Below are positions 1 through 51,969 of a stretch of DNA of 51,969 bases, piece after piece; position 1 is the first letter of the stretch; each line of letters begins with the position of its first letter. The position numbers and the translations under genes are program-made. Where the stretch lies: positions 1-51,969 of the IMG/VR virus record IMGVR_UViG_3300027851_000037; one strand, given 5' to 3'. The notes beneath the pieces were generated by a model. The model had not been told where the DNA came from. It saw only the letters and a program-made list of their open reading frames with translations, and did not search any database. The stretch is from a virus.

Positions 1-2
1 AT

Positions 3-248
3 ATTCAATTTCGAATAGTGCAGGTGTTAAGTTATTCAAAATTAAACACAAGATCCTTTTCAAACAGGATTGAAGTAAGCTATGCAACTATTTACGGATG
101 TGTAAATTTCACCCGGCCGGCAAACCTTGAAATTATTCAGAAGATATGCTATCATTTTCCTGAGATTGATGAGAGGTGGCTGCTGCTAGGGGAGGGGGAG
201 ATGATTTCTTCAAAAACTCTTGCCACTCTGAAAAAAAGTGGTCAATGA
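3..248 (+). CDS. Helix-turn-helix repressor-like regulator, 5' end cut by window edge
   Basis: The reading frame is open to the left edge, so the true start lies outside the window or just at it; GTG at 18 is only the first start-like codon inside. The visible part holds a short HTH core (SFSNRIEVSYATIYGCV), then PANLEIIQKICYHFPEID and the ending WLLLGEGEM. This is the usual pattern of small CI/Cro-like XRE regulators in Bacteroidetes phages and elements, where the HTH is followed by a 'FPEI..WLL.GEG.M' helix. There is no long C-terminal oligomerisation or peptidase domain. The gene converges on the integrase and their 3' ends overlap by about 115 bp. A role as lysogeny repressor is inferred from position and fold. 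Confidence 0.6.
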   Translation: MQFRIVQVLSYSKLNTRSFSNRIEVSYATIYGCVNFTRPANLEIIQKICYHFPEIDERWLLLGEGEMISSKTLATLKKSGQ

Positions 249-1536
249 CTTTTCTGTTAGCAATATCTATCATGGAATAGTTTGGCCTTATGTATTTATC
301 CGTTGTCTGCATCGCTTTACTCTGCTCTTTATGGTTGAGCGCAAGGTTGATATCATCTTTACTTACTCCGCAATCATTTCTTGCAATAGTAGCCCATGAG
401 TGGCGAGCGGCATAAAAGTCAATGTCCGCAATATTAGCCCTGGTACATAAAGCCCTCATACCAATTGAAAGGGCCTTATTGAGATAGTCGCTTTTCTTGT
501 ACCGAGAACTGAGAATTAAAAGCTGCGGGCCATCCTTAGAAAGATATTTATTAAGAATTAACTCTGCCTCAGGTTCAATCTTTACAGGTGTTCTGGCCTT
601 GTCTTTCCTCCTGTCCTTAACCTTGCTCCGGTTGTATATCAGCCTGCCATTCTTTAGTTTGTCCTTAGTTACTTTGTACAGATCAACAGCATTGATTCCA
701 ATCATAAAAAACGAAAGGAAAAATAAATCAAGAGCCATTTTCTCACGCCAAGACAAGGTTTTATATTCATCGAACAACCGGTATAGGGGTAGCAGCTCTT
801 TTGCATCCAATCCTCTTGGTAATGTGTCAGGCTGAATTAACTTGAAATCCCTGAATGGATAGTTCTTAATAACAATCTCTCCACTCCCTTCGTTGTTGTA
901 TTGCTTAATCATCGCGTTGAAGGCGGTCCTCAGTTCTTTTAATTTGTTATACAGCCCCGAATCACCCACTCCCTTAACTGTATATTCAACCATCTTTTTC
1001 TGATTTCTTCTCAACATCTTCCTCTCTTTTTTAAGCCAGGTAGAGTAAGATTCAAGCCATAAGGTTGTTATTTCGTAGTTGAATAGCATGGGGCGGCCAA
1101 CATAGTCAACAAGAGAATTGCGAAGGTTTGTCATGTTTGCTGCAGAGCCGGTTCTCTCGTTAGACTTAATACTCAATATCAGTTCGTCAATAAACTGAAT
1201 GAAGTTTACGCCATTGCCTAGTTGTTTGCCTTGCGAAATCTTACTTATCAGGATGGTCCGAAGAGAGGATGCTGAGAGATTCGTTGTGTTAACGCTCTCC
1301 AAGAGATCTTCATATTTTCGCAGAATAAAATCTGCCCGCTTAAACAATATCCTATCCTTGATCGAGAGGACAGAGGAGGTTTTGCTTCCCTTCTTTTTCT
1401 CCAACTCCCACCTGTGCGCTGATAACTCTGTATCTATGTAAGCATACTTTCCGTTCACAAAGACTCGTATGTGAATTGGATAGGTTCCATCAAGTCTCTT
1501 GTTTTTCTCCAGAACGACAACAGATATTCTCGCCAT
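133..1536 (-). CDS. int: Tyrosine recombinase / phage integrase
   Basis: This 467-aa protein has the layout of Bacteroidetes phage and conjugative-element integrases: an N-terminal arm-binding part, a SAM-like core-binding domain and a C-terminal catalytic domain. Box II reads YAARHSWAT near residue 380, with Arg present and Tyr at the usual first His position, as is common in this group. LNHKEQ near residue 400 supplies the third-box His, and the nucleophile is the Tyr of TDKYIRP near 413. The box I segment reads MIGINAVDL, where many relatives have Arg in place of the Ile. IntDOT of CTnDOT is a known active enzyme that also lacks the first Arg. The attP-like core begins about 150 bp upstream. 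The Ser/Pro/Ala-rich tail after residue 440 overlaps the regulator on the other strand. Confidence 0.9.
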   Translation of the reverse strand: MARISVVVLEKNKRLDGTYPIHIRVFVNGKYAYIDTELSAHRWELEKKKGSKTSSVLSIKDRILFKRADFILRKYEDLLESVNTTNLSASSLRTILISKISQGKQLGNGVNFIQFIDELILSIKSNERTGSAANMTNLRNSLVDYVGRPMLFNYEITTLWLESYSTWLKKERKMLRRNQKKMVEYTVKGVGDSGLYNKLKELRTAFNAMIKQYNNEGSGEIVIKNYPFRDFKLIQPDTLPRGLDAKELLPLYRLFDEYKTLSWREKMALDLFFLSFFMIGINAVDLYKVTKDKLKNGRLIYNRSKVKDRRKDKARTPVKIEPEAELILNKYLSKDGPQLLILSSRYKKSDYLNKALSIGMRALCTRANIADIDFYAARHSWATIARNDCGVSKDDINLALNHKEQSKAMQTTDKYIRPNYSMIDIANRKVIDHFFSEWQEFLKKSSPPPLAAATSHQSQENDSISSE

Positions 1537-1537
1537 C

Positions 1538-1557
1538 TTTGTATAAGTTTTGTATAA
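1538..1557 (+). repeat. Tandem TTTGTATAA pair, left of attP core
   Basis: Two exact copies of TTTGTATAA lie at 1538-1546 and 1549-1557, offset by 11 bp, about one helical turn. They abut the integrase start codon (1534-1536). An identical pair with the same offset and orientation lies on the other side of the tRNA-like core at 1793-1812. The layout resembles integrase arm-type binding sites; that function is inferred. Occupancy here could also repress the integrase gene. Confidence 0.55.
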
Positions 1558-1685
1558 CTTTCGACTAACTTTTGCACAAATATATACAAATATGTTTGAC
1601 TATGTTTGCAAATGATGAAAAAAAGATAAGCGCCTAAGTTGTTATTTAACATACTTAAACGCTTATAATCAAAAGGGTTGTTTGA

Positions 1686-1748
1686 TGAGCGGTAAATGGG
1701 GTTCGAACCCACGACCCTCAGCTTGGGAAGCTGATGGATGAACCGACA
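1686..1748 (-). other. attP-like core: 3' part of tRNA-Gly(CCC)
   Basis: Read on the minus strand this segment has an anticodon arm (TCAGC / loop TTCCCAA / GCTGA, anticodon CCC), a variable region GGGTC, a T arm (GTGGG TTCGAAC CCCAT) and a 3' acceptor strand TTACCGC followed by T. Upstream, the D-arm 3' half (GGTTCATCC) may be preserved, but no matching 5' acceptor strand or complete D arm is visible, so it is not a functional tRNA gene. Phages that integrate into tRNA genes carry exactly such a 3' segment in attP so that the host tRNA is rebuilt. Integrase lies on its 3' side and phage structural genes on the other. The right boundary (about 1740-1750) is approximate. Confidence 0.7.
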
Positions 1749-1792
1749 TAATCAATTATACTACAATCATTTAGTGAGTAGCGAAAACCTGC

Positions 1793-1812
1793 TTTGTATA
1801 ACTTTTGTATAA
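1793..1812 (+). repeat. Tandem TTTGTATAA pair, right of attP core
   Basis: Two exact copies of TTTGTATAA occur at 1793-1801 and 1804-1812, with the same 11-bp offset and orientation as the pair at 1538-1557. A weaker related sequence (CTTTGTAAAACTT) occurs near 2059. Together with the left pair these bracket the tRNA-like core asymmetrically, about 130 bp to the left and 50 bp to the right, as expected for the arms of an attP site. Confidence 0.55.
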
Positions 1813-1884
1813 ATCAGCATAGGATTCACCTCGTTTCTCTACAAAGATAATAAATTTCTATTTGAAGAGTTTTGTGCAAAGATT

Positions 1885-2007
1885 ATGAAGTTAACCGGTG
1901 CGCAAGTTGATGTTCTTTATACCTGTGTAGAGGAGTTCTGGAATACGCCTCCTGAAGAGAGAGACCTCGAAAAAGCGGTAGATAAGTTGTCCGGAAAGAG
2001 ACCATAA
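1885..2007 (+). CDS. Possible 40-aa protein between attP and terminator
   Basis: An ATG at 1885 opens a 40-codon frame that ends in TAA at 2007. The product is soluble and acidic in the middle, with segments MKLTGAQVDVLYTC and EEFWNTPPEERDLEKAVDKL. I do not recognise it. In favour of coding are a sensible amino-acid composition and a Trp/Pro/Glu-rich core with no low-complexity bias. Against are the short length and the lack of a clear ribosome binding site or operon partner. By position, next to int and attP, it could be a small accessory such as a recombination directionality factor, but no HTH motif is evident and that is only a positional guess. Confidence 0.3.
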   Translation: MKLTGAQVDVLYTCVEEFWNTPPEERDLEKAVDKLSGKRP

Positions 2008-2073
2008 TTTGCAACTATCTGTAAATCAATATGCAATTTTTTAAGGCCTTCGCATAACTTTGTAAAACTTAAA

Positions 2074-2090
2074 TTGTCATAAGTTGACAA
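2074..2090. promoter_or_regulatory. Inverted repeat TTGTCA-N5-TGACAA, operator-like
   Basis: A perfect 6-bp dyad with a 5-bp spacer (TTGTCA TAAGT TGACAA) sits in the AT-rich stretch between attP and the terminator at 2203, where no convincing gene is found. Its size and symmetry fit a dimeric HTH protein. No second copy was noticed in the window, so assignment to the repressor at the left edge is speculative. Confidence 0.25.
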
Positions 2091-2202
2091 AATGGGAATG
2101 TTGATTTATGGTTGATATACAATGATGATAACCAATGTGTATAATCAAAACTACTTTTACCTTTGTTGTCGTTGTTTATCATAGTTTAAGTTTAGGTTAT
2201 AA

Positions 2203-2237
2203 GAAAAGCCCTCCGGTGTGATGCCAGGGGGCTTTTT
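2203..2237. terminator. Rho-independent terminator after the 1069-aa virion gene
   Basis: The stem AAAAGCCCTCCGG / CCAGGGGGCTTTT, with a TGTGATG loop and one imperfect pair, has A and T runs on both sides, so it can act in both directions. It lies just downstream of the stop codon of the minus-strand gene ending at 2259 and insulates the virion operon from the integration module. Confidence 0.75.
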
Positions 2238-2258
2238 GATTTGCATACCTGATTGTCC

Positions 2259-5200
2259 TTATCTGATTTTCTTTTCTAAAACATCTTCAACTTGCATATC
2301 TAGCAGAACAATGTCGTTTGATATGTCAACAGAGCCGCCTGCAACAAGCAGATAGTATCTGTATGAGAGTTTGCTTCTCTGCATACGCAGATTTGCAAGG
2401 TTTGAATCGGTTTGAACACCTGTAACAAGTTTCCATGTCACCAAATCGTTTGAGGCAAACAGATAGGCTCCAAATGGCCTTCCTGAAGGTCTTATCTCCC
2501 CCCGAAGAACAGCTCTTTCAATCTTTTTATATCCGAATTGATTCAGTTGGTTCGGCCTTGTCTGTATGTGAATCAGGTTTGAGCCTTCCATCTCCTCTTC
2601 TGAGAGGTCCACAATGTCTGCAGGCGAATCCTCAATTGAAGCAGCTCCCGCATCCCTTCCTCCGGTGAAGTTTGTTTTAACCATCATAATGTGTAGGGAA
2701 GGGGTTATTGCAATGGTTACATTGTTTTGTGCTGCCCCGGTTGCCTTGGTTGAGATGGTTAACAGGTTCATGTAGTTTGACACAGTAACTGTTGACACAG
2801 CATCAACAATTGCGGCTTTCAGTCTCTCGGTGATGCTAATGTAATCATCTGTTGATAGAATTGAAATCTGAGCGTTAATAGCGTTTATTGTCGCGGTGAT
2901 GCTCTGGCCTATTCCCTTTGCAGATATGGTCACAGACTGCGCGTAAGTTGTCAGGGTTGCTGTCTTTTCACTCGCTGTTGTAGTGTTTTTTAGAGCCAAC
3001 ACCTTGCCGGCATGCTCGGCCTTGCTCGAATAGATGTCAACAACCTTTGTGGAGTTGTTGTAATTCATTTTGATAAAAGGGATAACACTAAGCATCATCT
3101 CCAGGGCCATATATGTTGGCATAGCAACCTGAGTATGATATGAGGAGAGCCTTGAAGAGTCAACAATGAGTTGAAGCTGCTGCCCTGCCGGAATGACTGC
3201 ATCCATAGCGGTGAGTGAACACTTGTTTTGAGAAGCAAACTGCACCTCAGGAGAGACAACTATTGCCGGTATCTCAATTGTGGCTGTTGCCGGGAGAGCC
3301 GGTTGCAGCGTTGCTGTGGTTGGCCTGAGAGCATACCTGTTGTTACCTTCCTTAAAGATCTCGGTAATTTTATGCCACAGCTTTTCTCTGAGATTGAAAA
3401 CATAAGAATAGAGATAGTCTGTGTTCGAAACAATAATCTCCTCTTGAACAGAGTCAAAGAAAAGGTTTGCGCCCTGAATGTAATTGCGGAAATCAACCTT
3501 TGACAGGTAATCATAGATGTCGTACAGCGCAATGTTCTTTGTTGCCAAAGAGAATGAGTTGCAGAAGCGAATGGACTTGTCAATGTCTGCTTCCAATGCT
3601 TTTGATATACTTATTCCATTTCTTCCATACAGGAGGTTGACAGAATTATTTGCGATGTATGCAACTCCTGACTTTGTTTGCACAACTCCTCTTCTGCATG
3701 AGTCGTTTGAAATAGGGATAAGATTTGAATACAAGACTAATCCTGAACCCTGTTGTAGGGCATAAATACCTCTGTCCGTAAAAACAACCAAAGGATATTG
3801 CCCTTGCTGCGCCTCCGATACCTGTTCAACCATCAATGCAAGGTCTTGAATCTCTCCTCCAATTCTGTAAGAGTGTTCAACCGGGAAATGGTAAGGTGCG
3901 CCCGGTGAGGACACTAAAACAATCGTATTTTCTTCAATCTTTAGACTATCTGCAATTGTTGTTAAAGTATCAACCCTGTTGCATGTTGCAAAAGGAATCT
4001 CTGCTGATGTTTTAACATACGCAAAGGCAAAGTTGAGAGTCTTGGATGGATTTAAAACAATGGTCTTGGTGTATTTCTTTGATGTGGAAGAGTTGGTCCA
4101 CGAAAGAGTAACACTCTCCGCCCTGCTATCAGGAAAAGAAATAAAGTCCTGTAACCATATCTGTGCGCTCTCTCCATCTGCAGCATATTTGACAAGAGTT
4201 GTCACAAGCCCGGATGCTGACAATACTTTGTTTGAAGCGTTGATTGTGAACTGAGCTGTTGCTTGAACAATTTCTTGCCCGGCATCAGCAACACCTGTAA
4301 AATTCATCCGAGCAAAGATATTTGCCTCCTTGGTAAAGATTCTTTTATAGTCGTAGAGGTGTAGTCTGTTATTGAACAAAAACGCCCTCCCCGAACTCTT
4401 TAGCCATCCTGAGTTATCTACCGGCATGGTCTTTTCTGTTGCTTGATCTGCACCAAATTTGATAACATACTCCGCTTCAATGTTGTTCAAGGGAATAGAA
4501 TACTGCTTATAATACATTAATTTAGCAAAATCCTCTGCCTTATAGTCTTTCTCAGTCAGCCCAGGATGGTCTGTAATGTCGTATATTGGATAAGACAAGG
4601 TGTCGTTGTCAATTCCAAAGGCTCTTATTTTTTTTACATCAAGTTCATAGAAACTTTGTGGAAGTGTAGAGTAAATATTGATTGATTTAATAAGTCTTTT
4701 GTGTGATTCATAGTCAGGACATTGAACCAATGAGAGTTTTAACTTTTGCATAGACAGCAATGGGAGGCAGTTTGAAAAGAACAGTCCAAATGGCTTTGCC
4801 TTGAATGACCCAAGTTTTACCATGATTGGATTAGACATCTTCGTTTCATCCCCGGACATGAGGGAGTAGTTAACAGATACAAAAACATAACCCTCGTTAT
4901 AATCTTCGTTGTCGTGTTTGATTTTATTTAAAGAGCCGACAAGGGTTTCTCTGAATAATTGTTCACTAGCGTATGCCTCTGTCTTTGCTGAGAAGGCCTC
5001 CCCAACAATATCTGTTGCTATCCCGCCAATGAGATAATCTTCTTTTGTTACAGAGATAGTAGGTGAGACAGGTAACCCTTGAAACAAGACTCTATACGCA
5101 CCATCAACCCACTCATAAACAACCATTTTTTCAGCAACAATGTCGTTAATGATAAGCATATTGTTCAAAGAGTACAAATCAACATCCCCGGATGCTGCAT

Positions 5201-5468
5201 ACAGGTCGTCAATCACCCCCAAGGTATCAGGGTTGATATGATAAACCATGTTGTCATAAAAGGCAATATGATTCTCCTGGTCAGCAATCTTATGCAGAAT
5301 GTATTTCTTAAACTCTGTGTTTGCAATTATGGTTTTCTTCTTACCAACCACGCGAAGGTGTTCACCCTGATTGCGAACATTTATCAGCTCCTCGCAAGCC
5401 CCTTCACCGGCAACCTGTCCGGAAGTGCTTCTCACTATGCCCTTGAATTGAATTACCTCATTTCTCAT
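2259..5468 (-). CDS. Large virion protein, stabilisation / tail-hub type
   Basis: This 1069-aa protein has no signal peptide or membrane segment. The first ~500 residues are beta-rich and resemble phage stabilisation proteins (P22 gp10-like and crAss-like tail hub proteins), with stretches such as LRVVGKKKTII and IAFYDNMVYHINPDTLGVIDDLY that suggest propeller-like repeats. The middle (about 515-680) has further strands such as VVFTDRGIYALQQGSG and LLYGRNGISISKALEAD. The last third is rich in Thr, Ala and Ser. It is the second gene of a two-gene minus-strand operon, overlaps the 3' end of the gene before it by 11 bp and ends at a strong terminator. Position beside ejection-protein-like genes supports a tail role; the family name is inferred. 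Confidence 0.6.
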   Translation of the reverse strand: MRNEVIQFKGIVRSTSGQVAGEGACEELINVRNQGEHLRVVGKKKTIIANTEFKKYILHKIADQENHIAFYDNMVYHINPDTLGVIDDLYAASGDVDLYSLNNMLIINDIVAEKMVVYEWVDGAYRVLFQGLPVSPTISVTKEDYLIGGIATDIVGEAFSAKTEAYASEQLFRETLVGSLNKIKHDNEDYNEGYVFVSVNYSLMSGDETKMSNPIMVKLGSFKAKPFGLFFSNCLPLLSMQKLKLSLVQCPDYESHKRLIKSINIYSTLPQSFYELDVKKIRAFGIDNDTLSYPIYDITDHPGLTEKDYKAEDFAKLMYYKQYSIPLNNIEAEYVIKFGADQATEKTMPVDNSGWLKSSGRAFLFNNRLHLYDYKRIFTKEANIFARMNFTGVADAGQEIVQATAQFTINASNKVLSASGLVTTLVKYAADGESAQIWLQDFISFPDSRAESVTLSWTNSSTSKKYTKTIVLNPSKTLNFAFAYVKTSAEIPFATCNRVDTLTTIADSLKIEENTIVLVSSPGAPYHFPVEHSYRIGGEIQDLALMVEQVSEAQQGQYPLVVFTDRGIYALQQGSGLVLYSNLIPISNDSCRRGVVQTKSGVAYIANNSVNLLYGRNGISISKALEADIDKSIRFCNSFSLATKNIALYDIYDYLSKVDFRNYIQGANLFFDSVQEEIIVSNTDYLYSYVFNLREKLWHKITEIFKEGNNRYALRPTTATLQPALPATATIEIPAIVVSPEVQFASQNKCSLTAMDAVIPAGQQLQLIVDSSRLSSYHTQVAMPTYMALEMMLSVIPFIKMNYNNSTKVVDIYSSKAEHAGKVLALKNTTTASEKTATLTTYAQSVTISAKGIGQSITATINAINAQISILSTDDYISITERLKAAIVDAVSTVTVSNYMNLLTISTKATGAAQNNVTIAITPSLHIMMVKTNFTGGRDAGAASIEDSPADIVDLSEEEMEGSNLIHIQTRPNQLNQFGYKKIERAVLRGEIRPSGRPFGAYLFASNDLVTWKLVTGVQTDSNLANLRMQRSKLSYRYYLLVAGGSVDISNDIVLLDMQVEDVLEKKIR

Positions 5469-5973
5469 CTTGAAAATCCTCCTTCATGATTAGTTTATTT
5501 AACTCGTCAAATATTGTCTCTTTTTGTTTGCTGCCCTTCTCTCTTTCCATCTCTCTCATAATCTTTAGTGCAGATGTTATCTTGTGAGGGTCCTTCGAAG
5601 ACGATATAATGTCGTTCAGCCTCTTCATTCCCCTTTGGTATATAAGGTTGGGGTCTGTTATCTCTTCCTCAGGATCCGGTTCAGGAGGCTTTGGTATCAA
5701 TTGGTCTATTACATAAGCCTCGTACTGCTCCTTCCATTTTGCCAATAATTCTTTGTGAACCAATACCCCCTTCGAACATTGCGCAAGACTACCATTGTAA
5801 CGGGTTAGAAGCAGATAAACAATGTTTGTTTTCAGCTCCTCTGTATATTTAAACCCCGGTTCTCCTAACATTTTAGGCATATCATTCTTTTTTGTCAAAA
5901 GTAACCTTGTTGAACTTGCAAATGTGGTCATGTTGCACAGTTTAGGCATCTGTGATTTTGTACTATTGTGCAA
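5458..5973 (-). CDS. Small helical protein upstream of the virion gene, possibly DNA-binding
   Basis: The longest frame encodes 171 aa, but internal Met codons at residues 9 and 15 (MTTFASS) are equally plausible starts, and the longer form would overlap the divergent promoter region. The mid region (YNGSLAQCSKGVLVHKELLAKWKEQYE) reads like a helix-turn-helix of the kind seen in small terminase-like proteins. A Pro/Glu linker (PKPPEPDPEEE) leads to a basic, helical C terminus. The TerS-like gene next to TerL lies elsewhere (25201-25497), so a second TerS is not claimed. It is translationally coupled to the 1069-aa virion gene by an 11-bp overlap. Confidence 0.55.
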   Translation of the reverse strand: MHNSTKSQMPKLCNMTTFASSTRLLLTKKNDMPKMLGEPGFKYTEELKTNIVYLLLTRYNGSLAQCSKGVLVHKELLAKWKEQYEAYVIDQLIPKPPEPDPEEEITDPNLIYQRGMKRLNDIISSSKDPHKITSALKIMREMEREKGSKQKETIFDELNKLIMKEDFQDEK

Positions 5974-5984
5974 AATGCAGGGTT

Positions 5985-6635
5985 ATGAAAAAGAGAGTTT
6001 TGTTAATAGTCAGTATTTGCTTGATAATTAGCGATATTATATGGCCAAGAGATGTCAATGTTAATCAGGCTGTCGTTCCGTTCATCTTAGGAGCGCTCGC
6101 AGTAGCATCATCAGCATACGGAGCAATAAAATCAGGTAACGAAAACAGAAAGAATCAGGGTTTGCTTGACTCATTGAGTGATGAGAATAAAGCAGACTTT
6201 GTTCGTGAGTACCATCGTGATGCTTTGGAGAATCCGGGTTCGAAGGCGTACCTCAAAAGACTTTCGTCAACAATGGAGGACAATAACAAGGTTACTGAGA
6301 ATACAGCAGCAGCCACAGGAGCAACGCAAGAAAATGTCTTGGCAGCAAAGCAGTCTAACAACAGAGTCATGTCTGATGCTGTTTCCGGACTCGTTGAGAA
6401 GGAGGATAACAGACAACAAGTTGTTAAACAAGGCTATCTGCAGAGGAAGCAGGGTCTTGTAGGCACTCAGATGGGACTGAATTCACAGAGAGCGCAAACT
6501 TGGGCTGACACAGCTCAGGGCATTTCGTCCGCAGCCGGCTCTCTTGCCTCTGCGTACATGATGAGCGATGGTAAGTTACTCAATCCTGCGTTTGCAGAAG
6601 AGAAGCCAATTGACGCAACAAAAATCTTCAAATAA
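5985..6635 (+). CDS. Ejection-type internal virion protein (P22 gp7-like position)
   Basis: The start is taken at the MKKRVLL codon (5985) rather than the earlier ATG at 5952, which lies inside the divergent intergenic region. The product has about 216 aa, with a hydrophobic N terminus (VLLIVSICLIISDII), then a second hydrophobic, small-residue patch (VVPFILGALAVASSAYGAI) and a long helical, Gln/Asn/Ala-rich remainder. This composition, and the place at the head of a three-gene set ending in a giant protein, matches DNA-ejection proteins of short-tailed phages (gp7, gp20 and gp16 of P22). No catalytic motif is visible. Assignment is by composition and synteny. Confidence 0.5.
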   Translation: MKKRVLLIVSICLIISDIIWPRDVNVNQAVVPFILGALAVASSAYGAIKSGNENRKNQGLLDSLSDENKADFVREYHRDALENPGSKAYLKRLSSTMEDNNKVTENTAAATGATQENVLAAKQSNNRVMSDAVSGLVEKEDNRQQVVKQGYLQRKQGLVGTQMGLNSQRAQTWADTAQGISSAAGSLASAYMMSDGKLLNPAFAEEKPIDATKIFK

Positions 6636-6643
6636 TAGCTATT

Positions 6644-7702
6644 ATGGGACCGGAAGAGAAAAAAACCATTACCGAGACAGTAGTCTCAAAAAAAGAACCG
6701 ACCGCACAGAGGCAGGTTTATATAGATGATTCCCAGATTAGTTATAAGCCTTTCCAATATCAGGAGGGGCAATCTGTTATTGATGTGCTTGCACAAGCAA
6801 AGCAACACAAGGAGTCACTTGAAGAGAGAGAGAAAAGAACAGCAAGGATGGCCAAGGTAACAGGATGGGGAAACCTATTCAATGCTATTGCCGGACTTGC
6901 AGGCGGAGGTTACACTCAGACTCGATATCAGCCTTCGCCAATCATGCAGCAGTCTCTCAATCAGCTCTCCTCAATCCAGGATGAGAAATACAAGACAGAC
7001 CTGTACTATCAGGAGCTTGCAAGAAAGACCAAGGAAGCAGATAAGCAACTGCAGATGAAAACCCATTACGATCAGCAGAAAGATATTACTACCCTTGACC
7101 AACGAAGAAGAGATTCAAACTTCAAAGCCCTCAATGCTGCCGCCTCCGATGAGTTTAAAGCGGGTGTTCAGACTGTTCAGGAAAAGAGTATTTCTGACTA
7201 TGAAAAGGGCATGAGAGACAGAACCATTTCAGCAAGAGAGGCCTCTGCAAATGCAGCTACCATGAACGCTCAAACCAATGCAGCAGAAGCGGCAAATCCC
7301 GCTACGAAGAAAGGAGTTTTTCTGTCGTATAAAGACAAGGGCGGAAACATGAGAACAATGGGTAAGTCTCAGGCGCAACAGATAATCAATGATGTTGCCG
7401 CAAGATATCCGGGATTGGTTCAGAAGAACGAGAACGAACTTACTCCTGTTGAAAAGGCAATCAAAGAGGACATTGACAATATCCAAAGAGCAATGGGTTC
7501 TGGCCAAGTTGAAGCAACAGACAATCTCATTCGTGCGGTTGCGCTTAAATACATTGCTTCGGGATTTGGTGAGTTTGAGCAATATTTTGACCCAATACAA
7601 AGCAATCAGACAATGCAAGGAGGGACATCAGCTCAGCAACAAAAAGGATCATTCCTTCCTCCAAAAACACAGACAGCAGTTAAGAAAAACCTTTTACAAT
7701 AG
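6644..7702 (+). CDS. Ejection-type internal virion protein, 352 aa
   Basis: It follows the previous gene after 8 bp and precedes the giant gene by 5 bp, so the three are one transcription unit. Its charged, disordered N terminus (about 1-60) leads to the segment KVTGWGNLFNAIAGLAGGGYT (about 76-96), a glycine-rich hydrophobic patch typical of ejected phage proteins that insert in membranes. A long coiled-coil-like, Gln/Lys-rich stretch (about 105-220) follows. The C terminus is polar and Gln-rich. I do not recognise a named family. Expected role: packaged in the head and ejected with DNA to form the periplasm-spanning conduit. Confidence 0.5.
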   Translation: MGPEEKKTITETVVSKKEPTAQRQVYIDDSQISYKPFQYQEGQSVIDVLAQAKQHKESLEEREKRTARMAKVTGWGNLFNAIAGLAGGGYTQTRYQPSPIMQQSLNQLSSIQDEKYKTDLYYQELARKTKEADKQLQMKTHYDQQKDITTLDQRRRDSNFKALNAAASDEFKAGVQTVQEKSISDYEKGMRDRTISAREASANAATMNAQTNAAEAANPATKKGVFLSYKDKGGNMRTMGKSQAQQIINDVAARYPGLVQKNENELTPVEKAIKEDIDNIQRAMGSGQVEATDNLIRAVALKYIASGFGEFEQYFDPIQSNQTMQGGTSAQQQKGSFLPPKTQTAVKKNLLQ

Positions 7703-7707
7703 TAGTT

Positions 7708-10700
7708 ATGGCAAACGAAGCAATCACTCCTATCAGCAACAGGGAGAAACTATACAACAACCTGATTGGAACAGGTAAAGTGTCGGAAGCAGAGATAGGC
7801 ACAAAGGATGATTTTGTTAACTCTGTTACCGATGTGGCCGGCGCAAAGCATCTCTACCAAAATCTTAAATCAAGATTCGACGAAGAGGAGATTGGTGACG
7901 AAGGTAAATTCTTAACCTTCATTACCCCTGATTTCTCAGGTCCTCTTCCTGCCGGCCAGGGAAATATTCCTCTTCCATCCAATCCGGCACAAGCTCCGGT
8001 ATTCACAAACCCTCTTGTTGTAGAAGATAAGGCCCCTGCTCCGCTAAAGAGTAAGGCTTCGGGACCAGACACTATGCAAGACACATCTCCTGCAGATGAA
8101 CAGCAACTATCTATTGACGCATTGCCTTTACCTGACAGAAAGAAGGAGCTTGATGCACAGGCACAGAAAATCCTTGAAGAGAACGAATGGTTGACAAGAT
8201 TTGAACAGATTGAAGGCCGGATAAAAGGTGTTGAGCAAGCAAAACCAACAGCCAAAGGGGAACTCTCTCCTACATCCCTGTTTTACCTGATGAACAAAGC
8301 CAAGGTCAACAAGGAGGATAGAGAGTTTTACGATACCCACCTTGATAAGGCCGAAGAAGCTCGCAGAAGGATGAATGCAGTCAAGATGCAAAAGGACTTC
8401 ATTCAGATTGCCGAAAATCTTGAATCATACGACCCCAAGGGTAGTAAAATAAAGCAGTTTTGGCAGGGTCTTGTCAACACAGGAACAATGAAGGATTTTG
8501 CGACAATGGGGATAACTCAGATTGAACGCGCCTTCAATATTGGCCATCTGCTTCGCAAGGCATCCGAAAATGAAGATCTGTTACTCCCGGAGGAGAAGCA
8601 AGCTGTTGACACATACAATAATCTTCGCAAGATAGAATCTGAGGACAGAGGTTTTTGGCATAAATCGGGGGCTATGTTTCAACAAATGGTTCCTTTTGTT
8701 GCTCAGATGATGCTGACTTCAGGCGCAACAAACGCAGTCAAGGCGGGGCTATGGGCTACCGGAAAAGCAGCAACATTCAAGGCTGCTAAAGAAATAGGAA
8801 AGAAAGAGGCTGTCAACTATGCTGTGCGTAAGGGAGGTCAGGAGGTTGTGGCAAACATGCTGCGCTCGCCTCTCACTACAACCATGTACACAAATCTTGC
8901 GGAGAGAAGATTGCAGAACTATTCTGAAAACGAAGAGGGCAAGGTTGTCCGTAATGATAACACTCTTGCCGGAGATGTTTACAAGGCTTATGTGACCAAT
9001 ACGCTTGAATACCTTACAGAGGGATTCGGAGAGTTAGCAGGAAGGGGCCTCTTGACCCCGTTCATCAACAATAAAAAACTTCTTGGGGTATTGGGTAAAC
9101 AGGCCAATATCCTCGACAAGATTACAGGCAACCCTGTCTATAAGAAGATGGGAGGGTTTCTTGATAAGGCTCAGGTTCACAACATTTCCTCAGAGATATT
9201 CCTTGAAGAGGTTCCAAACGCCCTGCTTTCATCTCTGCTCACAGGCTCTGATGATTATAAACAGCTTGCGGACCCTGAGTTCTATGGTTCAATAGCTCTA
9301 AATACAGCCCTCCTGGGAGGAACCTTTACAGGCATAAAGCTAGCATCGGGAGGAGTTGCCAACAACATTGAGAAAAACAGGATATCCAATCAGGCCAAGT
9401 CTTCTCTTTCAAACTTTGCTTCAAGCATAGCCACAATTGGGGACGAGAAGGTTCGTATAGCTGCCGAGAACCTACAAGCTTCCATACAAAATTCAGAATA
9501 CTTCAACCCTGATAATAAGTCCGAAGGGCCTGTTTTTGCAGCCATGCAGAATCTAAAGGAGGTCATTGGAACAGATAGTCAGTCGTATGAAGATGTTATT
9601 TCTGCGGCATCGAAAGCAGCAATGGATAATGCTGTTAAGACCGGGGCTTATCAGGGAATTGAAGCACTTGCCGAGAGCGAGATGGGAGGACCTGTCTTTC
9701 ATAAGAGAATACCGAATTCTGTTGTTATTGGAGTCAACAGAGAAGACAAGCAATTCTATATCACAGATACACTAGAGTCAGAACTTGACAAAGAACTGAT
9801 GGTTGTCAGAGATGTTGAGACCGGAGAGGTGTCAACAGTCACTTCAGGAGAGTTTGTTGATGTTCAAATGATAGATAAAAAGAGTTGGTTAGACTCTTGG
9901 TTGCAGTCGAGAGAGACATTGAAGCCTGTTCAAGATGCTGTAACCGCTGAAAATGCAGCAATGCAGCAAGTAGAGCAGCAGGAGATGGCCAACGAACAAC
10001 CAATCTCAATGGAGGAGATTGAACCTGGGAAGCAGTTTCGTATTGGTGAAGAGAAGGTAACTGTCATTGATGCCACCGAAGAGGACATTTTCGTTGTTGA
10101 CAAGGAGGGTAACGAGCACAGGGTTGAGCTGGGCGCACTTGAAAGAGTTCCTTCAATCACCCCGGCCACAGAACAGAGCATAGCTCCTGACCAGACAGGT
10201 TCTGTTGAGCAACCACAAGAGGTTGATGCGCCATTGACAAGCGAAATCAGCGCGGAAACTCCTGCCTCAGTAGAGACCCCTTCAACTGAAATCGTTTCTG
10301 AACAAATATCTTTTCCTGTTGATAAGGAAGGACAAATTGACTATGCACAGATAACAGAGCCAAAGATGTATGCTGAGGCCCTTAAATCTGAGTTTGGGGA
10401 AGAAGCGCCTGAGATGTTGGATGATTTGCTTGCTGAACAGAAAGAGGCTCTTAAAAAGGCTCAAAAAGCCACTAATCCCATTGAGCGCAGAAGGAAAGTA
10501 AAGGCTATCAACACAGAGATGGCAAAATTGAATGAGATTCGCGGGTTTATCATACCTCAGCAGTCTCAATCAGAGGCAGCAGAGGCCCCTATGTCTGCTC
10601 CAATGGTCCCACCGGTTACCAAGCAGCCCGGCAAGAGACCAAAGCTAACTCCTTTCCAACAGGAGTTGCAATCATTTGAGTCGCCTCAATCAAAAGAGGA

Positions 10701-13700
10701 GGCTGTTGCCTTCGCTCTTTTGGAGGGCGGATTGAGATTAAAGTTGAAAGATTCTCCCGGAACAAAGGGTTTTGCCAAACACTTAGGGTTGAAGGTCAAT
10801 AGTACAGACATGAGAAGGTATTTTGGCCTGCAGAACGAGAAAGTAGGACTAACACCTGAGAAATTTGCTCACTACCTGAAGGAGAACGACACATACAGCA
10901 TGTTTCAAAACATGGATGAGATGGAGGTTTTGGATGTTGTACTTGATGTGATGGGTAAGGTTTATTCAAAAAGAGCTGCCCTTGATTTCATAAAAGACAG
11001 CAGGGAGGGTGTTATTAAGGCCGAAAGCAATCTTGCTGAGAGACCAGACCTTACAAGCGAAGAAATAGACTACATAGTTGATGATTATTTTGCAGAAAAT
11101 TACTTATCTTTATCGCAGGAAGAGTCTTCTCTGATAGATAATGTTTTCATCTCTGCTGCACAGCAAGAGGAGTACGATAGGCTCCTGAATTCAGAAGATC
11201 TACCAGAGGACACAAACCAATTAAATACTTTACAAAATGACACCGGAAGAGATATTACAGCAGGAAATGACCGGGGAGAAATTCGTTCAGATGCTTCAGA
11301 AGGCATTGCCGAAAGCAATCAAGGCGAAGATGGTGTCTCGGGAGGAGTTGACACAGGCGACACAGGACGAGGACTTCAAGATGAAGCTAGTTCTGAGAAT
11401 CCTGACCTGGTACAGCAAAGAGGCGTAACAGGGGAGCAACCTGTTCAAGAATCAATACAATCTGTTGAACCGGAACTTTCTCCGGTTAAGAAGTCTGCAA
11501 TTGATAAAATCAATACTTCGTATGCAGACAAAATCAAAGAATTAGAATCGAAAAAGAAGGAAATCCTTTCTGCCAAGGAGCGTAAGTTCGCCTCTCTTGA
11601 CAAGAGAAATGGCCTATTTGGTGACACCAATCCTGAGTTTGACAATAACCCATTAGCAGGGGAGTTTGTGTATAACGAAGAGGTTGTTGCTGCTGCATTA
11701 AGACCATTCGATGAGCAGCTTGCTCAGATTGGCAAGGAGATTGAATCTGCAGAATCGAAAAGGGCTGCTGATATCGAAGATACCAAAAATCAAATCGACC
11801 TGTTTGAAGAAAACCTCGCAATCGAAGAGGCCAAGGTTGATGTTAATGCTTCCGATAAACAAAAGGAGGCCGGTAATTATCAGAAGGGGCATATTCAGGT
11901 GCAGGGATTTAATGTTTCCATAGAGAATCCAAGAGGTTCAACCCGCTCCGGCACAGACAGAGATGGCAAGAAATGGGAAATAACCATGAATAATACTTAT
12001 GGCTATATCCTTGGAACCACAGGCAAAGATGCCGACCATATTGATGTATTTCTAGGTGATAATCCTGTTGCAGAAAACATATTTGTTGTTGACCAGGTTA
12101 ATCCTGATGGCTTGTTTGATGAACATAAGGTTATGCTTGGATTTGATGATATCGAGTCTGCTAAAGCTGCATACCAATCAAACTACAAAGAGGGATGGCA
12201 AGGCCTTGGAAACATAACCGCTATTTCTGTTGAGGGATTCCGCGAATGGGCCGAAAATGGCACAAGAAGAATCAAACCATTTGCTGATTATAGGCAAGTG
12301 CAGTCAGAGCAAGCGACAACTGAAGAAGCTCCTGTTCAAGAGGCATCGCAACCTGAAGCATCTATTCAGGAGCAGCCATCATCAACACAAAAGATTGAGG
12401 ACTTTGGAGAGAAAATACTTGGCGCAAAAAAAGACTTGCGTGCCGGGTTGAAAGAACAGGCATCTCGCGAGATGAGCGATGTTCTTAAAGAGGGCTTTGC
12501 CAAGGTGTTTCCGCTTCAAGATTATGCAAAATTAGTTGAATTGGGAATTACTACACCTGAAGAGGCGGCGCTCTTGCAGTATATGAGGAGCAACATAGGC
12601 GCAAGGCCAAGCGGACGATATCCATCAAAAATAAACAAGTGGATGATGAGTGTTCGGGCGTATAAAGATGTTCTTGATTGGCTCAGCGATAAACAGTCAT
12701 TCGCAGATCAACACGATGGAATGTCGTTCATGGAATTAATGAGAACCCATCTCCATAAGCTAGCAGTAGAGGAGATTGACAACTACATTAAAACCTTGTT
12801 GGCCCTCGGATTTCCTGAGAGTAAGGTTAATCTTGGTAGCTATTCAATAAGGCGATTTATCGGGCGTAGTACATATACCATAGTCAACGGAAGCAGAATA
12901 ATCAATGACTATAAAACCTTTGATGAGGCTGTTGCCGGGCTGAAGTATATCATCAGCTCACTTCAGGAAAAACAAGCCGGGGTTAAGTTTGACATGTGGT
13001 ATATGAAAAACAACCCGAAGAACATTATCATTGGGAAAAAAGTTGCTGCCGGTAAATTTATTACTCTAAAGGATGGTTTTGCATCATCTAAAGAAGCATC
13101 AGAATACATTGAACAAAACAGGGAGCAACTTGAAAAGATGCTTGAAGAGGCAAAGATTGTTCCTCAGGAAAGGCCTGATGGTAATAAACCAAGAATTGGA
13201 TTTGATTACCGCAATGGTAAAGATGCCACACCTGAGATGTATCAAGAGGCCTTTGGGTTTAGAGGGGTCCAATTTGGAAATTATGTTGAGCAGAGTAAGA
13301 GGCAAGATGATTTGAATGAGGCCTATGATGCTCTGTTTGATTTGGCCAAAGTATTAAATATCCCTACAAAGGCCATCTCTCTCAACGGAGAGTTAGGCCT
13401 CGCGTTTGGTGCAAGGGGTAGTGGAGGAAAAGATGCCCCTCTTGCTCATTATGAGGCCGGTCAGGTTGTGATAAACCTTACTAAGAATAAAGGAGCCGGC
13501 TCTCTTGCTCACGAGTGGTTTCATGCACTTGACAATTACTTTGAGAGGATGAGAGGAAGGTCAAGTCAGATGATAACAGAAGGCTATGCAAGACCACAAA
13601 GGCAGGCTGATGGAGATGTTAACACCATTGTCAGGGACGAGGTTCTTGAAGCATTCAAAAATGTCGTTAAGTCAATTAATAACTCCGCTCTTAAAAGTCG

Positions 13701-16700
13701 TTCTGATAAGTTAGACGAAGCCCGAAGCAAACCATATTGGGGAACCATAGTTGAGATGGCAGCAAGGTCTTTTGAGTCTTATGTTTACCGAAAACTTGCT
13801 GAAGATGAGATAAGAAACGATTATTTAGTTGCCTTCAGAAAGATTGGCGAGTATATTAATCAGGCAGGAGCAAGCGAAGAAAAATATCCTTATCCAACCA
13901 ATGAGGAGGCGAAGACTATTGATGCCGCTTTTGAGGGTTTATTTCAGACGATCAAAACCAAGACCGAAGGTGACAATACTCTTTTATATCGCGAACAATA
14001 CTTCTATTCACCAACAGAACAGGCCCTGAATGTAATCAAACAGGAAAAAGGCACTCCAGAGCAATGGAAGGCCATGCTATTGAAAAATGGCGCAAAAGAG
14101 GCTGAAATGGATTGGATGGGATGGGAAGATTTTGTTGATGAGAAAAAATCTTTGACAAGGGCCGACATCCAAGAGTGGATTGACCTTAACAGGATTGAGG
14201 TGCAGGAGGTGGAGAAAGGTGTTAAAAATCTTGAATTTAAAACAAAGGATGTAAAAAGTGTTGAAAGAGACACTCGTCCTGAATTTGCTAATAATTGGTT
14301 TGTAAAAATTGGTAGAAACGACATTCAAGTAAGAGCAGAGAATGATGTGGAGGCAGTACAACTTGCTTTGCAAAAGGCAAACAAATTTAAAGAAAATTCT
14401 ACCAGATACTCACAATACCAACTCCCTGGCGGAGAGAACTACAAAGAGTTGTTATTGACAATGCCTGCTGTTGAAGAGTCTTGGAAAAACATTGACGATT
14501 TTAAACAGGCAATGCGTGACAAGTACGGAGAAGGATGGAAACCTAAGATGTCAAAAAAAGAAAGTAATGCTTTTGAATCTCTACTAAATGGAGAAACTAA
14601 ACGACCTCAACAGGTATTTGCATCATCCCACTTCTATGAGTCTAATATTCTTGCTCACATCCGCTTTAATGAGAGAATAACCCCATCAGGGGACAGGATT
14701 CTTTTTATTGAAGAGATTCAGTCTGATTGGGCGCAGCAAGGGAAGAAGAAGGGTTTTAATCCAAATGAAAAGGCCGCTAAAGCAAAACTTGAAAAAAGGA
14801 TTGCAAAAATTGATGCTGAATTATTAAGATTAACCGAGCAGGCGCAAAAGGAAGGACTTCGTGAAGGTGCATCCACAACAGAGTGGAGGGAGTTTGAAAA
14901 TGGAAACCAATTGACTCCTGAAATTTACAGATTAGAGCAGGCTATTATGACTGTTAGAAATAACAGGGAGTATGATTCAATAAACGCTGAGATTGAAGCC
15001 ATCAAAGAAAAACAACGGAAAATTGGAGCTGAAAAACTTGCGCTTATTAATGATCGTAAAGCTGCTGAATCAGAGTTGAGAGAATTAAACTTTGTTAATT
15101 CAAGTGGAGTTCCTGACATGCCTTTCAAGACCACCGACCAATGGGTAAACCTTGCACTCCGTAGGGCATTGATTTACGCTGCTGAGAATGGTTTTGACAG
15201 GGTTGCCTGGACTAATGGCGAGATGCAGGCCAAGCGTTATGACTTGAGCAAGTACATTGATAGTGTAAAATATAAGAAAAACCAAGACGATACCTATGGA
15301 GTTTATGTTTTCGCTAATGATGGAAGTCATCCTTTAGATAACGACTCTATGACAATTTCCGAGGTAGAAAACACCTTGGGGAAAGAGATTGCTCAAAAAA
15401 TATCTGATGGAGAAGGTTCGGAAAGTGGTCCATTCTTGGTTTTGTGGCCTAAAGATATGAAGTTTGGAGGCGAAGGCATGAAGGCTTTCTATGACAACAT
15501 TATTCCTGCTCAGGTTAACAAGATTGGTAAAAAATTTGGAGCCAAGGTCGAGACAACTAGCATCCCTGTAATTGACAAAGAGGTTTATGACCATGATACC
15601 GAAGAGGTAACCCTTACCCCGGAAGCAGAGGAGATGTACCAAAAATTTATGGACTCTGTTGCGGAAGAGGATGGCTCTTACTCTGTTGAGCAGTTTGTCG
15701 CCGACATGAAAAGTGTGGGCTATGAAGTTCAGATTAAAGAAGATGGTGAGCCAAACAACATAAAGAAGATTTACAATGGCGAAACATATTCGGTTCAGTC
15801 TATTCCTATCACTCCTGCAATAAGAGAACAGGCTGCAATAGGGATGCCTTTGTTTAAGGAAAACAAACCTTTTGCCGAGAGGTCAGTAAGCGAACTAGCC
15901 AATGAAGCGCAGGAGTTTGCGAAGAGTCTTGGGGTGAAAGTGAATATTCTAGCTGATTCGTCTGAATTCCCTTCGTTAAGTCCTCAGAGAAAAGCAAGAG
16001 GATGGTATAGCCCTGTCAGAGATGAGATAACCATTATCCTTGCTAACCACGAAAGCATGAAGGACCTTCAGGCAACGATTCTTCACGAAGCAGTTGGCCA
16101 CAAGGGATTGAGGTATATCCTTGGGGATAGTTTTAACTCCACTATGGAAAAAGTTTTTGATTCTCTTCCAAGAGAGACAAGGGCTGACTATTATGCACGA
16201 TACGCTAAGAAGGTCCTTGCAGCCGAAGAGTACATGTCAAATCTAGCTGAAGAGAGCATCGAGCCTTCGCTCTGGGAGAAGATAAAAGGCTTCATCAGAG
16301 ATGCCTTCCGTTCAATAGGCGTTAATCTTATTCTTACAGATTCAGACCTTGCATATATGCTTTGGAGGTCAAAGAATCGCCTGCAGAACATTGAAACAGC
16401 CACTTCTGCTGAGGTGATGAGGGATATCTCCTTTGCCGAATTTGCAAAAGCAAGAATCAAGGGATGGGGAGAGGTTCTATTCCGTAGCAAAGACTCAAAT
16501 GGAGACCTGTTTGTACTCGATACAAACAGCATTACCCTAACCAAGGGGGAGAAGTTTATTGAGGCCATGCAAGACAGAATGATTTCAGGTTCCAAACTCA
16601 TAGCCGAGGTCAAAAAGAGAGGCGGAAAAGTAGGAACATTTTCAAACTTCGTTTCAGAAGAGACAAGATCTTCATCAAGGGCAAAAGCTGAGTTAGATGA

Positions 16701-19641
16701 TTTCGAAGATAATTATTTCAAACCCCTCCTTTCATTTGTAGAGAAGTGGGTAAAAGCCGGTAAGAGCCTAAAAGAGATTGAACTCTACATGATGGCCAAG
16801 CATGCTCCTGAAAGGAACCGATTCATTGTTAAAAGACAAGCGAGAGAGACAATCCTCACTAATTATGAATACGACCTCAAAAGAGCAGAAAACAAACGAA
16901 AGAAAGCCACCACAGAGGCCGTAATTGAGGGAATAGATAAGACTATTGAGAACATTCAGGCACAAATTAACTTCATAAAAAATGAGGAAAATGCTTCATT
17001 GGTAAGTAGTCTTGTTGAGAACGCCTATGATGTGGCGTTCTTTGGAGAGGGCAAAATGGCCATCCCGGATTATCTCGACACATTTAGTTACTTACTTGCC
17101 CTGAATTATCAAAAGAAGGTTATTTCATCTCTTGAAAATACTTACAGGTCCGAGGAGGGGAATAACCGCTCCGGAATGACAGACGAAAATGCCAACTCTA
17201 TTGTTGATGAGTTTGAAAAGAGCATAGGTGACACAGCCGAGATTTCCAAATTTTGGAAAGCAGTCAATAAAGCAACTCATTTCTCACTTGAAAAGAGCCG
17301 TAAATATGGCCTAATCAGTACCGATGTTTACAATGCAACGAAAGGAATTTATAATTATTATGTTCCGCTTCGCTCATGGGCTGAGAAGGAGAATATTGAC
17401 TATCAGGATGTATTTGGAGAGAATTATCTTGGAAAAGAGATTTTAAACTCAGTTAACAAGCATTCTAAAGGCCGAACTTCACTTGCAGACAATCCCCTTG
17501 GGTTTATTGCTTCTATGGCTGAGTCGTCAGTTGTTGCAGGCAGCAAGAACGAGGTTAGAAAGAACGCATGGAGGCTAATCAAGAATAACTCTGATATGAA
17601 CGACCTATTCCTGATAAAACAGGCATGGGAGGTGAATATTGCTGACCAGGGAGATGAACCTATGTGGGAGGTGACTTTTGAGCCGCCAACACAAGAGATG
17701 CTTGACCTTGGATTAGCCAGAGCGCTTCCTCCAAATGATGCCTATAATTGGCATAAATCAAGAGGAGAGTTAGACATGCACCAGGTTCCGGTATTTATTG
17801 ATGGAAACAGGGTGTTGATGGAATTCAAGGGTCCTATTGGGGTTCGTGTAGCGGCAGCTATCAATGGGGAAAATGTTGTAAGATGGAAAAATACTGATGG
17901 CATTGCCCGGTTTACGAGGATAATGGCAGCTCTCAAAACATCAAAAAACCCAGACTTTATGCTTACCAACTTTATCAGAGACTTTTTCTTTGGTAACATG
18001 GCCTATGCAAATCGTGGAGGAAACCCTTTAAAACTGACTAAAAACCTCAACAGAGCATGGATAGCTATCCATAAAGACTTCACCAAGGGGAAAGAGGATT
18101 CATACCTGAAGAGTATGTATGAAGATTTCAAGATGAATGGCGGAGAGACCGGATATGTTCACATGTTAGGCGAGCAGAACTATAAAAAGAAGATTGAGAA
18201 AATGGTTAAGGAGGCTAATCAGGCTTCTAAAATCAGCCCTACTGTCTTTGCAAAGAAAACCTTCAAAGTTTTAAATCATGGTCTGGATTACTTGGCCCAT
18301 ATGTCTGAAAATGCAATGAGGTTTGCAACATATCTGACAGAAGTTGAGAGCCTAATGGAAGGCGAGGGCGCGACCAAGCCAACTGAAGCCATGAAGAAAC
18401 AGGCGGCTCTTGCAGCAAAGGATGTGACAACTAACTTCAACCGCAAGGGTAAATGGAGCTCACAGATAAATTCATTCTACGCCTTCTTCAATGCTTCTGT
18501 TCAAGGTTCAGCAAACTACATAAAACTAGCAAAGGAGAACCCTGCAAGGTTCATTACCGCAAACCTTGCTTTGATGTCAATACGGACACTTCTTACTGCA
18601 TGGTGTCTGTCTTTGATTGGAGGCGATGATGATGATTCGTATGAGGCATTATCTGATTACATCAAGGAGAACAACTTTGTCATTCCTGATGGAGGGGGAA
18701 AATTTATCACCATCCCTCTTCCACATGGATCTAGAGCGCTCACTAATTTTGGGCCGCTTGCATTAGAGGTCATGGCCGGCAAAAAAGATATTGGCAAAGC
18801 TCTTGACACATATACCAAAAATATGATTTCAGAACTCTCTCCAATCAACCTTGTCGGACTTGATAAGAGCGCATTCATCCCAAGGAACGCAGGAGAGGCA
18901 TTGTTGACCGCTCTTCCAACAGCTATAAGACCATTTGCGGAGACTGCTCTTAACTTGGATTTTATGGGAAGGAGCATTGAGCGAAAGAACTTCATTGTTA
19001 CGGGTGATGGCTATGTTCCAAGATTTATGAACGCTTATGCCAACACTAACCCTATACTCATTGGAATGTCAAGGCAAATAAATAAGTGGTGGGGAGGCAA
19101 TGATAGCCGGAGCGCAGCAGTTCAGGTGAGCGATAATGGTGATGTAAGCCGCTCTGTGGTAGGAGAGTTATTTGATATCAGCCCTGCCTATACAGAACAT
19201 ATCCTCGAAGGTTATTTTGGAGGACTTGGAAGATTTGTCAATGACCTATACAAGACAGGGCGAAGCATCGTAAAGGGCGAAACACCGGAGATGCAAAATA
19301 TACCTGTGTTCCGCAGACTCTACCAAGAGCCATACGAAAACAAAGCATGGCAGAGTTATTTCGAGACAAGGACCCGCGTAAACGATATCGAAAGAGCCAT
19401 CAAGTCTGCTAAGGATGAAAAACTTACAGAAGAGTATGTAAAACTCAATAATTATTATAACATATCCTTGATTTCTACATTCGGGACCTACAATGATATA
19501 ATTAAAAAAATATCTGAGAATATTAAGACTCTTCCTTCAAGCGATCCACGAAGGAAGCAAGCTGAGAAATCAATGGACGATTTGGTTGAGAGAATGCACG
19601 AAGAGATTAAGGCAATAGATAAACTACATAATAAGAAATAA
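7708..19641 (+). CDS. Giant 3977-aa polyvalent protein, probably ejected with DNA
   Basis: This is the largest gene by far, about 23% of the window. Segments that read like known polyvalent-protein domains, in order: an inorganic-pyrophosphatase-like domain (about 1391-1531, GHIQVQG...DADHIDVFLG...DEHKVMLGFD); an LPD1-like domain (about 1841-1945, FGFRGVQFGN...LNGELGLAFGARG) ending in AHEWFHALDNYF; a module QYQLPGGENYKELLL...FIEEIQSDWAQQGKKKGF (about 2235-2360) paired with DQWVNLALRRALIYAAENGF (about 2475-2580); a second zincin-like site LHEAVGHKGLRYI (about 2792-2802); and an LPD38-like C-terminal domain (about 3560-3650, NFNRKGKW...FFNASVQG). Such proteins (Iyer and co-workers) are proposed to enter the host with phage DNA and modify host targets. 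The N-terminal ~600 residues contain hydrophobic patches that could aid membrane passage. Domain limits are by eye. Confidence 0.85.
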   Translation: MANEAITPISNREKLYNNLIGTGKVSEAEIGTKDDFVNSVTDVAGAKHLYQNLKSRFDEEEIGDEGKFLTFITPDFSGPLPAGQGNIPLPSNPAQAPVFTNPLVVEDKAPAPLKSKASGPDTMQDTSPADEQQLSIDALPLPDRKKELDAQAQKILEENEWLTRFEQIEGRIKGVEQAKPTAKGELSPTSLFYLMNKAKVNKEDREFYDTHLDKAEEARRRMNAVKMQKDFIQIAENLESYDPKGSKIKQFWQGLVNTGTMKDFATMGITQIERAFNIGHLLRKASENEDLLLPEEKQAVDTYNNLRKIESEDRGFWHKSGAMFQQMVPFVAQMMLTSGATNAVKAGLWATGKAATFKAAKEIGKKEAVNYAVRKGGQEVVANMLRSPLTTTMYTNLAERRLQNYSENEEGKVVRNDNTLAGDVYKAYVTNTLEYLTEGFGELAGRGLLTPFINNKKLLGVLGKQANILDKITGNPVYKKMGGFLDKAQVHNISSEIFLEEVPNALLSSLLTGSDDYKQLADPEFYGSIALNTALLGGTFTGIKLASGGVANNIEKNRISNQAKSSLSNFASSIATIGDEKVRIAAENLQASIQNSEYFNPDNKSEGPVFAAMQNLKEVIGTDSQSYEDVISAASKAAMDNAVKTGAYQGIEALAESEMGGPVFHKRIPNSVVIGVNREDKQFYITDTLESELDKELMVVRDVETGEVSTVTSGEFVDVQMIDKKSWLDSWLQSRETLKPVQDAVTAENAAMQQVEQQEMANEQPISMEEIEPGKQFRIGEEKVTVIDATEEDIFVVDKEGNEHRVELGALERVPSITPATEQSIAPDQTGSVEQPQEVDAPLTSEISAETPASVETPSTEIVSEQISFPVDKEGQIDYAQITEPKMYAEALKSEFGEEAPEMLDDLLAEQKEALKKAQKATNPIERRRKVKAINTEMAKLNEIRGFIIPQQSQSEAAEAPMSAPMVPPVTKQPGKRPKLTPFQQELQSFESPQSKEEAVAFALLEGGLRLKLKDSPGTKGFAKHLGLKVNSTDMRRYFGLQNEKVGLTPEKFAHYLKENDTYSMFQNMDEMEVLDVVLDVMGKVYSKRAALDFIKDSREGVIKAESNLAERPDLTSEEIDYIVDDYFAENYLSLSQEESSLIDNVFISAAQQEEYDRLLNSEDLPEDTNQLNTLQNDTGRDITAGNDRGEIRSDASEGIAESNQGEDGVSGGVDTGDTGRGLQDEASSENPDLVQQRGVTGEQPVQESIQSVEPELSPVKKSAIDKINTSYADKIKELESKKKEILSAKERKFASLDKRNGLFGDTNPEFDNNPLAGEFVYNEEVVAAALRPFDEQLAQIGKEIESAESKRAADIEDTKNQIDLFEENLAIEEAKVDVNASDKQKEAGNYQKGHIQVQGFNVSIENPRGSTRSGTDRDGKKWEITMNNTYGYILGTTGKDADHIDVFLGDNPVAENIFVVDQVNPDGLFDEHKVMLGFDDIESAKAAYQSNYKEGWQGLGNITAISVEGFREWAENGTRRIKPFADYRQVQSEQATTEEAPVQEASQPEASIQEQPSSTQKIEDFGEKILGAKKDLRAGLKEQASREMSDVLKEGFAKVFPLQDYAKLVELGITTPEEAALLQYMRSNIGARPSGRYPSKINKWMMSVRAYKDVLDWLSDKQSFADQHDGMSFMELMRTHLHKLAVEEIDNYIKTLLALGFPESKVNLGSYSIRRFIGRSTYTIVNGSRIINDYKTFDEAVAGLKYIISSLQEKQAGVKFDMWYMKNNPKNIIIGKKVAAGKFITLKDGFASSKEASEYIEQNREQLEKMLEEAKIVPQERPDGNKPRIGFDYRNGKDATPEMYQEAFGFRGVQFGNYVEQSKRQDDLNEAYDALFDLAKVLNIPTKAISLNGELGLAFGARGSGGKDAPLAHYEAGQVVINLTKNKGAGSLAHEWFHALDNYFERMRGRSSQMITEGYARPQRQADGDVNTIVRDEVLEAFKNVVKSINNSALKSRSDKLDEARSKPYWGTIVEMAARSFESYVYRKLAEDEIRNDYLVAFRKIGEYINQAGASEEKYPYPTNEEAKTIDAAFEGLFQTIKTKTEGDNTLLYREQYFYSPTEQALNVIKQEKGTPEQWKAMLLKNGAKEAEMDWMGWEDFVDEKKSLTRADIQEWIDLNRIEVQEVEKGVKNLEFKTKDVKSVERDTRPEFANNWFVKIGRNDIQVRAENDVEAVQLALQKANKFKENSTRYSQYQLPGGENYKELLLTMPAVEESWKNIDDFKQAMRDKYGEGWKPKMSKKESNAFESLLNGETKRPQQVFASSHFYESNILAHIRFNERITPSGDRILFIEEIQSDWAQQGKKKGFNPNEKAAKAKLEKRIAKIDAELLRLTEQAQKEGLREGASTTEWREFENGNQLTPEIYRLEQAIMTVRNNREYDSINAEIEAIKEKQRKIGAEKLALINDRKAAESELRELNFVNSSGVPDMPFKTTDQWVNLALRRALIYAAENGFDRVAWTNGEMQAKRYDLSKYIDSVKYKKNQDDTYGVYVFANDGSHPLDNDSMTISEVENTLGKEIAQKISDGEGSESGPFLVLWPKDMKFGGEGMKAFYDNIIPAQVNKIGKKFGAKVETTSIPVIDKEVYDHDTEEVTLTPEAEEMYQKFMDSVAEEDGSYSVEQFVADMKSVGYEVQIKEDGEPNNIKKIYNGETYSVQSIPITPAIREQAAIGMPLFKENKPFAERSVSELANEAQEFAKSLGVKVNILADSSEFPSLSPQRKARGWYSPVRDEITIILANHESMKDLQATILHEAVGHKGLRYILGDSFNSTMEKVFDSLPRETRADYYARYAKKVLAAEEYMSNLAEESIEPSLWEKIKGFIRDAFRSIGVNLILTDSDLAYMLWRSKNRLQNIETATSAEVMRDISFAEFAKARIKGWGEVLFRSKDSNGDLFVLDTNSITLTKGEKFIEAMQDRMISGSKLIAEVKKRGGKVGTFSNFVSEETRSSSRAKAELDDFEDNYFKPLLSFVEKWVKAGKSLKEIELYMMAKHAPERNRFIVKRQARETILTNYEYDLKRAENKRKKATTEAVIEGIDKTIENIQAQINFIKNEENASLVSSLVENAYDVAFFGEGKMAIPDYLDTFSYLLALNYQKKVISSLENTYRSEEGNNRSGMTDENANSIVDEFEKSIGDTAEISKFWKAVNKATHFSLEKSRKYGLISTDVYNATKGIYNYYVPLRSWAEKENIDYQDVFGENYLGKEILNSVNKHSKGRTSLADNPLGFIASMAESSVVAGSKNEVRKNAWRLIKNNSDMNDLFLIKQAWEVNIADQGDEPMWEVTFEPPTQEMLDLGLARALPPNDAYNWHKSRGELDMHQVPVFIDGNRVLMEFKGPIGVRVAAAINGENVVRWKNTDGIARFTRIMAALKTSKNPDFMLTNFIRDFFFGNMAYANRGGNPLKLTKNLNRAWIAIHKDFTKGKEDSYLKSMYEDFKMNGGETGYVHMLGEQNYKKKIEKMVKEANQASKISPTVFAKKTFKVLNHGLDYLAHMSENAMRFATYLTEVESLMEGEGATKPTEAMKKQAALAAKDVTTNFNRKGKWSSQINSFYAFFNASVQGSANYIKLAKENPARFITANLALMSIRTLLTAWCLSLIGGDDDDSYEALSDYIKENNFVIPDGGGKFITIPLPHGSRALTNFGPLALEVMAGKKDIGKALDTYTKNMISELSPINLVGLDKSAFIPRNAGEALLTALPTAIRPFAETALNLDFMGRSIERKNFIVTGDGYVPRFMNAYANTNPILIGMSRQINKWWGGNDSRSAAVQVSDNGDVSRSVVGELFDISPAYTEHILEGYFGGLGRFVNDLYKTGRSIVKGETPEMQNIPVFRRLYQEPYENKAWQSYFETRTRVNDIERAIKSAKDEKLTEEYVKLNNYYNISLISTFGTYNDIIKKISENIKTLPSSDPRRKQAEKSMDDLVERMHEEIKAIDKLHNKK

Positions 19642-19642
19642 T

Positions 19643-21634
19643 ATGAAGAGGTTGAGTAAGGCTGATATTAAAGTTGTCAGCAGAATTAAGGTTAATGCTC
19701 CAAGCCCTACCATTCCGGCCGGAACCAATTTCCGGAGCGAAAAAAAATACTTGGACATACTTCATCAGGCAAACGAACATTATGACTCTTTCCTTGATAT
19801 TCGCGCTCGCTCAGCAAGAAACAAGAGGTATTACAGGGGGAACCAATGGAGTGATACTCTTGTTGTCAATGGTGAGCGAATGACAGAGGAGGAGTATCTG
19901 CTCAGGCAAGGTAAGGCCCCGCTTAAACAAAACCTTATCAAGCCTCCTATTCGAAACATTATTGGTCAGTACAGGAGTAATCCTTTCAAGTCTGTTGTCT
20001 ATGCTAGAAACAGAGAGGACCAGGCAGCATCAGAGATGATGACAGTTGCCTTAGAGGGAGTCTATGCTGCAAATGATGGAAAGAAAAGAGATGCGAGGCA
20101 GTTGGAGAACTTTTTGATTAAATCGGCAGCCATTTACAGTACATCTTATTCTTTTGATTCGGAAAGGATGAGGCCAATCCCGATGTTCCGGGCAGTTCCT
20201 TTGAATCGTTTCTTTTGTGACTCAAACATGGAGGATGTGAATGGTGAAGATATCAAGATTATCGGAGAGATTGTTGACCTCTCTCTGTTGGAGCTTTTAT
20301 CAACCTACGCAAAAAACATGAGCGAAGAGGAAGAACTTAGGAGAATTTATGGTTCTGCGAGACCATTTGCTGAAGGGAGGAGTTTTGATGAGTCCAAACT
20401 TGAAGCGATGTCATTCCTGATACCTCAGAGCTTCAACAGATGCAGGGTTATTAAGGTCTGCATAAAAGAGGGTTCTTGGAAGCTATTAGTTCACGATTAT
20501 GCCGATGCCTCTTATGAATTGAGAAGCATTGAAGATAAACTCTTAATTGATGCGGAGATAAACGCCCGGAAGATAATGTCTGAGGAGAACGGAGTAGAGA
20601 TACCTCAGATTGAGTACGAAGAGAAGTTCATTGAAGAGTGGAGATATTATCACCTTACACCTACCGGCCATTGTCTTTGGGAGTCAGATAATCCATACTC
20701 GCATAATTCTCACCCCTATGTGTTTGAGTTTTACCCTATGTTGGATGGGGCTGTTTGGAGTATGGTTGAGGATATGATTGACCAACAGAAGATGGTTAAT
20801 AGAATGGTTATCCTTCAAGACTTCATCATATCTGCATCAGCAAAAGGTGTTCTCTTGGTCCCTGAAGAGGCTATTCCGGAAGGAATGACTATTGAGGATT
20901 TTGCCGAAGAGTGGGTTAAGTACAACGGGGTTATTAAAATAAAGACTAGGACAGATAAGGGCCTGGATGTTGAGGTTCCACAACAGATAGTTGCTCAAGC
21001 AGCTAATCTTGGAATCAGCGACATGATAAATCTGCAGATTAAGTTCATGCAGGATATCACAGGTGTTCACTCCGCTATTCAGGGCAAACAAGCCTCTGCC
21101 GGTACTCCGGCTGCTCTATATGCTCAGGAGAGCGCAAACGCCTCTCTTAATATCCTTGATTACCTTGAGACCTTTGCTTCTTTCTGTCGCAGGAGAGATT
21201 ACAAGATTGTTCAAATCATCAAGCAGTTCTATAAAGACAAACATTTTCAGGTTAACGGAGGAAGAAATATCTCTGAGAAGGCCAAGTGGTACGACCCTGA
21301 TGTTATTCGAAACATTGAGTTTGACAACGAGATTTCCAAAGGCTCAGATACTCCTTCTTACAGAATGGTTGTGGATGATATGCTTTGGCAGATGCTCAGT
21401 TCAAGGTTTATCAGTATCGAGATGTTTCTTGAACACTCTTCATTCCCATTCTCTGATAAACTACTTGCATCAATAAAAGCCCAGAGAGAGCAGCTTCAAA
21501 GCGGCCAATCCGTTGAAGGCATGTCTCAGGAGATGATTCAGCAGCTTCAGAGCGAAGTGCCTCAATCAGACCCTCGCAACCTTGCTATGGCAGAGAGGAT
21601 ATATACAGGCAACATGAAACCTATAAAGCAGTAA
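19643..21634 (+). CDS. Portal protein
   Basis: The 663-aa product has the size and sequence feel of P22-type portals. The N-terminal ARSARNKRYYRGNQWSD and the segment LKQNLIKPPIRNIIGQYRSNP are the typical 'wing' start, in which arrays of Arg and a 'N.I...v....G..R.NP' motif precede the clip and stem. The region VEDMIDQQKMVNRMVILQDF (about 376-395) resembles the stem/crown helices, followed by FMQDITGVHSAIQGKQ. It starts one base after the giant gene's stop, so translation is probably coupled. A portal in front of a separate terminase module fits a headful-packaging short-tailed phage. Confidence 0.85.
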   Translation: MKRLSKADIKVVSRIKVNAPSPTIPAGTNFRSEKKYLDILHQANEHYDSFLDIRARSARNKRYYRGNQWSDTLVVNGERMTEEEYLLRQGKAPLKQNLIKPPIRNIIGQYRSNPFKSVVYARNREDQAASEMMTVALEGVYAANDGKKRDARQLENFLIKSAAIYSTSYSFDSERMRPIPMFRAVPLNRFFCDSNMEDVNGEDIKIIGEIVDLSLLELLSTYAKNMSEEEELRRIYGSARPFAEGRSFDESKLEAMSFLIPQSFNRCRVIKVCIKEGSWKLLVHDYADASYELRSIEDKLLIDAEINARKIMSEENGVEIPQIEYEEKFIEEWRYYHLTPTGHCLWESDNPYSHNSHPYVFEFYPMLDGAVWSMVEDMIDQQKMVNRMVILQDFIISASAKGVLLVPEEAIPEGMTIEDFAEEWVKYNGVIKIKTRTDKGLDVEVPQQIVAQAANLGISDMINLQIKFMQDITGVHSAIQGKQASAGTPAALYAQESANASLNILDYLETFASFCRRRDYKIVQIIKQFYKDKHFQVNGGRNISEKAKWYDPDVIRNIEFDNEISKGSDTPSYRMVVDDMLWQMLSSRFISIEMFLEHSSFPFSDKLLASIKAQREQLQSGQSVEGMSQEMIQQLQSEVPQSDPRNLAMAERIYTGNMKPIKQ

Positions 21635-21638
21635 AGCC

Positions 21639-22139
21639 ATGATCACAATAATAACAGACCCAATCACCTTGATTAGAAAATGGGTGATTACAATAAAGAA
21701 GGATGATATTTTTACAAGGGTTAGTGTGAGTTCGGTATATCTGAACAGCAGACTACCTCTTGAACAGAGGTCAGAGACTCGCGAGATGGGTGATTCTGAT
21801 AGGCTGATTTTTGATAAATACTTCCGGGAAGCAATCTCTGATATCCTTATTGTTATGACAAGGTACTTTCAGGAGGAGTTTTCAGGGACCAATGAAGATG
21901 CAAATGGAGATATCCTTTTAAATGTTTTCCCAACTTCATTGATGCCTGACTCTATTGCCTACGCTCTTGATGGCTATATTATAGAGCTTTTTGAGAAAGT
22001 ATGCTTAAAAAAGTGGCTCGGCACAGACTCTGGGCCGCTCGGAGTAGATAAGGAGTACGAACAGGTTCTTTCAAAGCTAATGACTACCATTCATTACAGA
22101 CGAAAGGGGTTGACTCGGCCAATAGGTCCAATCTTTTAA
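21639..22139 (+). CDS. Conserved-looking virion-cluster protein, 166 aa
   Basis: I do not recognise a named family. The protein is soluble and mixed alpha/beta. Its N terminus is beta-like (WVITIKKDDIFTRVSVSSVYL) and is followed by helices that include ISDILIVMTRYFQEEF and YIIELFEKVCLKKWLG. It begins 4 bp after the portal gene and so belongs to the portal transcription unit. Genes at this position in short-tailed phages of Bacteroidetes often encode connector or decoration components. That is a positional inference. Confidence 0.6.
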   Translation: MITIITDPITLIRKWVITIKKDDIFTRVSVSSVYLNSRLPLEQRSETREMGDSDRLIFDKYFREAISDILIVMTRYFQEEFSGTNEDANGDILLNVFPTSLMPDSIAYALDGYIIELFEKVCLKKWLGTDSGPLGVDKEYEQVLSKLMTTIHYRRKGLTRPIGPIF

Positions 22140-22150
22140 AAGGGCATTAT

Positions 22151-22168
22151 GACCGCTTTGAAACGGTC
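22151..22168 (+). other. Small hairpin in the leader of the 22222 gene
   Basis: GACCG and CGGTC flank an 8-nt loop in the 82-bp gap between two plus-strand genes. No T-run follows, so it is not a standard terminator. It may be an RNA processing or stability element, or chance. Confidence 0.2.
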
Positions 22169-22221
22169 AATAACAATACATTTAACCGATTAATCAAACA
22201 AACAATTAAATTTAATAAGAC

Positions 22222-22752
22222 ATGTCATTTGTAAACCAAGCAGCAGTGACAACTCCCGGTGCGGAGCAGCCTGCAATGATTATTTTTACTCAACTTAAAG
22301 AAAGATTATTTGATCTTGTCTCTTTGCGCTCTACCTTTAATACAAAAACAATGAAAAACGAGAAGGGAGAGTTGATTGGTGAGGACTACGCTCTTACTGC
22401 AGATGAGAAGAGTCCGTTTGAAGTTATTCTTAAAGTTGTTCTTAGCGAGGTGTTTGAGGTGTTCAAGAAACACACAGATGGAATCACATCATCTTATAAG
22501 GTTACTACAAGTGAAGTAACTATTAAGATTAACGACCACGCAGCCTATAACAAAAACGACCTTGATTTGGTTGATATGGCTCTTGAAGATGCTATTGTTA
22601 ATGGATGCTTGCAAGGATGGTTTGCTCTAAGGGCTCAACCAGAACTAACTGCTTTTACGGCAGATGAGTTTAAAAAAAGTAAGGAGCTTCTTAAGACCAG
22701 AATGTTTACCTTAAAAATGCGTAGAGCATTTGTCACTACCATTAACGAATAA
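22222..22752 (+). CDS. Unknown virion-cluster protein, 176 aa
   Basis: This acidic, helical, soluble protein has no family I recognise. Visible segments are MIIFTQLKERLFDLVSLRS, a central FEVILKVVLSEVFEVFKKHTDGI and a C-terminal LVDMALEDAIVNGCLQGWFAL followed by a basic tail. The 82-bp gap before it is longer than others in this unit and holds a small hairpin, so it may have its own promoter and a high expression level, as for a decoration or accessory head protein. Transcription stops at the terminator just downstream (22776). Confidence 0.55.
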   Translation: MSFVNQAAVTTPGAEQPAMIIFTQLKERLFDLVSLRSTFNTKTMKNEKGELIGEDYALTADEKSPFEVILKVVLSEVFEVFKKHTDGITSSYKVTTSEVTIKINDHAAYNKNDLDLVDMALEDAIVNGCLQGWFALRAQPELTAFTADEFKKSKELLKTRMFTLKMRRAFVTTINE

Positions 22753-22775
22753 TACAAGGTCATTGATAAAAAATT

Positions 22776-22803
22776 AAACCCGGCATCTCTGTCGGGTTTT
22801 GTT
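22776..22803. terminator. Bidirectional terminator between convergent genes
   Basis: The stem AAACCCGGCA / TGTCGGGTTT with a TCTC loop has ten pairs, one of them G-T. An A-run precedes and a T-run follows, so it serves both the plus-strand gene ending at 22752 and the minus-strand gene ending at 22810. Confidence 0.8.
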
Positions 22804-22809
22804 GTTTTA

Positions 22810-23190
22810 TTACTCATCGAATTTATTCCTCCGCACCTTATCGCAACATTCAGCAATCCATCCAAGTAGATACTCAAATGGCTCGTGTGGGCCGACTTCT
22901 GCGCCAATCTTATCATAGATTATTTTTGCGGCATGGCTTGACTCGTGAGCAACAGTATTCATATCCATGTTTCTGCGTTTGCTAAACGCTATCAGAACAC
23001 CCTTTTTTTTAGTTATCCTATCTTTAAGAAACGATGTTGTAGCATCATATCCCTTTAATTCAATGTCTAACTCTTTATTGTCTGGCTCGCAATATCTGCT
23101 TTTTACAATATTATCATCTGATGTAATTACTACCCACACTTTGAAAGGATAAATTACCGGGTCAAATTCGTGAAATTGTACTTTTTTCAT
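22810..23190 (-). CDS. Zincin-like putative metallopeptidase in the packaging operon
   Basis: The 126-aa product carries AHESSHA at residues 81-87, a short form of the HExxH zinc-binding helix, followed by PHEPFEYLLGWIAECC, where an acidic residue (E103 or E106) could be the third zinc ligand. Phage relatives have the same spacing ('HE..H' then 'dE..AY..G'). The N-terminal half is beta-rich. It follows the large terminase with a 5-bp gap and ends at a bidirectional terminator. The gene could be a head-maturation protease, a lysis helper or an inactive zincin; nothing in the sequence decides between these. Confidence 0.6.
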   Translation of the reverse strand: MKKVQFHEFDPVIYPFKVWVVITSDDNIVKSRYCEPDNKELDIELKGYDATTSFLKDRITKKKGVLIAFSKRRNMDMNTVAHESSHAAKIIYDKIGAEVGPHEPFEYLLGWIAECCDKVRRNKFDE

Positions 23191-23195
23191 ACTCT

Positions 23196-25229
23196 TTATA
23201 TTGTTGCCACACCATGACTTCTTCGGCTCTTCGTAGGTTTTGGCTTGTTAATATTTACAATTTTTGGTAGAGGCATCTCTTCAAAGGCAATATAAACACC
23301 GGTTGCGTTTGTGTCCTGGATGTCGTCTCTCTTTCCTGTTACAGCATTGATGCCTCCGGAAGAGTCAATCTCTAACCATTCCATTTCATTCACCGCTTCA
23401 TGCGACCTCTCCACATATTCACCATCACGAAGAGCTGCGCTATATCTGTCATACGCCTGATACTTGGTCTTTTTATTCATGTGCCAACCATATTTGACCT
23501 CTTTACCTTTTCCCTGAGTTTTGTCTGGAGTGCCGCCTCTTGCGTACAGGTTAAAATATTCATCGGCTAACTCATCTATGACTGTATAAAAGTGGTCCCC
23601 TTCATATGTGATGGAGTCTTTTTTCTTCTTGTCTCTTGTGTCAATGGTGTTGCTCTCAATTACAAGCAGAGCATTGTCGTAATAGGTTGCTATCTGCGCT
23701 CCCATCCATGCAAGAACATCATGATCAACATGGCCAACCCATAACGCAACCCTTTCCAAGGCCCCGAATGGATCCATAAGACCGAATCTGTCAAGAACAG
23801 AAATAACTGAGTTGTCCGAGCTATAAGATTTTCCTCCGATATCAATAATGACAATGTATCTGTGCAATATTCTTGTGTCCTCAAAAGTCTCCGGATGCTG
23901 CCATATCTTCAACACTTCCGAGCCTCCTGTATCTCCCTCTATAAGACGAAGGTTATTCAATGCAGCAGCTCCGGTCATTGAATCGCCCTTGATTGTTCCA
24001 ATGAAAATAGGGTCCTTACAGGTTTTACGCGCCTCTGTAATATACTTAAAGTCAAAATATCTGCCTGATTTAGTCTGAAATGCTTCTGTGGCTGTCGTTG
24101 GAAACTCAGACTTCATCTGAAAATCAGAATATCTCTTGCTCTTCTTATACCAATTATACCAATTTATCCCCTCCAATGTCGCGCCCTGTTCCCATTGCCA
24201 CCAATTGTATGGACTCATGGACTCAATAAAGGCATCAATATGTTTAATGCCGCGCGTGTAGAGTTCTATCTCGAACCAAGGAACGAATACCGGCACTAAT
24301 TCGGACTCTCCAGACTCTGCTGCAAGCCATTTCTCATGGAAGAAGTTACCAATGCCCTTTGCAGTTGATTCCAAACATAAGAATGTACCCGGAACATCAG
24401 GGATGGCAGCATAGAGAGCCTGCGCAAGGTCTTCTCCCGACTTTGATTGAGTCTCAGCCCAGAATGCAATCTCTGAAAGGTGAGCCATTGAGATATCGAA
24501 AGAACGGATGGCATCAGGCTGCTCTGCTGAACCAATCTGCACCTCGCAGCCTCTCTCCGGGATTTGTCTGATGGATTGCGTGCCGGTTACTGCAGTAAAA
24601 GAGAATTCCCCTGCATCTTTTGGATAATGAGAGATTGTCTTACTGAGCATGTTTCGGATATTGACAGCTTGTGTCTTAAGTTGTGACACGATTGCACTAT
24701 GCCAATTCCTATAATGATACAATTGGAGCCAAAGCATGTAAACCTGAGTGACTGTTGAGCCTCCCCATTGTCTTGCCTTGGTTAATATATTTCTGATTGG
24801 TTTGCCGGCCAGTCGTTGCTCTTCAAACTTTGAGACAAGTTTGCGCTGCCCTCTGTTGAGCCGGAAGGGAATTCTCTCCTTGGTCTGTTTATCCTGAATC
24901 TTGACACACAGAAAACACCAAAACTCAAAGTCGTGTTCAAATCTTACCTTATGAAGAGAGTTGAGAAACGCTGTAACTTCTGAATGAAAACACTCATACC
25001 CATACTTTCTAAAAAGGCGGTCAACTCTACCTCCATTTTTCGACAACTCCCTTACAACAGGGATGTTAAGCATGGCCTTTGGAAGATAGAATTTCAGGTT
25101 CTGTATCGGAACCATAACACGAGGCACGACCTCCTGAGACTTGTCACCTGTAAGCCTCGAATAATCCCGAAAGTATTGGTTTCTCCTCCGGGCATTTTCT
25201 TCAACTAATTCTTTTACAGGTCTCATCAT
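23196..25229 (-). CDS. terL: Terminase large subunit
   Basis: The 677-aa protein shows an N-terminal ATPase: a Walker A-like KARQWGGSTVTQ (about 148-159), adenine-contact-like LNRGQRKLVSKFEE ahead of it, a Walker B-like AHLSEIAFW (about 246-254) and a coupling motif-like LCLESTAKG. The C-terminal RNase H-like nuclease shows VIIDIGGKS (about 460) and LLVIESNT (about 523), with further acidic residues near ERSHEAVNEMEWLEID. It powers packaging through the portal. A start at the second Met is equally possible. The gene overlaps the upstream small gene by 29 bp and is on the opposite strand from both portal and capsid. Confidence 0.92.
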   Translation of the reverse strand: MMRPVKELVEENARRRNQYFRDYSRLTGDKSQEVVPRVMVPIQNLKFYLPKAMLNIPVVRELSKNGGRVDRLFRKYGYECFHSEVTAFLNSLHKVRFEHDFEFWCFLCVKIQDKQTKERIPFRLNRGQRKLVSKFEEQRLAGKPIRNILTKARQWGGSTVTQVYMLWLQLYHYRNWHSAIVSQLKTQAVNIRNMLSKTISHYPKDAGEFSFTAVTGTQSIRQIPERGCEVQIGSAEQPDAIRSFDISMAHLSEIAFWAETQSKSGEDLAQALYAAIPDVPGTFLCLESTAKGIGNFFHEKWLAAESGESELVPVFVPWFEIELYTRGIKHIDAFIESMSPYNWWQWEQGATLEGINWYNWYKKSKRYSDFQMKSEFPTTATEAFQTKSGRYFDFKYITEARKTCKDPIFIGTIKGDSMTGAAALNNLRLIEGDTGGSEVLKIWQHPETFEDTRILHRYIVIIDIGGKSYSSDNSVISVLDRFGLMDPFGALERVALWVGHVDHDVLAWMGAQIATYYDNALLVIESNTIDTRDKKKKDSITYEGDHFYTVIDELADEYFNLYARGGTPDKTQGKGKEVKYGWHMNKKTKYQAYDRYSAALRDGEYVERSHEAVNEMEWLEIDSSGGINAVTGKRDDIQDTNATGVYIAFEEMPLPKIVNINKPKPTKSRRSHGVATI

Positions 25230-25497
25230 GCACCTCCTTCAACAACTCCATCAATTGCTCTGTCCGCTCTAAAAACAGTCCTGCAAGTCTTGCTGTGCTG
25301 CCTTTTGTTCGCGTGTTGACAATTCTTCTCGCACTCTCTCTTGAGATGCAATATCTGAGTTCAATAGCTGCGTAGGCATCAACCTTGGCATCTTTTGACT
25401 TCTTACCCTCCTTCATTGAGTTTTTGTACACAATGAAGAATGTCTCTCTGATTTCATAGTTTCTCACCTCTATGATGTCACGATCTCTCATCCTCAA
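25201..25497 (-). CDS. Terminase small subunit-like protein
   Basis: The 98-aa basic, helical protein is encoded immediately upstream of the large terminase and overlaps its start by 29 bp. The middle (DAKVDAYAAIELRYCISRESARRIVNTR) reads as a helix-turn-helix, expected for DNA recognition by a small terminase. The C-terminal LAGLFLERTEQLMELLKEV is a possible oligomerisation helix. It is shorter than most small terminases, so it may be a reduced TerS. Size, HTH and synteny support the call; no direct family match is claimed. Confidence 0.6.
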   Translation of the reverse strand: MRMRDRDIIEVRNYEIRETFFIVYKNSMKEGKKSKDAKVDAYAAIELRYCISRESARRIVNTRTKGSTARLAGLFLERTEQLMELLKEVHDETCKRIS

Positions 25498-25531
25498 TCA
25501 CGATTTGCGACAGTCAATATCTTCCCACAAG

Positions 25532-25539
25532 CAAATATA
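25532..25539 (-). promoter_or_regulatory. Possible Bacteroidetes -7 element in a divergent gap
   Basis: On the minus strand this reads TATATTTG, which fits the Bacteroidetes -7 consensus TAnnTTTG, 34 bp upstream of the TerS-like start. A TTTG -33 element at the usual 19-21 bp spacing was not found, so the call is weak. The 142-bp gap (25498-25639) separates divergent terminase and scaffold genes and must hold promoters for both; nothing else was recognised in it. Confidence 0.2.
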
Positions 25540-25639
25540 AATCAAATTCCTCAAATTATGAGCAACATGACCAATTTATTGATGTGTTTTTATACAGATT
25601 TGCCTTAAATAAATATTTACGCAAGTAAAAATTACGACA

Positions 25640-26431
25640 ATGGCAAAGAATGATACAAAACCGGTAGTGGAAGAAGTAGCCTCGGAAGAGGTTGCAGCCC
25701 CAGCCCTGCGTAAGTACAGGGAGAAAGTGAAGGCTCGTTATCCTGACTTTAATCCTGAGAAAGAAGAGGATTGGTTGGAGATGGAAGATAAGTACGCAGA
25801 AGAGGTTGAGGTGGACCTTGGTAAGTACAAAGAAGCTGAAAATAAACTGATTGAAGCTATGAAATCCGATACTCAGTTTGCTCAGGTTGTTCTCGATGTT
25901 GCCGTTAATGCTATGCCTTTAAGGGCTGCAATTGCAAAGTCATTGTCGGAAGAGGACCTTATCCCTAAAGAGGGTGATGATGATTATGAGGCTTTTCAAT
26001 CTGCTAGAGCGGAGAATCTCCGTAAAGCTAGCGAAATGAGCGAATTGGAAAAGAAGATTGCTGAAAATCAGGAAGTAACACTTGCTAATATTGACAAGTT
26101 CGCTGAGGAAAATGGCTACACCGAAGAGCAGAAAAATGCTCTCATCGACCTTATCAATGAAACATATGATAAGCTCATGATGAAAGAAATATCACCCGAA
26201 CTCCTTCTCTCATTTCATAAGATGATGAATTTCGATTCAGAGGTTCAGGCAGCTCAGGAGGCAGGCCAAATCGAGGGCAGAAATGCCGCAATTGAGATAA
26301 AGAAAGCAACCGATACCAAAGACAAGAAAGGCGATGGCGTTCCTATTCCGGCAAGCTCCTCAGTAAGCGACCGCGAAAAGAAGAAGATCAACCCAATGTT
26401 TGAAGGAGTTGGGAGTAGAGGCACGATTTAA
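25640..26431 (+). CDS. Putative scaffold protein
   Basis: This 263-aa acidic, almost wholly helical protein lies directly upstream of the capsid gene, the classic place for a scaffold. The N-terminal PALRKYREKVKARYPDFNPE and the long Glu/Lys-rich central helices fit a coiled-coil assembly core. A Lys-rich segment (KKATDTKDKKGDG) leads to a disordered tail ending NPMFEGVGSRGTI that could bind coat subunits. It has no catalytic motif. The assignment rests on composition and synteny. Confidence 0.7.
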   Translation: MAKNDTKPVVEEVASEEVAAPALRKYREKVKARYPDFNPEKEEDWLEMEDKYAEEVEVDLGKYKEAENKLIEAMKSDTQFAQVVLDVAVNAMPLRAAIAKSLSEEDLIPKEGDDDYEAFQSARAENLRKASEMSELEKKIAENQEVTLANIDKFAEENGYTEEQKNALIDLINETYDKLMMKEISPELLLSFHKMMNFDSEVQAAQEAGQIEGRNAAIEIKKATDTKDKKGDGVPIPASSSVSDREKKKINPMFEGVGSRGTI

Positions 26432-26460
26432 AAAAACACACTTTAAAACCTTTTTTCAAA

Positions 26461-27789
26461 ATGAAAACAAAATTAAAAATTTTCTTAATGCTTTCAGCTG
26501 TGGCTCTCATAGCTGTTGGTTTAGGGGTTGGCTTTGATAGTATTGCCGACTTCCTGATTGGAGGCGCACCCGTCGCATATGCAATGGCGATTGTAGGCCC
26601 CGGTACAAGCGTTGAAGGGGCTGTTACCTCTGAGACTCTTAAGACCGCAGGGGATATTGTCGATGACGACCTGAATAAGTTAATCGTTAAGGTTAGGCCT
26701 TCCGACACTCCTCTTGATACACTAACTAGAGAGATAGGGAATGTCCAGAGAGTTTCGAGCAATGAATGTGGAGGCTATGAGGTTGGTACAAGAGATGTCC
26801 TCGACACCGTTCTCGTGGCAACAGATGGTTTGTCAGATGTTGCGAATATTCCTATCGGAAAGAAAGGAATGTGGCAAGTTAAAGACACTATTTTTGTTCC
26901 CGGTGTGACAGGTGGCGACAATAAGCCTCTGATGCTTTACATTGCGGGCAAAGACAATGCCGCAGGAACTCTCCAGGTTACAGCAGTTAACCCAATTAAC
27001 AATAAGATTCCGGTTATCCCTCAGGACTCAGCAATTCTTCGCCTTGGTAAGGCTATGAGTGAGACTGCTGCACAGACAGAAGCATTTACCGCGCTGCCTG
27101 TAACTCGTAAAAACTTCACTCAAATTCATATGTGCCAAGTTGAAGAGACAATCATTGCAGAATTGATTGCAAAGAAAGTTGTTCTTGACTTTTCTACACA
27201 TAAAGAACTTGCAATTTGGGATATGAAGAGAGGAATGGAGTTTACCAACCTGTTCGGAGTAAAATCACTCACAAGAGACCCTATTACAGGCGAATTGGTT
27301 TATACTTCTGATGGTCTTTGGAACCAACTTACCGGAACATCTACATATAACAAAGCTGTTGCCCCAACCAATGCTCACTTTGTACAGTTGACAAAAGAGA
27401 TTTTTGATGGTAACAATGGTTCCGAGAAGAGATTGCTTCTTGCCGGTACTGATTACATCAAATGGCTGTCTGCAATTCCTGATTTCAGCAAGCAAATCGA
27501 GGCCAAGTCAGTTGATTATGTTGAGGGTGTTCGCTTTAATAGAATAGTAACCAATTTTGGTGAGCTTCTTGTTAAGCCAATGAGCGGCCTGTTTGTAGGA
27601 CCATTCTCTGAGTGCGCAATGGTACTTGATATGACTTACATTATGAAGTATGTCTTCGAACCGCTGCAAACTAAGGAACTTGACCTTGACTCATCTGGTC
27701 AGCGAAGGGTGAAAGCTCTGCGTATGCTTGAAAACTACGCTCTGTTTGCTGAGAACCTTGATGTTCATCGCAAGATTAAACCTCAGTAG
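26461..27789 (+). CDS. Major capsid protein with hydrophobic N terminus
   Basis: The 442-aa protein lies between scaffold and connector genes and has the features of HK97-fold coats. TSVEGAVTSETLKTAGDIVDDD and IVKVRPSDTPLDTL match the N-arm/E-loop start seen in Bacteroidetes phage coats, and RRVKALRMLENYALFAEN is the usual ending. An odd feature is residues 1-41: two basic residues followed by IFLMLSAVALIAVGLGVGF and ending APVAYAMA, much like a signal peptide with an AxA-type cleavage site. The ATG at 26461 is the only upstream start with a good frame. The piece may be removed on maturation or may tether proheads to the membrane. It is the main coat candidate by size and place. Confidence 0.75.
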   Translation: MKTKLKIFLMLSAVALIAVGLGVGFDSIADFLIGGAPVAYAMAIVGPGTSVEGAVTSETLKTAGDIVDDDLNKLIVKVRPSDTPLDTLTREIGNVQRVSSNECGGYEVGTRDVLDTVLVATDGLSDVANIPIGKKGMWQVKDTIFVPGVTGGDNKPLMLYIAGKDNAAGTLQVTAVNPINNKIPVIPQDSAILRLGKAMSETAAQTEAFTALPVTRKNFTQIHMCQVEETIIAELIAKKVVLDFSTHKELAIWDMKRGMEFTNLFGVKSLTRDPITGELVYTSDGLWNQLTGTSTYNKAVAPTNAHFVQLTKEIFDGNNGSEKRLLLAGTDYIKWLSAIPDFSKQIEAKSVDYVEGVRFNRIVTNFGELLVKPMSGLFVGPFSECAMVLDMTYIMKYVFEPLQTKELDLDSSGQRRVKALRMLENYALFAENLDVHRKIKPQ

Positions 27790-27815
27790 TCTATAACTCA
27801 CACAAATAAATGAGC

Positions 27816-27857
27816 AGGGAGATGAGTGGAAAGTCTGCTCCTCTCCCTTCTTTTTTT
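27816..27857 (+). terminator. Terminator or attenuator after the capsid gene
   Basis: AGGGAGA and TCTCCCT pair across a 19-nt interval that also contains GAGCAG/CTGCTC pairing potential, followed by CTTTTTTT. It lies 26 bp after the capsid stop and before the next gene on the same strand. This suggests that capsid is expressed at higher level than downstream genes. Confidence 0.6.
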
Positions 27858-27873
27858 AACCAAATAATTCATC

Positions 27874-28488
27874 ATGATGAAAATTTATCAAGCAATTCAG
27901 GATAAAGTTCTAAGTATTAGCATTGATGTCGACGGTAAAGAACTTAGAATCACTTTTAGTGGTGGCGATGCGACTTCAAACGGAGTCTATAACACAGGTA
28001 ACCCTGATATTCAAAAGGCTTTAGAGTCAAGCGGGATGTTCAATAAGTATTATCGCTTTGTTAAAAGTATTCCTCCAAAATCCTCTCCACTTGCAGGCCC
28101 GGGCGTGGCTGTAAATGGGACTATTGGCTCCGATGATCTAAAGGCAAACGGACTACTTGCCGGCCAGACAACTACCGAGCAAAAAGTTGTGACAGAAGTT
28201 GTCAATCAAGAGCAACCTGTTAAGGCAACTGAGGCGGCTCCTGCAGAGACTCCTGCCCCGGAAGCTCCTACTGCACCGGAAGCAGAAGAGCCTGTGGACG
28301 AAACTTCAGAGAATGTAACAGAGCAACCTGTTGCATCGGCAGAGGAAATCAAATTCAGAAATGTATCTGAAGCTCAGGACTTCTTTATGAAAGAACCTTA
28401 CAAGGTACTGAAGTCAAAACTCACAACTTCAAAAGCCATCATGGAGGTGGCAGAACAACTTGGAGTTGCTATCAAATTTGAGAGATAA
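27874..28488 (+). CDS. Head-associated protein with acidic Ala/Pro linker
   Basis: This 204-aa protein has three parts: an N-terminal globular part (YQAIQDKVLSISIDVDGKEL, about 1-100), a low-complexity linker rich in Ala, Pro, Glu and Thr (about 110-160) and a small helical C-terminal domain (FRNVSEAQDFFMKEPYKVLK). The layout suits a capsid decoration or head-fibre-type protein. Two Met codons at 27874 and 27877 are possible starts. It follows the post-capsid terminator and precedes the connector candidate. No family is recognised with confidence. Confidence 0.55.
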   Translation: MMKIYQAIQDKVLSISIDVDGKELRITFSGGDATSNGVYNTGNPDIQKALESSGMFNKYYRFVKSIPPKSSPLAGPGVAVNGTIGSDDLKANGLLAGQTTTEQKVVTEVVNQEQPVKATEAAPAETPAPEAPTAPEAEEPVDETSENVTEQPVASAEEIKFRNVSEAQDFFMKEPYKVLKSKLTTSKAIMEVAEQLGVAIKFER

Positions 28489-28506
28489 CAAATAAATGTA
28501 GGCATC

Positions 28507-29118
28507 ATGAATAGGACTGCTTTAATAAATCAGGTTAAGTCAAAGATTGACGAATTATCACCTTCCACAGCTATGATAGTTGATGTTGGTCAAGAGGACA
28601 GTAAGCCAATTGACACCATCATTGGAGATTTACTTGATGAGAGTGCTAAAGAAGTGCTTCTTAAAGCTCCTATTCATAGGCTGCCTGCAACAAGTTCAGC
28701 TAATGTAGCAACTGCAGATGCGGGAGATGCTACGATTGGGACTATTGATGTTCCCACAGACTTTCTGAGATTGGTAGAGTTGAAAATGACTCAATGGAAA
28801 AGACCGGTCACAGAATTACAACAACAAGGAAGTAAGATAGCCGAAAGGCAATACAATAAATACCTGAGAGGAGGCACAGTTAAGCCTGTCGCTGTACTCT
28901 CTCACCGGGCCACAAAGTTGGTTATTGAGTATTTCTCAGTTGAGACAGTACATACTGTTGAGAGATTCCTTTATATCAAAAAAGATGTGGCTGAAAACAT
29001 TCCAGAGATTCTACAAGATGCACTTTGTTGGATATGTGCTTCAAGGGTTCTCTTAGTGTTTGGCAAGGTTGCCGAATCACAAAAGGCAGAAGGTAATGCA
29101 ATCAGTTTAATGGTGTAA
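28507..29118 (+). CDS. Connector / head-completion protein candidate
   Basis: The 203-aa mainly helical protein has the position and look of gp4-like tail adaptor proteins: an N-terminal helix (LINQVKSKIDELSPST), then DLLDESAKEVLLKAP, a beta region with VPTDFLRLVELKM and a C-terminal helical bundle (IPEILQDALCWICASRVLLV). In short-tailed phages such a protein closes the portal after packaging and receives the tail. It lies between head-associated and fibre genes, in a tight plus-strand operon. Function is inferred from synteny and length. Confidence 0.6.
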   Translation: MNRTALINQVKSKIDELSPSTAMIVDVGQEDSKPIDTIIGDLLDESAKEVLLKAPIHRLPATSSANVATADAGDATIGTIDVPTDFLRLVELKMTQWKRPVTELQQQGSKIAERQYNKYLRGGTVKPVAVLSHRATKLVIEYFSVETVHTVERFLYIKKDVAENIPEILQDALCWICASRVLLVFGKVAESQKAEGNAISLMV

Positions 29119-29139
29119 ATCAAATGACACAGCAAAGCG

Positions 29140-32100
29140 ATGATACAAGAGGGTAAATGGTATTTAATTGCTCATGCAGTTGGAAACGACATTAAAGGAG
29201 AGATAAACATTGCGTTTGGCTCCTTTAATCTGTTATTTTCGGCCTCATACAACTTTGCAGGGGCATCAATATCAGCCATTGACCACTCTATTCCGATAAC
29301 TGTCACATTTGACATAAGGATTCAAGATTTCGGGAGCTACAAGCAGATAGATATAAAATTTGCAAGCGCATCTCCAGACTACTCCAGCATATCCCCCACA
29401 ATTGAAATCATAAGCGGTTCTGATTGGATATTACAGACGATTCAAGAAGCAGTCACTACAAATGTAGTTTGCATCCTGAGTGAAGTGAAAACAGATTCAG
29501 GCGGCAGTTTTGATTTTAGCGACCTCTTTGAATACGATGCTGCGAACCAAGCCATAAGGGCTAAGCATGCTTTTTATTCTGATTCGTGGATTGGTTTTTA
29601 TGGGAAGGTTGGTCCCGGGGGCAGCGTTCCTGCTGCTCAGTCACTACTCGATTTGTCAGATATTGACCCATCGCTTGCAGTTGCTGTTGCCGGAATGCCT
29701 ATGGTAAAGCTCTCTAACGGCAAATGGGGTCCAGGATCTGTTTCAATCGACTTGTCAAACTACTTTAATAAGAGTGAGTCGGATGAGAGGTATTCCTTCA
29801 AATCTCATTCGCATGACTATGTACCTACTTCAACATTTAATTCTCATGCCGGAGACTCGGTAAAACACACCACTCAGGATGATAAAGACAAGATTGCTGC
29901 TGCATACAATGACAAGCATACCCATACCAATAAGGCGAATCTTGACACAATAAACCAGAATCTCAGCAAAAGTTCAAGCGTTGAGTTTGCTGAATTAGTT
30001 GCAGCCGGCTCCATCGGCTTCTACGGCGGAACCGGTGGGGGTTCTACTCCTGCATCTTCACTTTTGAACCTCTCCGACATCGACTCTTCTCTTGCCACAG
30101 CAGCTGTGGGTTCTCCCTTGGTGAAACTTGCAAATGGCAAATGGGGGCCGGGAAGTGTCAGCGTTGATTTGTCTAATTACTTCACCAAGGCGGAGAGTGA
30201 TGCACGGTTTGCCTTCAAGTCACACTCACACGACTATGTTGCCCCTACTGCTTTTAACTCTCATACTGCCGATATGGTTAAGCACATCACAGCAGCAGAG
30301 AGGGCAGCCTGGAACGCGAAGGAATCGGCCCTTAATAATCCTGATGCTGATGGAAAGATACTTGCCTCTACTGCCTCCGGTGTTCGCTCATGGGTGAACA
30401 GATATGTTCTGCCTGTAGCAGCTGCAGCCATGTTGGGAGGGGTGATGATAGGAAGTAATATTGATGTGGATGCGCAGGGCCGAATCTCTGTCGCTGCACC
30501 TTACTCACACCCGGCCAGTCACCCTGCCTCGATGATTACCGAGGACAGCACTCGCAGATTTTTGACCGACACCGAGCGTTATAATTGGAATGATGCTTAC
30601 GATAAGAGGCACACTCATGGCAATAAGAGTAACCTTGACAGCATAAATCAGAACCTTTCGCAGACCTCAAATGTGAAGTTTAATGATGTTGTTGCCGATG
30701 GCTCAATAGCCTTTTACGGGGGCGTTGGAAGCGGTTCCACACCGGTTGCCTCACTGCTTGACCTTTCCGACATTGATGCCTCAATTTCCGCTGCAGCAAC
30801 CGGCACACCCTTGGTTAAACTCGCCAACGGAAAGTGGGGAGCAGGCAGCGTGTCAATTGACCTTTCAAACTACTACAACAAGTCAGATGCCGATGCCCGG
30901 TATGCGTTTAAAAGCCATTCACATGATTATGTGACTACAAGTGTGTTTAATGGGCATACGCATGCGTATTTGCCTCTCGCCGGGGGTACAATGACTGGTG
31001 TTATAGGAACTCCTAACGGAACTTATGGAATAATCATTGGTGATGATAGCCGACTTGCCGATAGAAATGTAGCAAATACGTTATTTGTTGAGGGCAACCA
31101 AGACACAGATAGAGGGTATATCAACTTCTCTATGACTTCTGGAAACTCTTTAGGAGCCATTAACGGAGGCGATTTGACTTGGAGGGGAAATGCAGTTTAC
31201 CATTCTGGTAACTTTAACCCTTCTAACTACTCTCTATCAAGTCACACGCATGCTTATCTTCCGTTGAGTGGGGGCACTTTATCTGACTGGCTATATGGGC
31301 CGGGGGCTACATTTTCGGCAATAAATAGTGTCGCTTTCGGAATGTCGAATAAACAAGTATTTAACACTACCTCCAACGCCCTTTATATAGGTAATCCATC
31401 TTTGCCTAACCTTGTATTTGAGACTGCAAATCCAAATACTATACAAGTAAACTCCTCGTGGTATCTTTTGCACTCCGGAAACTATTCATCCTACGCTATT
31501 CAGGCATCTCCAACTTCAGCACAAGCTGCTAATATCAATATATCAGGCTATGCTAATTTTGGCAATTATATTGGTGTAGGTATTTCCTCGGATACTACTT
31601 TTGGCTTAAGAGTTAAAGGATTATATCCTCTTCAACTTTTAGATGCTGATGGTGCACCAATGATTGAACATTATGCCAATCTTAAACAGCTCCGCCTATT
31701 CAGTGGAACAGCTATAATTGGGTACTCGGATTTAGCAGCCACTCAAAGATTCATATTGAATCCGGCAGATGCTAGCGGTTGGTTTGCAGGACCAGTAATT
31801 GCGAATCGCTTAGTTACATATGACAGCCTCTCATTTGATTCTCAAGGTAATAGTGTTGGTGCAGGTATCTATTGGAGAAAAGACCAAGCTCCTTATGTTA
31901 CTAGCGCAGCAATTATACCTATTTATGATAATGTTACTTATGGCCGAAAGGGCATAGGATTTTACACTGGAGATTTTGAGGATTTTACAAGTCACGCTCT
32001 TTTGCGCATGTCTATTTGGCGTAACGGAAATGTAGATATTGGTTTTGGCGGCACACGGACACAAAAATTTGCCGTCAATGGAGATATATACGGTGCTAGT

Positions 32101-32544
32101 ACATTAGAAATTGTAGGTACCGCTTACGTTGGTTCAATTTTTAAATCATTATCTACTATTGGAACAGGCCCTTCCTCACCTACTTGGGAAGATATGTATT
32201 TATCTGGCAATTATGGTATTTATTCTAAAATTCAAGCTGGGAACACTTTCGGATGGAATGGCAATACATACCTACGGTTTTTAACATCTGGCGGAGTTGC
32301 TTTAACTCTGAACCATGATTTGTCAGCAAACTTCGAAGGACCTCTCTCTATTTCAGGTGCATTCTCCGGCGCAACCACAATGGTTGCCTCTTCTTACATC
32401 CAGGCAGCTTACTACAAACTCGGCAATTGGGAAATCAAGCAAAACGCCTCCGGAGAGCTTGAGTTCATTTTGTCCGGGGCGTTAAAATTCAAAATCACAG
32501 CAACGGGAGTGGTTTCATCGGGCGAAGTCGATTTCTACTCATAA
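29140..32544 (+). CDS. Tail fibre, 1134 aa, with repeated modules
   Basis: The product is a long beta-rich fibre. After a roughly 145-residue N-terminal domain come three copies of a module, each with LLDLSDID or LLNLSDID, LVKL..GKWGPGS, DLSNY and a 'FKSHSHDYV' collagen-like His motif. It continues with HTHAYLPLAGGTMTG and SSHTHAYLPLSGGTL repeats typical of phage fibre shafts. The last ~400 residues form a variable part (about 760-1060), then a short conserved end (YYKLGNWEIKQNASGELEF). I see no C-terminal chaperone or peptidase motif. It probably makes the trimeric receptor-binding fibre; attachment to the tail hub through the N terminus is inferred. Confidence 0.85.
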   Translation: MIQEGKWYLIAHAVGNDIKGEINIAFGSFNLLFSASYNFAGASISAIDHSIPITVTFDIRIQDFGSYKQIDIKFASASPDYSSISPTIEIISGSDWILQTIQEAVTTNVVCILSEVKTDSGGSFDFSDLFEYDAANQAIRAKHAFYSDSWIGFYGKVGPGGSVPAAQSLLDLSDIDPSLAVAVAGMPMVKLSNGKWGPGSVSIDLSNYFNKSESDERYSFKSHSHDYVPTSTFNSHAGDSVKHTTQDDKDKIAAAYNDKHTHTNKANLDTINQNLSKSSSVEFAELVAAGSIGFYGGTGGGSTPASSLLNLSDIDSSLATAAVGSPLVKLANGKWGPGSVSVDLSNYFTKAESDARFAFKSHSHDYVAPTAFNSHTADMVKHITAAERAAWNAKESALNNPDADGKILASTASGVRSWVNRYVLPVAAAAMLGGVMIGSNIDVDAQGRISVAAPYSHPASHPASMITEDSTRRFLTDTERYNWNDAYDKRHTHGNKSNLDSINQNLSQTSNVKFNDVVADGSIAFYGGVGSGSTPVASLLDLSDIDASISAAATGTPLVKLANGKWGAGSVSIDLSNYYNKSDADARYAFKSHSHDYVTTSVFNGHTHAYLPLAGGTMTGVIGTPNGTYGIIIGDDSRLADRNVANTLFVEGNQDTDRGYINFSMTSGNSLGAINGGDLTWRGNAVYHSGNFNPSNYSLSSHTHAYLPLSGGTLSDWLYGPGATFSAINSVAFGMSNKQVFNTTSNALYIGNPSLPNLVFETANPNTIQVNSSWYLLHSGNYSSYAIQASPTSAQAANINISGYANFGNYIGVGISSDTTFGLRVKGLYPLQLLDADGAPMIEHYANLKQLRLFSGTAIIGYSDLAATQRFILNPADASGWFAGPVIANRLVTYDSLSFDSQGNSVGAGIYWRKDQAPYVTSAAIIPIYDNVTYGRKGIGFYTGDFEDFTSHALLRMSIWRNGNVDIGFGGTRTQKFAVNGDIYGASTLEIVGTAYVGSIFKSLSTIGTGPSSPTWEDMYLSGNYGIYSKIQAGNTFGWNGNTYLRFLTSGGVALTLNHDLSANFEGPLSISGAFSGATTMVASSYIQAAYYKLGNWEIKQNASGELEFILSGALKFKITATGVVSSGEVDFYS
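29584..30960 (+). repeat. Three imperfect copies of a fibre module within the tail-fibre gene
   Basis: The module starts near 29584, 30013 and 30700 with 'FYGK/FYGG' and runs through LSDID, GKWG and SNYFNK or SNYYNK to KSHSHDYV. The copies differ at synonymous and nonsynonymous sites, so they are old duplications, and the distances between them are unequal (about 429 and 687 bp). Recombination between copies could lengthen or shorten the shaft. Confidence 0.7.
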
Positions 32545-32554
32545 TTATAAAACT

Positions 32555-33724
32555 ATGGCAGTACACGAAGTTATAACAGATAAGTATGTAGAGCTGATTC
32601 CTTACAACGGATTCACTCCTGCACAGATTGTTGCCAGGGCAACTCAGGTGGGCGGATATCCAAAGTATGACCAGAGCAGCTCTGTTGGCAAGGTGAGGGC
32701 ATCAAGGGGAAGTATGGCTCTGCTTCAGTCTATGATAGGTTACTCTCCGGGAGATGGTGGAAGGCTGATCAGGCAGAGAGCCGGGGGCAACCCTTCCGGT
32801 ACATGGAGCGAAACGGAATCGGCATTTGACAACACAACCGGTGTGCTTAAGGCTAATGAGTTGCCAAGGTGGAATATCTTTTCCGGTTACACGCCGGGAG
32901 AATGGTTCCTAGATAATGGTGCTTTGAACTTCCGCTTTGTCCGCTCCGGGGGCCGAATTACAAACCCTCTTAAAGACTTTGCCATATTTCCGCATCTGTT
33001 TTTTGGGTATAACCACGCTGCCGAGACTCCGCAATTTCAGGTGAACAACTCATACACTGCAGTAGATGGTGCGCTGACAGTCTCATTTATTGTAAATGTA
33101 AGGGAAATGAAGTTCCCGGATGAGGTAACTCATTTGCTCGCTGAAGTGGTGATTGGTGCGAACACTCAGACTGTGCTGATGGAGCTGAACGATATTTGCA
33201 ATGCCGGTAATGTAGCTGCACAGTCGGTTGTCTTTTCGGGAGTGCAAGTAAATGAAATAACTGTTGCCCTGTTTTGCTCTAATTCTGGCGGTACAAAGCT
33301 AGCTACAATGGGTGTGCTTGCATCGGCAGTTGTAGGCTCTGCATTCGCTCAAAAAACAGCGTCAATTACACATACAACAATGTGGAATTACATTGCCCGC
33401 TCAATTGGTGCTCCTGAAGATACCAATGTTCTTGTTACAGGCACAATGACTCTTCCTGCAGGCTCTACAAGTTATCCTGTTTATGCCGGCAATAACCTCT
33501 CAGGAGTCCGCCTGCGCATCAACTCATCACTACTGCAGGGAAGTTACTCTACAGCCTTTTTTGAGCTCTATTTGAGCGGAAACAGCCGAAATATCTATTT
33601 AGGCTCCTATCAGGTAGGTATCGGCATACCAACAGATATTGACCTTGACACAATAGTATTCAGCCCTGCGCTTGCCGGAGGGGAAAACCTTGGATTTATT
33701 ATTCAATCATTAACATATTCATAA
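32555..33724 (+). CDS. Fibre-associated virion protein, 389 aa
   Basis: The protein begins 10 bp after the tail fibre and is beta-rich throughout, with WFLDNGALNFRFVRSGGRI in the middle and NLSGVRLRINSSLLQGSYST near the end. The Gly/Ser/Thr/Asn-rich composition fits a fibre tip, adhesin or neck fibre. No transmembrane segment, signal peptide or enzymatic motif is seen. I do not recognise a family; assignment to the virion is by place and composition. Confidence 0.6.
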   Translation: MAVHEVITDKYVELIPYNGFTPAQIVARATQVGGYPKYDQSSSVGKVRASRGSMALLQSMIGYSPGDGGRLIRQRAGGNPSGTWSETESAFDNTTGVLKANELPRWNIFSGYTPGEWFLDNGALNFRFVRSGGRITNPLKDFAIFPHLFFGYNHAAETPQFQVNNSYTAVDGALTVSFIVNVREMKFPDEVTHLLAEVVIGANTQTVLMELNDICNAGNVAAQSVVFSGVQVNEITVALFCSNSGGTKLATMGVLASAVVGSAFAQKTASITHTTMWNYIARSIGAPEDTNVLVTGTMTLPAGSTSYPVYAGNNLSGVRLRINSSLLQGSYSTAFFELYLSGNSRNIYLGSYQVGIGIPTDIDLDTIVFSPALAGGENLGFIIQSLTYS

Positions 33725-33726
33725 CC

Positions 33727-33882
33727 ATGAAAACATTAATTATCATCATCGTAGTGGCTGCAGTAGGATACGCAGCTTACAAGTGGTTCAGTCGTAAACC
33801 ACAGCCTTCAAAGGGCGGAAACGGAGGCACAGACACTCCTGAAAACGACAACCCGGACTCAGTAAAACCATCAAAAAAATAA
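33727..33882 (+). CDS. Small membrane protein, 51 aa
   Basis: The gene starts 2 bp after the previous stop. It has a single membrane segment (TLIIIIVVAAVGYAAY) followed by a Lys/Arg cluster (KWFSRKP) and a Gly/Asn/Pro-rich polar tail. One membrane span with a charged tail is the shape of small holins, antiholins or spanin partners. The next gene follows after 6 bp. A lysis role is a guess from shape and from the lysis genes 2-3 kb downstream. Confidence 0.65.
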   Translation: MKTLIIIIVVAAVGYAAYKWFSRKPQPSKGGNGGTDTPENDNPDSVKPSKK

Positions 33883-33888
33883 ATCATC

Positions 33889-34221
33889 ATGACAACAGAC
33901 AAACTTATTATTACCGAGGGTATTGAAGCTAAAAATGTAACAATAAACCTCAATCTAACAGAGAAGTCTCTTCATGTAAGAGGCATCCAGAACTTTACAC
34001 TTGCTTCAGGCAAAGTGGTACAACCGGCACAGAATGATGTTGAAATTTCAGCAGCAAGAGTTAAGGATTTAAACATGATGCTCGAAAATGCAACTGCAGA
34101 GAAAAAGGTAGAAATTGAGGAACGTATAGCTGCTGCAGAAGCCTGTATTAACGCTATAGCAGCAGCCGCTCAGGCGTACATGCAAAGCGAGTTCGCACGT
34201 AATAACCCACAGGAGGCATAG
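33889..34221 (+). CDS. Unknown small protein, 110 aa
   Basis: The N-terminal half is beta-like (LIITEGIEAKNVTINLNL, then VRGIQNFTLASGKV). The C-terminal half is helical and Ala/Glu-rich (MMLENATAEKKVEIEERIAA). It is soluble, with no motif I know. The start is fixed by a 6-bp gap from the membrane peptide. It shares the plus-strand late operon and may be a small virion or assembly protein. Confidence 0.55.
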   Translation: MTTDKLIITEGIEAKNVTINLNLTEKSLHVRGIQNFTLASGKVVQPAQNDVEISAARVKDLNMMLENATAEKKVEIEERIAAAEACINAIAAAAQAYMQSEFARNNPQEA

Positions 34222-34223
34222 CC

Positions 34224-34640
34224 ATGATAAGGAATAGTAAATTGTCAAAGTTGGCGGAGCTTGTGGGTAAGCTCCGCACTAAATGCCTCGGCCTGGATGA
34301 CTTTGAAAAGTTTGTGACAGAGCGCAGGGAGATAAACAAAAGGCGTGAGGATATTGCTGAACTTTTTAAGGGGATTATTGAAAATCACCAAATCAAGTTC
34401 GACGAAAACGACCCTAGACTATTTGATGTGGAGGAGACAACTCCTGAGAATCGAAAGGCGTATAATGAAAAGGCCATTGAGCTTGAAAATAGGGAGGTCG
34501 TACTGAAGAAATTCCTTGACAAGAAAAAGCTTCAGGCGCTCAAACACGAAAACGACCTCACAATAGAGGAGTATGAGCTGCTGACAGAGGCGTTTTTTGT
34601 TGAAGCAAAACCGGCCGAAAAAAAGGGCAAGGGAAAGTAA
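34224..34640 (+). CDS. Unknown helical protein, 138 aa
   Basis: It begins 2 bp after the previous stop. The product is highly charged and helical, with LRTKCLGLDDFEKFVTERRE near the start, a central acidic region (ENDPRLFDVEETTPENR) and a Lys-rich tail (EAKPAEKKGKGK). The pattern suits a coiled-coil assembly or chaperone-like protein. No family is recognised. The next gene follows after a 52-bp gap with no hairpin seen. Confidence 0.5.
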   Translation: MIRNSKLSKLAELVGKLRTKCLGLDDFEKFVTERREINKRREDIAELFKGIIENHQIKFDENDPRLFDVEETTPENRKAYNEKAIELENREVVLKKFLDKKKLQALKHENDLTIEEYELLTEAFFVEAKPAEKKGKGK

Positions 34641-34692
34641 ATAAATCATTAACACACAATCACGCTGAACATGCGGTAAAACATTTATAGTC

Positions 34693-35202
34693 ATGGAAAC
34701 TATCCTTGGAATCATATCAAGCCTATTTGCCGGCACAACGATTTTTCAATTCTTATTCTACCGCTCTCAGAAGAAAAAGAGCAACGCTGAAGCTAATAAG
34801 GCTGAAGCAGAGGTAGGGAAGGTAGTGGCCGAAGTGTCACAAGAAGGGGCGAAAGCGGACAGACTTCACCTTGAAAATTTCCAGATGGCCCTGGATATGC
34901 AAAGAGTTGAGCTAGTAAAGGTATACGAGGAGAAGAAGCAGCTTCTAAAGGATAATGAAGAACTAAGGAAGATTGTTGACGACTTTCGGCATATGACAAG
35001 GGAGTTTGAATACAAATTCAAGGGCTATGACAGGAAGATTAGCGGCATGGAGAAGATTATTAAAGAAGAGATTGCTCGCAGGAGCTATGCAGAAGGGCAT
35101 ATCTGTCTCAATCTTCCATGTAAGGATAGGATTCCAGGACTAGGGGAGTTCAATAAAGAGCCAAAGAATGAGCAGGGATGCAGTTCCGGTTCAGGGATGT
35201 AA
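34693..35202 (+). CDS. Membrane-anchored coiled-coil protein, holin/spanin neighbourhood
   Basis: The N terminus has one membrane segment (LGIISSLFAGTTIFQFLFY, about 4-22) followed at once by basic residues (RSQKKKS). A long charged coiled coil then runs to about residue 140, and the protein ends in a Cys-containing tail (EGHICLNLPCKDR). This pattern, N-terminal anchor plus coiled coil plus 'A.GHIC', is one I have seen in Bacteroides phage genes of unknown function near lysis genes. The topology would fit an inner-membrane spanin-like or regulator role, but this is an inference. Confidence 0.6.
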   Translation: METILGIISSLFAGTTIFQFLFYRSQKKKSNAEANKAEAEVGKVVAEVSQEGAKADRLHLENFQMALDMQRVELVKVYEEKKQLLKDNEELRKIVDDFRHMTREFEYKFKGYDRKISGMEKIIKEEIARRSYAEGHICLNLPCKDRIPGLGEFNKEPKNEQGCSSGSGM

Positions 35203-35229
35203 CACCAAATACACTAAATATTAATCAAA

Positions 35230-36075
35230 ATGAAAAAGTATTTCTTTAAAGGGGAGAGTTTAAACATAGTTTTTGCTACCCCAATTGTTGAGGCTCCTGC
35301 TGTTAGGCAGACCATCACCGGCTACGACATTCAGGCGACTATACAGGGATTGATTCCTGTGGTTGAGGCATTGGATGAGTACACTTTCAAACTGCTCCTG
35401 TCTGAGGCTTTGTCACTAAAATTAACAGCAACAGAGGCTCCTATCGTTATCACCATGAGGAAGGATGGTACAACCAAGATAGGAAGGAATATGGACTTGA
35501 ATTGCGTGGACCCTAAGTTTGCACTCCCAGAGGAGCAACTTGATGATCCGGGACAGATGGTTCTCAATATGAGCGCAAGTCCAATCTCTTTCACGCTTGA
35601 CCTGAAACAGGTTCCCCTATCTCCATTTGAGATGTGGCTTGTAAATAACCCTGATGGGACTCAGGCTGAATTTCTTGCCTTCCTGCAGAAACCGGCAACT
35701 GATTTTGTTGCGACATTCACAGAAGCTATGGCAGACAAGGAAGATGTTGCAAATAAAGTTTCAGAGATACCGGCCGAACCAACAGGAGATGAATTCCCTG
35801 ACCTCGCTCTCATGCAAACAGAACTTGGCAAAAAAGAAGATGCCGCGAATAAGGTGTCGGAAATTCCTGCTGAGCCAACCGGTGAAGAGTTTCCTGACTT
35901 AGCCCTTATGCAGTCAGAGCTTGCCAAGAAACCGGATATCGCAACCCCTGTTCCTGCAACAGCGACTTCTGCCGGAGTAGCCGGACAGATTGTTATTGGT
36001 GGGGGATATATCTACCATTGTGTTGCAGCTAACACATGGGAAAGAGCCGCCCTTGTAACAGCAACCTGGGAATAA
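35230..36075 (+). CDS. Fibre or collar-like virion protein with 32-aa repeat
   Basis: The 281-aa product starts with a beta-rich domain (about 1-140). A segment like a fibre neck follows (PFEMWLVNNPDGTQAEFLAFL). Residues 170-233 are two near-identical 32-residue repeats (KEDVANKVSEIPAEPTGDEF and KEDAANKVSEIPAEPTGEEF, then PDLALMQ). The C-terminal end (AGVAGQIVIGGGYIYHCVAANTWERAA) is a form of the 'G.i...g.yiY.Cva.nTWkRa' ending common on phage fibres. It ends 15 bp before a strong terminator. Probably a minor fibre or baseplate-collar protein. Confidence 0.65.
   Translation: MKKYFFKGESLNIVFATPIVEAPAVRQTITGYDIQATIQGLIPVVEALDEYTFKLLLSEALSLKLTATEAPIVITMRKDGTTKIGRNMDLNCVDPKFALPEEQLDDPGQMVLNMSASPISFTLDLKQVPLSPFEMWLVNNPDGTQAEFLAFLQKPATDFVATFTEAMADKEDVANKVSEIPAEPTGDEFPDLALMQTELGKKEDAANKVSEIPAEPTGEEFPDLALMQSELAKKPDIATPVPATATSAGVAGQIVIGGGYIYHCVAANTWERAALVTATWE
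35737..35928 (+). repeat. Two tandem 96-bp repeats inside the collar-like gene
   Basis: The units at 35737-35832 and 35833-35928 encode 32 residues each and differ at only a few amino acids (V/A, D/E, T/S, G/A), while the DNA differs at many third positions. The duplication therefore predates recent history and the protein sequence has been kept. Confidence 0.7.
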
Positions 36076-36090
36076 CCAATTATCAATATG

Positions 36091-36131
36091 AGCTTATCTG
36101 CTTGGGTAATCTGGGCAGATAGGCTTTTTTT
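36091..36131 (+). terminator. Strong terminator between fibre operon and lysis cassette
   Basis: AGCTTATCTGC and GCAGATAGGCT form an 11-bp stem with one G-T pair around a 13-nt loop, followed by seven or more T. It ends the fibre unit; the lysis genes that begin at 36148 would need their own promoter or readthrough. Confidence 0.8.
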
Positions 36132-36147
36132 AAAATTATAAGTTACC

Positions 36148-36567
36148 ATGAGCAAAGTATGTGAGGGAGTTATTACATCACCCTTTGGAAAGAGAGTGAA
36201 TCCAATAACAGGAGAAGAAGGGACAGAACACAACGGAGTTGATATAGGTTGCCCGGTTGGGACACCTGTTTATGCTCCTGCAGAGTGTATTGTTATGCAG
36301 GTTTATGACCACGACAAAGGTGGTAAGACTATCATTTTAAGAGATGTTGCGAATAATGATCGCTTTGGATTCTGTCATTTGGCCAAGTATGAAGTCAGAG
36401 CCGGCACAAGAGTCAAGAAAGGACAGCTCATAGCCCTCTCAGGGAACACAGGGGCAAGTACAGGGCCTCATCTCCACTTTAGCTATGGAACAGGTGGGTA
36501 TTGGAAAGATGGAGTCTGTAAAGGCTTTAAATACGAGAATCCTGTTAAAAAGATAGAATTTGATTAA
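36148..36567 (+). CDS. M23-family peptidoglycan endopeptidase (endolysin)
   Basis: The 139-aa protein is a minimal LytM/M23 metallopeptidase domain. It opens with the conserved ITSPFGKRVNP and has the zinc ligands H28 and D32 in HNGVDIG, then H77 (FCHLAKY), and the catalytic/zinc pair H108 and H110 in GPHLHFS. It would cleave peptide cross-links of host peptidoglycan. It has no signal peptide or cell-wall-binding domain, so delivery would depend on a holin. It leads the cluster of small genes to 37706. Confidence 0.9.
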   Translation: MSKVCEGVITSPFGKRVNPITGEEGTEHNGVDIGCPVGTPVYAPAECIVMQVYDHDKGGKTIILRDVANNDRFGFCHLAKYEVRAGTRVKKGQLIALSGNTGASTGPHLHFSYGTGGYWKDGVCKGFKYENPVKKIEFD

Positions 36568-36578
36568 CTGAGCGAGAA

Positions 36579-36791
36579 ATGGAGGAAGACAATTATAAAG
36601 TCAAGGCCTATTATCGTGAAATACCATGCTATTTCAATCCTCTAAATAATCAGATCTGGGGAAGGAATGACTTTTACGAAATATTGCTACAAATAGCCAT
36701 TTGGATTGACATAAACATTGTCCTTGTTGACGAATTCCCGGTATGGATTGAAAAGGAGGAGAAGGATGATGATGATGGAAAGGATTTATGA
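36579..36791 (+). CDS. Unknown small acidic protein, 70 aa
   Basis: This protein follows the endopeptidase by 11 bp. It has a Tyr/Asn-rich N terminus (YREIPCYFNPLNNQIWGRND), a hydrophobic strand (ILLQIAIWIDINIVLVDEF) and a highly acidic tail. It overlaps the next gene by 26 bp. I recognise no family. The hydrophobic stretch is not clearly a membrane segment because it holds Asp and Asn. Confidence 0.5.
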   Translation: MEEDNYKVKAYYREIPCYFNPLNNQIWGRNDFYEILLQIAIWIDINIVLVDEFPVWIEKEEKDDDDGKDL

Positions 36792-37062
36792 GTTGCATCC
36801 GGTATTTTGTGAGGTAATTCCAAAAGAGAAGGAGGCCGGCAAGTTATATATATCGAAGGAGTTTCGCGTTGCTGTTCACCTTTGCGCTTGTGGGTGTGGT
36901 GGTCAGACGGTGACTCCTCTTAAACCATCTCCGCATGGTGGTTGGAGTCTTACAGACAACCATGGATTAATCACCCTCCGCCCTTCAATCGGCAATTTTG
37001 CGGGAGAGAATCCATATCATGCTCACTATTTCATTACGAACAATAAAATTGAGTGGCTATGA
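36766..37062 (+). CDS. DUF6527-family protein
   Basis: The 98-aa product has the pattern of DUF6527 proteins of phages and mobile elements: ELHPVFCEVIPKEKEAGKLY, HLCACGCGGQTVTPL, SLTDNHGLITLRPSIGNF and HYFITNNKIEWL. The CxCGC motif suggests metal binding; the role is unknown. Four ATG codons in a row (36766-36777) make the start ambiguous; a purine-rich AGGAGGAGAAGG just upstream is an unusually good ribosome binding site for this genome. Its stop overlaps the next start as ATGA. Confidence 0.8.
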   Translation: MMMMERIYELHPVFCEVIPKEKEAGKLYISKEFRVAVHLCACGCGGQTVTPLKPSPHGGWSLTDNHGLITLRPSIGNFAGENPYHAHYFITNNKIEWL

Positions 37063-37532
37063 AAAAGTACATAAACCTAGCAATTTTCATTGCTTTTGGC
37101 ATATTGATAGTCTGGGTAGGCTTGTTGAGATACCAAGTCAAGAAGCTGAGGGAAACGCCTCCGACAGAGGTTATCATCCGGGATACCATTAGGGACACCA
37201 TTAAAATTCCAAAACCGGTTCCTGTCTTGGTCGAGCTTGATAAGCCTTTTATCGTGCCGGTTCGGGAATTAGTATTTGTCGGGAATGGTGACAGTCTTGT
37301 TATACCCAAAACAAAAAAGACCTATCAGGCTAAAAACTACAAGGCCATTGTCTCAGGGTACGAACCTAATCTGGACTATATAGAGACATATCAGGAGACA
37401 ATCAATAATACTATTATCAAGCCCGCCCCTAAGTGGAGTCTTGGAGTAACTGCAGGGTGGGGGGTGTTCTACAACCAAGGAACAATTAAGACAGGTCCCG
37501 GAATCATGGCGGGTGTGAATTACAGATTTTAA
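37059..37532 (+). CDS. Spanin-like membrane protein (DUF6808-like)
   Basis: The start is the ATG overlapping the previous stop (ATGA). The 157-aa product has an N-terminal membrane segment (INLAIFIAFGILIVWVGLL), a periplasmic stalk with repeated Asp/Thr/Ile units (IIRDTIRDTIKIPKPVPV) and a C-terminal beta-rich end, SLGVTAGWGVFYNQG through AGVNYRF, with alternating residues and a terminal Phe as in outer-membrane beta signals. The shape would link inner and outer membranes, as expected of a spanin in a Gram-negative host. Next to an M23 enzyme this is plausible, but no lysis activity is shown. Confidence 0.6.
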   Translation: MKKYINLAIFIAFGILIVWVGLLRYQVKKLRETPPTEVIIRDTIRDTIKIPKPVPVLVELDKPFIVPVRELVFVGNGDSLVIPKTKKTYQAKNYKAIVSGYEPNLDYIETYQETINNTIIKPAPKWSLGVTAGWGVFYNQGTIKTGPGIMAGVNYRF

Positions 37533-37538
37533 CTATAA

Positions 37539-37706
37539 ATGATTATCGACAACACCGGTAAGATTAAATCAATAACCCGGCAAGAATTGTATCGCTTTTG
37601 GCTGCACAATCACTTGTCGGGTTTGATTTCATTCCCTGATTTCTACAATCGTTTTGTTAGGAATGGTGTGGTTAAACCTGATGATGGAAAACAGGGTCCT
37701 CCTTAG
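37539..37706 (+). CDS. Unknown small protein, 55 aa
   Basis: ATG at 37539 lies 6 bp after the previous stop. The soluble product reads IIDNTGKIKSITRQELYRFW, then LSGLISFPDFYNRF, and ends VVKPDDGKQGPP. Similar short 'ELYRFWL..H' proteins are common near lysis genes in Bacteroidetes phages, as far as I recall. The 3' end overlaps the last gene of the opposing early operon by 35 bp, so the two operons meet here without a visible terminator. Confidence 0.6.
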   Translation: MIIDNTGKIKSITRQELYRFWLHNHLSGLISFPDFYNRFVRNGVVKPDDGKQGPP

Positions 37707-38043
37707 TTGGGTTCCTCTTATACTCTCTGTATGCTTTAAGTTGTTGCAATTTCTCCCTGCTGAACGCCTCGGCTTGCTCTCTTTTTAACTGCCGGGCCAA
37801 TTTCTTTGTTCCAAGTCTCTTCCGACACCTCTCACAATCGAATACAAAATATGGATCGTAGCGGTTTTTTGTCAGCTTGATATGTGTCTTGTCAAAGTTC
37901 TTGACAATCTTTTCCTGTTCATACACCTGATATGTCACCACAACCTTGTGGCCAAAGAATTTGCATACATAAGGCTTCATCCAATCGTATAGATAGAAGT
38001 GGCTTTGAATACCCTTAATAAGTTTTTGAAGTTTCTCTTTCAT
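37672..38043 (-). CDS. Unknown Cys-containing protein, 123 aa, last gene of the early operon
   Basis: The start is taken at MKEKLQ (38043), 2 bp after the previous stop; a longer frame to 38094 overlaps that gene and is less likely. The protein has a Trp/Tyr-rich start (HFYLYDWMKPYVCKFFGHKV), a CERCRKR motif that may form half of a zinc site with C30 of the start region, and a basic helical tail. It overlaps the convergent late operon by 35 bp. No family is recognised. Confidence 0.55.
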   Translation of the reverse strand: MKEKLQKLIKGIQSHFYLYDWMKPYVCKFFGHKVVVTYQVYEQEKIVKNFDKTHIKLTKNRYDPYFVFDCERCRKRLGTKKLARQLKREQAEAFSREKLQQLKAYREYKRNPTKEDPVFHHQV

Positions 38044-38045
38044 TG

Positions 38046-38384
38046 TTACAGTTGTTTTTCTCTTAATACTAAAATATGGCCAGTTATCGTGCATCTTCTA
38101 TCAAATCCACTCTCTTGAAGCTTCTCAATTTTGATAAAATTACCGCGGCCAATTGCTCTACCAAGATTCCACTTGACTAGTTCCTCCGCTCTTTTTTCAG
38201 GCGTTTTATAAGGGCCTTTTAGCAAATTCTCAGGGCTGATTTCAATACATTCGCTCAAAGGCACAATCTCGTACTCTGCACCTCTATATGTAATTGGTGT
38301 CGAAGGGTAGATTTCAAGGGCTTCCTTGTACGAAAGAACCCTCTTCACGAAGTTTATTATCTTGATTTTGGTTGATTTTTTCAT
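38046..38384 (-). CDS. Unknown basic protein, 112 aa
   Basis: The product has a Lys-rich start (MKKSTKIKIINFVKR) and central YKTPEKRAEELVKWNLGRAI, which looks like a short helical region, then a beta-rich end (TITGHILVLREKQL). It is soluble with no known motif. Upstream is a 48-bp gap to the next gene in the operon, AT-rich with no hairpin seen. Confidence 0.5.
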   Translation of the reverse strand: MKKSTKIKIINFVKRVLSYKEALEIYPSTPITYRGAEYEIVPLSECIEISPENLLKGPYKTPEKRAEELVKWNLGRAIGRGNFIKIEKLQESGFDRRCTITGHILVLREKQL

Positions 38385-38432
38385 TGTTATTTTACTTTTT
38401 TACTAAAAACGACAATAAGGAGATGTGCTATT

Positions 38433-38897
38433 TTACTTTTGTCTCCTCAGTGAATAATAACAAGACTCACAGAGATACACATCGTCTGTTGTTTTAATTG
38501 CATCCTTGCAGTCAATAATGCAGTCGCAGTTCTCACAAAGATCATAATTACCAACTGATATGAGTCTGTCAATCTCTGCTGCGATCTGATTTGTTATCTT
38601 GGAGTAATCATCACCGGTTCTGTCATGCTCTGCAACATAAAACGCACCTGCAACAATGTATTGTTGAATCGCGGATTTAGACCTTATTTTTCCTTCGAAA
38701 TGCTTCCGCCATCCCTCTGGCCATGTTTGGATATCGACTTCAATTCCTGTTTGCTTTCTTCTCGCTTGGTCAAGGCAAAATTCTGCTGCCTGTAATAGTT
38801 GGCCGCGACCGTAGTCCCTATCGCTATGTATCGGCCATCCATGTTTTTCAATTTGTTCCTGCCTTTCTTTGGCAATTAGTTCAATTCCTGTTTTCAT
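38433..38897 (-). CDS. Phage 'ERQ.QIEK.GW' protein with C-terminal zinc ribbon
   Basis: Residues 1-110 follow a widespread phage pattern: IAKERQEQIEKHGW, a 'RGQLLQAAEFCL' helix, then TWPEGWRKHF and a 'IQQYIVAGAFYVAEHDR' helix, seen in many enterobacterial and Bacteroidetes phages, function unknown. A C-terminal segment carries CENCDCIIDC and CESC, which look like a zinc ribbon. The 3' end of the upstream gene overlaps this start by 4 bp. A role in nucleotide or DNA metabolism has been guessed for relatives but is not established here. Confidence 0.65.
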   Translation of the reverse strand: MKTGIELIAKERQEQIEKHGWPIHSDRDYGRGQLLQAAEFCLDQARRKQTGIEVDIQTWPEGWRKHFEGKIRSKSAIQQYIVAGAFYVAEHDRTGDDYSKITNQIAAEIDRLISVGNYDLCENCDCIIDCKDAIKTTDDVYLCESCYYSLRRQK

Positions 38898-39151
38898 CGC
38901 TTTTTAAATTTGTTTTTATTTTTAAACTCTTTTGACCAAGGTTGAGAATCTGATTTCCTCGCTGTGTCAATTAATGGTATGTCAGGTAAAGCTATTTGCT
39001 TGTACTCCAAAATGTGAGAATTGTTTGAAGATTCCTCAACAGCCTCTACGCCTACTATCATAACATTTGGAATACCCCTTAATGCCGCAAGAGCCCTTGC
39101 CGACTCAACGGCCTCCCTGTCATTATTACATCCAATAACTATAACTTTCAT
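38894..39151 (-). CDS. Small Rossmann-like protein, 85 aa
   Basis: The N-terminal half is a strand-helix-strand (MKVIVIGCNNDREAVESARA and IPNVMIVG), like the opening beta-alpha-beta of a nucleotide-binding fold but too short for a full Rossmann domain and without a clear Gly-rich loop. The C-terminal half is polar and ends in a Lys/Asn-rich tail. ATGA-type overlaps on both sides show translational coupling. No family is recognised. Confidence 0.5.
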   Translation of the reverse strand: MKVIVIGCNNDREAVESARALAALRGIPNVMIVGVEAVEESSNNSHILEYKQIALPDIPLIDTARKSDSQPWSKEFKNKNKFKKR

Positions 39152-39600
39152 ACCTCTGCTTTTATAATTTTAAATGGCTCGTACTCATTTTCAAGTTCAA
39201 TTAGTTGAGTCTCGTATCTTTGCTTTTTCTCAATTAATTTCACCCAAAGGGGGTGCTGCTCAATAGGGAAGATTTCATTCCAATGCGAGGCTGCATTGTG
39301 CATCTTTCTTTCTAGTTCAGTAACCTTTCCCTTAGCAGATCTAATCCGATTTTCAAGGAGTGACCTTTGTTCTTCTGATGGAAGGACATACTTATATGAG
39401 CCGGACTGAATCTCTACGAAGGCTTTTGGATATTCAACCTGTAAAAGAGCTGCTCTATATTTAAAGAACCATTCCCATCTTCCGAAAAACGGAACAGCCA
39501 TGTCGTTTTTGTAGTAAACTGTCTCAGCCAACGCCCTGCATCCTGACTGCGAAAACCGGATTTTTACATATATCCGGAAATTATACATTCCAAGGTCCAT
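39148..39600 (-). CDS. Unknown coiled-coil protein, 150 aa
   Basis: An N-terminal beta-rich region (MYNFRIYVKIRFSQSGCRA, then AVPFFGRWEWFFKYRAALL) precedes a coiled coil from about residue 78 (LLENRIRSAKGKVTELERKM and KKQRYETQLIELENEYEPF). No enzymatic motif is seen. It lies just after the acyl carrier protein gene in the operon (13-bp gap), so a partnership is possible but unsupported. Confidence 0.5.
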   Translation of the reverse strand: MDLGMYNFRIYVKIRFSQSGCRALAETVYYKNDMAVPFFGRWEWFFKYRAALLQVEYPKAFVEIQSGSYKYVLPSEEQRSLLENRIRSAKGKVTELERKMHNAASHWNEIFPIEQHPLWVKLIEKKQRYETQLIELENEYEPFKIIKAEV

Positions 39601-39613
39601 AGCTATCCCTCCT

Positions 39614-39853
39614 TTACAACAATGCCTGAATCATAATAACGATATCACCAACAGTCCGGAGCTTTGCGGCTCTTTCATCGCTTATGACTATGTTAAAAGA
39701 CTTTTCAAGTTTAATAACTGTCTCAACCAAGTCGAGCGAGTCCATTCCCAGATCATCATAAAGAGAATACTCTTCATTGATATCCATCTCACCAATATTG
39801 ACAACCGAAATGATGTCAATTTTTACCTGTTCCAAAATTTGCTCTTTGTTCAT
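39614..39853 (-). CDS. acpP: Acyl carrier protein
   Basis: The 79-aa acidic, four-helix protein has the full ACP pattern: NKEQILEQVKIDIISVV, then YSLYDDLGMDSLDLVETVI with S39 in the DSL motif that receives the 4'-phosphopantetheine arm, and a C-terminal helix (AKLRTVGDIVIMIQALL). Host enzymes would attach the arm. ACPs serve fatty acid, lipid A and other acyl-transfer pathways. No acyltransferase or ketosynthase is recognised nearby. It sits inside the early operon, so it is phage-encoded, not a flanking host gene. Symbol is used for the type, not for proof of orthology. Confidence 0.9.
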   Translation of the reverse strand: MNKEQILEQVKIDIISVVNIGEMDINEEYSLYDDLGMDSLDLVETVIKLEKSFNIVISDERAAKLRTVGDIVIMIQALL

Positions 39854-39877
39854 AATTGTGATTGTTTGTGATTAATA

Positions 39878-40168
39878 CTATAATCCTGATATTCTTTGAT
39901 AGTGTCGAACTAGTAATTCATATTTTATCCTCTCGGCTTCCGATAGAAATCTAGCAGATGCAACATAATTTTCACATCCGGGAGTCATTGGAATTACTGA
40001 GATTTTTTTTGTTTGACAGAATGACCCTTTTGAATAGTTTTCACAAGTAAGACATACCTTCTTTGGAGTAACCTCAACAATGTGATCGGGAGAGTATTTT
40101 ACTTTAGGACCGCTTTCGAATATTTCTTTCAAAGCGCTCACCACATCTTGCATTTTAATCTCAGACAT
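39878..40168 (-). CDS. Unknown Cys-rich protein, 96 aa
   Basis: Helix 1 (KMQDVVSALKEIF) is followed by a Cys cluster VCLTCENYSKGSFCQTKK and a further Cys in PGCENYV, a possible four-Cys zinc site. The last segment (LSEAERIKYELLVRHYQRI) is helical. It overlaps the upstream gene by 8 bp. No family is known to me. Confidence 0.5.
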   Translation of the reverse strand: MSEIKMQDVVSALKEIFESGPKVKYSPDHIVEVTPKKVCLTCENYSKGSFCQTKKISVIPMTPGCENYVASARFLSEAERIKYELLVRHYQRISGL

Positions 40169-40439
40169 TTGTTTTCTCTTTTTTGGGTTTTCTAAGATTC
40201 TTCCTGATGAATGTCACTATCTTTTCGGCCCCCTTCTCACAATCTGAAAAGGAGATGGTCTCTGATGTCGAGGGTTCGAAAGGGTAGGGCGTGATAAGTA
40301 GTTTTTTTGGAGCCTCTTTAATCCCTGCCTTTTGGAGTTTTGCCCCAAGGTGGAACCATAGCCATGTTTCATTACAGACAATGAAAAATTCATGCTGATG
40401 GTCAAGTTCTGAGTAGTTGTGTCCGATAACTGCTGTCAT
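40161..40439 (-). CDS. Unknown small protein, 92 aa
   Basis: The product is mixed alpha/beta with a Trp/His-rich region (HQHEFFIVCNETWLWFHLG), then KKLLITPYPFEPSTSETISF and a basic tail (RKNLRKPKKEKTNV). No motif is recognised. It is coupled by overlap to the next gene. Similar reading-frame quality and operon position are the support for coding. Confidence 0.5.
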   Translation of the reverse strand: MTAVIGHNYSELDHQHEFFIVCNETWLWFHLGAKLQKAGIKEAPKKLLITPYPFEPSTSETISFSDCEKGAEKIVTFIRKNLRKPKKEKTNV

Positions 40440-40456
40440 AGTTTAGTTTGGTTTAG

Positions 40457-40921
40457 TTATTTTTTAAAATCAAATACCTGTCTTTTGCCTGCAAGTCTTC
40501 GTATTATTGAGTACATTACAGACATTTCGTCTATATAATCGCGTGACTCAAAAGCTTCAGACTGCTTCTCAATCGTAATTTTTCCTTTGTCGTTACAATA
40601 TAATAAGCCCCATCCCTCTGGCAGCTCTTCAATTTTAATAAGGCCGCTAGGACATAGGTAGTATCTGTTAGAGCCAATGCCATTACCATTTTGTCTATGC
40701 CATTTTCTCCTATCAGCAAAGAAATCACTTCTAGAAACTTTAACTTCTACAAGTACGGTTTCGCTTGCACCGCGATATCCGTATATGTCAGGGGCCTCCC
40801 CACATGACGAAGTAAATTCAGTAACTACATAGTTGCACCTAACAAACCAAGGTTTTGCATTTTTAAGGAATTCGGCCCCTCTCTTACAGAGCATGGTGTG
40901 TGGGTTGACTCTCTTGTTCAT
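40457..40921 (-). CDS. Putative PD-(D/E)XK-type nuclease (MmcB-like)
   Basis: The start is the ATG that overlaps the previous stop (ATGA at 40921); an upstream in-frame Met is rejected because it would overlap more. The 154-aa product has a restriction-nuclease-like core: D45 in CGEAPDIYG, then E59 and K61 in LVEVKVSRSDF, spaced as D...ExK, with a downstream WHRQ. Relatives of the 'APD..G...EVKvSrsDF' type have been linked to DNA repair (MmcB-like). Possible roles are branch or ssDNA cleavage in recombination, or host DNA breakdown. Confidence 0.65.
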   Translation of the reverse strand: MNKRVNPHTMLCKRGAEFLKNAKPWFVRCNYVVTEFTSSCGEAPDIYGYRGASETVLVEVKVSRSDFFADRRKWHRQNGNGIGSNRYYLCPSGLIKIEELPEGWGLLYCNDKGKITIEKQSEAFESRDYIDEMSVMYSIIRRLAGKRQVFDFKK

Positions 40922-41112
40922 AAATTCCCCGGTATTGCAGATGGGTTCCAATCAAACTCCTTGGAGTCAATGCAGCTTCCGGCTGAATCGTTCAGGGTTC
41001 GGCCTATGTTTTTCTTAACACACTTATAGAGTTTTCTCTCCCCTTTGTAGTAGCGCTTGAGGTTATTGCAATCCTTGCATCTCGCCTCTCTAGTGCATGT
41101 TATTATTGCCAT
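40918..41112 (-). CDS. Small Cys-rich putative zinc protein, 64 aa
   Basis: The pattern TCTREARCKDCNNLKRYYKG, then KCVKK and GSCIDSKEFDWNP gives up to six Cys, with C-x2-C in CKDC. Proteins of this 'C.dC..f..yykG' form are widespread in Bacteroidetes phages and are unstudied. It starts 10 bp after the preceding gene and overlaps the next by 4 bp. Confidence 0.6.
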   Translation of the reverse strand: MAIITCTREARCKDCNNLKRYYKGERKLYKCVKKNIGRTLNDSAGSCIDSKEFDWNPSAIPGNL

Positions 41113-41122
41113 TTTGTACTAT

Positions 41123-41299
41123 TTACTTGGTCCCGTAAATCTCTGCATCGACAAGCTCCCATATCTTTCCATCGCATACATGTTCGTGTATCATTTTAAG
41201 GTCTTGCTCTGCTTGCTCAAAATCATTCTCCATGTATATCCTTACTATGGTTGCGTTGCCCTCTCCTTGGTAATAGGTTGTCAATACTTTTGCTGTCAT
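41123..41299 (-). CDS. Unknown small protein, 58 aa
   Basis: ATG at 41299 gives a 58-codon frame ending in TAA at 41123. The product reads MTAKVLTTYYQGEGNATIVR, a strand-rich start, then MENDFEQAEQDLKMIHEH and KIWELVDAEIYG, giving a beta-beta-alpha-beta feel. It fills the gap between two genes with spacers of 6 and 10 bp, which supports its reality. No family is recognised. Confidence 0.6.
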   Translation of the reverse strand: MTAKVLTTYYQGEGNATIVRIYMENDFEQAEQDLKMIHEHVCDGKIWELVDAEIYGTK

Positions 41300-41305
41300 A
41301 GCCTG

Positions 41306-41491
41306 TTACTTGTTTTGTTTGTTAAACCTTATTTTCCTCTCAGCGTTATGGACATTGATTGCCCTTGTCGCTTCACCATAGCTCATATAAGCCTTGTGTA
41401 GATTTACCCACCAGAATAACCACTTCACCTGTGGTTGGTAGATATCGCCAACTCTGGTCACTCTGTACTTCTTCTCTTTAAATTCTTTCAT
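41306..41491 (-). CDS. Unknown small basic protein, 61 aa
   Basis: The protein reads RVTRVGDIYQPQVKWLFWWV followed by MSYGEATRAINVHNAERKIR. The Trp/Phe patch and basic end resemble small phage proteins found next to one another in Bacteroidetes phage early regions. It starts 5 bp after the radical SAM gene. Function is unknown. Confidence 0.55.
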   Translation of the reverse strand: MKEFKEKKYRVTRVGDIYQPQVKWLFWWVNLHKAYMSYGEATRAINVHNAERKIRFNKQNK

Positions 41492-41496
41492 ATTTG

Positions 41497-42330
41497 TTAT
41501 TGATTAAAAATGTTGTAGTCTTTATCTACATTACAATTCGCATCCGGGAAAACATCGAATTGTTTTCTGATGGATTCCTTCCAATACACCTTTGCATGGT
41601 AATTGGCAAGAGTATTTACAACCCCAAGATTAAAGCCGCGTAACCTATCATAAAATGATTTATCAACCTTTTGTCCGGACATCAAACCGATTTTGTATAA
41701 GTCGCAGAATCCTTTTGTTTTCCGAATCATTTCAAGACTGCTCTCAAAGTCGATTATCGGCTCAATGCTTGCAAAAGTCTTAAACCCGGCATCGTGGAGT
41801 TTCTTCATTGCCTCAATTCGCTCCTGGTTGGTTGATGCACCCTTTTCAAGTTCATCGTGGCCGGTAAGGGTGAAGCCGAAAGCAATAAGTTTACTAAATG
41901 CCATGAATTTTACTTTTTCATAGGCTTTGTTTTCGTCTTCAAAAATCACATGAATACTATCTACACGCTTTGTGAGAATTTTAACTGGAACTTTGTGTTT
42001 AATGGAAATGCCAATAGCATCTTTTGTCAATCCAACAGTTTCAGGCAGCATCGGATCTGTTGAGAAACTAAAGAAAATACCATGCTTTTGAAGCTCCGGA
42101 AGGTTCGCCTGGAGTTCTTTGTAAAACACATCAATTGCGTGAGTTTCGTCCTTAAAACACTTCTTCAAGGTAGGCTTTTCACCCCCCAGGATCATTGCGC
42201 CCCTGCCTTTCTTAAGGTAGCAGTATTCGCACCCATTCGAGCAGCCAACATAAAAGTTGCATGCCCATTTCGCGTATTCAGCAGCTTTCCCCGCCGGCTG
42301 ATATATCGCTTTTCCTTTAAAGTTTGCCAT
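41497..42330 (-). CDS. Radical SAM protein
   Basis: The 277-aa protein has the iron-sulphur binding motif C30-x3-C34-x2-C37 (YVGCSNGCEYCYLKKG), preceded by C24 in AKWACNFYVG. Downstream, FFSFSTDPMLPETVGLTKDA, KHKVPVKILTKRVDS, FGFTLTGHDELE and FASIEPIIDFESSLEMI show the successive beta-alpha repeats of the partial TIM barrel that binds SAM. The pattern is nearest to spore-photoproduct-lyase-like and Rv2578c-like proteins, without proof of either. It could repair or modify DNA, or modify another molecule. It lies in a coupled early operon 2 bp after the zinc-motif gene. Confidence 0.85.
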   Translation of the reverse strand: MANFKGKAIYQPAGKAAEYAKWACNFYVGCSNGCEYCYLKKGRGAMILGGEKPTLKKCFKDETHAIDVFYKELQANLPELQKHGIFFSFSTDPMLPETVGLTKDAIGISIKHKVPVKILTKRVDSIHVIFEDENKAYEKVKFMAFSKLIAFGFTLTGHDELEKGASTNQERIEAMKKLHDAGFKTFASIEPIIDFESSLEMIRKTKGFCDLYKIGLMSGQKVDKSFYDRLRGFNLGVVNTLANYHAKVYWKESIRKQFDVFPDANCNVDKDYNIFNQ

Positions 42331-42332
42331 GA

Positions 42333-42968
42333 TTATCCCTCCCTTGACATTTGCTCATTCCCCGCGCATTTGGCAGAACAAAATTTCATGTACTTTTCTG
42401 TTACATAAGCCTTGCTTTCAAAGCGATTCTCCCAGCTATTCCAAACTTGTTTCCGGCCTCTTCCGTAGATTTTGCGTTGAATAAGGTTTTCGATGGGTGT
42501 CTGTTTGCGGCAGTAAGCACAAGGCTCGTAGCCTTCGCGCGGTGCGTAAAGTTCGCGCCTTCGTGTAGACTCCTCTTCTAGGTCTTTTTGAAAAAACGAA
42601 AGGCCCTGTTCAGGTTTGATTTCGCTGTATCTGTACGCGCCAGAGCCGGTGTCCTTATACTTAACGATAACACGCCTTTCTGCCTTGTTTATCAAATCAA
42701 TGTATTCCGCATATTGCGTAATATGTTTATTAGTTGGCCTCTTGCCATCATCAACCAAATAGGGCTTATTAATGCTCCTCCCATCAATTGAATAACAGAT
42801 GCCAAATCCGACTATTTCTATCTGCTTAATATTGCCAATTGGGTCAACTCTAAACAAGGTCTCTGCCTTTGGATGTTTCTCGAAAAATTCATTGAGGTGA
42901 GACTCTTCAATTTGAGTACTTTCTGCGCGCAGCCTGTTCCATTGCGCTTGTAATGTTTCCTTTTTCAT
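42333..42968 (-). CDS. Unknown protein with C-terminal zinc-binding motif, 211 aa
   Basis: Residues 1-130 have an alpha/beta region (LFRVDPIGNIKQIEIVGFG and RVIVKYKDTGSGAYRYSEI). The C-terminal part has CAYCRKQ and, 45 residues on, CSAKCAG, spaced as a treble-clef-like zinc site. ATGA overlap couples it to the RuvC-like gene upstream, and it precedes the radical SAM gene by 2 bp. A DNA- or RNA-binding role is a guess. No family is recognised. Confidence 0.5.
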   Translation of the reverse strand: MKKETLQAQWNRLRAESTQIEESHLNEFFEKHPKAETLFRVDPIGNIKQIEIVGFGICYSIDGRSINKPYLVDDGKRPTNKHITQYAEYIDLINKAERRVIVKYKDTGSGAYRYSEIKPEQGLSFFQKDLEEESTRRRELYAPREGYEPCAYCRKQTPIENLIQRKIYGRGRKQVWNSWENRFESKAYVTEKYMKFCSAKCAGNEQMSREG

Positions 42969-43513
42969 CGTTTTGGTAATTTAGAAGGTACTTTAATTGT
43001 CATTGGTAACTCAGCTTTGTCCCATCCGATTAGAGCTGCATCTCTCATCTCCTGATTTGACCTCTTTGGAAAACCGGTAATGAATTGCTCAATTTCCCCC
43101 TGGGTAATCTTTCCCTTTGGGCCACTCCATCCCTTACGGAGGGGCTGTACTTCTTGCACTTCAATACCATAATATCTGAGCATTTCAATTATCTTTCTAC
43201 CGGTCTCGTGGTTCCTTCCGTTTTTGTTAGAAATATTCTCATTAACGCGGCTAGAGTTTGTGTGATACTTCCCGGACTTATCATAATAGCCCTTGTGATA
43301 GTTCGCGGTATTTTTCAGCCACGCGGCCTCAACATAGACATCAATTCTCCTACCTATTGATATGGACCAACACACTCCTTTAACGCGCTCAATCAGTTCG
43401 GGGAACTTCAGACATTCGCAATGGACTAGCTTCTCGCACGCAACATCTATGAGCGCCAGACCTGATTCAGCCGCATCAGGATCTATGGCAATTATATAAT
43501 CTGCTTTTTCCAT
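42965..43513 (-). CDS. RuvC-like Holliday junction resolvase
   Basis: The 182-aa protein has the RNase H-like core expected of phage RuvC relatives: IAIDPDAAESGLAL (D11, D13) as the first strand, E62 in VYVEAAW as the second acidic residue and RSNQEMRDAALIGW (D158) as the C-terminal acid on a helix. It would cut branched recombination intermediates before packaging. It is encoded after two DnaA-like genes and 6 bp after the HTH gene that precedes it. Length is close to normal for RuvC. Confidence 0.8.
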   Translation of the reverse strand: MEKADYIIAIDPDAAESGLALIDVACEKLVHCECLKFPELIERVKGVCWSISIGRRIDVYVEAAWLKNTANYHKGYYDKSGKYHTNSSRVNENISNKNGRNHETGRKIIEMLRYYGIEVQEVQPLRKGWSGPKGKITQGEIEQFITGFPKRSNQEMRDAALIGWDKAELPMTIKVPSKLPKR

Positions 43514-43519
43514 GTTGAT

Positions 43520-43846
43520 TTATTGTATTGCTCTTTCTTGTTGAGTGAGCAGATAACGATATGCTGCATACCAATTTTTATCCGTTTTGGCCACTTTCAG
43601 CAAGTCTCTGTAATGAGAAAGGCTGATGTTCAAAAGGTCGGCAATCATCTGTTTTGGCAGGCTCTTGTCGTGGCATACGCGGATGAATTCATATCTCGCA
43701 TATTTAACGCTGTTATTGTTTCTTGTTTGCCTTCTTATTTTGTCCTCCGACACATTGAAGGTTTTGCAAACTTTTTTCATTGTTCGCCTTGCTTTGAACC
43801 TGTAACTCATTTGTACAAGCCTGCTTTTTAAGGAAATAGTTGTCAT
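43520..43846 (-). CDS. DnaA domain IV-like HTH protein, shorter copy
   Basis: The product has the order seen in the C-terminal DNA-binding domain of DnaA: FNVSEDKIRRQTRNNNSVKY, then YEFIRVCHDKSLPKQMIADLL and LSHYRDLLKVAKT. The start is uncertain: Met codons at 43846, 43810 and 43780 all lie inside the 3' end of the upstream gene. The overlap with its neighbour, up to 134 bp in another frame, is unusually long. It has no AAA+ domain. A role at the phage origin or as a regulator is inferred from the fold. Confidence 0.6.
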   Translation of the reverse strand: MTTISLKSRLVQMSYRFKARRTMKKVCKTFNVSEDKIRRQTRNNNSVKYARYEFIRVCHDKSLPKQMIADLLNISLSHYRDLLKVAKTDKNWYAAYRYLLTQQERAIQ

Positions 43847-44282
43847 AGTTGTGTTTGTTTATTAATTGTGAAATATCTTTAGCTTTTGCTCTAAATTCTT
43901 TATCAACCTCGTATAAATTTTGGTATCTCTTTTTGTGATATATGATATCGGCATGGGTGAATCCTGAAAACATCAAAGCAAGGGAGCGCATTGAAGGGAA
44001 TATGTTTGTCAGAAGAACCTCATGGATAAGTATTGTCTTTGCATCAACAACCCGGTCTTTTCTAGTTCTCGCCCTTATCTGTTCAACAGTAACTCTCATC
44101 TGACTCGCTACTATACTACCAAGAGCCTTGAACCTGTCTGTTGTTGCTGTGCTGAATATCTCAAATGGTCCTTCAAAAGCATAGTCAGGTTCATTGAGAG
44201 CGGCCCAAAACTCATGGTACACATATCTAGGAATCTCGCTCTTGTACTTCTTTAACATCTTCAGTAGTTGCCTCTGCCCCAT
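43713..44282 (-). CDS. DnaA domain IV-like HTH protein, longer copy
   Basis: Residues 60-130 resemble the DnaA DNA-binding domain: VTVEQIRARTRKDRVVDAKT (with the R-R/K-x-VDA signature), then HEVLLTNIFPSMRSLALMF and FTHADIIYHKKRYQNLYEVD, where the helix order and 'H.tv.ya..k' pattern match. The N-terminal 55 residues are aromatic-rich. A basic Gln/Asn-rich tail overlaps the next gene. Relatives occur in many phages and plasmids. It has no ATPase domain, so it may load onto DnaA boxes or act as a repressor of replication. Confidence 0.65.
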   Translation of the reverse strand: MGQRQLLKMLKKYKSEIPRYVYHEFWAALNEPDYAFEGPFEIFSTATTDRFKALGSIVASQMRVTVEQIRARTRKDRVVDAKTILIHEVLLTNIFPSMRSLALMFSGFTHADIIYHKKRYQNLYEVDKEFRAKAKDISQLINKHNYDNYFLKKQACTNELQVQSKANNEKSLQNLQCVGGQNKKANKKQ

Positions 44283-44331
44283 AATCTTCCTCCTCCTCAG
44301 TTAAGTTATACCTCTGCTTTCTGCATCCCAA

Positions 44332-44418
44332 CTATAGGGTTATGCAAAGCCCGATTAGTGAAAGCCCTCCGATAATCAGCAGGACTAATTCTCTTGAATC
44401 TGTGATTTCGATTTTCAT
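44332..44418 (-). CDS. 28-aa membrane microprotein
   Basis: A 28-codon frame from ATG 44418 to TAG 44332 lies in the gap between the DUF551 and HTH genes, 2 bp from the former. The N-terminal MKIEITDSRE is polar; the rest (LVLLIIGGLSLIGLCITL) is one membrane segment. Length and place suggest a genuine phage microprotein, as in membrane-active early genes. A 49-bp gap follows it. It could also be a chance frame. Confidence 0.4.
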   Translation of the reverse strand: MKIEITDSRELVLLIIGGLSLIGLCITL

Positions 44419-44420
44419 GG

Positions 44421-44822
44421 TTATTCAATTTCTTTCCAATGGGTAATATCACCTAACAATGCGATAGAAGGTAAAGACCAATAATCTTTGAATGTTTTTG
44501 GGTAGTTTCCTATGCCATCACCTCTCCCATATTCTTGCCCTTCTTTTTCGGCTTGATGCAGCCTTGAAAGTAGTATATCCACATTTCCCGAATATTTATT
44601 TGGTCTTTTAACCAAAACAGCCACCCCGTATTTAGGCAATTTTTCCTCAATCGGAATCCATCTTGTTTTCTCTTGCCAATACTTGTTGGTAAAATCTACT
44701 CCTGCCTTAAAATCATTAAGACATTGAAGTTTTTGTTCTTCTAAAGAACCTTCCTCATAGACATCAGTGTATATTCTTTCCTGATATTCATTTGCAGCTT
44801 TTTCAATTTCTTCTGTTTTCAT
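44421..44822 (-). CDS. DUF551-family protein
   Basis: The 133-aa product has the DUF551 pattern: WIPIEEKLPKYGVAVLV (residues 55-71) and the C-terminal SIALLGDITHWKEIE. An N-terminal part (EEIEKAANEYQERIYTDVYE and FKAGVDFTNKYWQEK) is a common addition in Bacteroidetes phages. The family is widespread in phages and has no established function. It follows the methyltransferase gene by 2 bp. Confidence 0.85.
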   Translation of the reverse strand: MKTEEIEKAANEYQERIYTDVYEEGSLEEQKLQCLNDFKAGVDFTNKYWQEKTRWIPIEEKLPKYGVAVLVKRPNKYSGNVDILLSRLHQAEKEGQEYGRGDGIGNYPKTFKDYWSLPSIALLGDITHWKEIE

Positions 44823-44824
44823 AA

Positions 44825-46549
44825 TTACCTCTCTACTTTTTCAAGTTTATACTCATATAATTGTTCGGCCAGAGCTGCACATAAAGCCCTCGACATGTTC
44901 ACCTCAACCGCATTGCCGATATACTTTTTCTGTTCTGCTTGTGTGCCGAGTAGTTTGTAAGTCTTTGGAAAGCCCATAATCTGTTTCAGTTCGGGTATCT
45001 TCAACATTCTCATTTTGATGTCAATGATTCCGTACAGAGCCATGAACTCCTTGATTCTTATCATTGCCGGAGAGTCTGTCTCAAAAATGATGATGATTGC
45101 TTCTCCCTGTTCAGTCGCAACTAAATAAGGAGGCATTTTATCCATTCTGGCAATTAGGGTGAAGCAAGGCTTTTCCACATCTCCGCCTGAAGAGTTAAAT
45201 TGAGGATTCATCAGATAATGCCACTTCCTGTTCGCTGTAATCACTTGTGAAGGCTCGTCAACAGATGCCCCAACATTGTTAAAGTTGGTGTTCATTATCC
45301 AAGGTTTCAGGGTTACAAGGTTATGCTTTGGACTTGTGGTAACAGTACCGGCCGGAGTATCTATTGGGGCAGGGCTGCCATTTCCGTACTGCATATCAAG
45401 AAACTGAGGCGTAGCAAGTGCAAACCTGTCAACTGTTGTAACAGTAGGGCAGGGGTTGTCAATGCTTGAAACATTGTCTCCATTGCCATAATATGCAGAT
45501 AGAAAACTCGGTGAAACAAGTGCATGGTTGTCTTTGCACTTAATTGTGTGTGCAGGACCTTCGATTCCGATATTTTTGCTATCAGGATGGCCGGAGTAGT
45601 ATTTTGAAAGGAATTGAGCTGACACAATCCCCAACCTGCCTTGGCATGAAATAACAGGTGAAGGCTCTTCAAGACTTGGAGGGATATGCTTACCGGTTTT
45701 TCCGTTGGTGGAATTATATTTCATAATCCACTTATCTTTTCCGCCTGCAACAAACTTTATCAGCCCTGCATGGATTCTCTCCAGAGTCTTTTCAGAAAGA
45801 GGTTTTTTCCGAGTGAATATTGACTCCCCTTCATCTTTGAGGTCAAGGACATCCTTAACTGCTTTCCATCTTTCTAAACGACCAAAAAGACCTCCTCCGG
45901 TCACTGATTTTGCATGAGTGGGTTCTGGCCATGATATAGGCAGACCTTTCTTTGCAAATTGTCCGAAGTATCTCTTTCTTGCTGTATAGGCTCCATAGTC
46001 AGCAGAGTTGCAAATCTTCCAATCGTAGTTATATCCATATTTGCAGATATTTTTCACCCAACGGAGATAACTCCTGCCACGATCCATTGAGATAGGCTTT
46101 CCGTTCTCGTCCACATCACCCCAACTCATAAACTCTTCCACATTCTCAATGTGAATGAAATCAGGGTTTATTTCGTCAATGTATCTAAACAGGTGTTCTG
46201 CAAGTGTCCTAGAGTCTGCATCCCTGGACTGACCGCCTTTGGCTTTGCTGAAGTTTGTGCATTCCAAACTGGCCCATAGTACCACAAGAGCTTCGGGATA
46301 TTTCGCCCTCATTGCGTTCAGATGGGTAATCATAGGGGAGAGTTCAAGAGTGCGGATATCCTCTGTAAAGTGGAGCGTTTCGGGGTGATTCTCGGAGTGA
46401 GAAAGAATTGCGTTAATGTCGTGATTGACACAAGCAACAACCCTTGCACACTTCTGGCCGTTTAACTGTGCGAATTCAACACCTGTGCTCGTTCCGCCTG
46501 CACCGGAGAATAAATCTATGTAGAGTAGTTGTATGTTTTCTTGGTTCAT
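44825..46549 (-). CDS. Cytosine-C5 DNA methyltransferase with repeat-containing target domain
   Basis: Start is ATG 46549 (MNQENIQ), one base after the stop of the intact form of the upstream gene; an earlier in-frame ATG at 46585 overlaps it. The 574-aa enzyme has motif I DLFSGAGGTSTG (12-23), a catalytic Cys (C97) in LECTNFSKAKGG where classical enzymes have PCQ, ENV (135-137), a motif VIII-like RKRYFG (191-196), and C-terminal IGNAV near 545. Between VIII and X, about residues 290-440 hold several copies of a ~38-residue unit with 'SPSFLSAYYGNGD', 'TPQFLDMQYGNGS' and 'NPQFNSSGGDV'. It likely modifies phage DNA to block host restriction. Confidence 0.88.
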   Translation of the reverse strand: MNQENIQLLYIDLFSGAGGTSTGVEFAQLNGQKCARVVACVNHDINAILSHSENHPETLHFTEDIRTLELSPMITHLNAMRAKYPEALVVLWASLECTNFSKAKGGQSRDADSRTLAEHLFRYIDEINPDFIHIENVEEFMSWGDVDENGKPISMDRGRSYLRWVKNICKYGYNYDWKICNSADYGAYTARKRYFGQFAKKGLPISWPEPTHAKSVTGGGLFGRLERWKAVKDVLDLKDEGESIFTRKKPLSEKTLERIHAGLIKFVAGGKDKWIMKYNSTNGKTGKHIPPSLEEPSPVISCQGRLGIVSAQFLSKYYSGHPDSKNIGIEGPAHTIKCKDNHALVSPSFLSAYYGNGDNVSSIDNPCPTVTTVDRFALATPQFLDMQYGNGSPAPIDTPAGTVTTSPKHNLVTLKPWIMNTNFNNVGASVDEPSQVITANRKWHYLMNPQFNSSGGDVEKPCFTLIARMDKMPPYLVATEQGEAIIIIFETDSPAMIRIKEFMALYGIIDIKMRMLKIPELKQIMGFPKTYKLLGTQAEQKKYIGNAVEVNMSRALCAALAEQLYEYKLEKVER

Positions 46550-46550
46550 T

Positions 46551-47238
46551 TTAAAATATCCTTTTTTGTTGTGCGTGTTGTTCAAATCTCTTTACAGAGT
46601 CTTTAAAGTATTTTTCATCTTTCTCAAACCCCATGAATGGGGCTCCGGCCTTGTGTGCTGCTATTCTGCTTGAGCCACTTCCAAGATGGGTGTCTAAAAT
46701 ACCCCCCCCCTATGAAGTATTTGGATATCAGCCACTCATAGAGTTTTACGGGCTTTTGATGCGGATGAACTTTGTCGCCTTGCTCGCAAGTAGCAAACCC
46801 ATTCCAAGATAAAGTGACCTTAATCAGAGGATATTTTGTGATATTTGTCCATGCAATCTCACCTGCAGAACCATGCTGCAATTCAGCATCTTTTAACTTA
46901 TCCCAGAATATGATATTATTGGATGGAGTCAAGTAGTTCCAATAATAATTTGCACCCCAAATAATTTGATTTTGCGTAGCTCTGAATAGTTCCTCGAAAT
47001 AAGCCTCGGTAGGAATTGAATTGTTAAAATCGTTCCTATGCTTATAGAATTTTGCATGTTTGTCTTTTGTCCAATTCTGTCCAATTCCATACGGAGGATC
47101 TACAATAGCAAGCCCGAAGTATTTTTCAGGAATTTGCTTAAGCCCTTCCATGCAATCCATGAGATACACAACCGATACAATTCCTGTTTCAGAAATGAAT
47201 TCGTGCTTTGCCTGATATCCGGTGATTAGGTTGGTCAT
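46551..47238 (-). pseudogene. Amino-methyltransferase (beta class) interrupted by a G-tract frameshift
   Basis: The first frame (46624-47238) starts at 47238, overlapping the previous stop as ATGA. It has the catalytic DPPYGIG at residues 47-53, HGSAGEIAW and HPHQKPVKLYEW, the order of a beta-class N6-adenine or N4-cytosine enzyme. At a run of nine G (46702-46710) it leaves frame and gives a nonsense tail. The expected SAM-binding end, ILDTHLGSGSSRIAAHKAG then GFEKDEKYF, is present one frame away and ends at 46551. One fewer G (eight) would restore a 228-aa enzyme. This may be a real loss, an assembly error or phase variation. Confidence 0.75.
46702..46710 (-). repeat. G9 homopolymer at the methyltransferase frameshift
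   Basis: Nine C on the plus strand, read as nine G in the gene. It encodes part of the FIGGG loop just ahead of the SAM-binding motif. Slipped-strand change by one base would switch the gene between full-length and truncated forms. Confidence 0.8.
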
Positions 47239-47867
47239 TTCCTCACAAGTTTAAAATCATACACCCACACAAATGGATTGTTATCCCAAGTGCCTTTTCC
47301 GCTGATTTTGTCGATAAGGGCAGCATAGGCATCACTTGGTTGTAAATAACCTATTGGGTCAATGCTATTCATATTCAAAGCCCCTCCCATAACTTCAAAA
47401 ATTCCCTCTTTAATACAGTCCTCATCTGATATATCCTTCAACCTTTCGGCTCTGACTGCAGTTATCTCAATAAAATAACGAGCCGCTGATTCGGGCATAA
47501 AGAGTTTGTTTTTCCACCCTTTCAATCTTGATATAGAGTTTACACTGTTTAAAAACTCCTTATCTGTCAACCAATCGACCTTAGGTAAATATTTATAAAA
47601 GCACGAATTATCCTTTTCGTCAAAAATGAAATAAGGCTCTTTCAGGTAAACCTTTTCGCCTACTTTGTATTTTGGATTAACAGGGATGAGATTTACTCCG
47701 CCCCATCCATTATCATCTGTTTGCCAAATGCCGGTAATCACTCCGCTCATTGAGTTTGTTGAAACTTGAAAATGGCCTGTTCTCGACACAATCATTCTCC
47801 TTGTCTGAGTCTTTTCCCCTTTCACTACTTTGTGAAACAGAGGCTCTATAAAACATATTCCTTTCAT
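47235..47867 (-). CDS. ASCH-like / PUA-fold phage protein, 210 aa
   Basis: The opening MKGICFIEPLFHKVVKGEKT with KTQTRRM (19-25) matches the ASCH-type 'I.f......i..G.KTqTRR' signature of phage proteins, followed by YKVGEKVYLKEPYFI. ASCH proteins have a PUA-like fold and are thought to bind RNA or modified nucleotides. The C-terminal half contains FIEITAVRAERLKDISDEDC and a Trp/Phe/Val end. It overlaps the methyltransferase by 4 bp and could be related to modified bases. Function is not established. Confidence 0.75.
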   Translation of the reverse strand: MKGICFIEPLFHKVVKGEKTQTRRMIVSRTGHFQVSTNSMSGVITGIWQTDDNGWGGVNLIPVNPKYKVGEKVYLKEPYFIFDEKDNSCFYKYLPKVDWLTDKEFLNSVNSISRLKGWKNKLFMPESAARYFIEITAVRAERLKDISDEDCIKEGIFEVMGGALNMNSIDPIGYLQPSDAYAALIDKISGKGTWDNNPFVWVYDFKLVRK

Positions 47868-47869
47868 AG

Positions 47870-48262
47870 TTATAATTTGATTTCAAGTTCTTGGCCTGTC
47901 ATGGCGTAGTGTAGGTTTTCAAACTCATGCACGCTTGCAATCTGTCTTTTGACAAATTGGTCGTTTACGAATAGGCTAAATGTTCTTTCGAGAAAGCTCC
48001 ACTTTAGCACCATTACATATATCCCTATACTTGGTAAAATTCTAAATGTGTAACCATTAATCTCTTCTATATCGCTGCACTTTTTTAGTGCCTTCGGTGT
48101 AAGTGGGATAGGTTTAAAGTCTTTATCGTCCGGATTCTTTTCAAGAAATTCGATATCGGCCGCTTCAATTATGCAGACTTCGTCCCATTCCTTGCGCTCG
48201 TCAAGTTCATCTACTATATGATAATTGTAGTGATTGCCTACTCTGAGTTCGTTTGCTTTCAT
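47870..48262 (-). CDS. Conserved-looking phage protein 'MKANELRVGN', 130 aa
   Basis: The N-terminal MKANELRVGNHYNYHI and C-terminal HEFENLHYAMTGQELEIKL are a pattern I recall from many Bacteroidetes phage and prophage genes. Between them lie IPLTPKALKKCSDIEEINGY and an aromatic region. It is soluble with mixed fold and no catalytic motif. It lies in the early operon between the membrane protein and the ASCH-like gene with 2-3-bp gaps. Function is unknown. Confidence 0.7.
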   Translation of the reverse strand: MKANELRVGNHYNYHIVDELDERKEWDEVCIIEAADIEFLEKNPDDKDFKPIPLTPKALKKCSDIEEINGYTFRILPSIGIYVMVLKWSFLERTFSLFVNDQFVKRQIASVHEFENLHYAMTGQELEIKL

Positions 48263-48265
48263 GGC

Positions 48266-48850
48266 CTATAATCCTTGAACGAGGTCAATTTCACTTACCA
48301 ATTCGCAATACATTCCGATACCATTGACAAAAACGCAACTGCCAACGCTGAATGAATTTTTTGATTCTGGAGCATCTTTCAGCTCAATAGGTTTGGCCAT
48401 AAAGCATCTTGAATCAGCATATCTCTTATAGCTTGCAGGGCAATTTTCATTATCCCATGCCGAGTTTCCGACAATCCAAACCATGATTAACTTTTCGTTT
48501 ACTCCCTCGGTCTTTGGTCTGTCTTTACAACCCCCACACACATGCGGAGGATGAATCGGAGGCCGAACCTCGACAACCTCCATTTTACCACTATTGATTA
48601 TGCCTGAAAGGTCTTTGAAAATATCCTTCAGGTCCTCCTTCATTCTCTTTTCGTCCTCTCTCTTTTTGATGGTATCTGAGATGATCATCTCAAGCATCCA
48701 CATATAAGCTGTGAACATTACCCATCCGGCGAAATTATGAACGCCCTCAAACAGATAGACTGTCTTTTCGTTGGGGGCGATTGCCATTATAATTAATGAG
48801 AGTAGCACTAACAATGCTGCTGCTAATCCAATTTTGTGAAGTGTCTTCAT
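48266..48850 (-). CDS. Two-span membrane protein, 194 aa
   Basis: Two membrane segments are visible near the start: IGLAAALLVLLSLIIMAIA (about 6-24) and FAGWVMFTAYMWMLEMIIS (about 40-58). A charged helix follows (IKKREDEKRMKEDLKDIFKD), then a soluble C-terminal domain from about 90 with PPHVCGGCKDRP and a Cys-containing tail. This looks like an inner-membrane protein with a cytosolic domain. In an early operon it could alter the envelope or signal against superinfection; this is a positional guess. Confidence 0.6.
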   Translation of the reverse strand: MKTLHKIGLAAALLVLLSLIIMAIAPNEKTVYLFEGVHNFAGWVMFTAYMWMLEMIISDTIKKREDEKRMKEDLKDIFKDLSGIINSGKMEVVEVRPPIHPPHVCGGCKDRPKTEGVNEKLIMVWIVGNSAWDNENCPASYKRYADSRCFMAKPIELKDAPESKNSFSVGSCVFVNGIGMYCELVSEIDLVQGL

Positions 48851-48865
48851 AGTTGTGTGTGTGTG

Positions 48866-49540
48866 TTAAAAAATTTTGGTTTTCTTTTGTTCTTTTTGTT
48901 CTGTAAAAAAGTCGATTAAACGAGTCGTTTTGCTCATTATCTCCTTCCGGATAAGGTAAGAGACCATCGCGTTGCCAGGGTCCATTATTCCGCCCGCAAA
49001 CTTGCCTTTCTCGGTATATATTTTTCCAATGGAATATTTGGGAAAGGTTTTTTCTGCAGATTCAAGAAAGTTTTGATATGAGAGATTTATGTTTTTCTCA
49101 ATTATTTTGTCCTTTTCGAATTGGCTGAGTTCAACCTTCTGCTCAATCTGCTTATGATTGAAAGAAGCTGCATAGGAGCGCATGGCATTTTTTCTTGTAG
49201 AAGAGCTCATGTATGCGTTTAACCATTTATACATTGATTGAAAAGTAACCATTCCATAAGGTTTATCGTCAAGTAATCCCTTGATTCCGGACACAACTGC
49301 ATAATCAATCTCAGGGAATCTAATACCCTTTAGTTGTTCGTCACTTTTAATACATTTATACAGCTCTTCTGAAATCTCTGTCTGCTGCTCACTAATGATG
49401 TCAAGCCTTGTGTTATTTGACTGCCCTGTAAGTTTATAGGCCTTTAGCACTATCCCAGAGATATGCAGCTTTACAGCATTTGCATTACTCTCACTTGCCA
49501 AGGGAGCCGATAAAAGGTTTATGATTTCAATTTTATCCAT
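48866..49540 (-). CDS. Unknown helical early protein, 224 aa
   Basis: The start is at MDKIEIINLL (49540), one base after the stop of the replication gene; a longer frame to 49582 would overlap it. The product is mainly helical: NAVKLHISGIVLKAYKLTG, FPEIDYAVVSGIKGLL and a region with DPGNAMVSYLIRKEIM. A Lys-rich tail ends QKKTKIF. It is likely a partner of the replication gene because of tight coupling. I do not recognise a family. Confidence 0.55.
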   Translation of the reverse strand: MDKIEIINLLSAPLASESNANAVKLHISGIVLKAYKLTGQSNNTRLDIISEQQTEISEELYKCIKSDEQLKGIRFPEIDYAVVSGIKGLLDDKPYGMVTFQSMYKWLNAYMSSSTRKNAMRSYAASFNHKQIEQKVELSQFEKDKIIEKNINLSYQNFLESAEKTFPKYSIGKIYTEKGKFAGGIMDPGNAMVSYLIRKEIMSKTTRLIDFFTEQKEQKKTKIF

Positions 49541-49541
49541 G

Positions 49542-50420
49542 TTATTGGTTAAGTTTAAGTTTCTCCGCAGATAATGTTCCATTAGTCAATGCTCTCGCTC
49601 TCTTTTCAAGTATGGCATACAACTCTTTGTTGCTAGCTCCCTTTTCGTTTCCACTTCTCTCTGTGTTGCTGTAATTCCCCTCGACAACCTTCATCCAATT
49701 GCTTGAGTTTTTGAATATCCAATCAAAAGATGCTCTCCACTTACCGGCTCTTCCGGATAGAAAGTCTGAATCTTGAATCATCTGAAAAATTGCAGAGATG
49801 CTATCCATCCATTGTTCAGGTTCCGAGATCTCTTTAAGTCTGCTCTTGATTTTGTCTTTTCTGTCCTTGCTTAATCCCTTTACTTTAGGGCAGTCTGTTA
49901 CAATGGTGTTCCATGCCTCGGCTATCTCATCAAATGGATAGTAAATAGGATTTGTTGTAGGAATCGGTTGTCTTGGCTCTTGTGGTCCGCCTCCAATTTG
50001 GCTGCTTCCAAAAAGTTCAGGTGAAACGAGTAGCTTTTCGTACAACTCATCAAAAGACATGACATCTCGCTTTCTTCTGAAATAGATTACCTCGGAAAGG
50101 ATATCAACAAAGTTCTCGCTCCAGATAACCTTCTTTTCCCAGAGTTGCTTATTGATTGTTTCAAGGTTGGCCAAGGTGTCATATATTTCAATCAGCCTTT
50201 CGCTGCTTAACCCCATTTTTGCAACAACAAACTCCCATAACTGAGAATCCCGGCAGTCAATAAAATGGTTCTCGGATGCGCCCAGAATCTCCAAGGTCTT
50301 AAACCAAACAGCATATCCATCATTCCCAAACTTCTTTTCAAGGATGAAAATTGTCTTGCCGCTTGTGCAGAAGTGAGGAAAATATTCCACTATGTTCTTG
50401 TATTTGCGCCCTGCTGCCAT
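49542..50420 (-). CDS. Replication protein with DUF4373-type N-terminal domain
   Basis: The N-terminal region (about 1-100) has the DUF4373 / Lin1244-like pattern YFPHFCTSGKTIFILEKKFG and YAVWFKTLEILG, a winged-helix fold found in DnaD-like and phage replication initiators. The C-terminal part, IAEAWNTIVTDCPKVKGLSK and FLSGRAGKWRASFDWIFKNS, matches the 'FL.Gr...W.a.fdWl.k' end of phage helicase-loader-type proteins. It would bind the origin and recruit host replicative helicase. No helicase gene follows in the window, which agrees with use of the host machine. Its leader has a hairpin at 50440-50459. Confidence 0.8.
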   Translation of the reverse strand: MAAGRKYKNIVEYFPHFCTSGKTIFILEKKFGNDGYAVWFKTLEILGASENHFIDCRDSQLWEFVVAKMGLSSERLIEIYDTLANLETINKQLWEKKVIWSENFVDILSEVIYFRRKRDVMSFDELYEKLLVSPELFGSSQIGGGPQEPRQPIPTTNPIYYPFDEIAEAWNTIVTDCPKVKGLSKDRKDKIKSRLKEISEPEQWMDSISAIFQMIQDSDFLSGRAGKWRASFDWIFKNSSNWMKVVEGNYSNTERSGNEKGASNKELYAILEKRARALTNGTLSAEKLKLNQ

Positions 50421-50439
50421 TGTGTTTGTTTTGATAAAT

Positions 50440-50459
50440 CCCCATCCCGAAAGATGGGG
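50440..50459 (-). other. Hairpin ahead of the replication gene
   Basis: CCCCATC and GATGGGG form a perfect 7-bp stem around a 6-nt loop (CCGAAA on the plus strand) in the 63-bp gap between the genes at 50484 and 50420. No T-run follows on the minus strand, so it is more likely an RNA stability, processing or attenuation element than a full terminator. Confidence 0.4.
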
Positions 50460-50483
50460 AGTTGATTGTTTGGTTAATTTTGG

Positions 50484-51236
50484 TTACTGCTCAATGATTA
50501 CAATGCCTGGAGCGATATCGCTAATCAATTTCAGTTGTTCGTCAATCGCTGTATCTCTGACCAGCTCCAGAGTAGCGTTTGCCCCCGGAGAAATCAGATT
50601 CAGGAATACTGCTCTTCCGTTTACTGTTGCATCAAACTCAACCTCGAAGAATTCTTTCTTTCCTCCCACAAATAGTGGCATAGAGAGATTAAATCCCATA
50701 GGGAGATTTGATGTAACTACTGCGGAATAATTATCCTTGAATCCTCCCTGTTGGTCGTTCTGCTTTTCAACCATAGAATCAATCTTTGCGTTGAAGTTTT
50801 TCAGAACAGAAACCAATATCATGTTAGCTTCAAGGCTCTCAAAAAACGCCCGGTTCATCTTACAGAATTGGCCAAGTTTGTTTGGTTCCCAGTCTTTGTC
50901 AGAGTTGATTCCAAATTTTTCAAACACTGAGTGTGTCTTTATCTCACCCACGATCTTCCCCTTTTTGTAGAAGTCAGACTCATTGATGATAAGTGTGATA
51001 CTCATCTTCTCCCTGTTAACAAGGATGTGGGAGTTTGCCATGAAATTAACCAACTCGTCCCGGGTCAATATTCCCAATCTTTTTGAGAGGAATTCATGGG
51101 GTGCGTCAATCGTACCTTTGATGTCAATTTGAATTGGAGCCATCTCACGAAGCTGCTCAGGGGCCGAACCTTCACGAATAATTACTTCCGCCTTACCGGA
51201 CTCAGGGACTACGATGTTTAGTTTTTCGGGTTCCAT
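50484..51236 (-). CDS. Unknown early phage protein, recombination-module position, 250 aa
   Basis: This is mixed alpha/beta with IQIDIKGTIDAPHEFLSKRL, then ILVNREKMSITLIINESDF, KMNRAFFESLEANMILVSVL and a C-terminal DTAIDEQLKLISDIAPGIVI. The pattern is common in Bacteroidetes phages between ssb and replication genes and resembles DUF2303-like (YfdQ-like) proteins, but I cannot confirm that. It lies downstream of ssb in the same operon and may act in ssDNA annealing or DNA protection. It has no visible enzymatic motif. Confidence 0.5.
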   Translation of the reverse strand: MEPEKLNIVVPESGKAEVIIREGSAPEQLREMAPIQIDIKGTIDAPHEFLSKRLGILTRDELVNFMANSHILVNREKMSITLIINESDFYKKGKIVGEIKTHSVFEKFGINSDKDWEPNKLGQFCKMNRAFFESLEANMILVSVLKNFNAKIDSMVEKQNDQQGGFKDNYSAVVTSNLPMGFNLSMPLFVGGKKEFFEVEFDATVNGRAVFLNLISPGANATLELVRDTAIDEQLKLISDIAPGIVIIEQ

Positions 51237-51250
51237 TTGTGTAATGATTT

Positions 51251-51679
51251 TTAATTGTTTGTACCTGTTTTCATGTGGAAGATGTTGCCCTGCAGCTCAT
51301 CCTGTTTGGCTCTGCGAGTCAAGGAATCAATGAGTTCACCATCCGAGTTGTAGTACCCAACCATCTTTTCTTCCGAGTCAACGAATTTGAAGAGGCTTTC
51401 GTTAGTGTAAGTGGCCTTCTCTCTGATGTTTTTCAGAAGAGTACCAATCCTTGCAGATACCGGCTGCATCTTCGCCTTAAAAGCGGCTTGCGCGGCCTTT
51501 TTCTCTTCGGAGATGTTGCTGAGTTCGATTGACTTGTTTGCCAACTCATCCTTCATCTCAACAAGTTCTTCCTCTGAGAATGGTCTTGTGTAGCCCATCA
51601 TCTCTACTTTGTCGCAGTTGTTCTGCAGGAGCGCTAGTCTTTCTTTTGCAGACAGCTCTTTTCCTAAAAAATTGTCCAT
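51251..51679 (-). CDS. Unknown coiled-coil early protein, 142 aa
   Basis: The product is helical and acidic: LSAKERLALLQNNCDKVEMM, a central coiled coil (VEMKDELANKSIELSNISEE), then FKAKMQPVSARIGTLLKNIR and a C-terminal EEKMVGYYNSDGELIDSLTR that looks like a beta hairpin. It lies between ssb and the 250-aa protein. The pattern of 'e.mvgyYn.dGelv..Rp' is seen in phage proteins near ssb; the role is unknown. Confidence 0.55.
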   Translation of the reverse strand: MDNFLGKELSAKERLALLQNNCDKVEMMGYTRPFSEEELVEMKDELANKSIELSNISEEKKAAQAAFKAKMQPVSARIGTLLKNIREKATYTNESLFKFVDSEEKMVGYYNSDGELIDSLTRRAKQDELQGNIFHMKTGTNN

Positions 51680-51706
51680 TGTGTTGTTGTGAAATTTGTT
51701 TGTTAT

Positions 51707-51969
51707 TTAAAATGGCAAATCGCCATCGTCTTCATTTGCCGGGATAGGGGTTTGTTCAGGTTGGGCCTCACCCTCTGGGCGTTTTGGGAATACCTCTACC
51801 TCTTTTATCTCTGAGGTATTTGGAGCAGTCTCAGGCTTTTTCTCTTGAAGCTCGAAGGTGTCAACGAATACAGTAATAGTGGGAATCGTCTCGCCTGTTC
51901 TTGTGTAGAGTCCCAATTTTGGTTTACCACTTACATAAATCCTCTTGCCCTTTTTGAGCATTGCTGCAT
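51707..51969 (-). CDS. ssb: Single-stranded DNA-binding protein, C-terminal part, cut by window edge
   Basis: Only the C-terminal ~87 codons are in the window; the frame is open to the right edge, so the ATG at 51961 is an internal Met, not the start. The text LKKGKRIYVSGKPKLGLYTR followed by ETIPTITVFVDTFELQ is the end of the OB fold ('kkG..vyveG......y....g......v..f..lg'). A flexible linker rich in Glu/Pro leads to the acidic tip DDGDLPF, which binds partner repair proteins in SSBs. It would be at or near the head of the early operon. Confidence 0.85.
   Translation of the reverse strand, partial: AAMLKKGKRIYVSGKPKLGLYTRTGETIPTITVFVDTFELQEKKPETAPNTSEIKEVEVFPKRPEGEAQPEQTPIPANEDDGDLPF

Follow-up and report, generated by a model that had tools for sequence, protein, structure and literature searches.

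What a single protein of 3977 aa, encoded directly upstream of a phage portal gene, does for its virus is the question raised by this locus. The window, i.e., the whole stretch of DNA analyzed, comprises the 51,969 bases of one virus record, and the virus infects Bacteroidota bacteria; residue numbers below refer to the giant protein (gene 3). The giant gene occupied 11,934 of the 51,969 bases (23%), in line with the "nearly a quarter" of the sequence-only reading, and formed one intact ORF with an ATG start and zero internal stops. At the composition of the window, a stop-free run of 3977 codons has a chance of ~10^-107. Relative to the closest relative, from the MAG Bacteroidetes bacterium 41-46 (portal 79% identical), pN outside the swapped part was 0.18–0.38, with 0.18 for the C-terminal module (aa 3155–3977), and synonymous sites were near saturation. 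The ORF cannot be a chance product. We consider it likely, with a probability of roughly 80%, that the giant is an ejection protein doubling as a carrier, in a cassette like gp52-gp51-gp50 of coliphage N4, with a constant C-terminal unit and exchangeable cargo.

The cassette and the adjoining portal gene are arranged as follows.

5952–6635, + strand: gene 1, small ejection-type protein of 227 aa from a GTG start (homology to gene 1 of relatives)
6644–7702, + strand: gene 2, mid-size ejection-type protein of 352 aa (relatives have a gene of comparable size in the syntenic position)
7708–19641, + strand: gene 3, giant polyvalent protein of 3977 aa, third of the set (ORF scan, Pfam, family profiles)
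19643–21634, + strand: portal protein, P22-type (Pfam PF16510, 3.2e-37; PHROG portal, 2.4e-63)

The four genes, starting at 5952, 6644, 7708, and 19643, were all on the + strand with intergenic gaps of 8, 5, and 1 bp, which upholds the earlier claim of two ejection-type genes in front of the giant and a portal behind it. The small, mid, giant order is that of an N4-type cassette, and the giant, 1 bp before the P22-type portal with an SU10-type major capsid gene further downstream (at 26461), is encoded beside late virion genes. Gene 1, which may alternatively start with the ATG at 5985, encodes a protein with a hydrophobic N-terminus and a helical remainder; it was homologous to gene 1 of BKO1-TP3 (E 2e-11) and BF1-TP2 (E 1e-7), and 71% identical to that of the closest relative. 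The gene 2 product was rich in Ala and Gln, devoid of Cys, and 58% identical in the closest relative, with no significant family match.

Elsewhere in the window, a terminase-like gene was found on the opposite strand (23196–25229), and an integrase gene at 133–1536, so the phage is probably temperate. A short tail would be expected from the portal and the relatives. Just 5' of the cassette lay a 1069-aa ORF (2259–5468, - strand) with no credible match in Pfam or PHROG, and two genes of the early region, both on the - strand, encoded a radical SAM protein (41497–42330) and a C5 cytosine methylase (44825–46585).

Comparison shows the same gene order in other genomes. The trio with a giant as its third member also occurred in the closest relative, in BS-TP4, BKO1-TP3, and BF1-TP2, and in three further loci (L023, L034, and L055). 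In BF1-TP2 the trio and the portal gene were apart, showing that the three genes move as a unit independent of the portal. The giant was immediately 5' of the portal in 99 of the 106 loci holding both, these loci partly overlapping and thus not representing 106 independent contigs. Among 80 bacterial-genome loci with more distant portal relatives, picked solely for their portal and covering no more than 6 kb of flanking sequence, the giant was immediately 5' of the portal in 35. The remaining 45 had no giant there (some had one within 1.5 kb, others were short contigs), and this gene neighborhood would count against the ejection-cassette explanation. MAGs titled Mollicutes, Staphylococcus, and Bacillota (L279, L282, and L294) held Bacteroidota-type portals, which are probably binning errors. 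A protein scan of viral contigs with the whole giant revealed no close relative.

The following features were recognized within the giant, all on the + strand.

8659–9348, + strand: aa 318–547, weakly conserved N-terminal region common to Bacteroides phage giants (blastp, profile)
11857–12252, + strand: aa 1384–1515, InPase domain with intact DxDxxD motif (Pfam PF18823, 2.4e-57)
12901–13962, + strand: aa 1732–2085, LPD5, zincin 1, and LPD1 cargo block (Pfam, NCBIfam, motif)
14002–14217, + strand: aa 2099–2170, small helical domain without a name (co-occurrence survey, AF2 model)
14347–15660, + strand: aa 2214–2651, QYxLPGGENYxEL module (QY module), predicted GNAT-like fold with helical insert (AF2, VIA-align)
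15910–16407, + strand: aa 2735–2900, zincin 2, with HEAVGH at 2793 and EEY at 2840 (motif, AF2)
17170–19638, + strand: aa 3155–3977, constant C-terminal module (C-module), putatively for delivery (profiles, JC1 homology, conservation)
17887–18603, + strand: aa 3394–3632, stretch aligning with N4 vRNAP 3198–3464 (hhalign, VIA-align)
18562–18624, + strand: aa 3619–3639, conserved hydrophobic, membrane-like segment (alignment of relatives)
18631–19308, + strand: aa 3642–3867, LPD38 (Pfam, 3.2e-34)

Several unrelated predicted enzyme domains are thus joined in one chain (Pfam, zincin motifs, zincin 2 fold), and the giant belongs to a known class, the polyvalent proteins. The part of the published account available (Iyer et al., 2017; PMC5512222) describes for phages the same joining of unrelated enzyme domains beside virion genes, and the InPase, LPD1, LPD5, LPD38, and zincin MPTase domains, including HExxxH variants, are common to both. 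The pyrophosphatase-like and LPD38-like domains read from the letters were recovered by Pfam (E values above), as were LPD1 (aa 2002–2085, 2.1e-18) and LPD5 (aa 1732–1848, 1.2e-24), the latter not named before. Both zincin-like sites were likewise found, the first being a classical HEWFH at 1935 within a match to NCBIfam CLCA_X (1829–2082), with an E of 1.2e-42, yet bits below the CLCA_X cut-off. PDB sequence searches of the giant gave a clear match for the InPase domain only (9b41_L, gp19 portal C-terminus, E 3.3e-32); in chain L of that solved structure, residues 635–763 are the same InPase domain fused to a phage portal. The helical domain at aa 2099–2170 usually co-occurred with the QY module in the family survey, and candidate linkers were at about 815–861, 1193–1234, and 1523–1576. 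Family membership would predict PPi or nucleotide hydrolysis, acyl transfer, and peptidase roles for the cargo; PADLOC matched no defense family in the giant.

Two regions had been thought to match nothing. For aa 2850–3400 this did not hold, as zincin 2 ends and the C-module begins within it. For aa 1–1000 it held for 1–300 and 560–830, with almost no matches beyond close kin, and failed for 318–547 (blastp 2e-8 to BS-TP4; iterated profile with 11 members) and 846–1097, which recur in relatives. Against 50,697 phage records, aa 1–999 had no match at E 0.01.

PHROG and GenBank labels on relatives would make the giant a DarB-type antirestriction protein: the giant of BKO1-TP3 carries the label, and the PHROG 'DarB-like antirestriction' family matched aa 750–1534 of the window's giant. 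However, the InPase region falls within the strongest part of this match, and the N6 methylase and helicase domains on which the label is based in JC1 gp69 and in BS-TP4/BKO1-TP3 were not found by Pfam or PHROG. The label was rejected for the giant, and such a function is very improbable compared with that of an ejection protein carrying cargo.

Profiles of the giant's segments, run over the collected loci, detected zincin 2 and the C-module in 124 ORFs each, the InPase domain in 36, the QY module in 24, LPD5-zincin 1 in 12, and the N-terminal pieces in just a few. The C-module was the most conserved part of the giant relative to the closest relative (73% identity), in which an ADP-ribosyltransferase domain, ART-PolyVal, stood at the place of the LPD5-zincin 1-LPD1 block. 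The giants of BS-TP4 and BKO1-TP3 were 80% identical over about 2390 aa of the N-terminal part and 62% over the C-terminal part, with unrelated middles containing different helicase types. These two Bacteroides phages and BF1-TP2 resembled the window in the portal (37–39% identity), trio, C-module, and InPase region, but their giants, of 3633–5553 aa, had different cargo (Strawberry-notch or SNF2 helicases, ART, PBECR5). Comparison among phages shows zincin 2 and the C-module as the constant part, and the cargo upstream as exchanged from phage to phage. The C-module was nearly missing from plasmids (3 of 72,556).

Another cargo set was seen in the BF1-TP2 giant (L004, 9225–20126), in which aa 1614–1871 carry ART-PolyVal next to a PBECR5 nuclease. 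In Pseudoalteromonas phage Y3 (L006, 7143–20517), the giant's end was 100% identical to the start of an ORF labeled ADP-ribosyltransferase, indicating an overlap or duplication in the Y3 record.

A giant that is packaged but mainly structural, sitting core- or scaffold-like on the portal and organizing packaging with degenerate enzyme domains, would also fit a constant C-module encoded by a gene directly adjoining the portal, and the N4 C-terminal region is needed for encapsidation according to the available part of PMC5512222. It is unlikely: catalytic motifs are kept in the cargo (HEWFH, HEAVGH/EEY, InPase DxDxxD), and different enzymes occupy the cargo's position in other phages, features for which a pure scaffold would have no use. 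Under the carrier reading, the constant end and the exchanged middle belong to deliverer and delivered.

The HEAVGH of zincin 2 is an HExxxH variant, of the kind described for polyvalent proteins (PMC5512222, in the part available). Of 57 aligned rows, 51 retained the HE...H pattern, and a downstream EEY was common. In an AF2 model of aa 2735–3934 (pLDDT 80.9), the zincin 2 part matched ArdC 6sna (Z 6.2, 112 residues) and other zincins (to Z 5.4); an HExxH-type motif, a downstream Glu, and a zincin fold are thus predicted together, as in zincin metallopeptidases. The hydrophobic segment recurred in 68 of 75 relatives, being the most hydrophobic stretch in 71.

The earlier placement of the giant as third in a set of ejection genes gained support from the recurrence of the trio and from a homologue in virions of Burkholderia phage JC1. 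Giant aa 2742–3042 and 3155–3942 were homologous to JC1 gp69, the latter region aligning with gp69 3724–4479 at E 9e-33. In CsCl-purified JC1 virions, gp69 was the second-highest scoring protein with 51 unique peptides, and gp67 and gp68, encoded just before it, were likewise present (PMC9144972). The Bcep22-like gp67-gp68-gp69 trio has the same small, mid, giant order, with LPD38 at the same end and a hydrophobic segment just on its N-terminal side. However, the JC1 portal gene is distant from its trio, and gp69 has methylase/helicase cargo together with a lytic transglycosylase-like domain at its N-terminus; the window cassette yielded no peptidoglycan hydrolase, and hhalign detected no sequence relation of genes 1 and 2 to gp67 and gp68. 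Comparison thereby provides a virion-packaged homologue.

These data bear on whether the giant might instead be a late-made intracellular protein, missing from the virion and directed at superinfecting phages or at some process within the cell that makes it. Polyvalent-type domains also exist as solo cytoplasmic proteins (PMC5512222, in the part available), but the high rank of the JC1 homologue among virion proteins and the giant's co-operonic position with ejection-type genes and the portal make this distinctly improbable, and favor an ejected carrier.

The QY module, for which no name could be given from the letters, had no match in Pfam or NCBIfam, and none of 83 QY-module members had a credible Pfam match; viral contigs held at least 580 relatives (580 of the 600 pattern matches listed). 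Its AF2 model was confident (pLDDT 87.5), with a long helical insert (aa 2352–2465) that attracts coiled-coil matches. VIA-align returned KacT (Z 9.4), TacT2 (9.2), GCN5 (8.8), and NatD (8.6), and among the matches listed, those other than long helices were all GNAT-type (Z 8.0–9.4, 119–146 residues, rmsd 3.2–4.6). The top Foldseek match was an acetyltransferase with an E of only 0.2, and sequence comparison with two phage GNATs was weak, one ranking first over just 19 columns and the other unmatched. The pattern helix-AENGFDRVAWT followed by Q-A-x-R-Y would fit GNAT helix 3, strand 5, and the following A..Y. Although like these GNAT acyltransferases in fold by structure comparison, the module differs in having no sequence-family match, a long helical insert, and a conserved Q-x-G-x3-G after the strand instead of the classical CoA-binding Q/RxxGxG/A motif. 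As that motif was not seen, the module is filed as GNAT-like only; from its model, it looks like a widespread family without a Pfam name, GNAT-like rather than a GNAT. The available part of Iyer et al. (PMC5512222) reports only two GNAT families, RimI-type, and there the QY module is not recognized.

N4 gp50-gp51-gp52 is a proven ejection set, described by a beads-on-a-string model, and the gp50 C-terminal domain has a zincin-like part and a large helical part reported without structural relatives (PMC12633501). The window resembles N4 in the three-gene order and in a giant with a zincin-like and then a large helical C-terminal domain; the C-module and gene 1 also show weak, collinear similarity to gp50 and gp52, respectively. 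It differs in that the RNA polymerase cargo is absent (Pfam, PHROG, and NCBIfam scans), setting the giant apart from Schitoviridae vRNAPs, in the remoteness of the similarity, and in the lack of a detectable sequence relation between gene 2 and gp51.

In hhalign, the LPD38 module scored 35.6 with the N4-family C-terminal domain (224 columns, P 0.006, probability 6.5%); all 60 block shuffles scored lower (best 32.3), as did the reversed control (23.9). An earlier, smaller comparison had scored 28.7, at shuffle level (similar values in 2 of 40 block shuffles), and the score rose to 35.6 after the families were widened. VIA-align of the C-module model with 9pnr was weak (Z 5.2, rmsd 5.0, 178 aligned) and began by pairing aa 3409 with N4 3216, a register that differs from that of hhalign by at most about three residues. 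Among the structure comparisons, N4 appeared in VIA-align only; Foldseek against the PDB gave no match of any kind below E 1 for the C-module, a search in which long multi-domain models can mask single-domain matches. A profile trimmed to the last part of the N4 family ranked two LPD38 giants, L025 and L034, highest among 2045 ORFs (E 0.001 and 0.025), reversed sequences beginning at E 1; the untrimmed profile ranked another protein first. With the untrimmed profile, an ORF of a QY-module locus (L246, 1–7440) reached E 6e-6 over several weak stretches, which may be coiled coil. Compared with 19 N4 late proteins, gene 1 ranked gp52 first (27.5 versus 20.5 for the next; shuffles at most 20.2), and its top, non-significant PDB match was an N4 gp52-like chain in the same region (E 0.24). 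Singly these links are weak (hhalign probability 6–18%, VIA Z 5.2), but four weak results converge and tip the balance toward a common origin of the C-module and the N4 vRNAP C-terminal domain. We lean toward regarding zincin 2 plus the LPD38 C-module and that domain as one ancient delivery unit.

By analogy with N4, the gene 1 product would form the outer-membrane part of a conduit and the gene 2 product its periplasmic part or tunnel. The giant, packed in the head, would be the last to exit, its beads unfolding one after another on the way through tail and conduit. The C-terminal ~1250 aa of the giant (zincin 2 and the LPD38 module, with the hydrophobic segment) may serve packaging and inner-membrane passage, while the middle (InPase domain, LPD5-zincin-LPD1 block, and GNAT-like module) would be exchangeable cargo. 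Zincin 2 lies between cargo and C-module and is therefore a good candidate to free the cargo, which would be released or activated in the cytoplasm, possibly by this means. N4 vRNAP is packaged uncleaved (PMC5512222, in the part available), which by analogy would count against the explanation with cleavage. We infer that the cargo of this phage is delivered into the cell and assists the virus during the first minutes of infection, with a putative host-takeover or anti-defense role.

LPD38 is listed as phage-only in the available part of Iyer et al. (PMC5512222), which contains no delivery module, no cargo exchange on LPD38, and no tie to the N4 C-terminal domain. Relative to the portions of the published accounts available, the division of the giants between a constant delivery module and cargo that is exchanged, the conserved hydrophobic segment, the GNAT-like reading of the QY module, and the N4 link are new. 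The division separates deliverer from delivered in these giants. If correct, the C-module would be a handle on very large proteins passing a roughly 35 Å channel, and the exchangeable middle would supply injected enzymes for testing, such as the widespread QY module. The N4 C-terminal domain would be tied to a large phage family, and N4 vRNAP would count among the polyvalent ejection proteins, with a polymerase for cargo. Many short-tailed phages would then inject varied enzymes, the GNAT-like QY family among them, via one three-gene cassette.

Follow-up and report, generated by a model that had tools for sequence, protein, structure and literature searches.

Known phase-variable methyltransferases and phage genes

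Slipped-strand mispairing in poly-G tracts is an established cause of phase variation in bacteria. One example is a type III m6A methyltransferase gene of Helicobacter pylori, which carries a G9 tract and is phase-variable (PMC12003011). Among phages, those of Campylobacter have receptor-binding proteins for which poly-G phase variation has been shown (Sorensen et al., 2021, Cell Rep, as summarized in PMC11868660 and PMC10877375), and in the Bacteroides fragilis group orphan phage methyltransferases and their gene flow are treated in part of a further study (PMC10333322). In the open-licence literature, we found no report of a phage methyltransferase switched by poly-G.

The locus described here lies in a stretch of 51,969 nucleotides, hereafter the window, which is an IMG/VR virus record (IMGVR_UViG_3300027851_000037). 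It encodes a P22-type portal and an integrase-like protein and is therefore probably a tailed temperate phage, with Bacteroidota as the probable host group. A 3977-aa protein encoded at 7708-19641 on the plus strand gives phrogs matches to DarB-like antirestriction and also to virion or endolysin proteins, and the antirestriction match agrees with this phage being exposed to restriction. No restriction enzyme was recognised among the annotated window proteins, which represent a subset of the ORFs.

A methyltransferase gene divided by nine G

The original prediction held that two halves of one methyltransferase lie in different frames with the break exactly at a run of nine G, and reading of the minus strand confirmed this arrangement. 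The features of the locus are as follows.

46702..46710, minus strand: G9 tract (C9 on the plus strand) at which slippage is proposed, lying between motifs X and I
46711..47238, minus strand: upstream part of the methyltransferase with start ATG at 47238, motif IV DPPY and motif X region HPHQKP, assigned on a basis that includes homologues
46624..46701, minus strand: tail translated out of frame in the assembly (OFF state), stop at 46624-46626
46551..46701, minus strand: downstream part of the methyltransferase in the ON frame, from motif I ILDTHLGSGSS to the stop at 46551-46553
44825..46549, minus strand: C5-cytosine methyltransferase gene (PF00145; phrog_116), 60% identical to a gene in phage contig L009
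47235..47867, minus strand: ORF of unknown function (phrog_874) that precedes the methyltransferase and shares ATGA with its start

As assembled, the ORF runs on the minus strand from 47238 to 46624 and encodes 204 aa (M...VDPPYGIG...HPHQKPVKLYEWLISKYFI-GGG-YFRHPSW..., then stop). This product is the OFF form, from which the SAM-binding motif is absent, and motif I of the same enzyme, ILDTHLGSGSSRIAAHKAG..., follows directly 3′ of the G9 in a different frame. With eight G, as had also been predicted, the gene encodes 228 aa and its stop (46551-46553) is separated by one base from the ATG (46549) of the C5-methyltransferase; because of this spacing, translational coupling of the C5-methyltransferase to the ON-state stop would be possible. 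The frame is also restored by G5 (227 aa), G11 (229 aa) and G14 (230 aa), while G6, G7, G9, G10, G12 and G13 are OFF lengths, and the length of the repeat in this ORF toggles full-length and truncated products as at a contingency locus. Neither half carries a further stop or frameshift. No other run of G or C in the 52-kb window exceeds six, and a first-order Markov model predicts about 0.1 such runs with a length of at least nine.

Enzyme class and predicted structure

Against Pfam N6_N4_Mtase (PF01555; cut-off 26.7 bits) the G8 form scores 41.8 bits and the OFF protein 9.7 bits. The motifs of the window enzyme occur in the order IV (DPPY), X (HPxQKP) and I (DTHLGSGS), which is the order of the beta class, and the gene is predicted from its sequence to encode a beta-class amino DNA methyltransferase acting on N6-adenine or N4-cytosine.

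An AlphaFold2 model was built of a tract-bearing relative in the ON state (L078) instead of the window protein, with a mean pLDDT of 74 and poor confidence at residues 29-73. Here the three glycines encoded by the tract lie in the loop that joins the helix of motif X (161-171) to the strand of motif I (177-179). The best solved-structure matches of the model are M.BceJIV, CcrM and M.MboIIA, and the match to M.BceJIV (E=1.3e-7, TM 0.60) identifies a beta-class fold in this relative, not in the window protein itself. From this model, a length-tolerant glycine loop could carry in-frame poly-G without cost, and OFF products would lose the SAM-binding motif.

Tract length and selection among relatives

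The nearest relative (L053) is a contig binned into Bacteroidetes bacterium 41-46, whose enzyme is 81% identical in amino acids to that of the window; nine more of its ORFs are homologous to window ORFs, and L053 therefore comes from a phage related to that of the window. Here too the gene is OFF, at G11, with ON expected at 9 or 12 by our reading of the flanks. Between the downstream halves of the two genes there are 25 differences, 15 of them at codon position 3 (dN 0.09, dS 0.85). OFF/OFF pairs of other lineages also reveal purifying selection on both halves, with dS near saturation in several, and such selection on the halves of OFF alleles speaks against old pseudogenes. Among 298 genomes related to that of L053, there were six distant homologues.

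A closer pair is formed by contigs L027 and L028, which are 99.75% identical over 812 nt and carry G11 (OFF) and G13 (ON), respectively. Tract length and frame thus differ among close relatives both in this pair and among the window, L053 and L078, though not within the window's own species, for which the viral contigs searched gave no match spanning the tract. Near-identical contigs of different metagenome records have the same tract length at G8-G9, which counts against random assembly error and suggests from sequence comparison that G9 may switch slowly.

Most relatives of the window type are tract-free, with a sequence like AKEGDxILDTHLG at this position. Intact relatives were found both with and without the tract, contrary to the absence of intact forms among relatives that the original prediction had named as evidence against itself. 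A family tree of 37 rows requires at least six changes of tract label, four of them forced by supported branches, so that the tract has been gained or lost repeatedly. Two relatives that carry the tract in the ON state have the spacing of the window's G8 form, L078 reading YFVGGGVIDTHLG and L012 YYTGGGILDTHLG. The spacing between motifs X and I is one residue longer, equal to the window's G11, in the ON form of L053 and in tract-free L002, the sister to the window and L053 together. Because the two spacings disagree, the ancestral tract length is undecided, and the suggestion that G8 is the ancestral state did not find support.

The same site in other lineages

A scan of 2.9 million viral contigs yielded 7 contigs with G≥8 immediately preceding LDTHLG and 33 with G≥9 immediately preceding LDPFxGSG, with GC contents of 0.25-0.70. 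Extra tract-bearing loci came from genome contigs and family searches, and lineages were defined as clusters at 90% nucleotide identity, the window included. In total, same-site poly-G of 8-13 was found in 36 non-redundant methyltransferase lineages (15 in frame, 20 out of frame and one mixed), all of which have an upstream half that extends into the region of motif X and a motif I 3′ of the tract. Phage methyltransferases of this kind had been expected to be uncommon, which was not borne out given this recurrence. The tract-bearing sequences come nearly all from metagenomic assemblies, as contigs that the IMG/VR classification assigns to viruses, and the cultured or named phages examined all lack poly-G between motifs X and I.

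Of the 32 lineages with G≥9, 20 are OFF (about 60%, the mixed one excluded), a share compatible with the two thirds expected from free slippage (p=0.71) and incompatible with a 10% error rate (p=7e-13); since the search patterns admit all three frames, they do not bias this share. The three G8 lineages are all ON. These same-site tracts in both frames lend support to the idea of a phase-variable gene, as do the L027/L028 pair and the OFF sister L053, which has another length and both halves conserved.

One match, L051 (Anaerolineae), was dropped as a chance match to the search pattern. Another (L052, match 3071-3102) lies in a bacterial contig of 228 kb from a Spirochaetales MAG (CALXKL010000003.1) and carries a same-site G9, out of frame.

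The controls point to site specificity. A9 at the same distance gave no loci, although this control is weak alone since lysine is unusual there. G9 just before DPPY gave two loci, one of them (L102) rejected as not a methyltransferase and the other (L103) a methyltransferase, also out of frame. In the latter the G9 (L103:10599-10607) splits the methyltransferase-like gene just before LFDPPY. Across the 33 contigs selected for the tract (322 kb), G or C is repeated nine times or more at 40 places, about seven of them in addition to those selected, and A or T nowhere reaches nine in a row.

Further poly-G tracts in phage modification genes

Poly-G also occurs in other genes of phage modification cassettes. 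Six poly-G tracts of 8-9 lie in one phage contig, L009 (at 2211, 2703, 6009, 7251, 7905 and 8202), and likewise in L014; they fall in two methyltransferases that are in frame, in a small gene that precedes the C5-methyltransferase, and in a PAPS-reductase-like gene, where one tract is out of frame. A small conserved gene with G9 is in frame in L009 (2703-2711) and L014 and out of frame in L049 (3449-3457).

In the LoVEphage group, a PAPS-reductase-like gene is split by poly-G just after the SGGKDS motif and is out of frame in six of six records, nine being the in-frame length: the tract is G10 in four Bacteroides LoVEphage records (L054:1976-1985, L055, L063, L065) and G8 in two induced isolates (L056:1978-1985, L064). 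A C9 run (L054:3170-3178, also in L055) splits a LoVEphage methyltransferase, which in the LoVEphage relative BI-TP1 (isolate L056) is intact and has no run at this position.

A switch, a broken gene or an error?

The best explanation of the locus, and one that we regard as likely, is a phase-variable switch in which the poly-G tract sets the activity of a phage beta-class methyltransferase. A recently broken gene would be the result of a slip in a run of G-rich codons that inactivated the methyltransferase, leaving a pseudogene with no switching function. The OFF state shared by the window and its sister L053 fits such a history, as does the seeming stability of G9 lengths across near-identical contigs; however, the two OFF alleles differ in length with both halves conserved, neither half has a second stop or frameshift, and the same site is affected in many lineages, so that we consider a pseudogene unlikely. 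Homopolymers are error-prone in some technologies, and the phage gene could really be intact, e.g., with G8. Yet near-identical contigs of different metagenome records share their lengths at G8-G9, the OFF share of about 60% at G≥9 is far above any plausible consensus error, and the tract would be unusual even at G8, which makes an assembly or base-calling error quite improbable.

Homopolymer runs can trigger transcriptional slippage, and RNA polymerase or ribosomes might slip on the tract in a programmed or constitutive manner, giving some full-length enzyme at any tract length. The PAPS-reductase-like gene of the LoVEphage group, out of frame in all six records at G8 or G10, would be odd if never expressed and speaks for this view. 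A programmed signal should nevertheless keep one length, whereas DNA lengths and frames vary even among near-identical relatives, and we give this explanation the smallest chance of all.

Under the phase-variable switch, Gs would be gained or lost in the window phage by slipped-strand mispairing when its DNA is replicated, either as a lysogen or in the lytic cycle. One length in three would join the DPPY/motif X half to the motif I half (ON) and with the other two the enzyme would end short of motif I (OFF), the genome as assembled being one OFF member of the population. The benefit is likely bet-hedging: ON virions would resist ordinary restriction at the methylated site, and OFF virions would escape methyl-dependent (type IV-like) restriction or incur a lower cost. 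The tract could also switch the methylation of the host in lysogens.

Judging from these sequences, slippage probably turns DNA methylation on and off in many phages. With slightly more confidence than doubt, we further propose that many unrelated phage lineages have repeatedly evolved poly-G in the X-I loop of an orphan methyltransferase, producing mixed ON and OFF virions, and that some Bacteroidales phages carry several switches per DNA-modification cassette (L009/L014), making combinatorial modification states possible per genotype. If true, escape from restriction would be a heritable, bet-hedged phage trait that is not set by the last host alone, and some seemingly broken methyltransferases in phage annotations would be explained. 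Host-range tests and phage preparations would be affected, and prophages would confer methylation that switches on their hosts. With a convergent site, the tract can be surveyed in existing reads.

Comparison with known systems

The solved beta-class enzymes M.BceJIV, CcrM, M.MboIIA and M1.HpyAVI have the motif order IV-X-I and the fold in common with the ON relative L078, at 13-17% identity in structural alignments. With the orphan methyltransferases of the B. fragilis group, the likeness is that they are prophage-borne and exchanged between phages, and the part of that study concerned with them deals with gene flow and not with tract-based switching (PMC10333322). The phasevarions of bacteria such as H. 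pylori are alike in having poly-G within a methyltransferase ORF, the length of which decides between a truncated product and fused halves (PMC12003011). These are, however, host genes, often with a cognate restriction enzyme, whereas in the window the gene belongs to a phage, no restriction partner was seen close to it, and the tract lies at the X-I loop of a small beta-class enzyme. The Campylobacter phages, as their system is summarized in the citing papers, likewise have a phage gene switched by a hypermutable poly-G tract; there it is a receptor-binding protein gene and was shown experimentally, whereas here it is a DNA methyltransferase gene of other phages, proposed from sequence.
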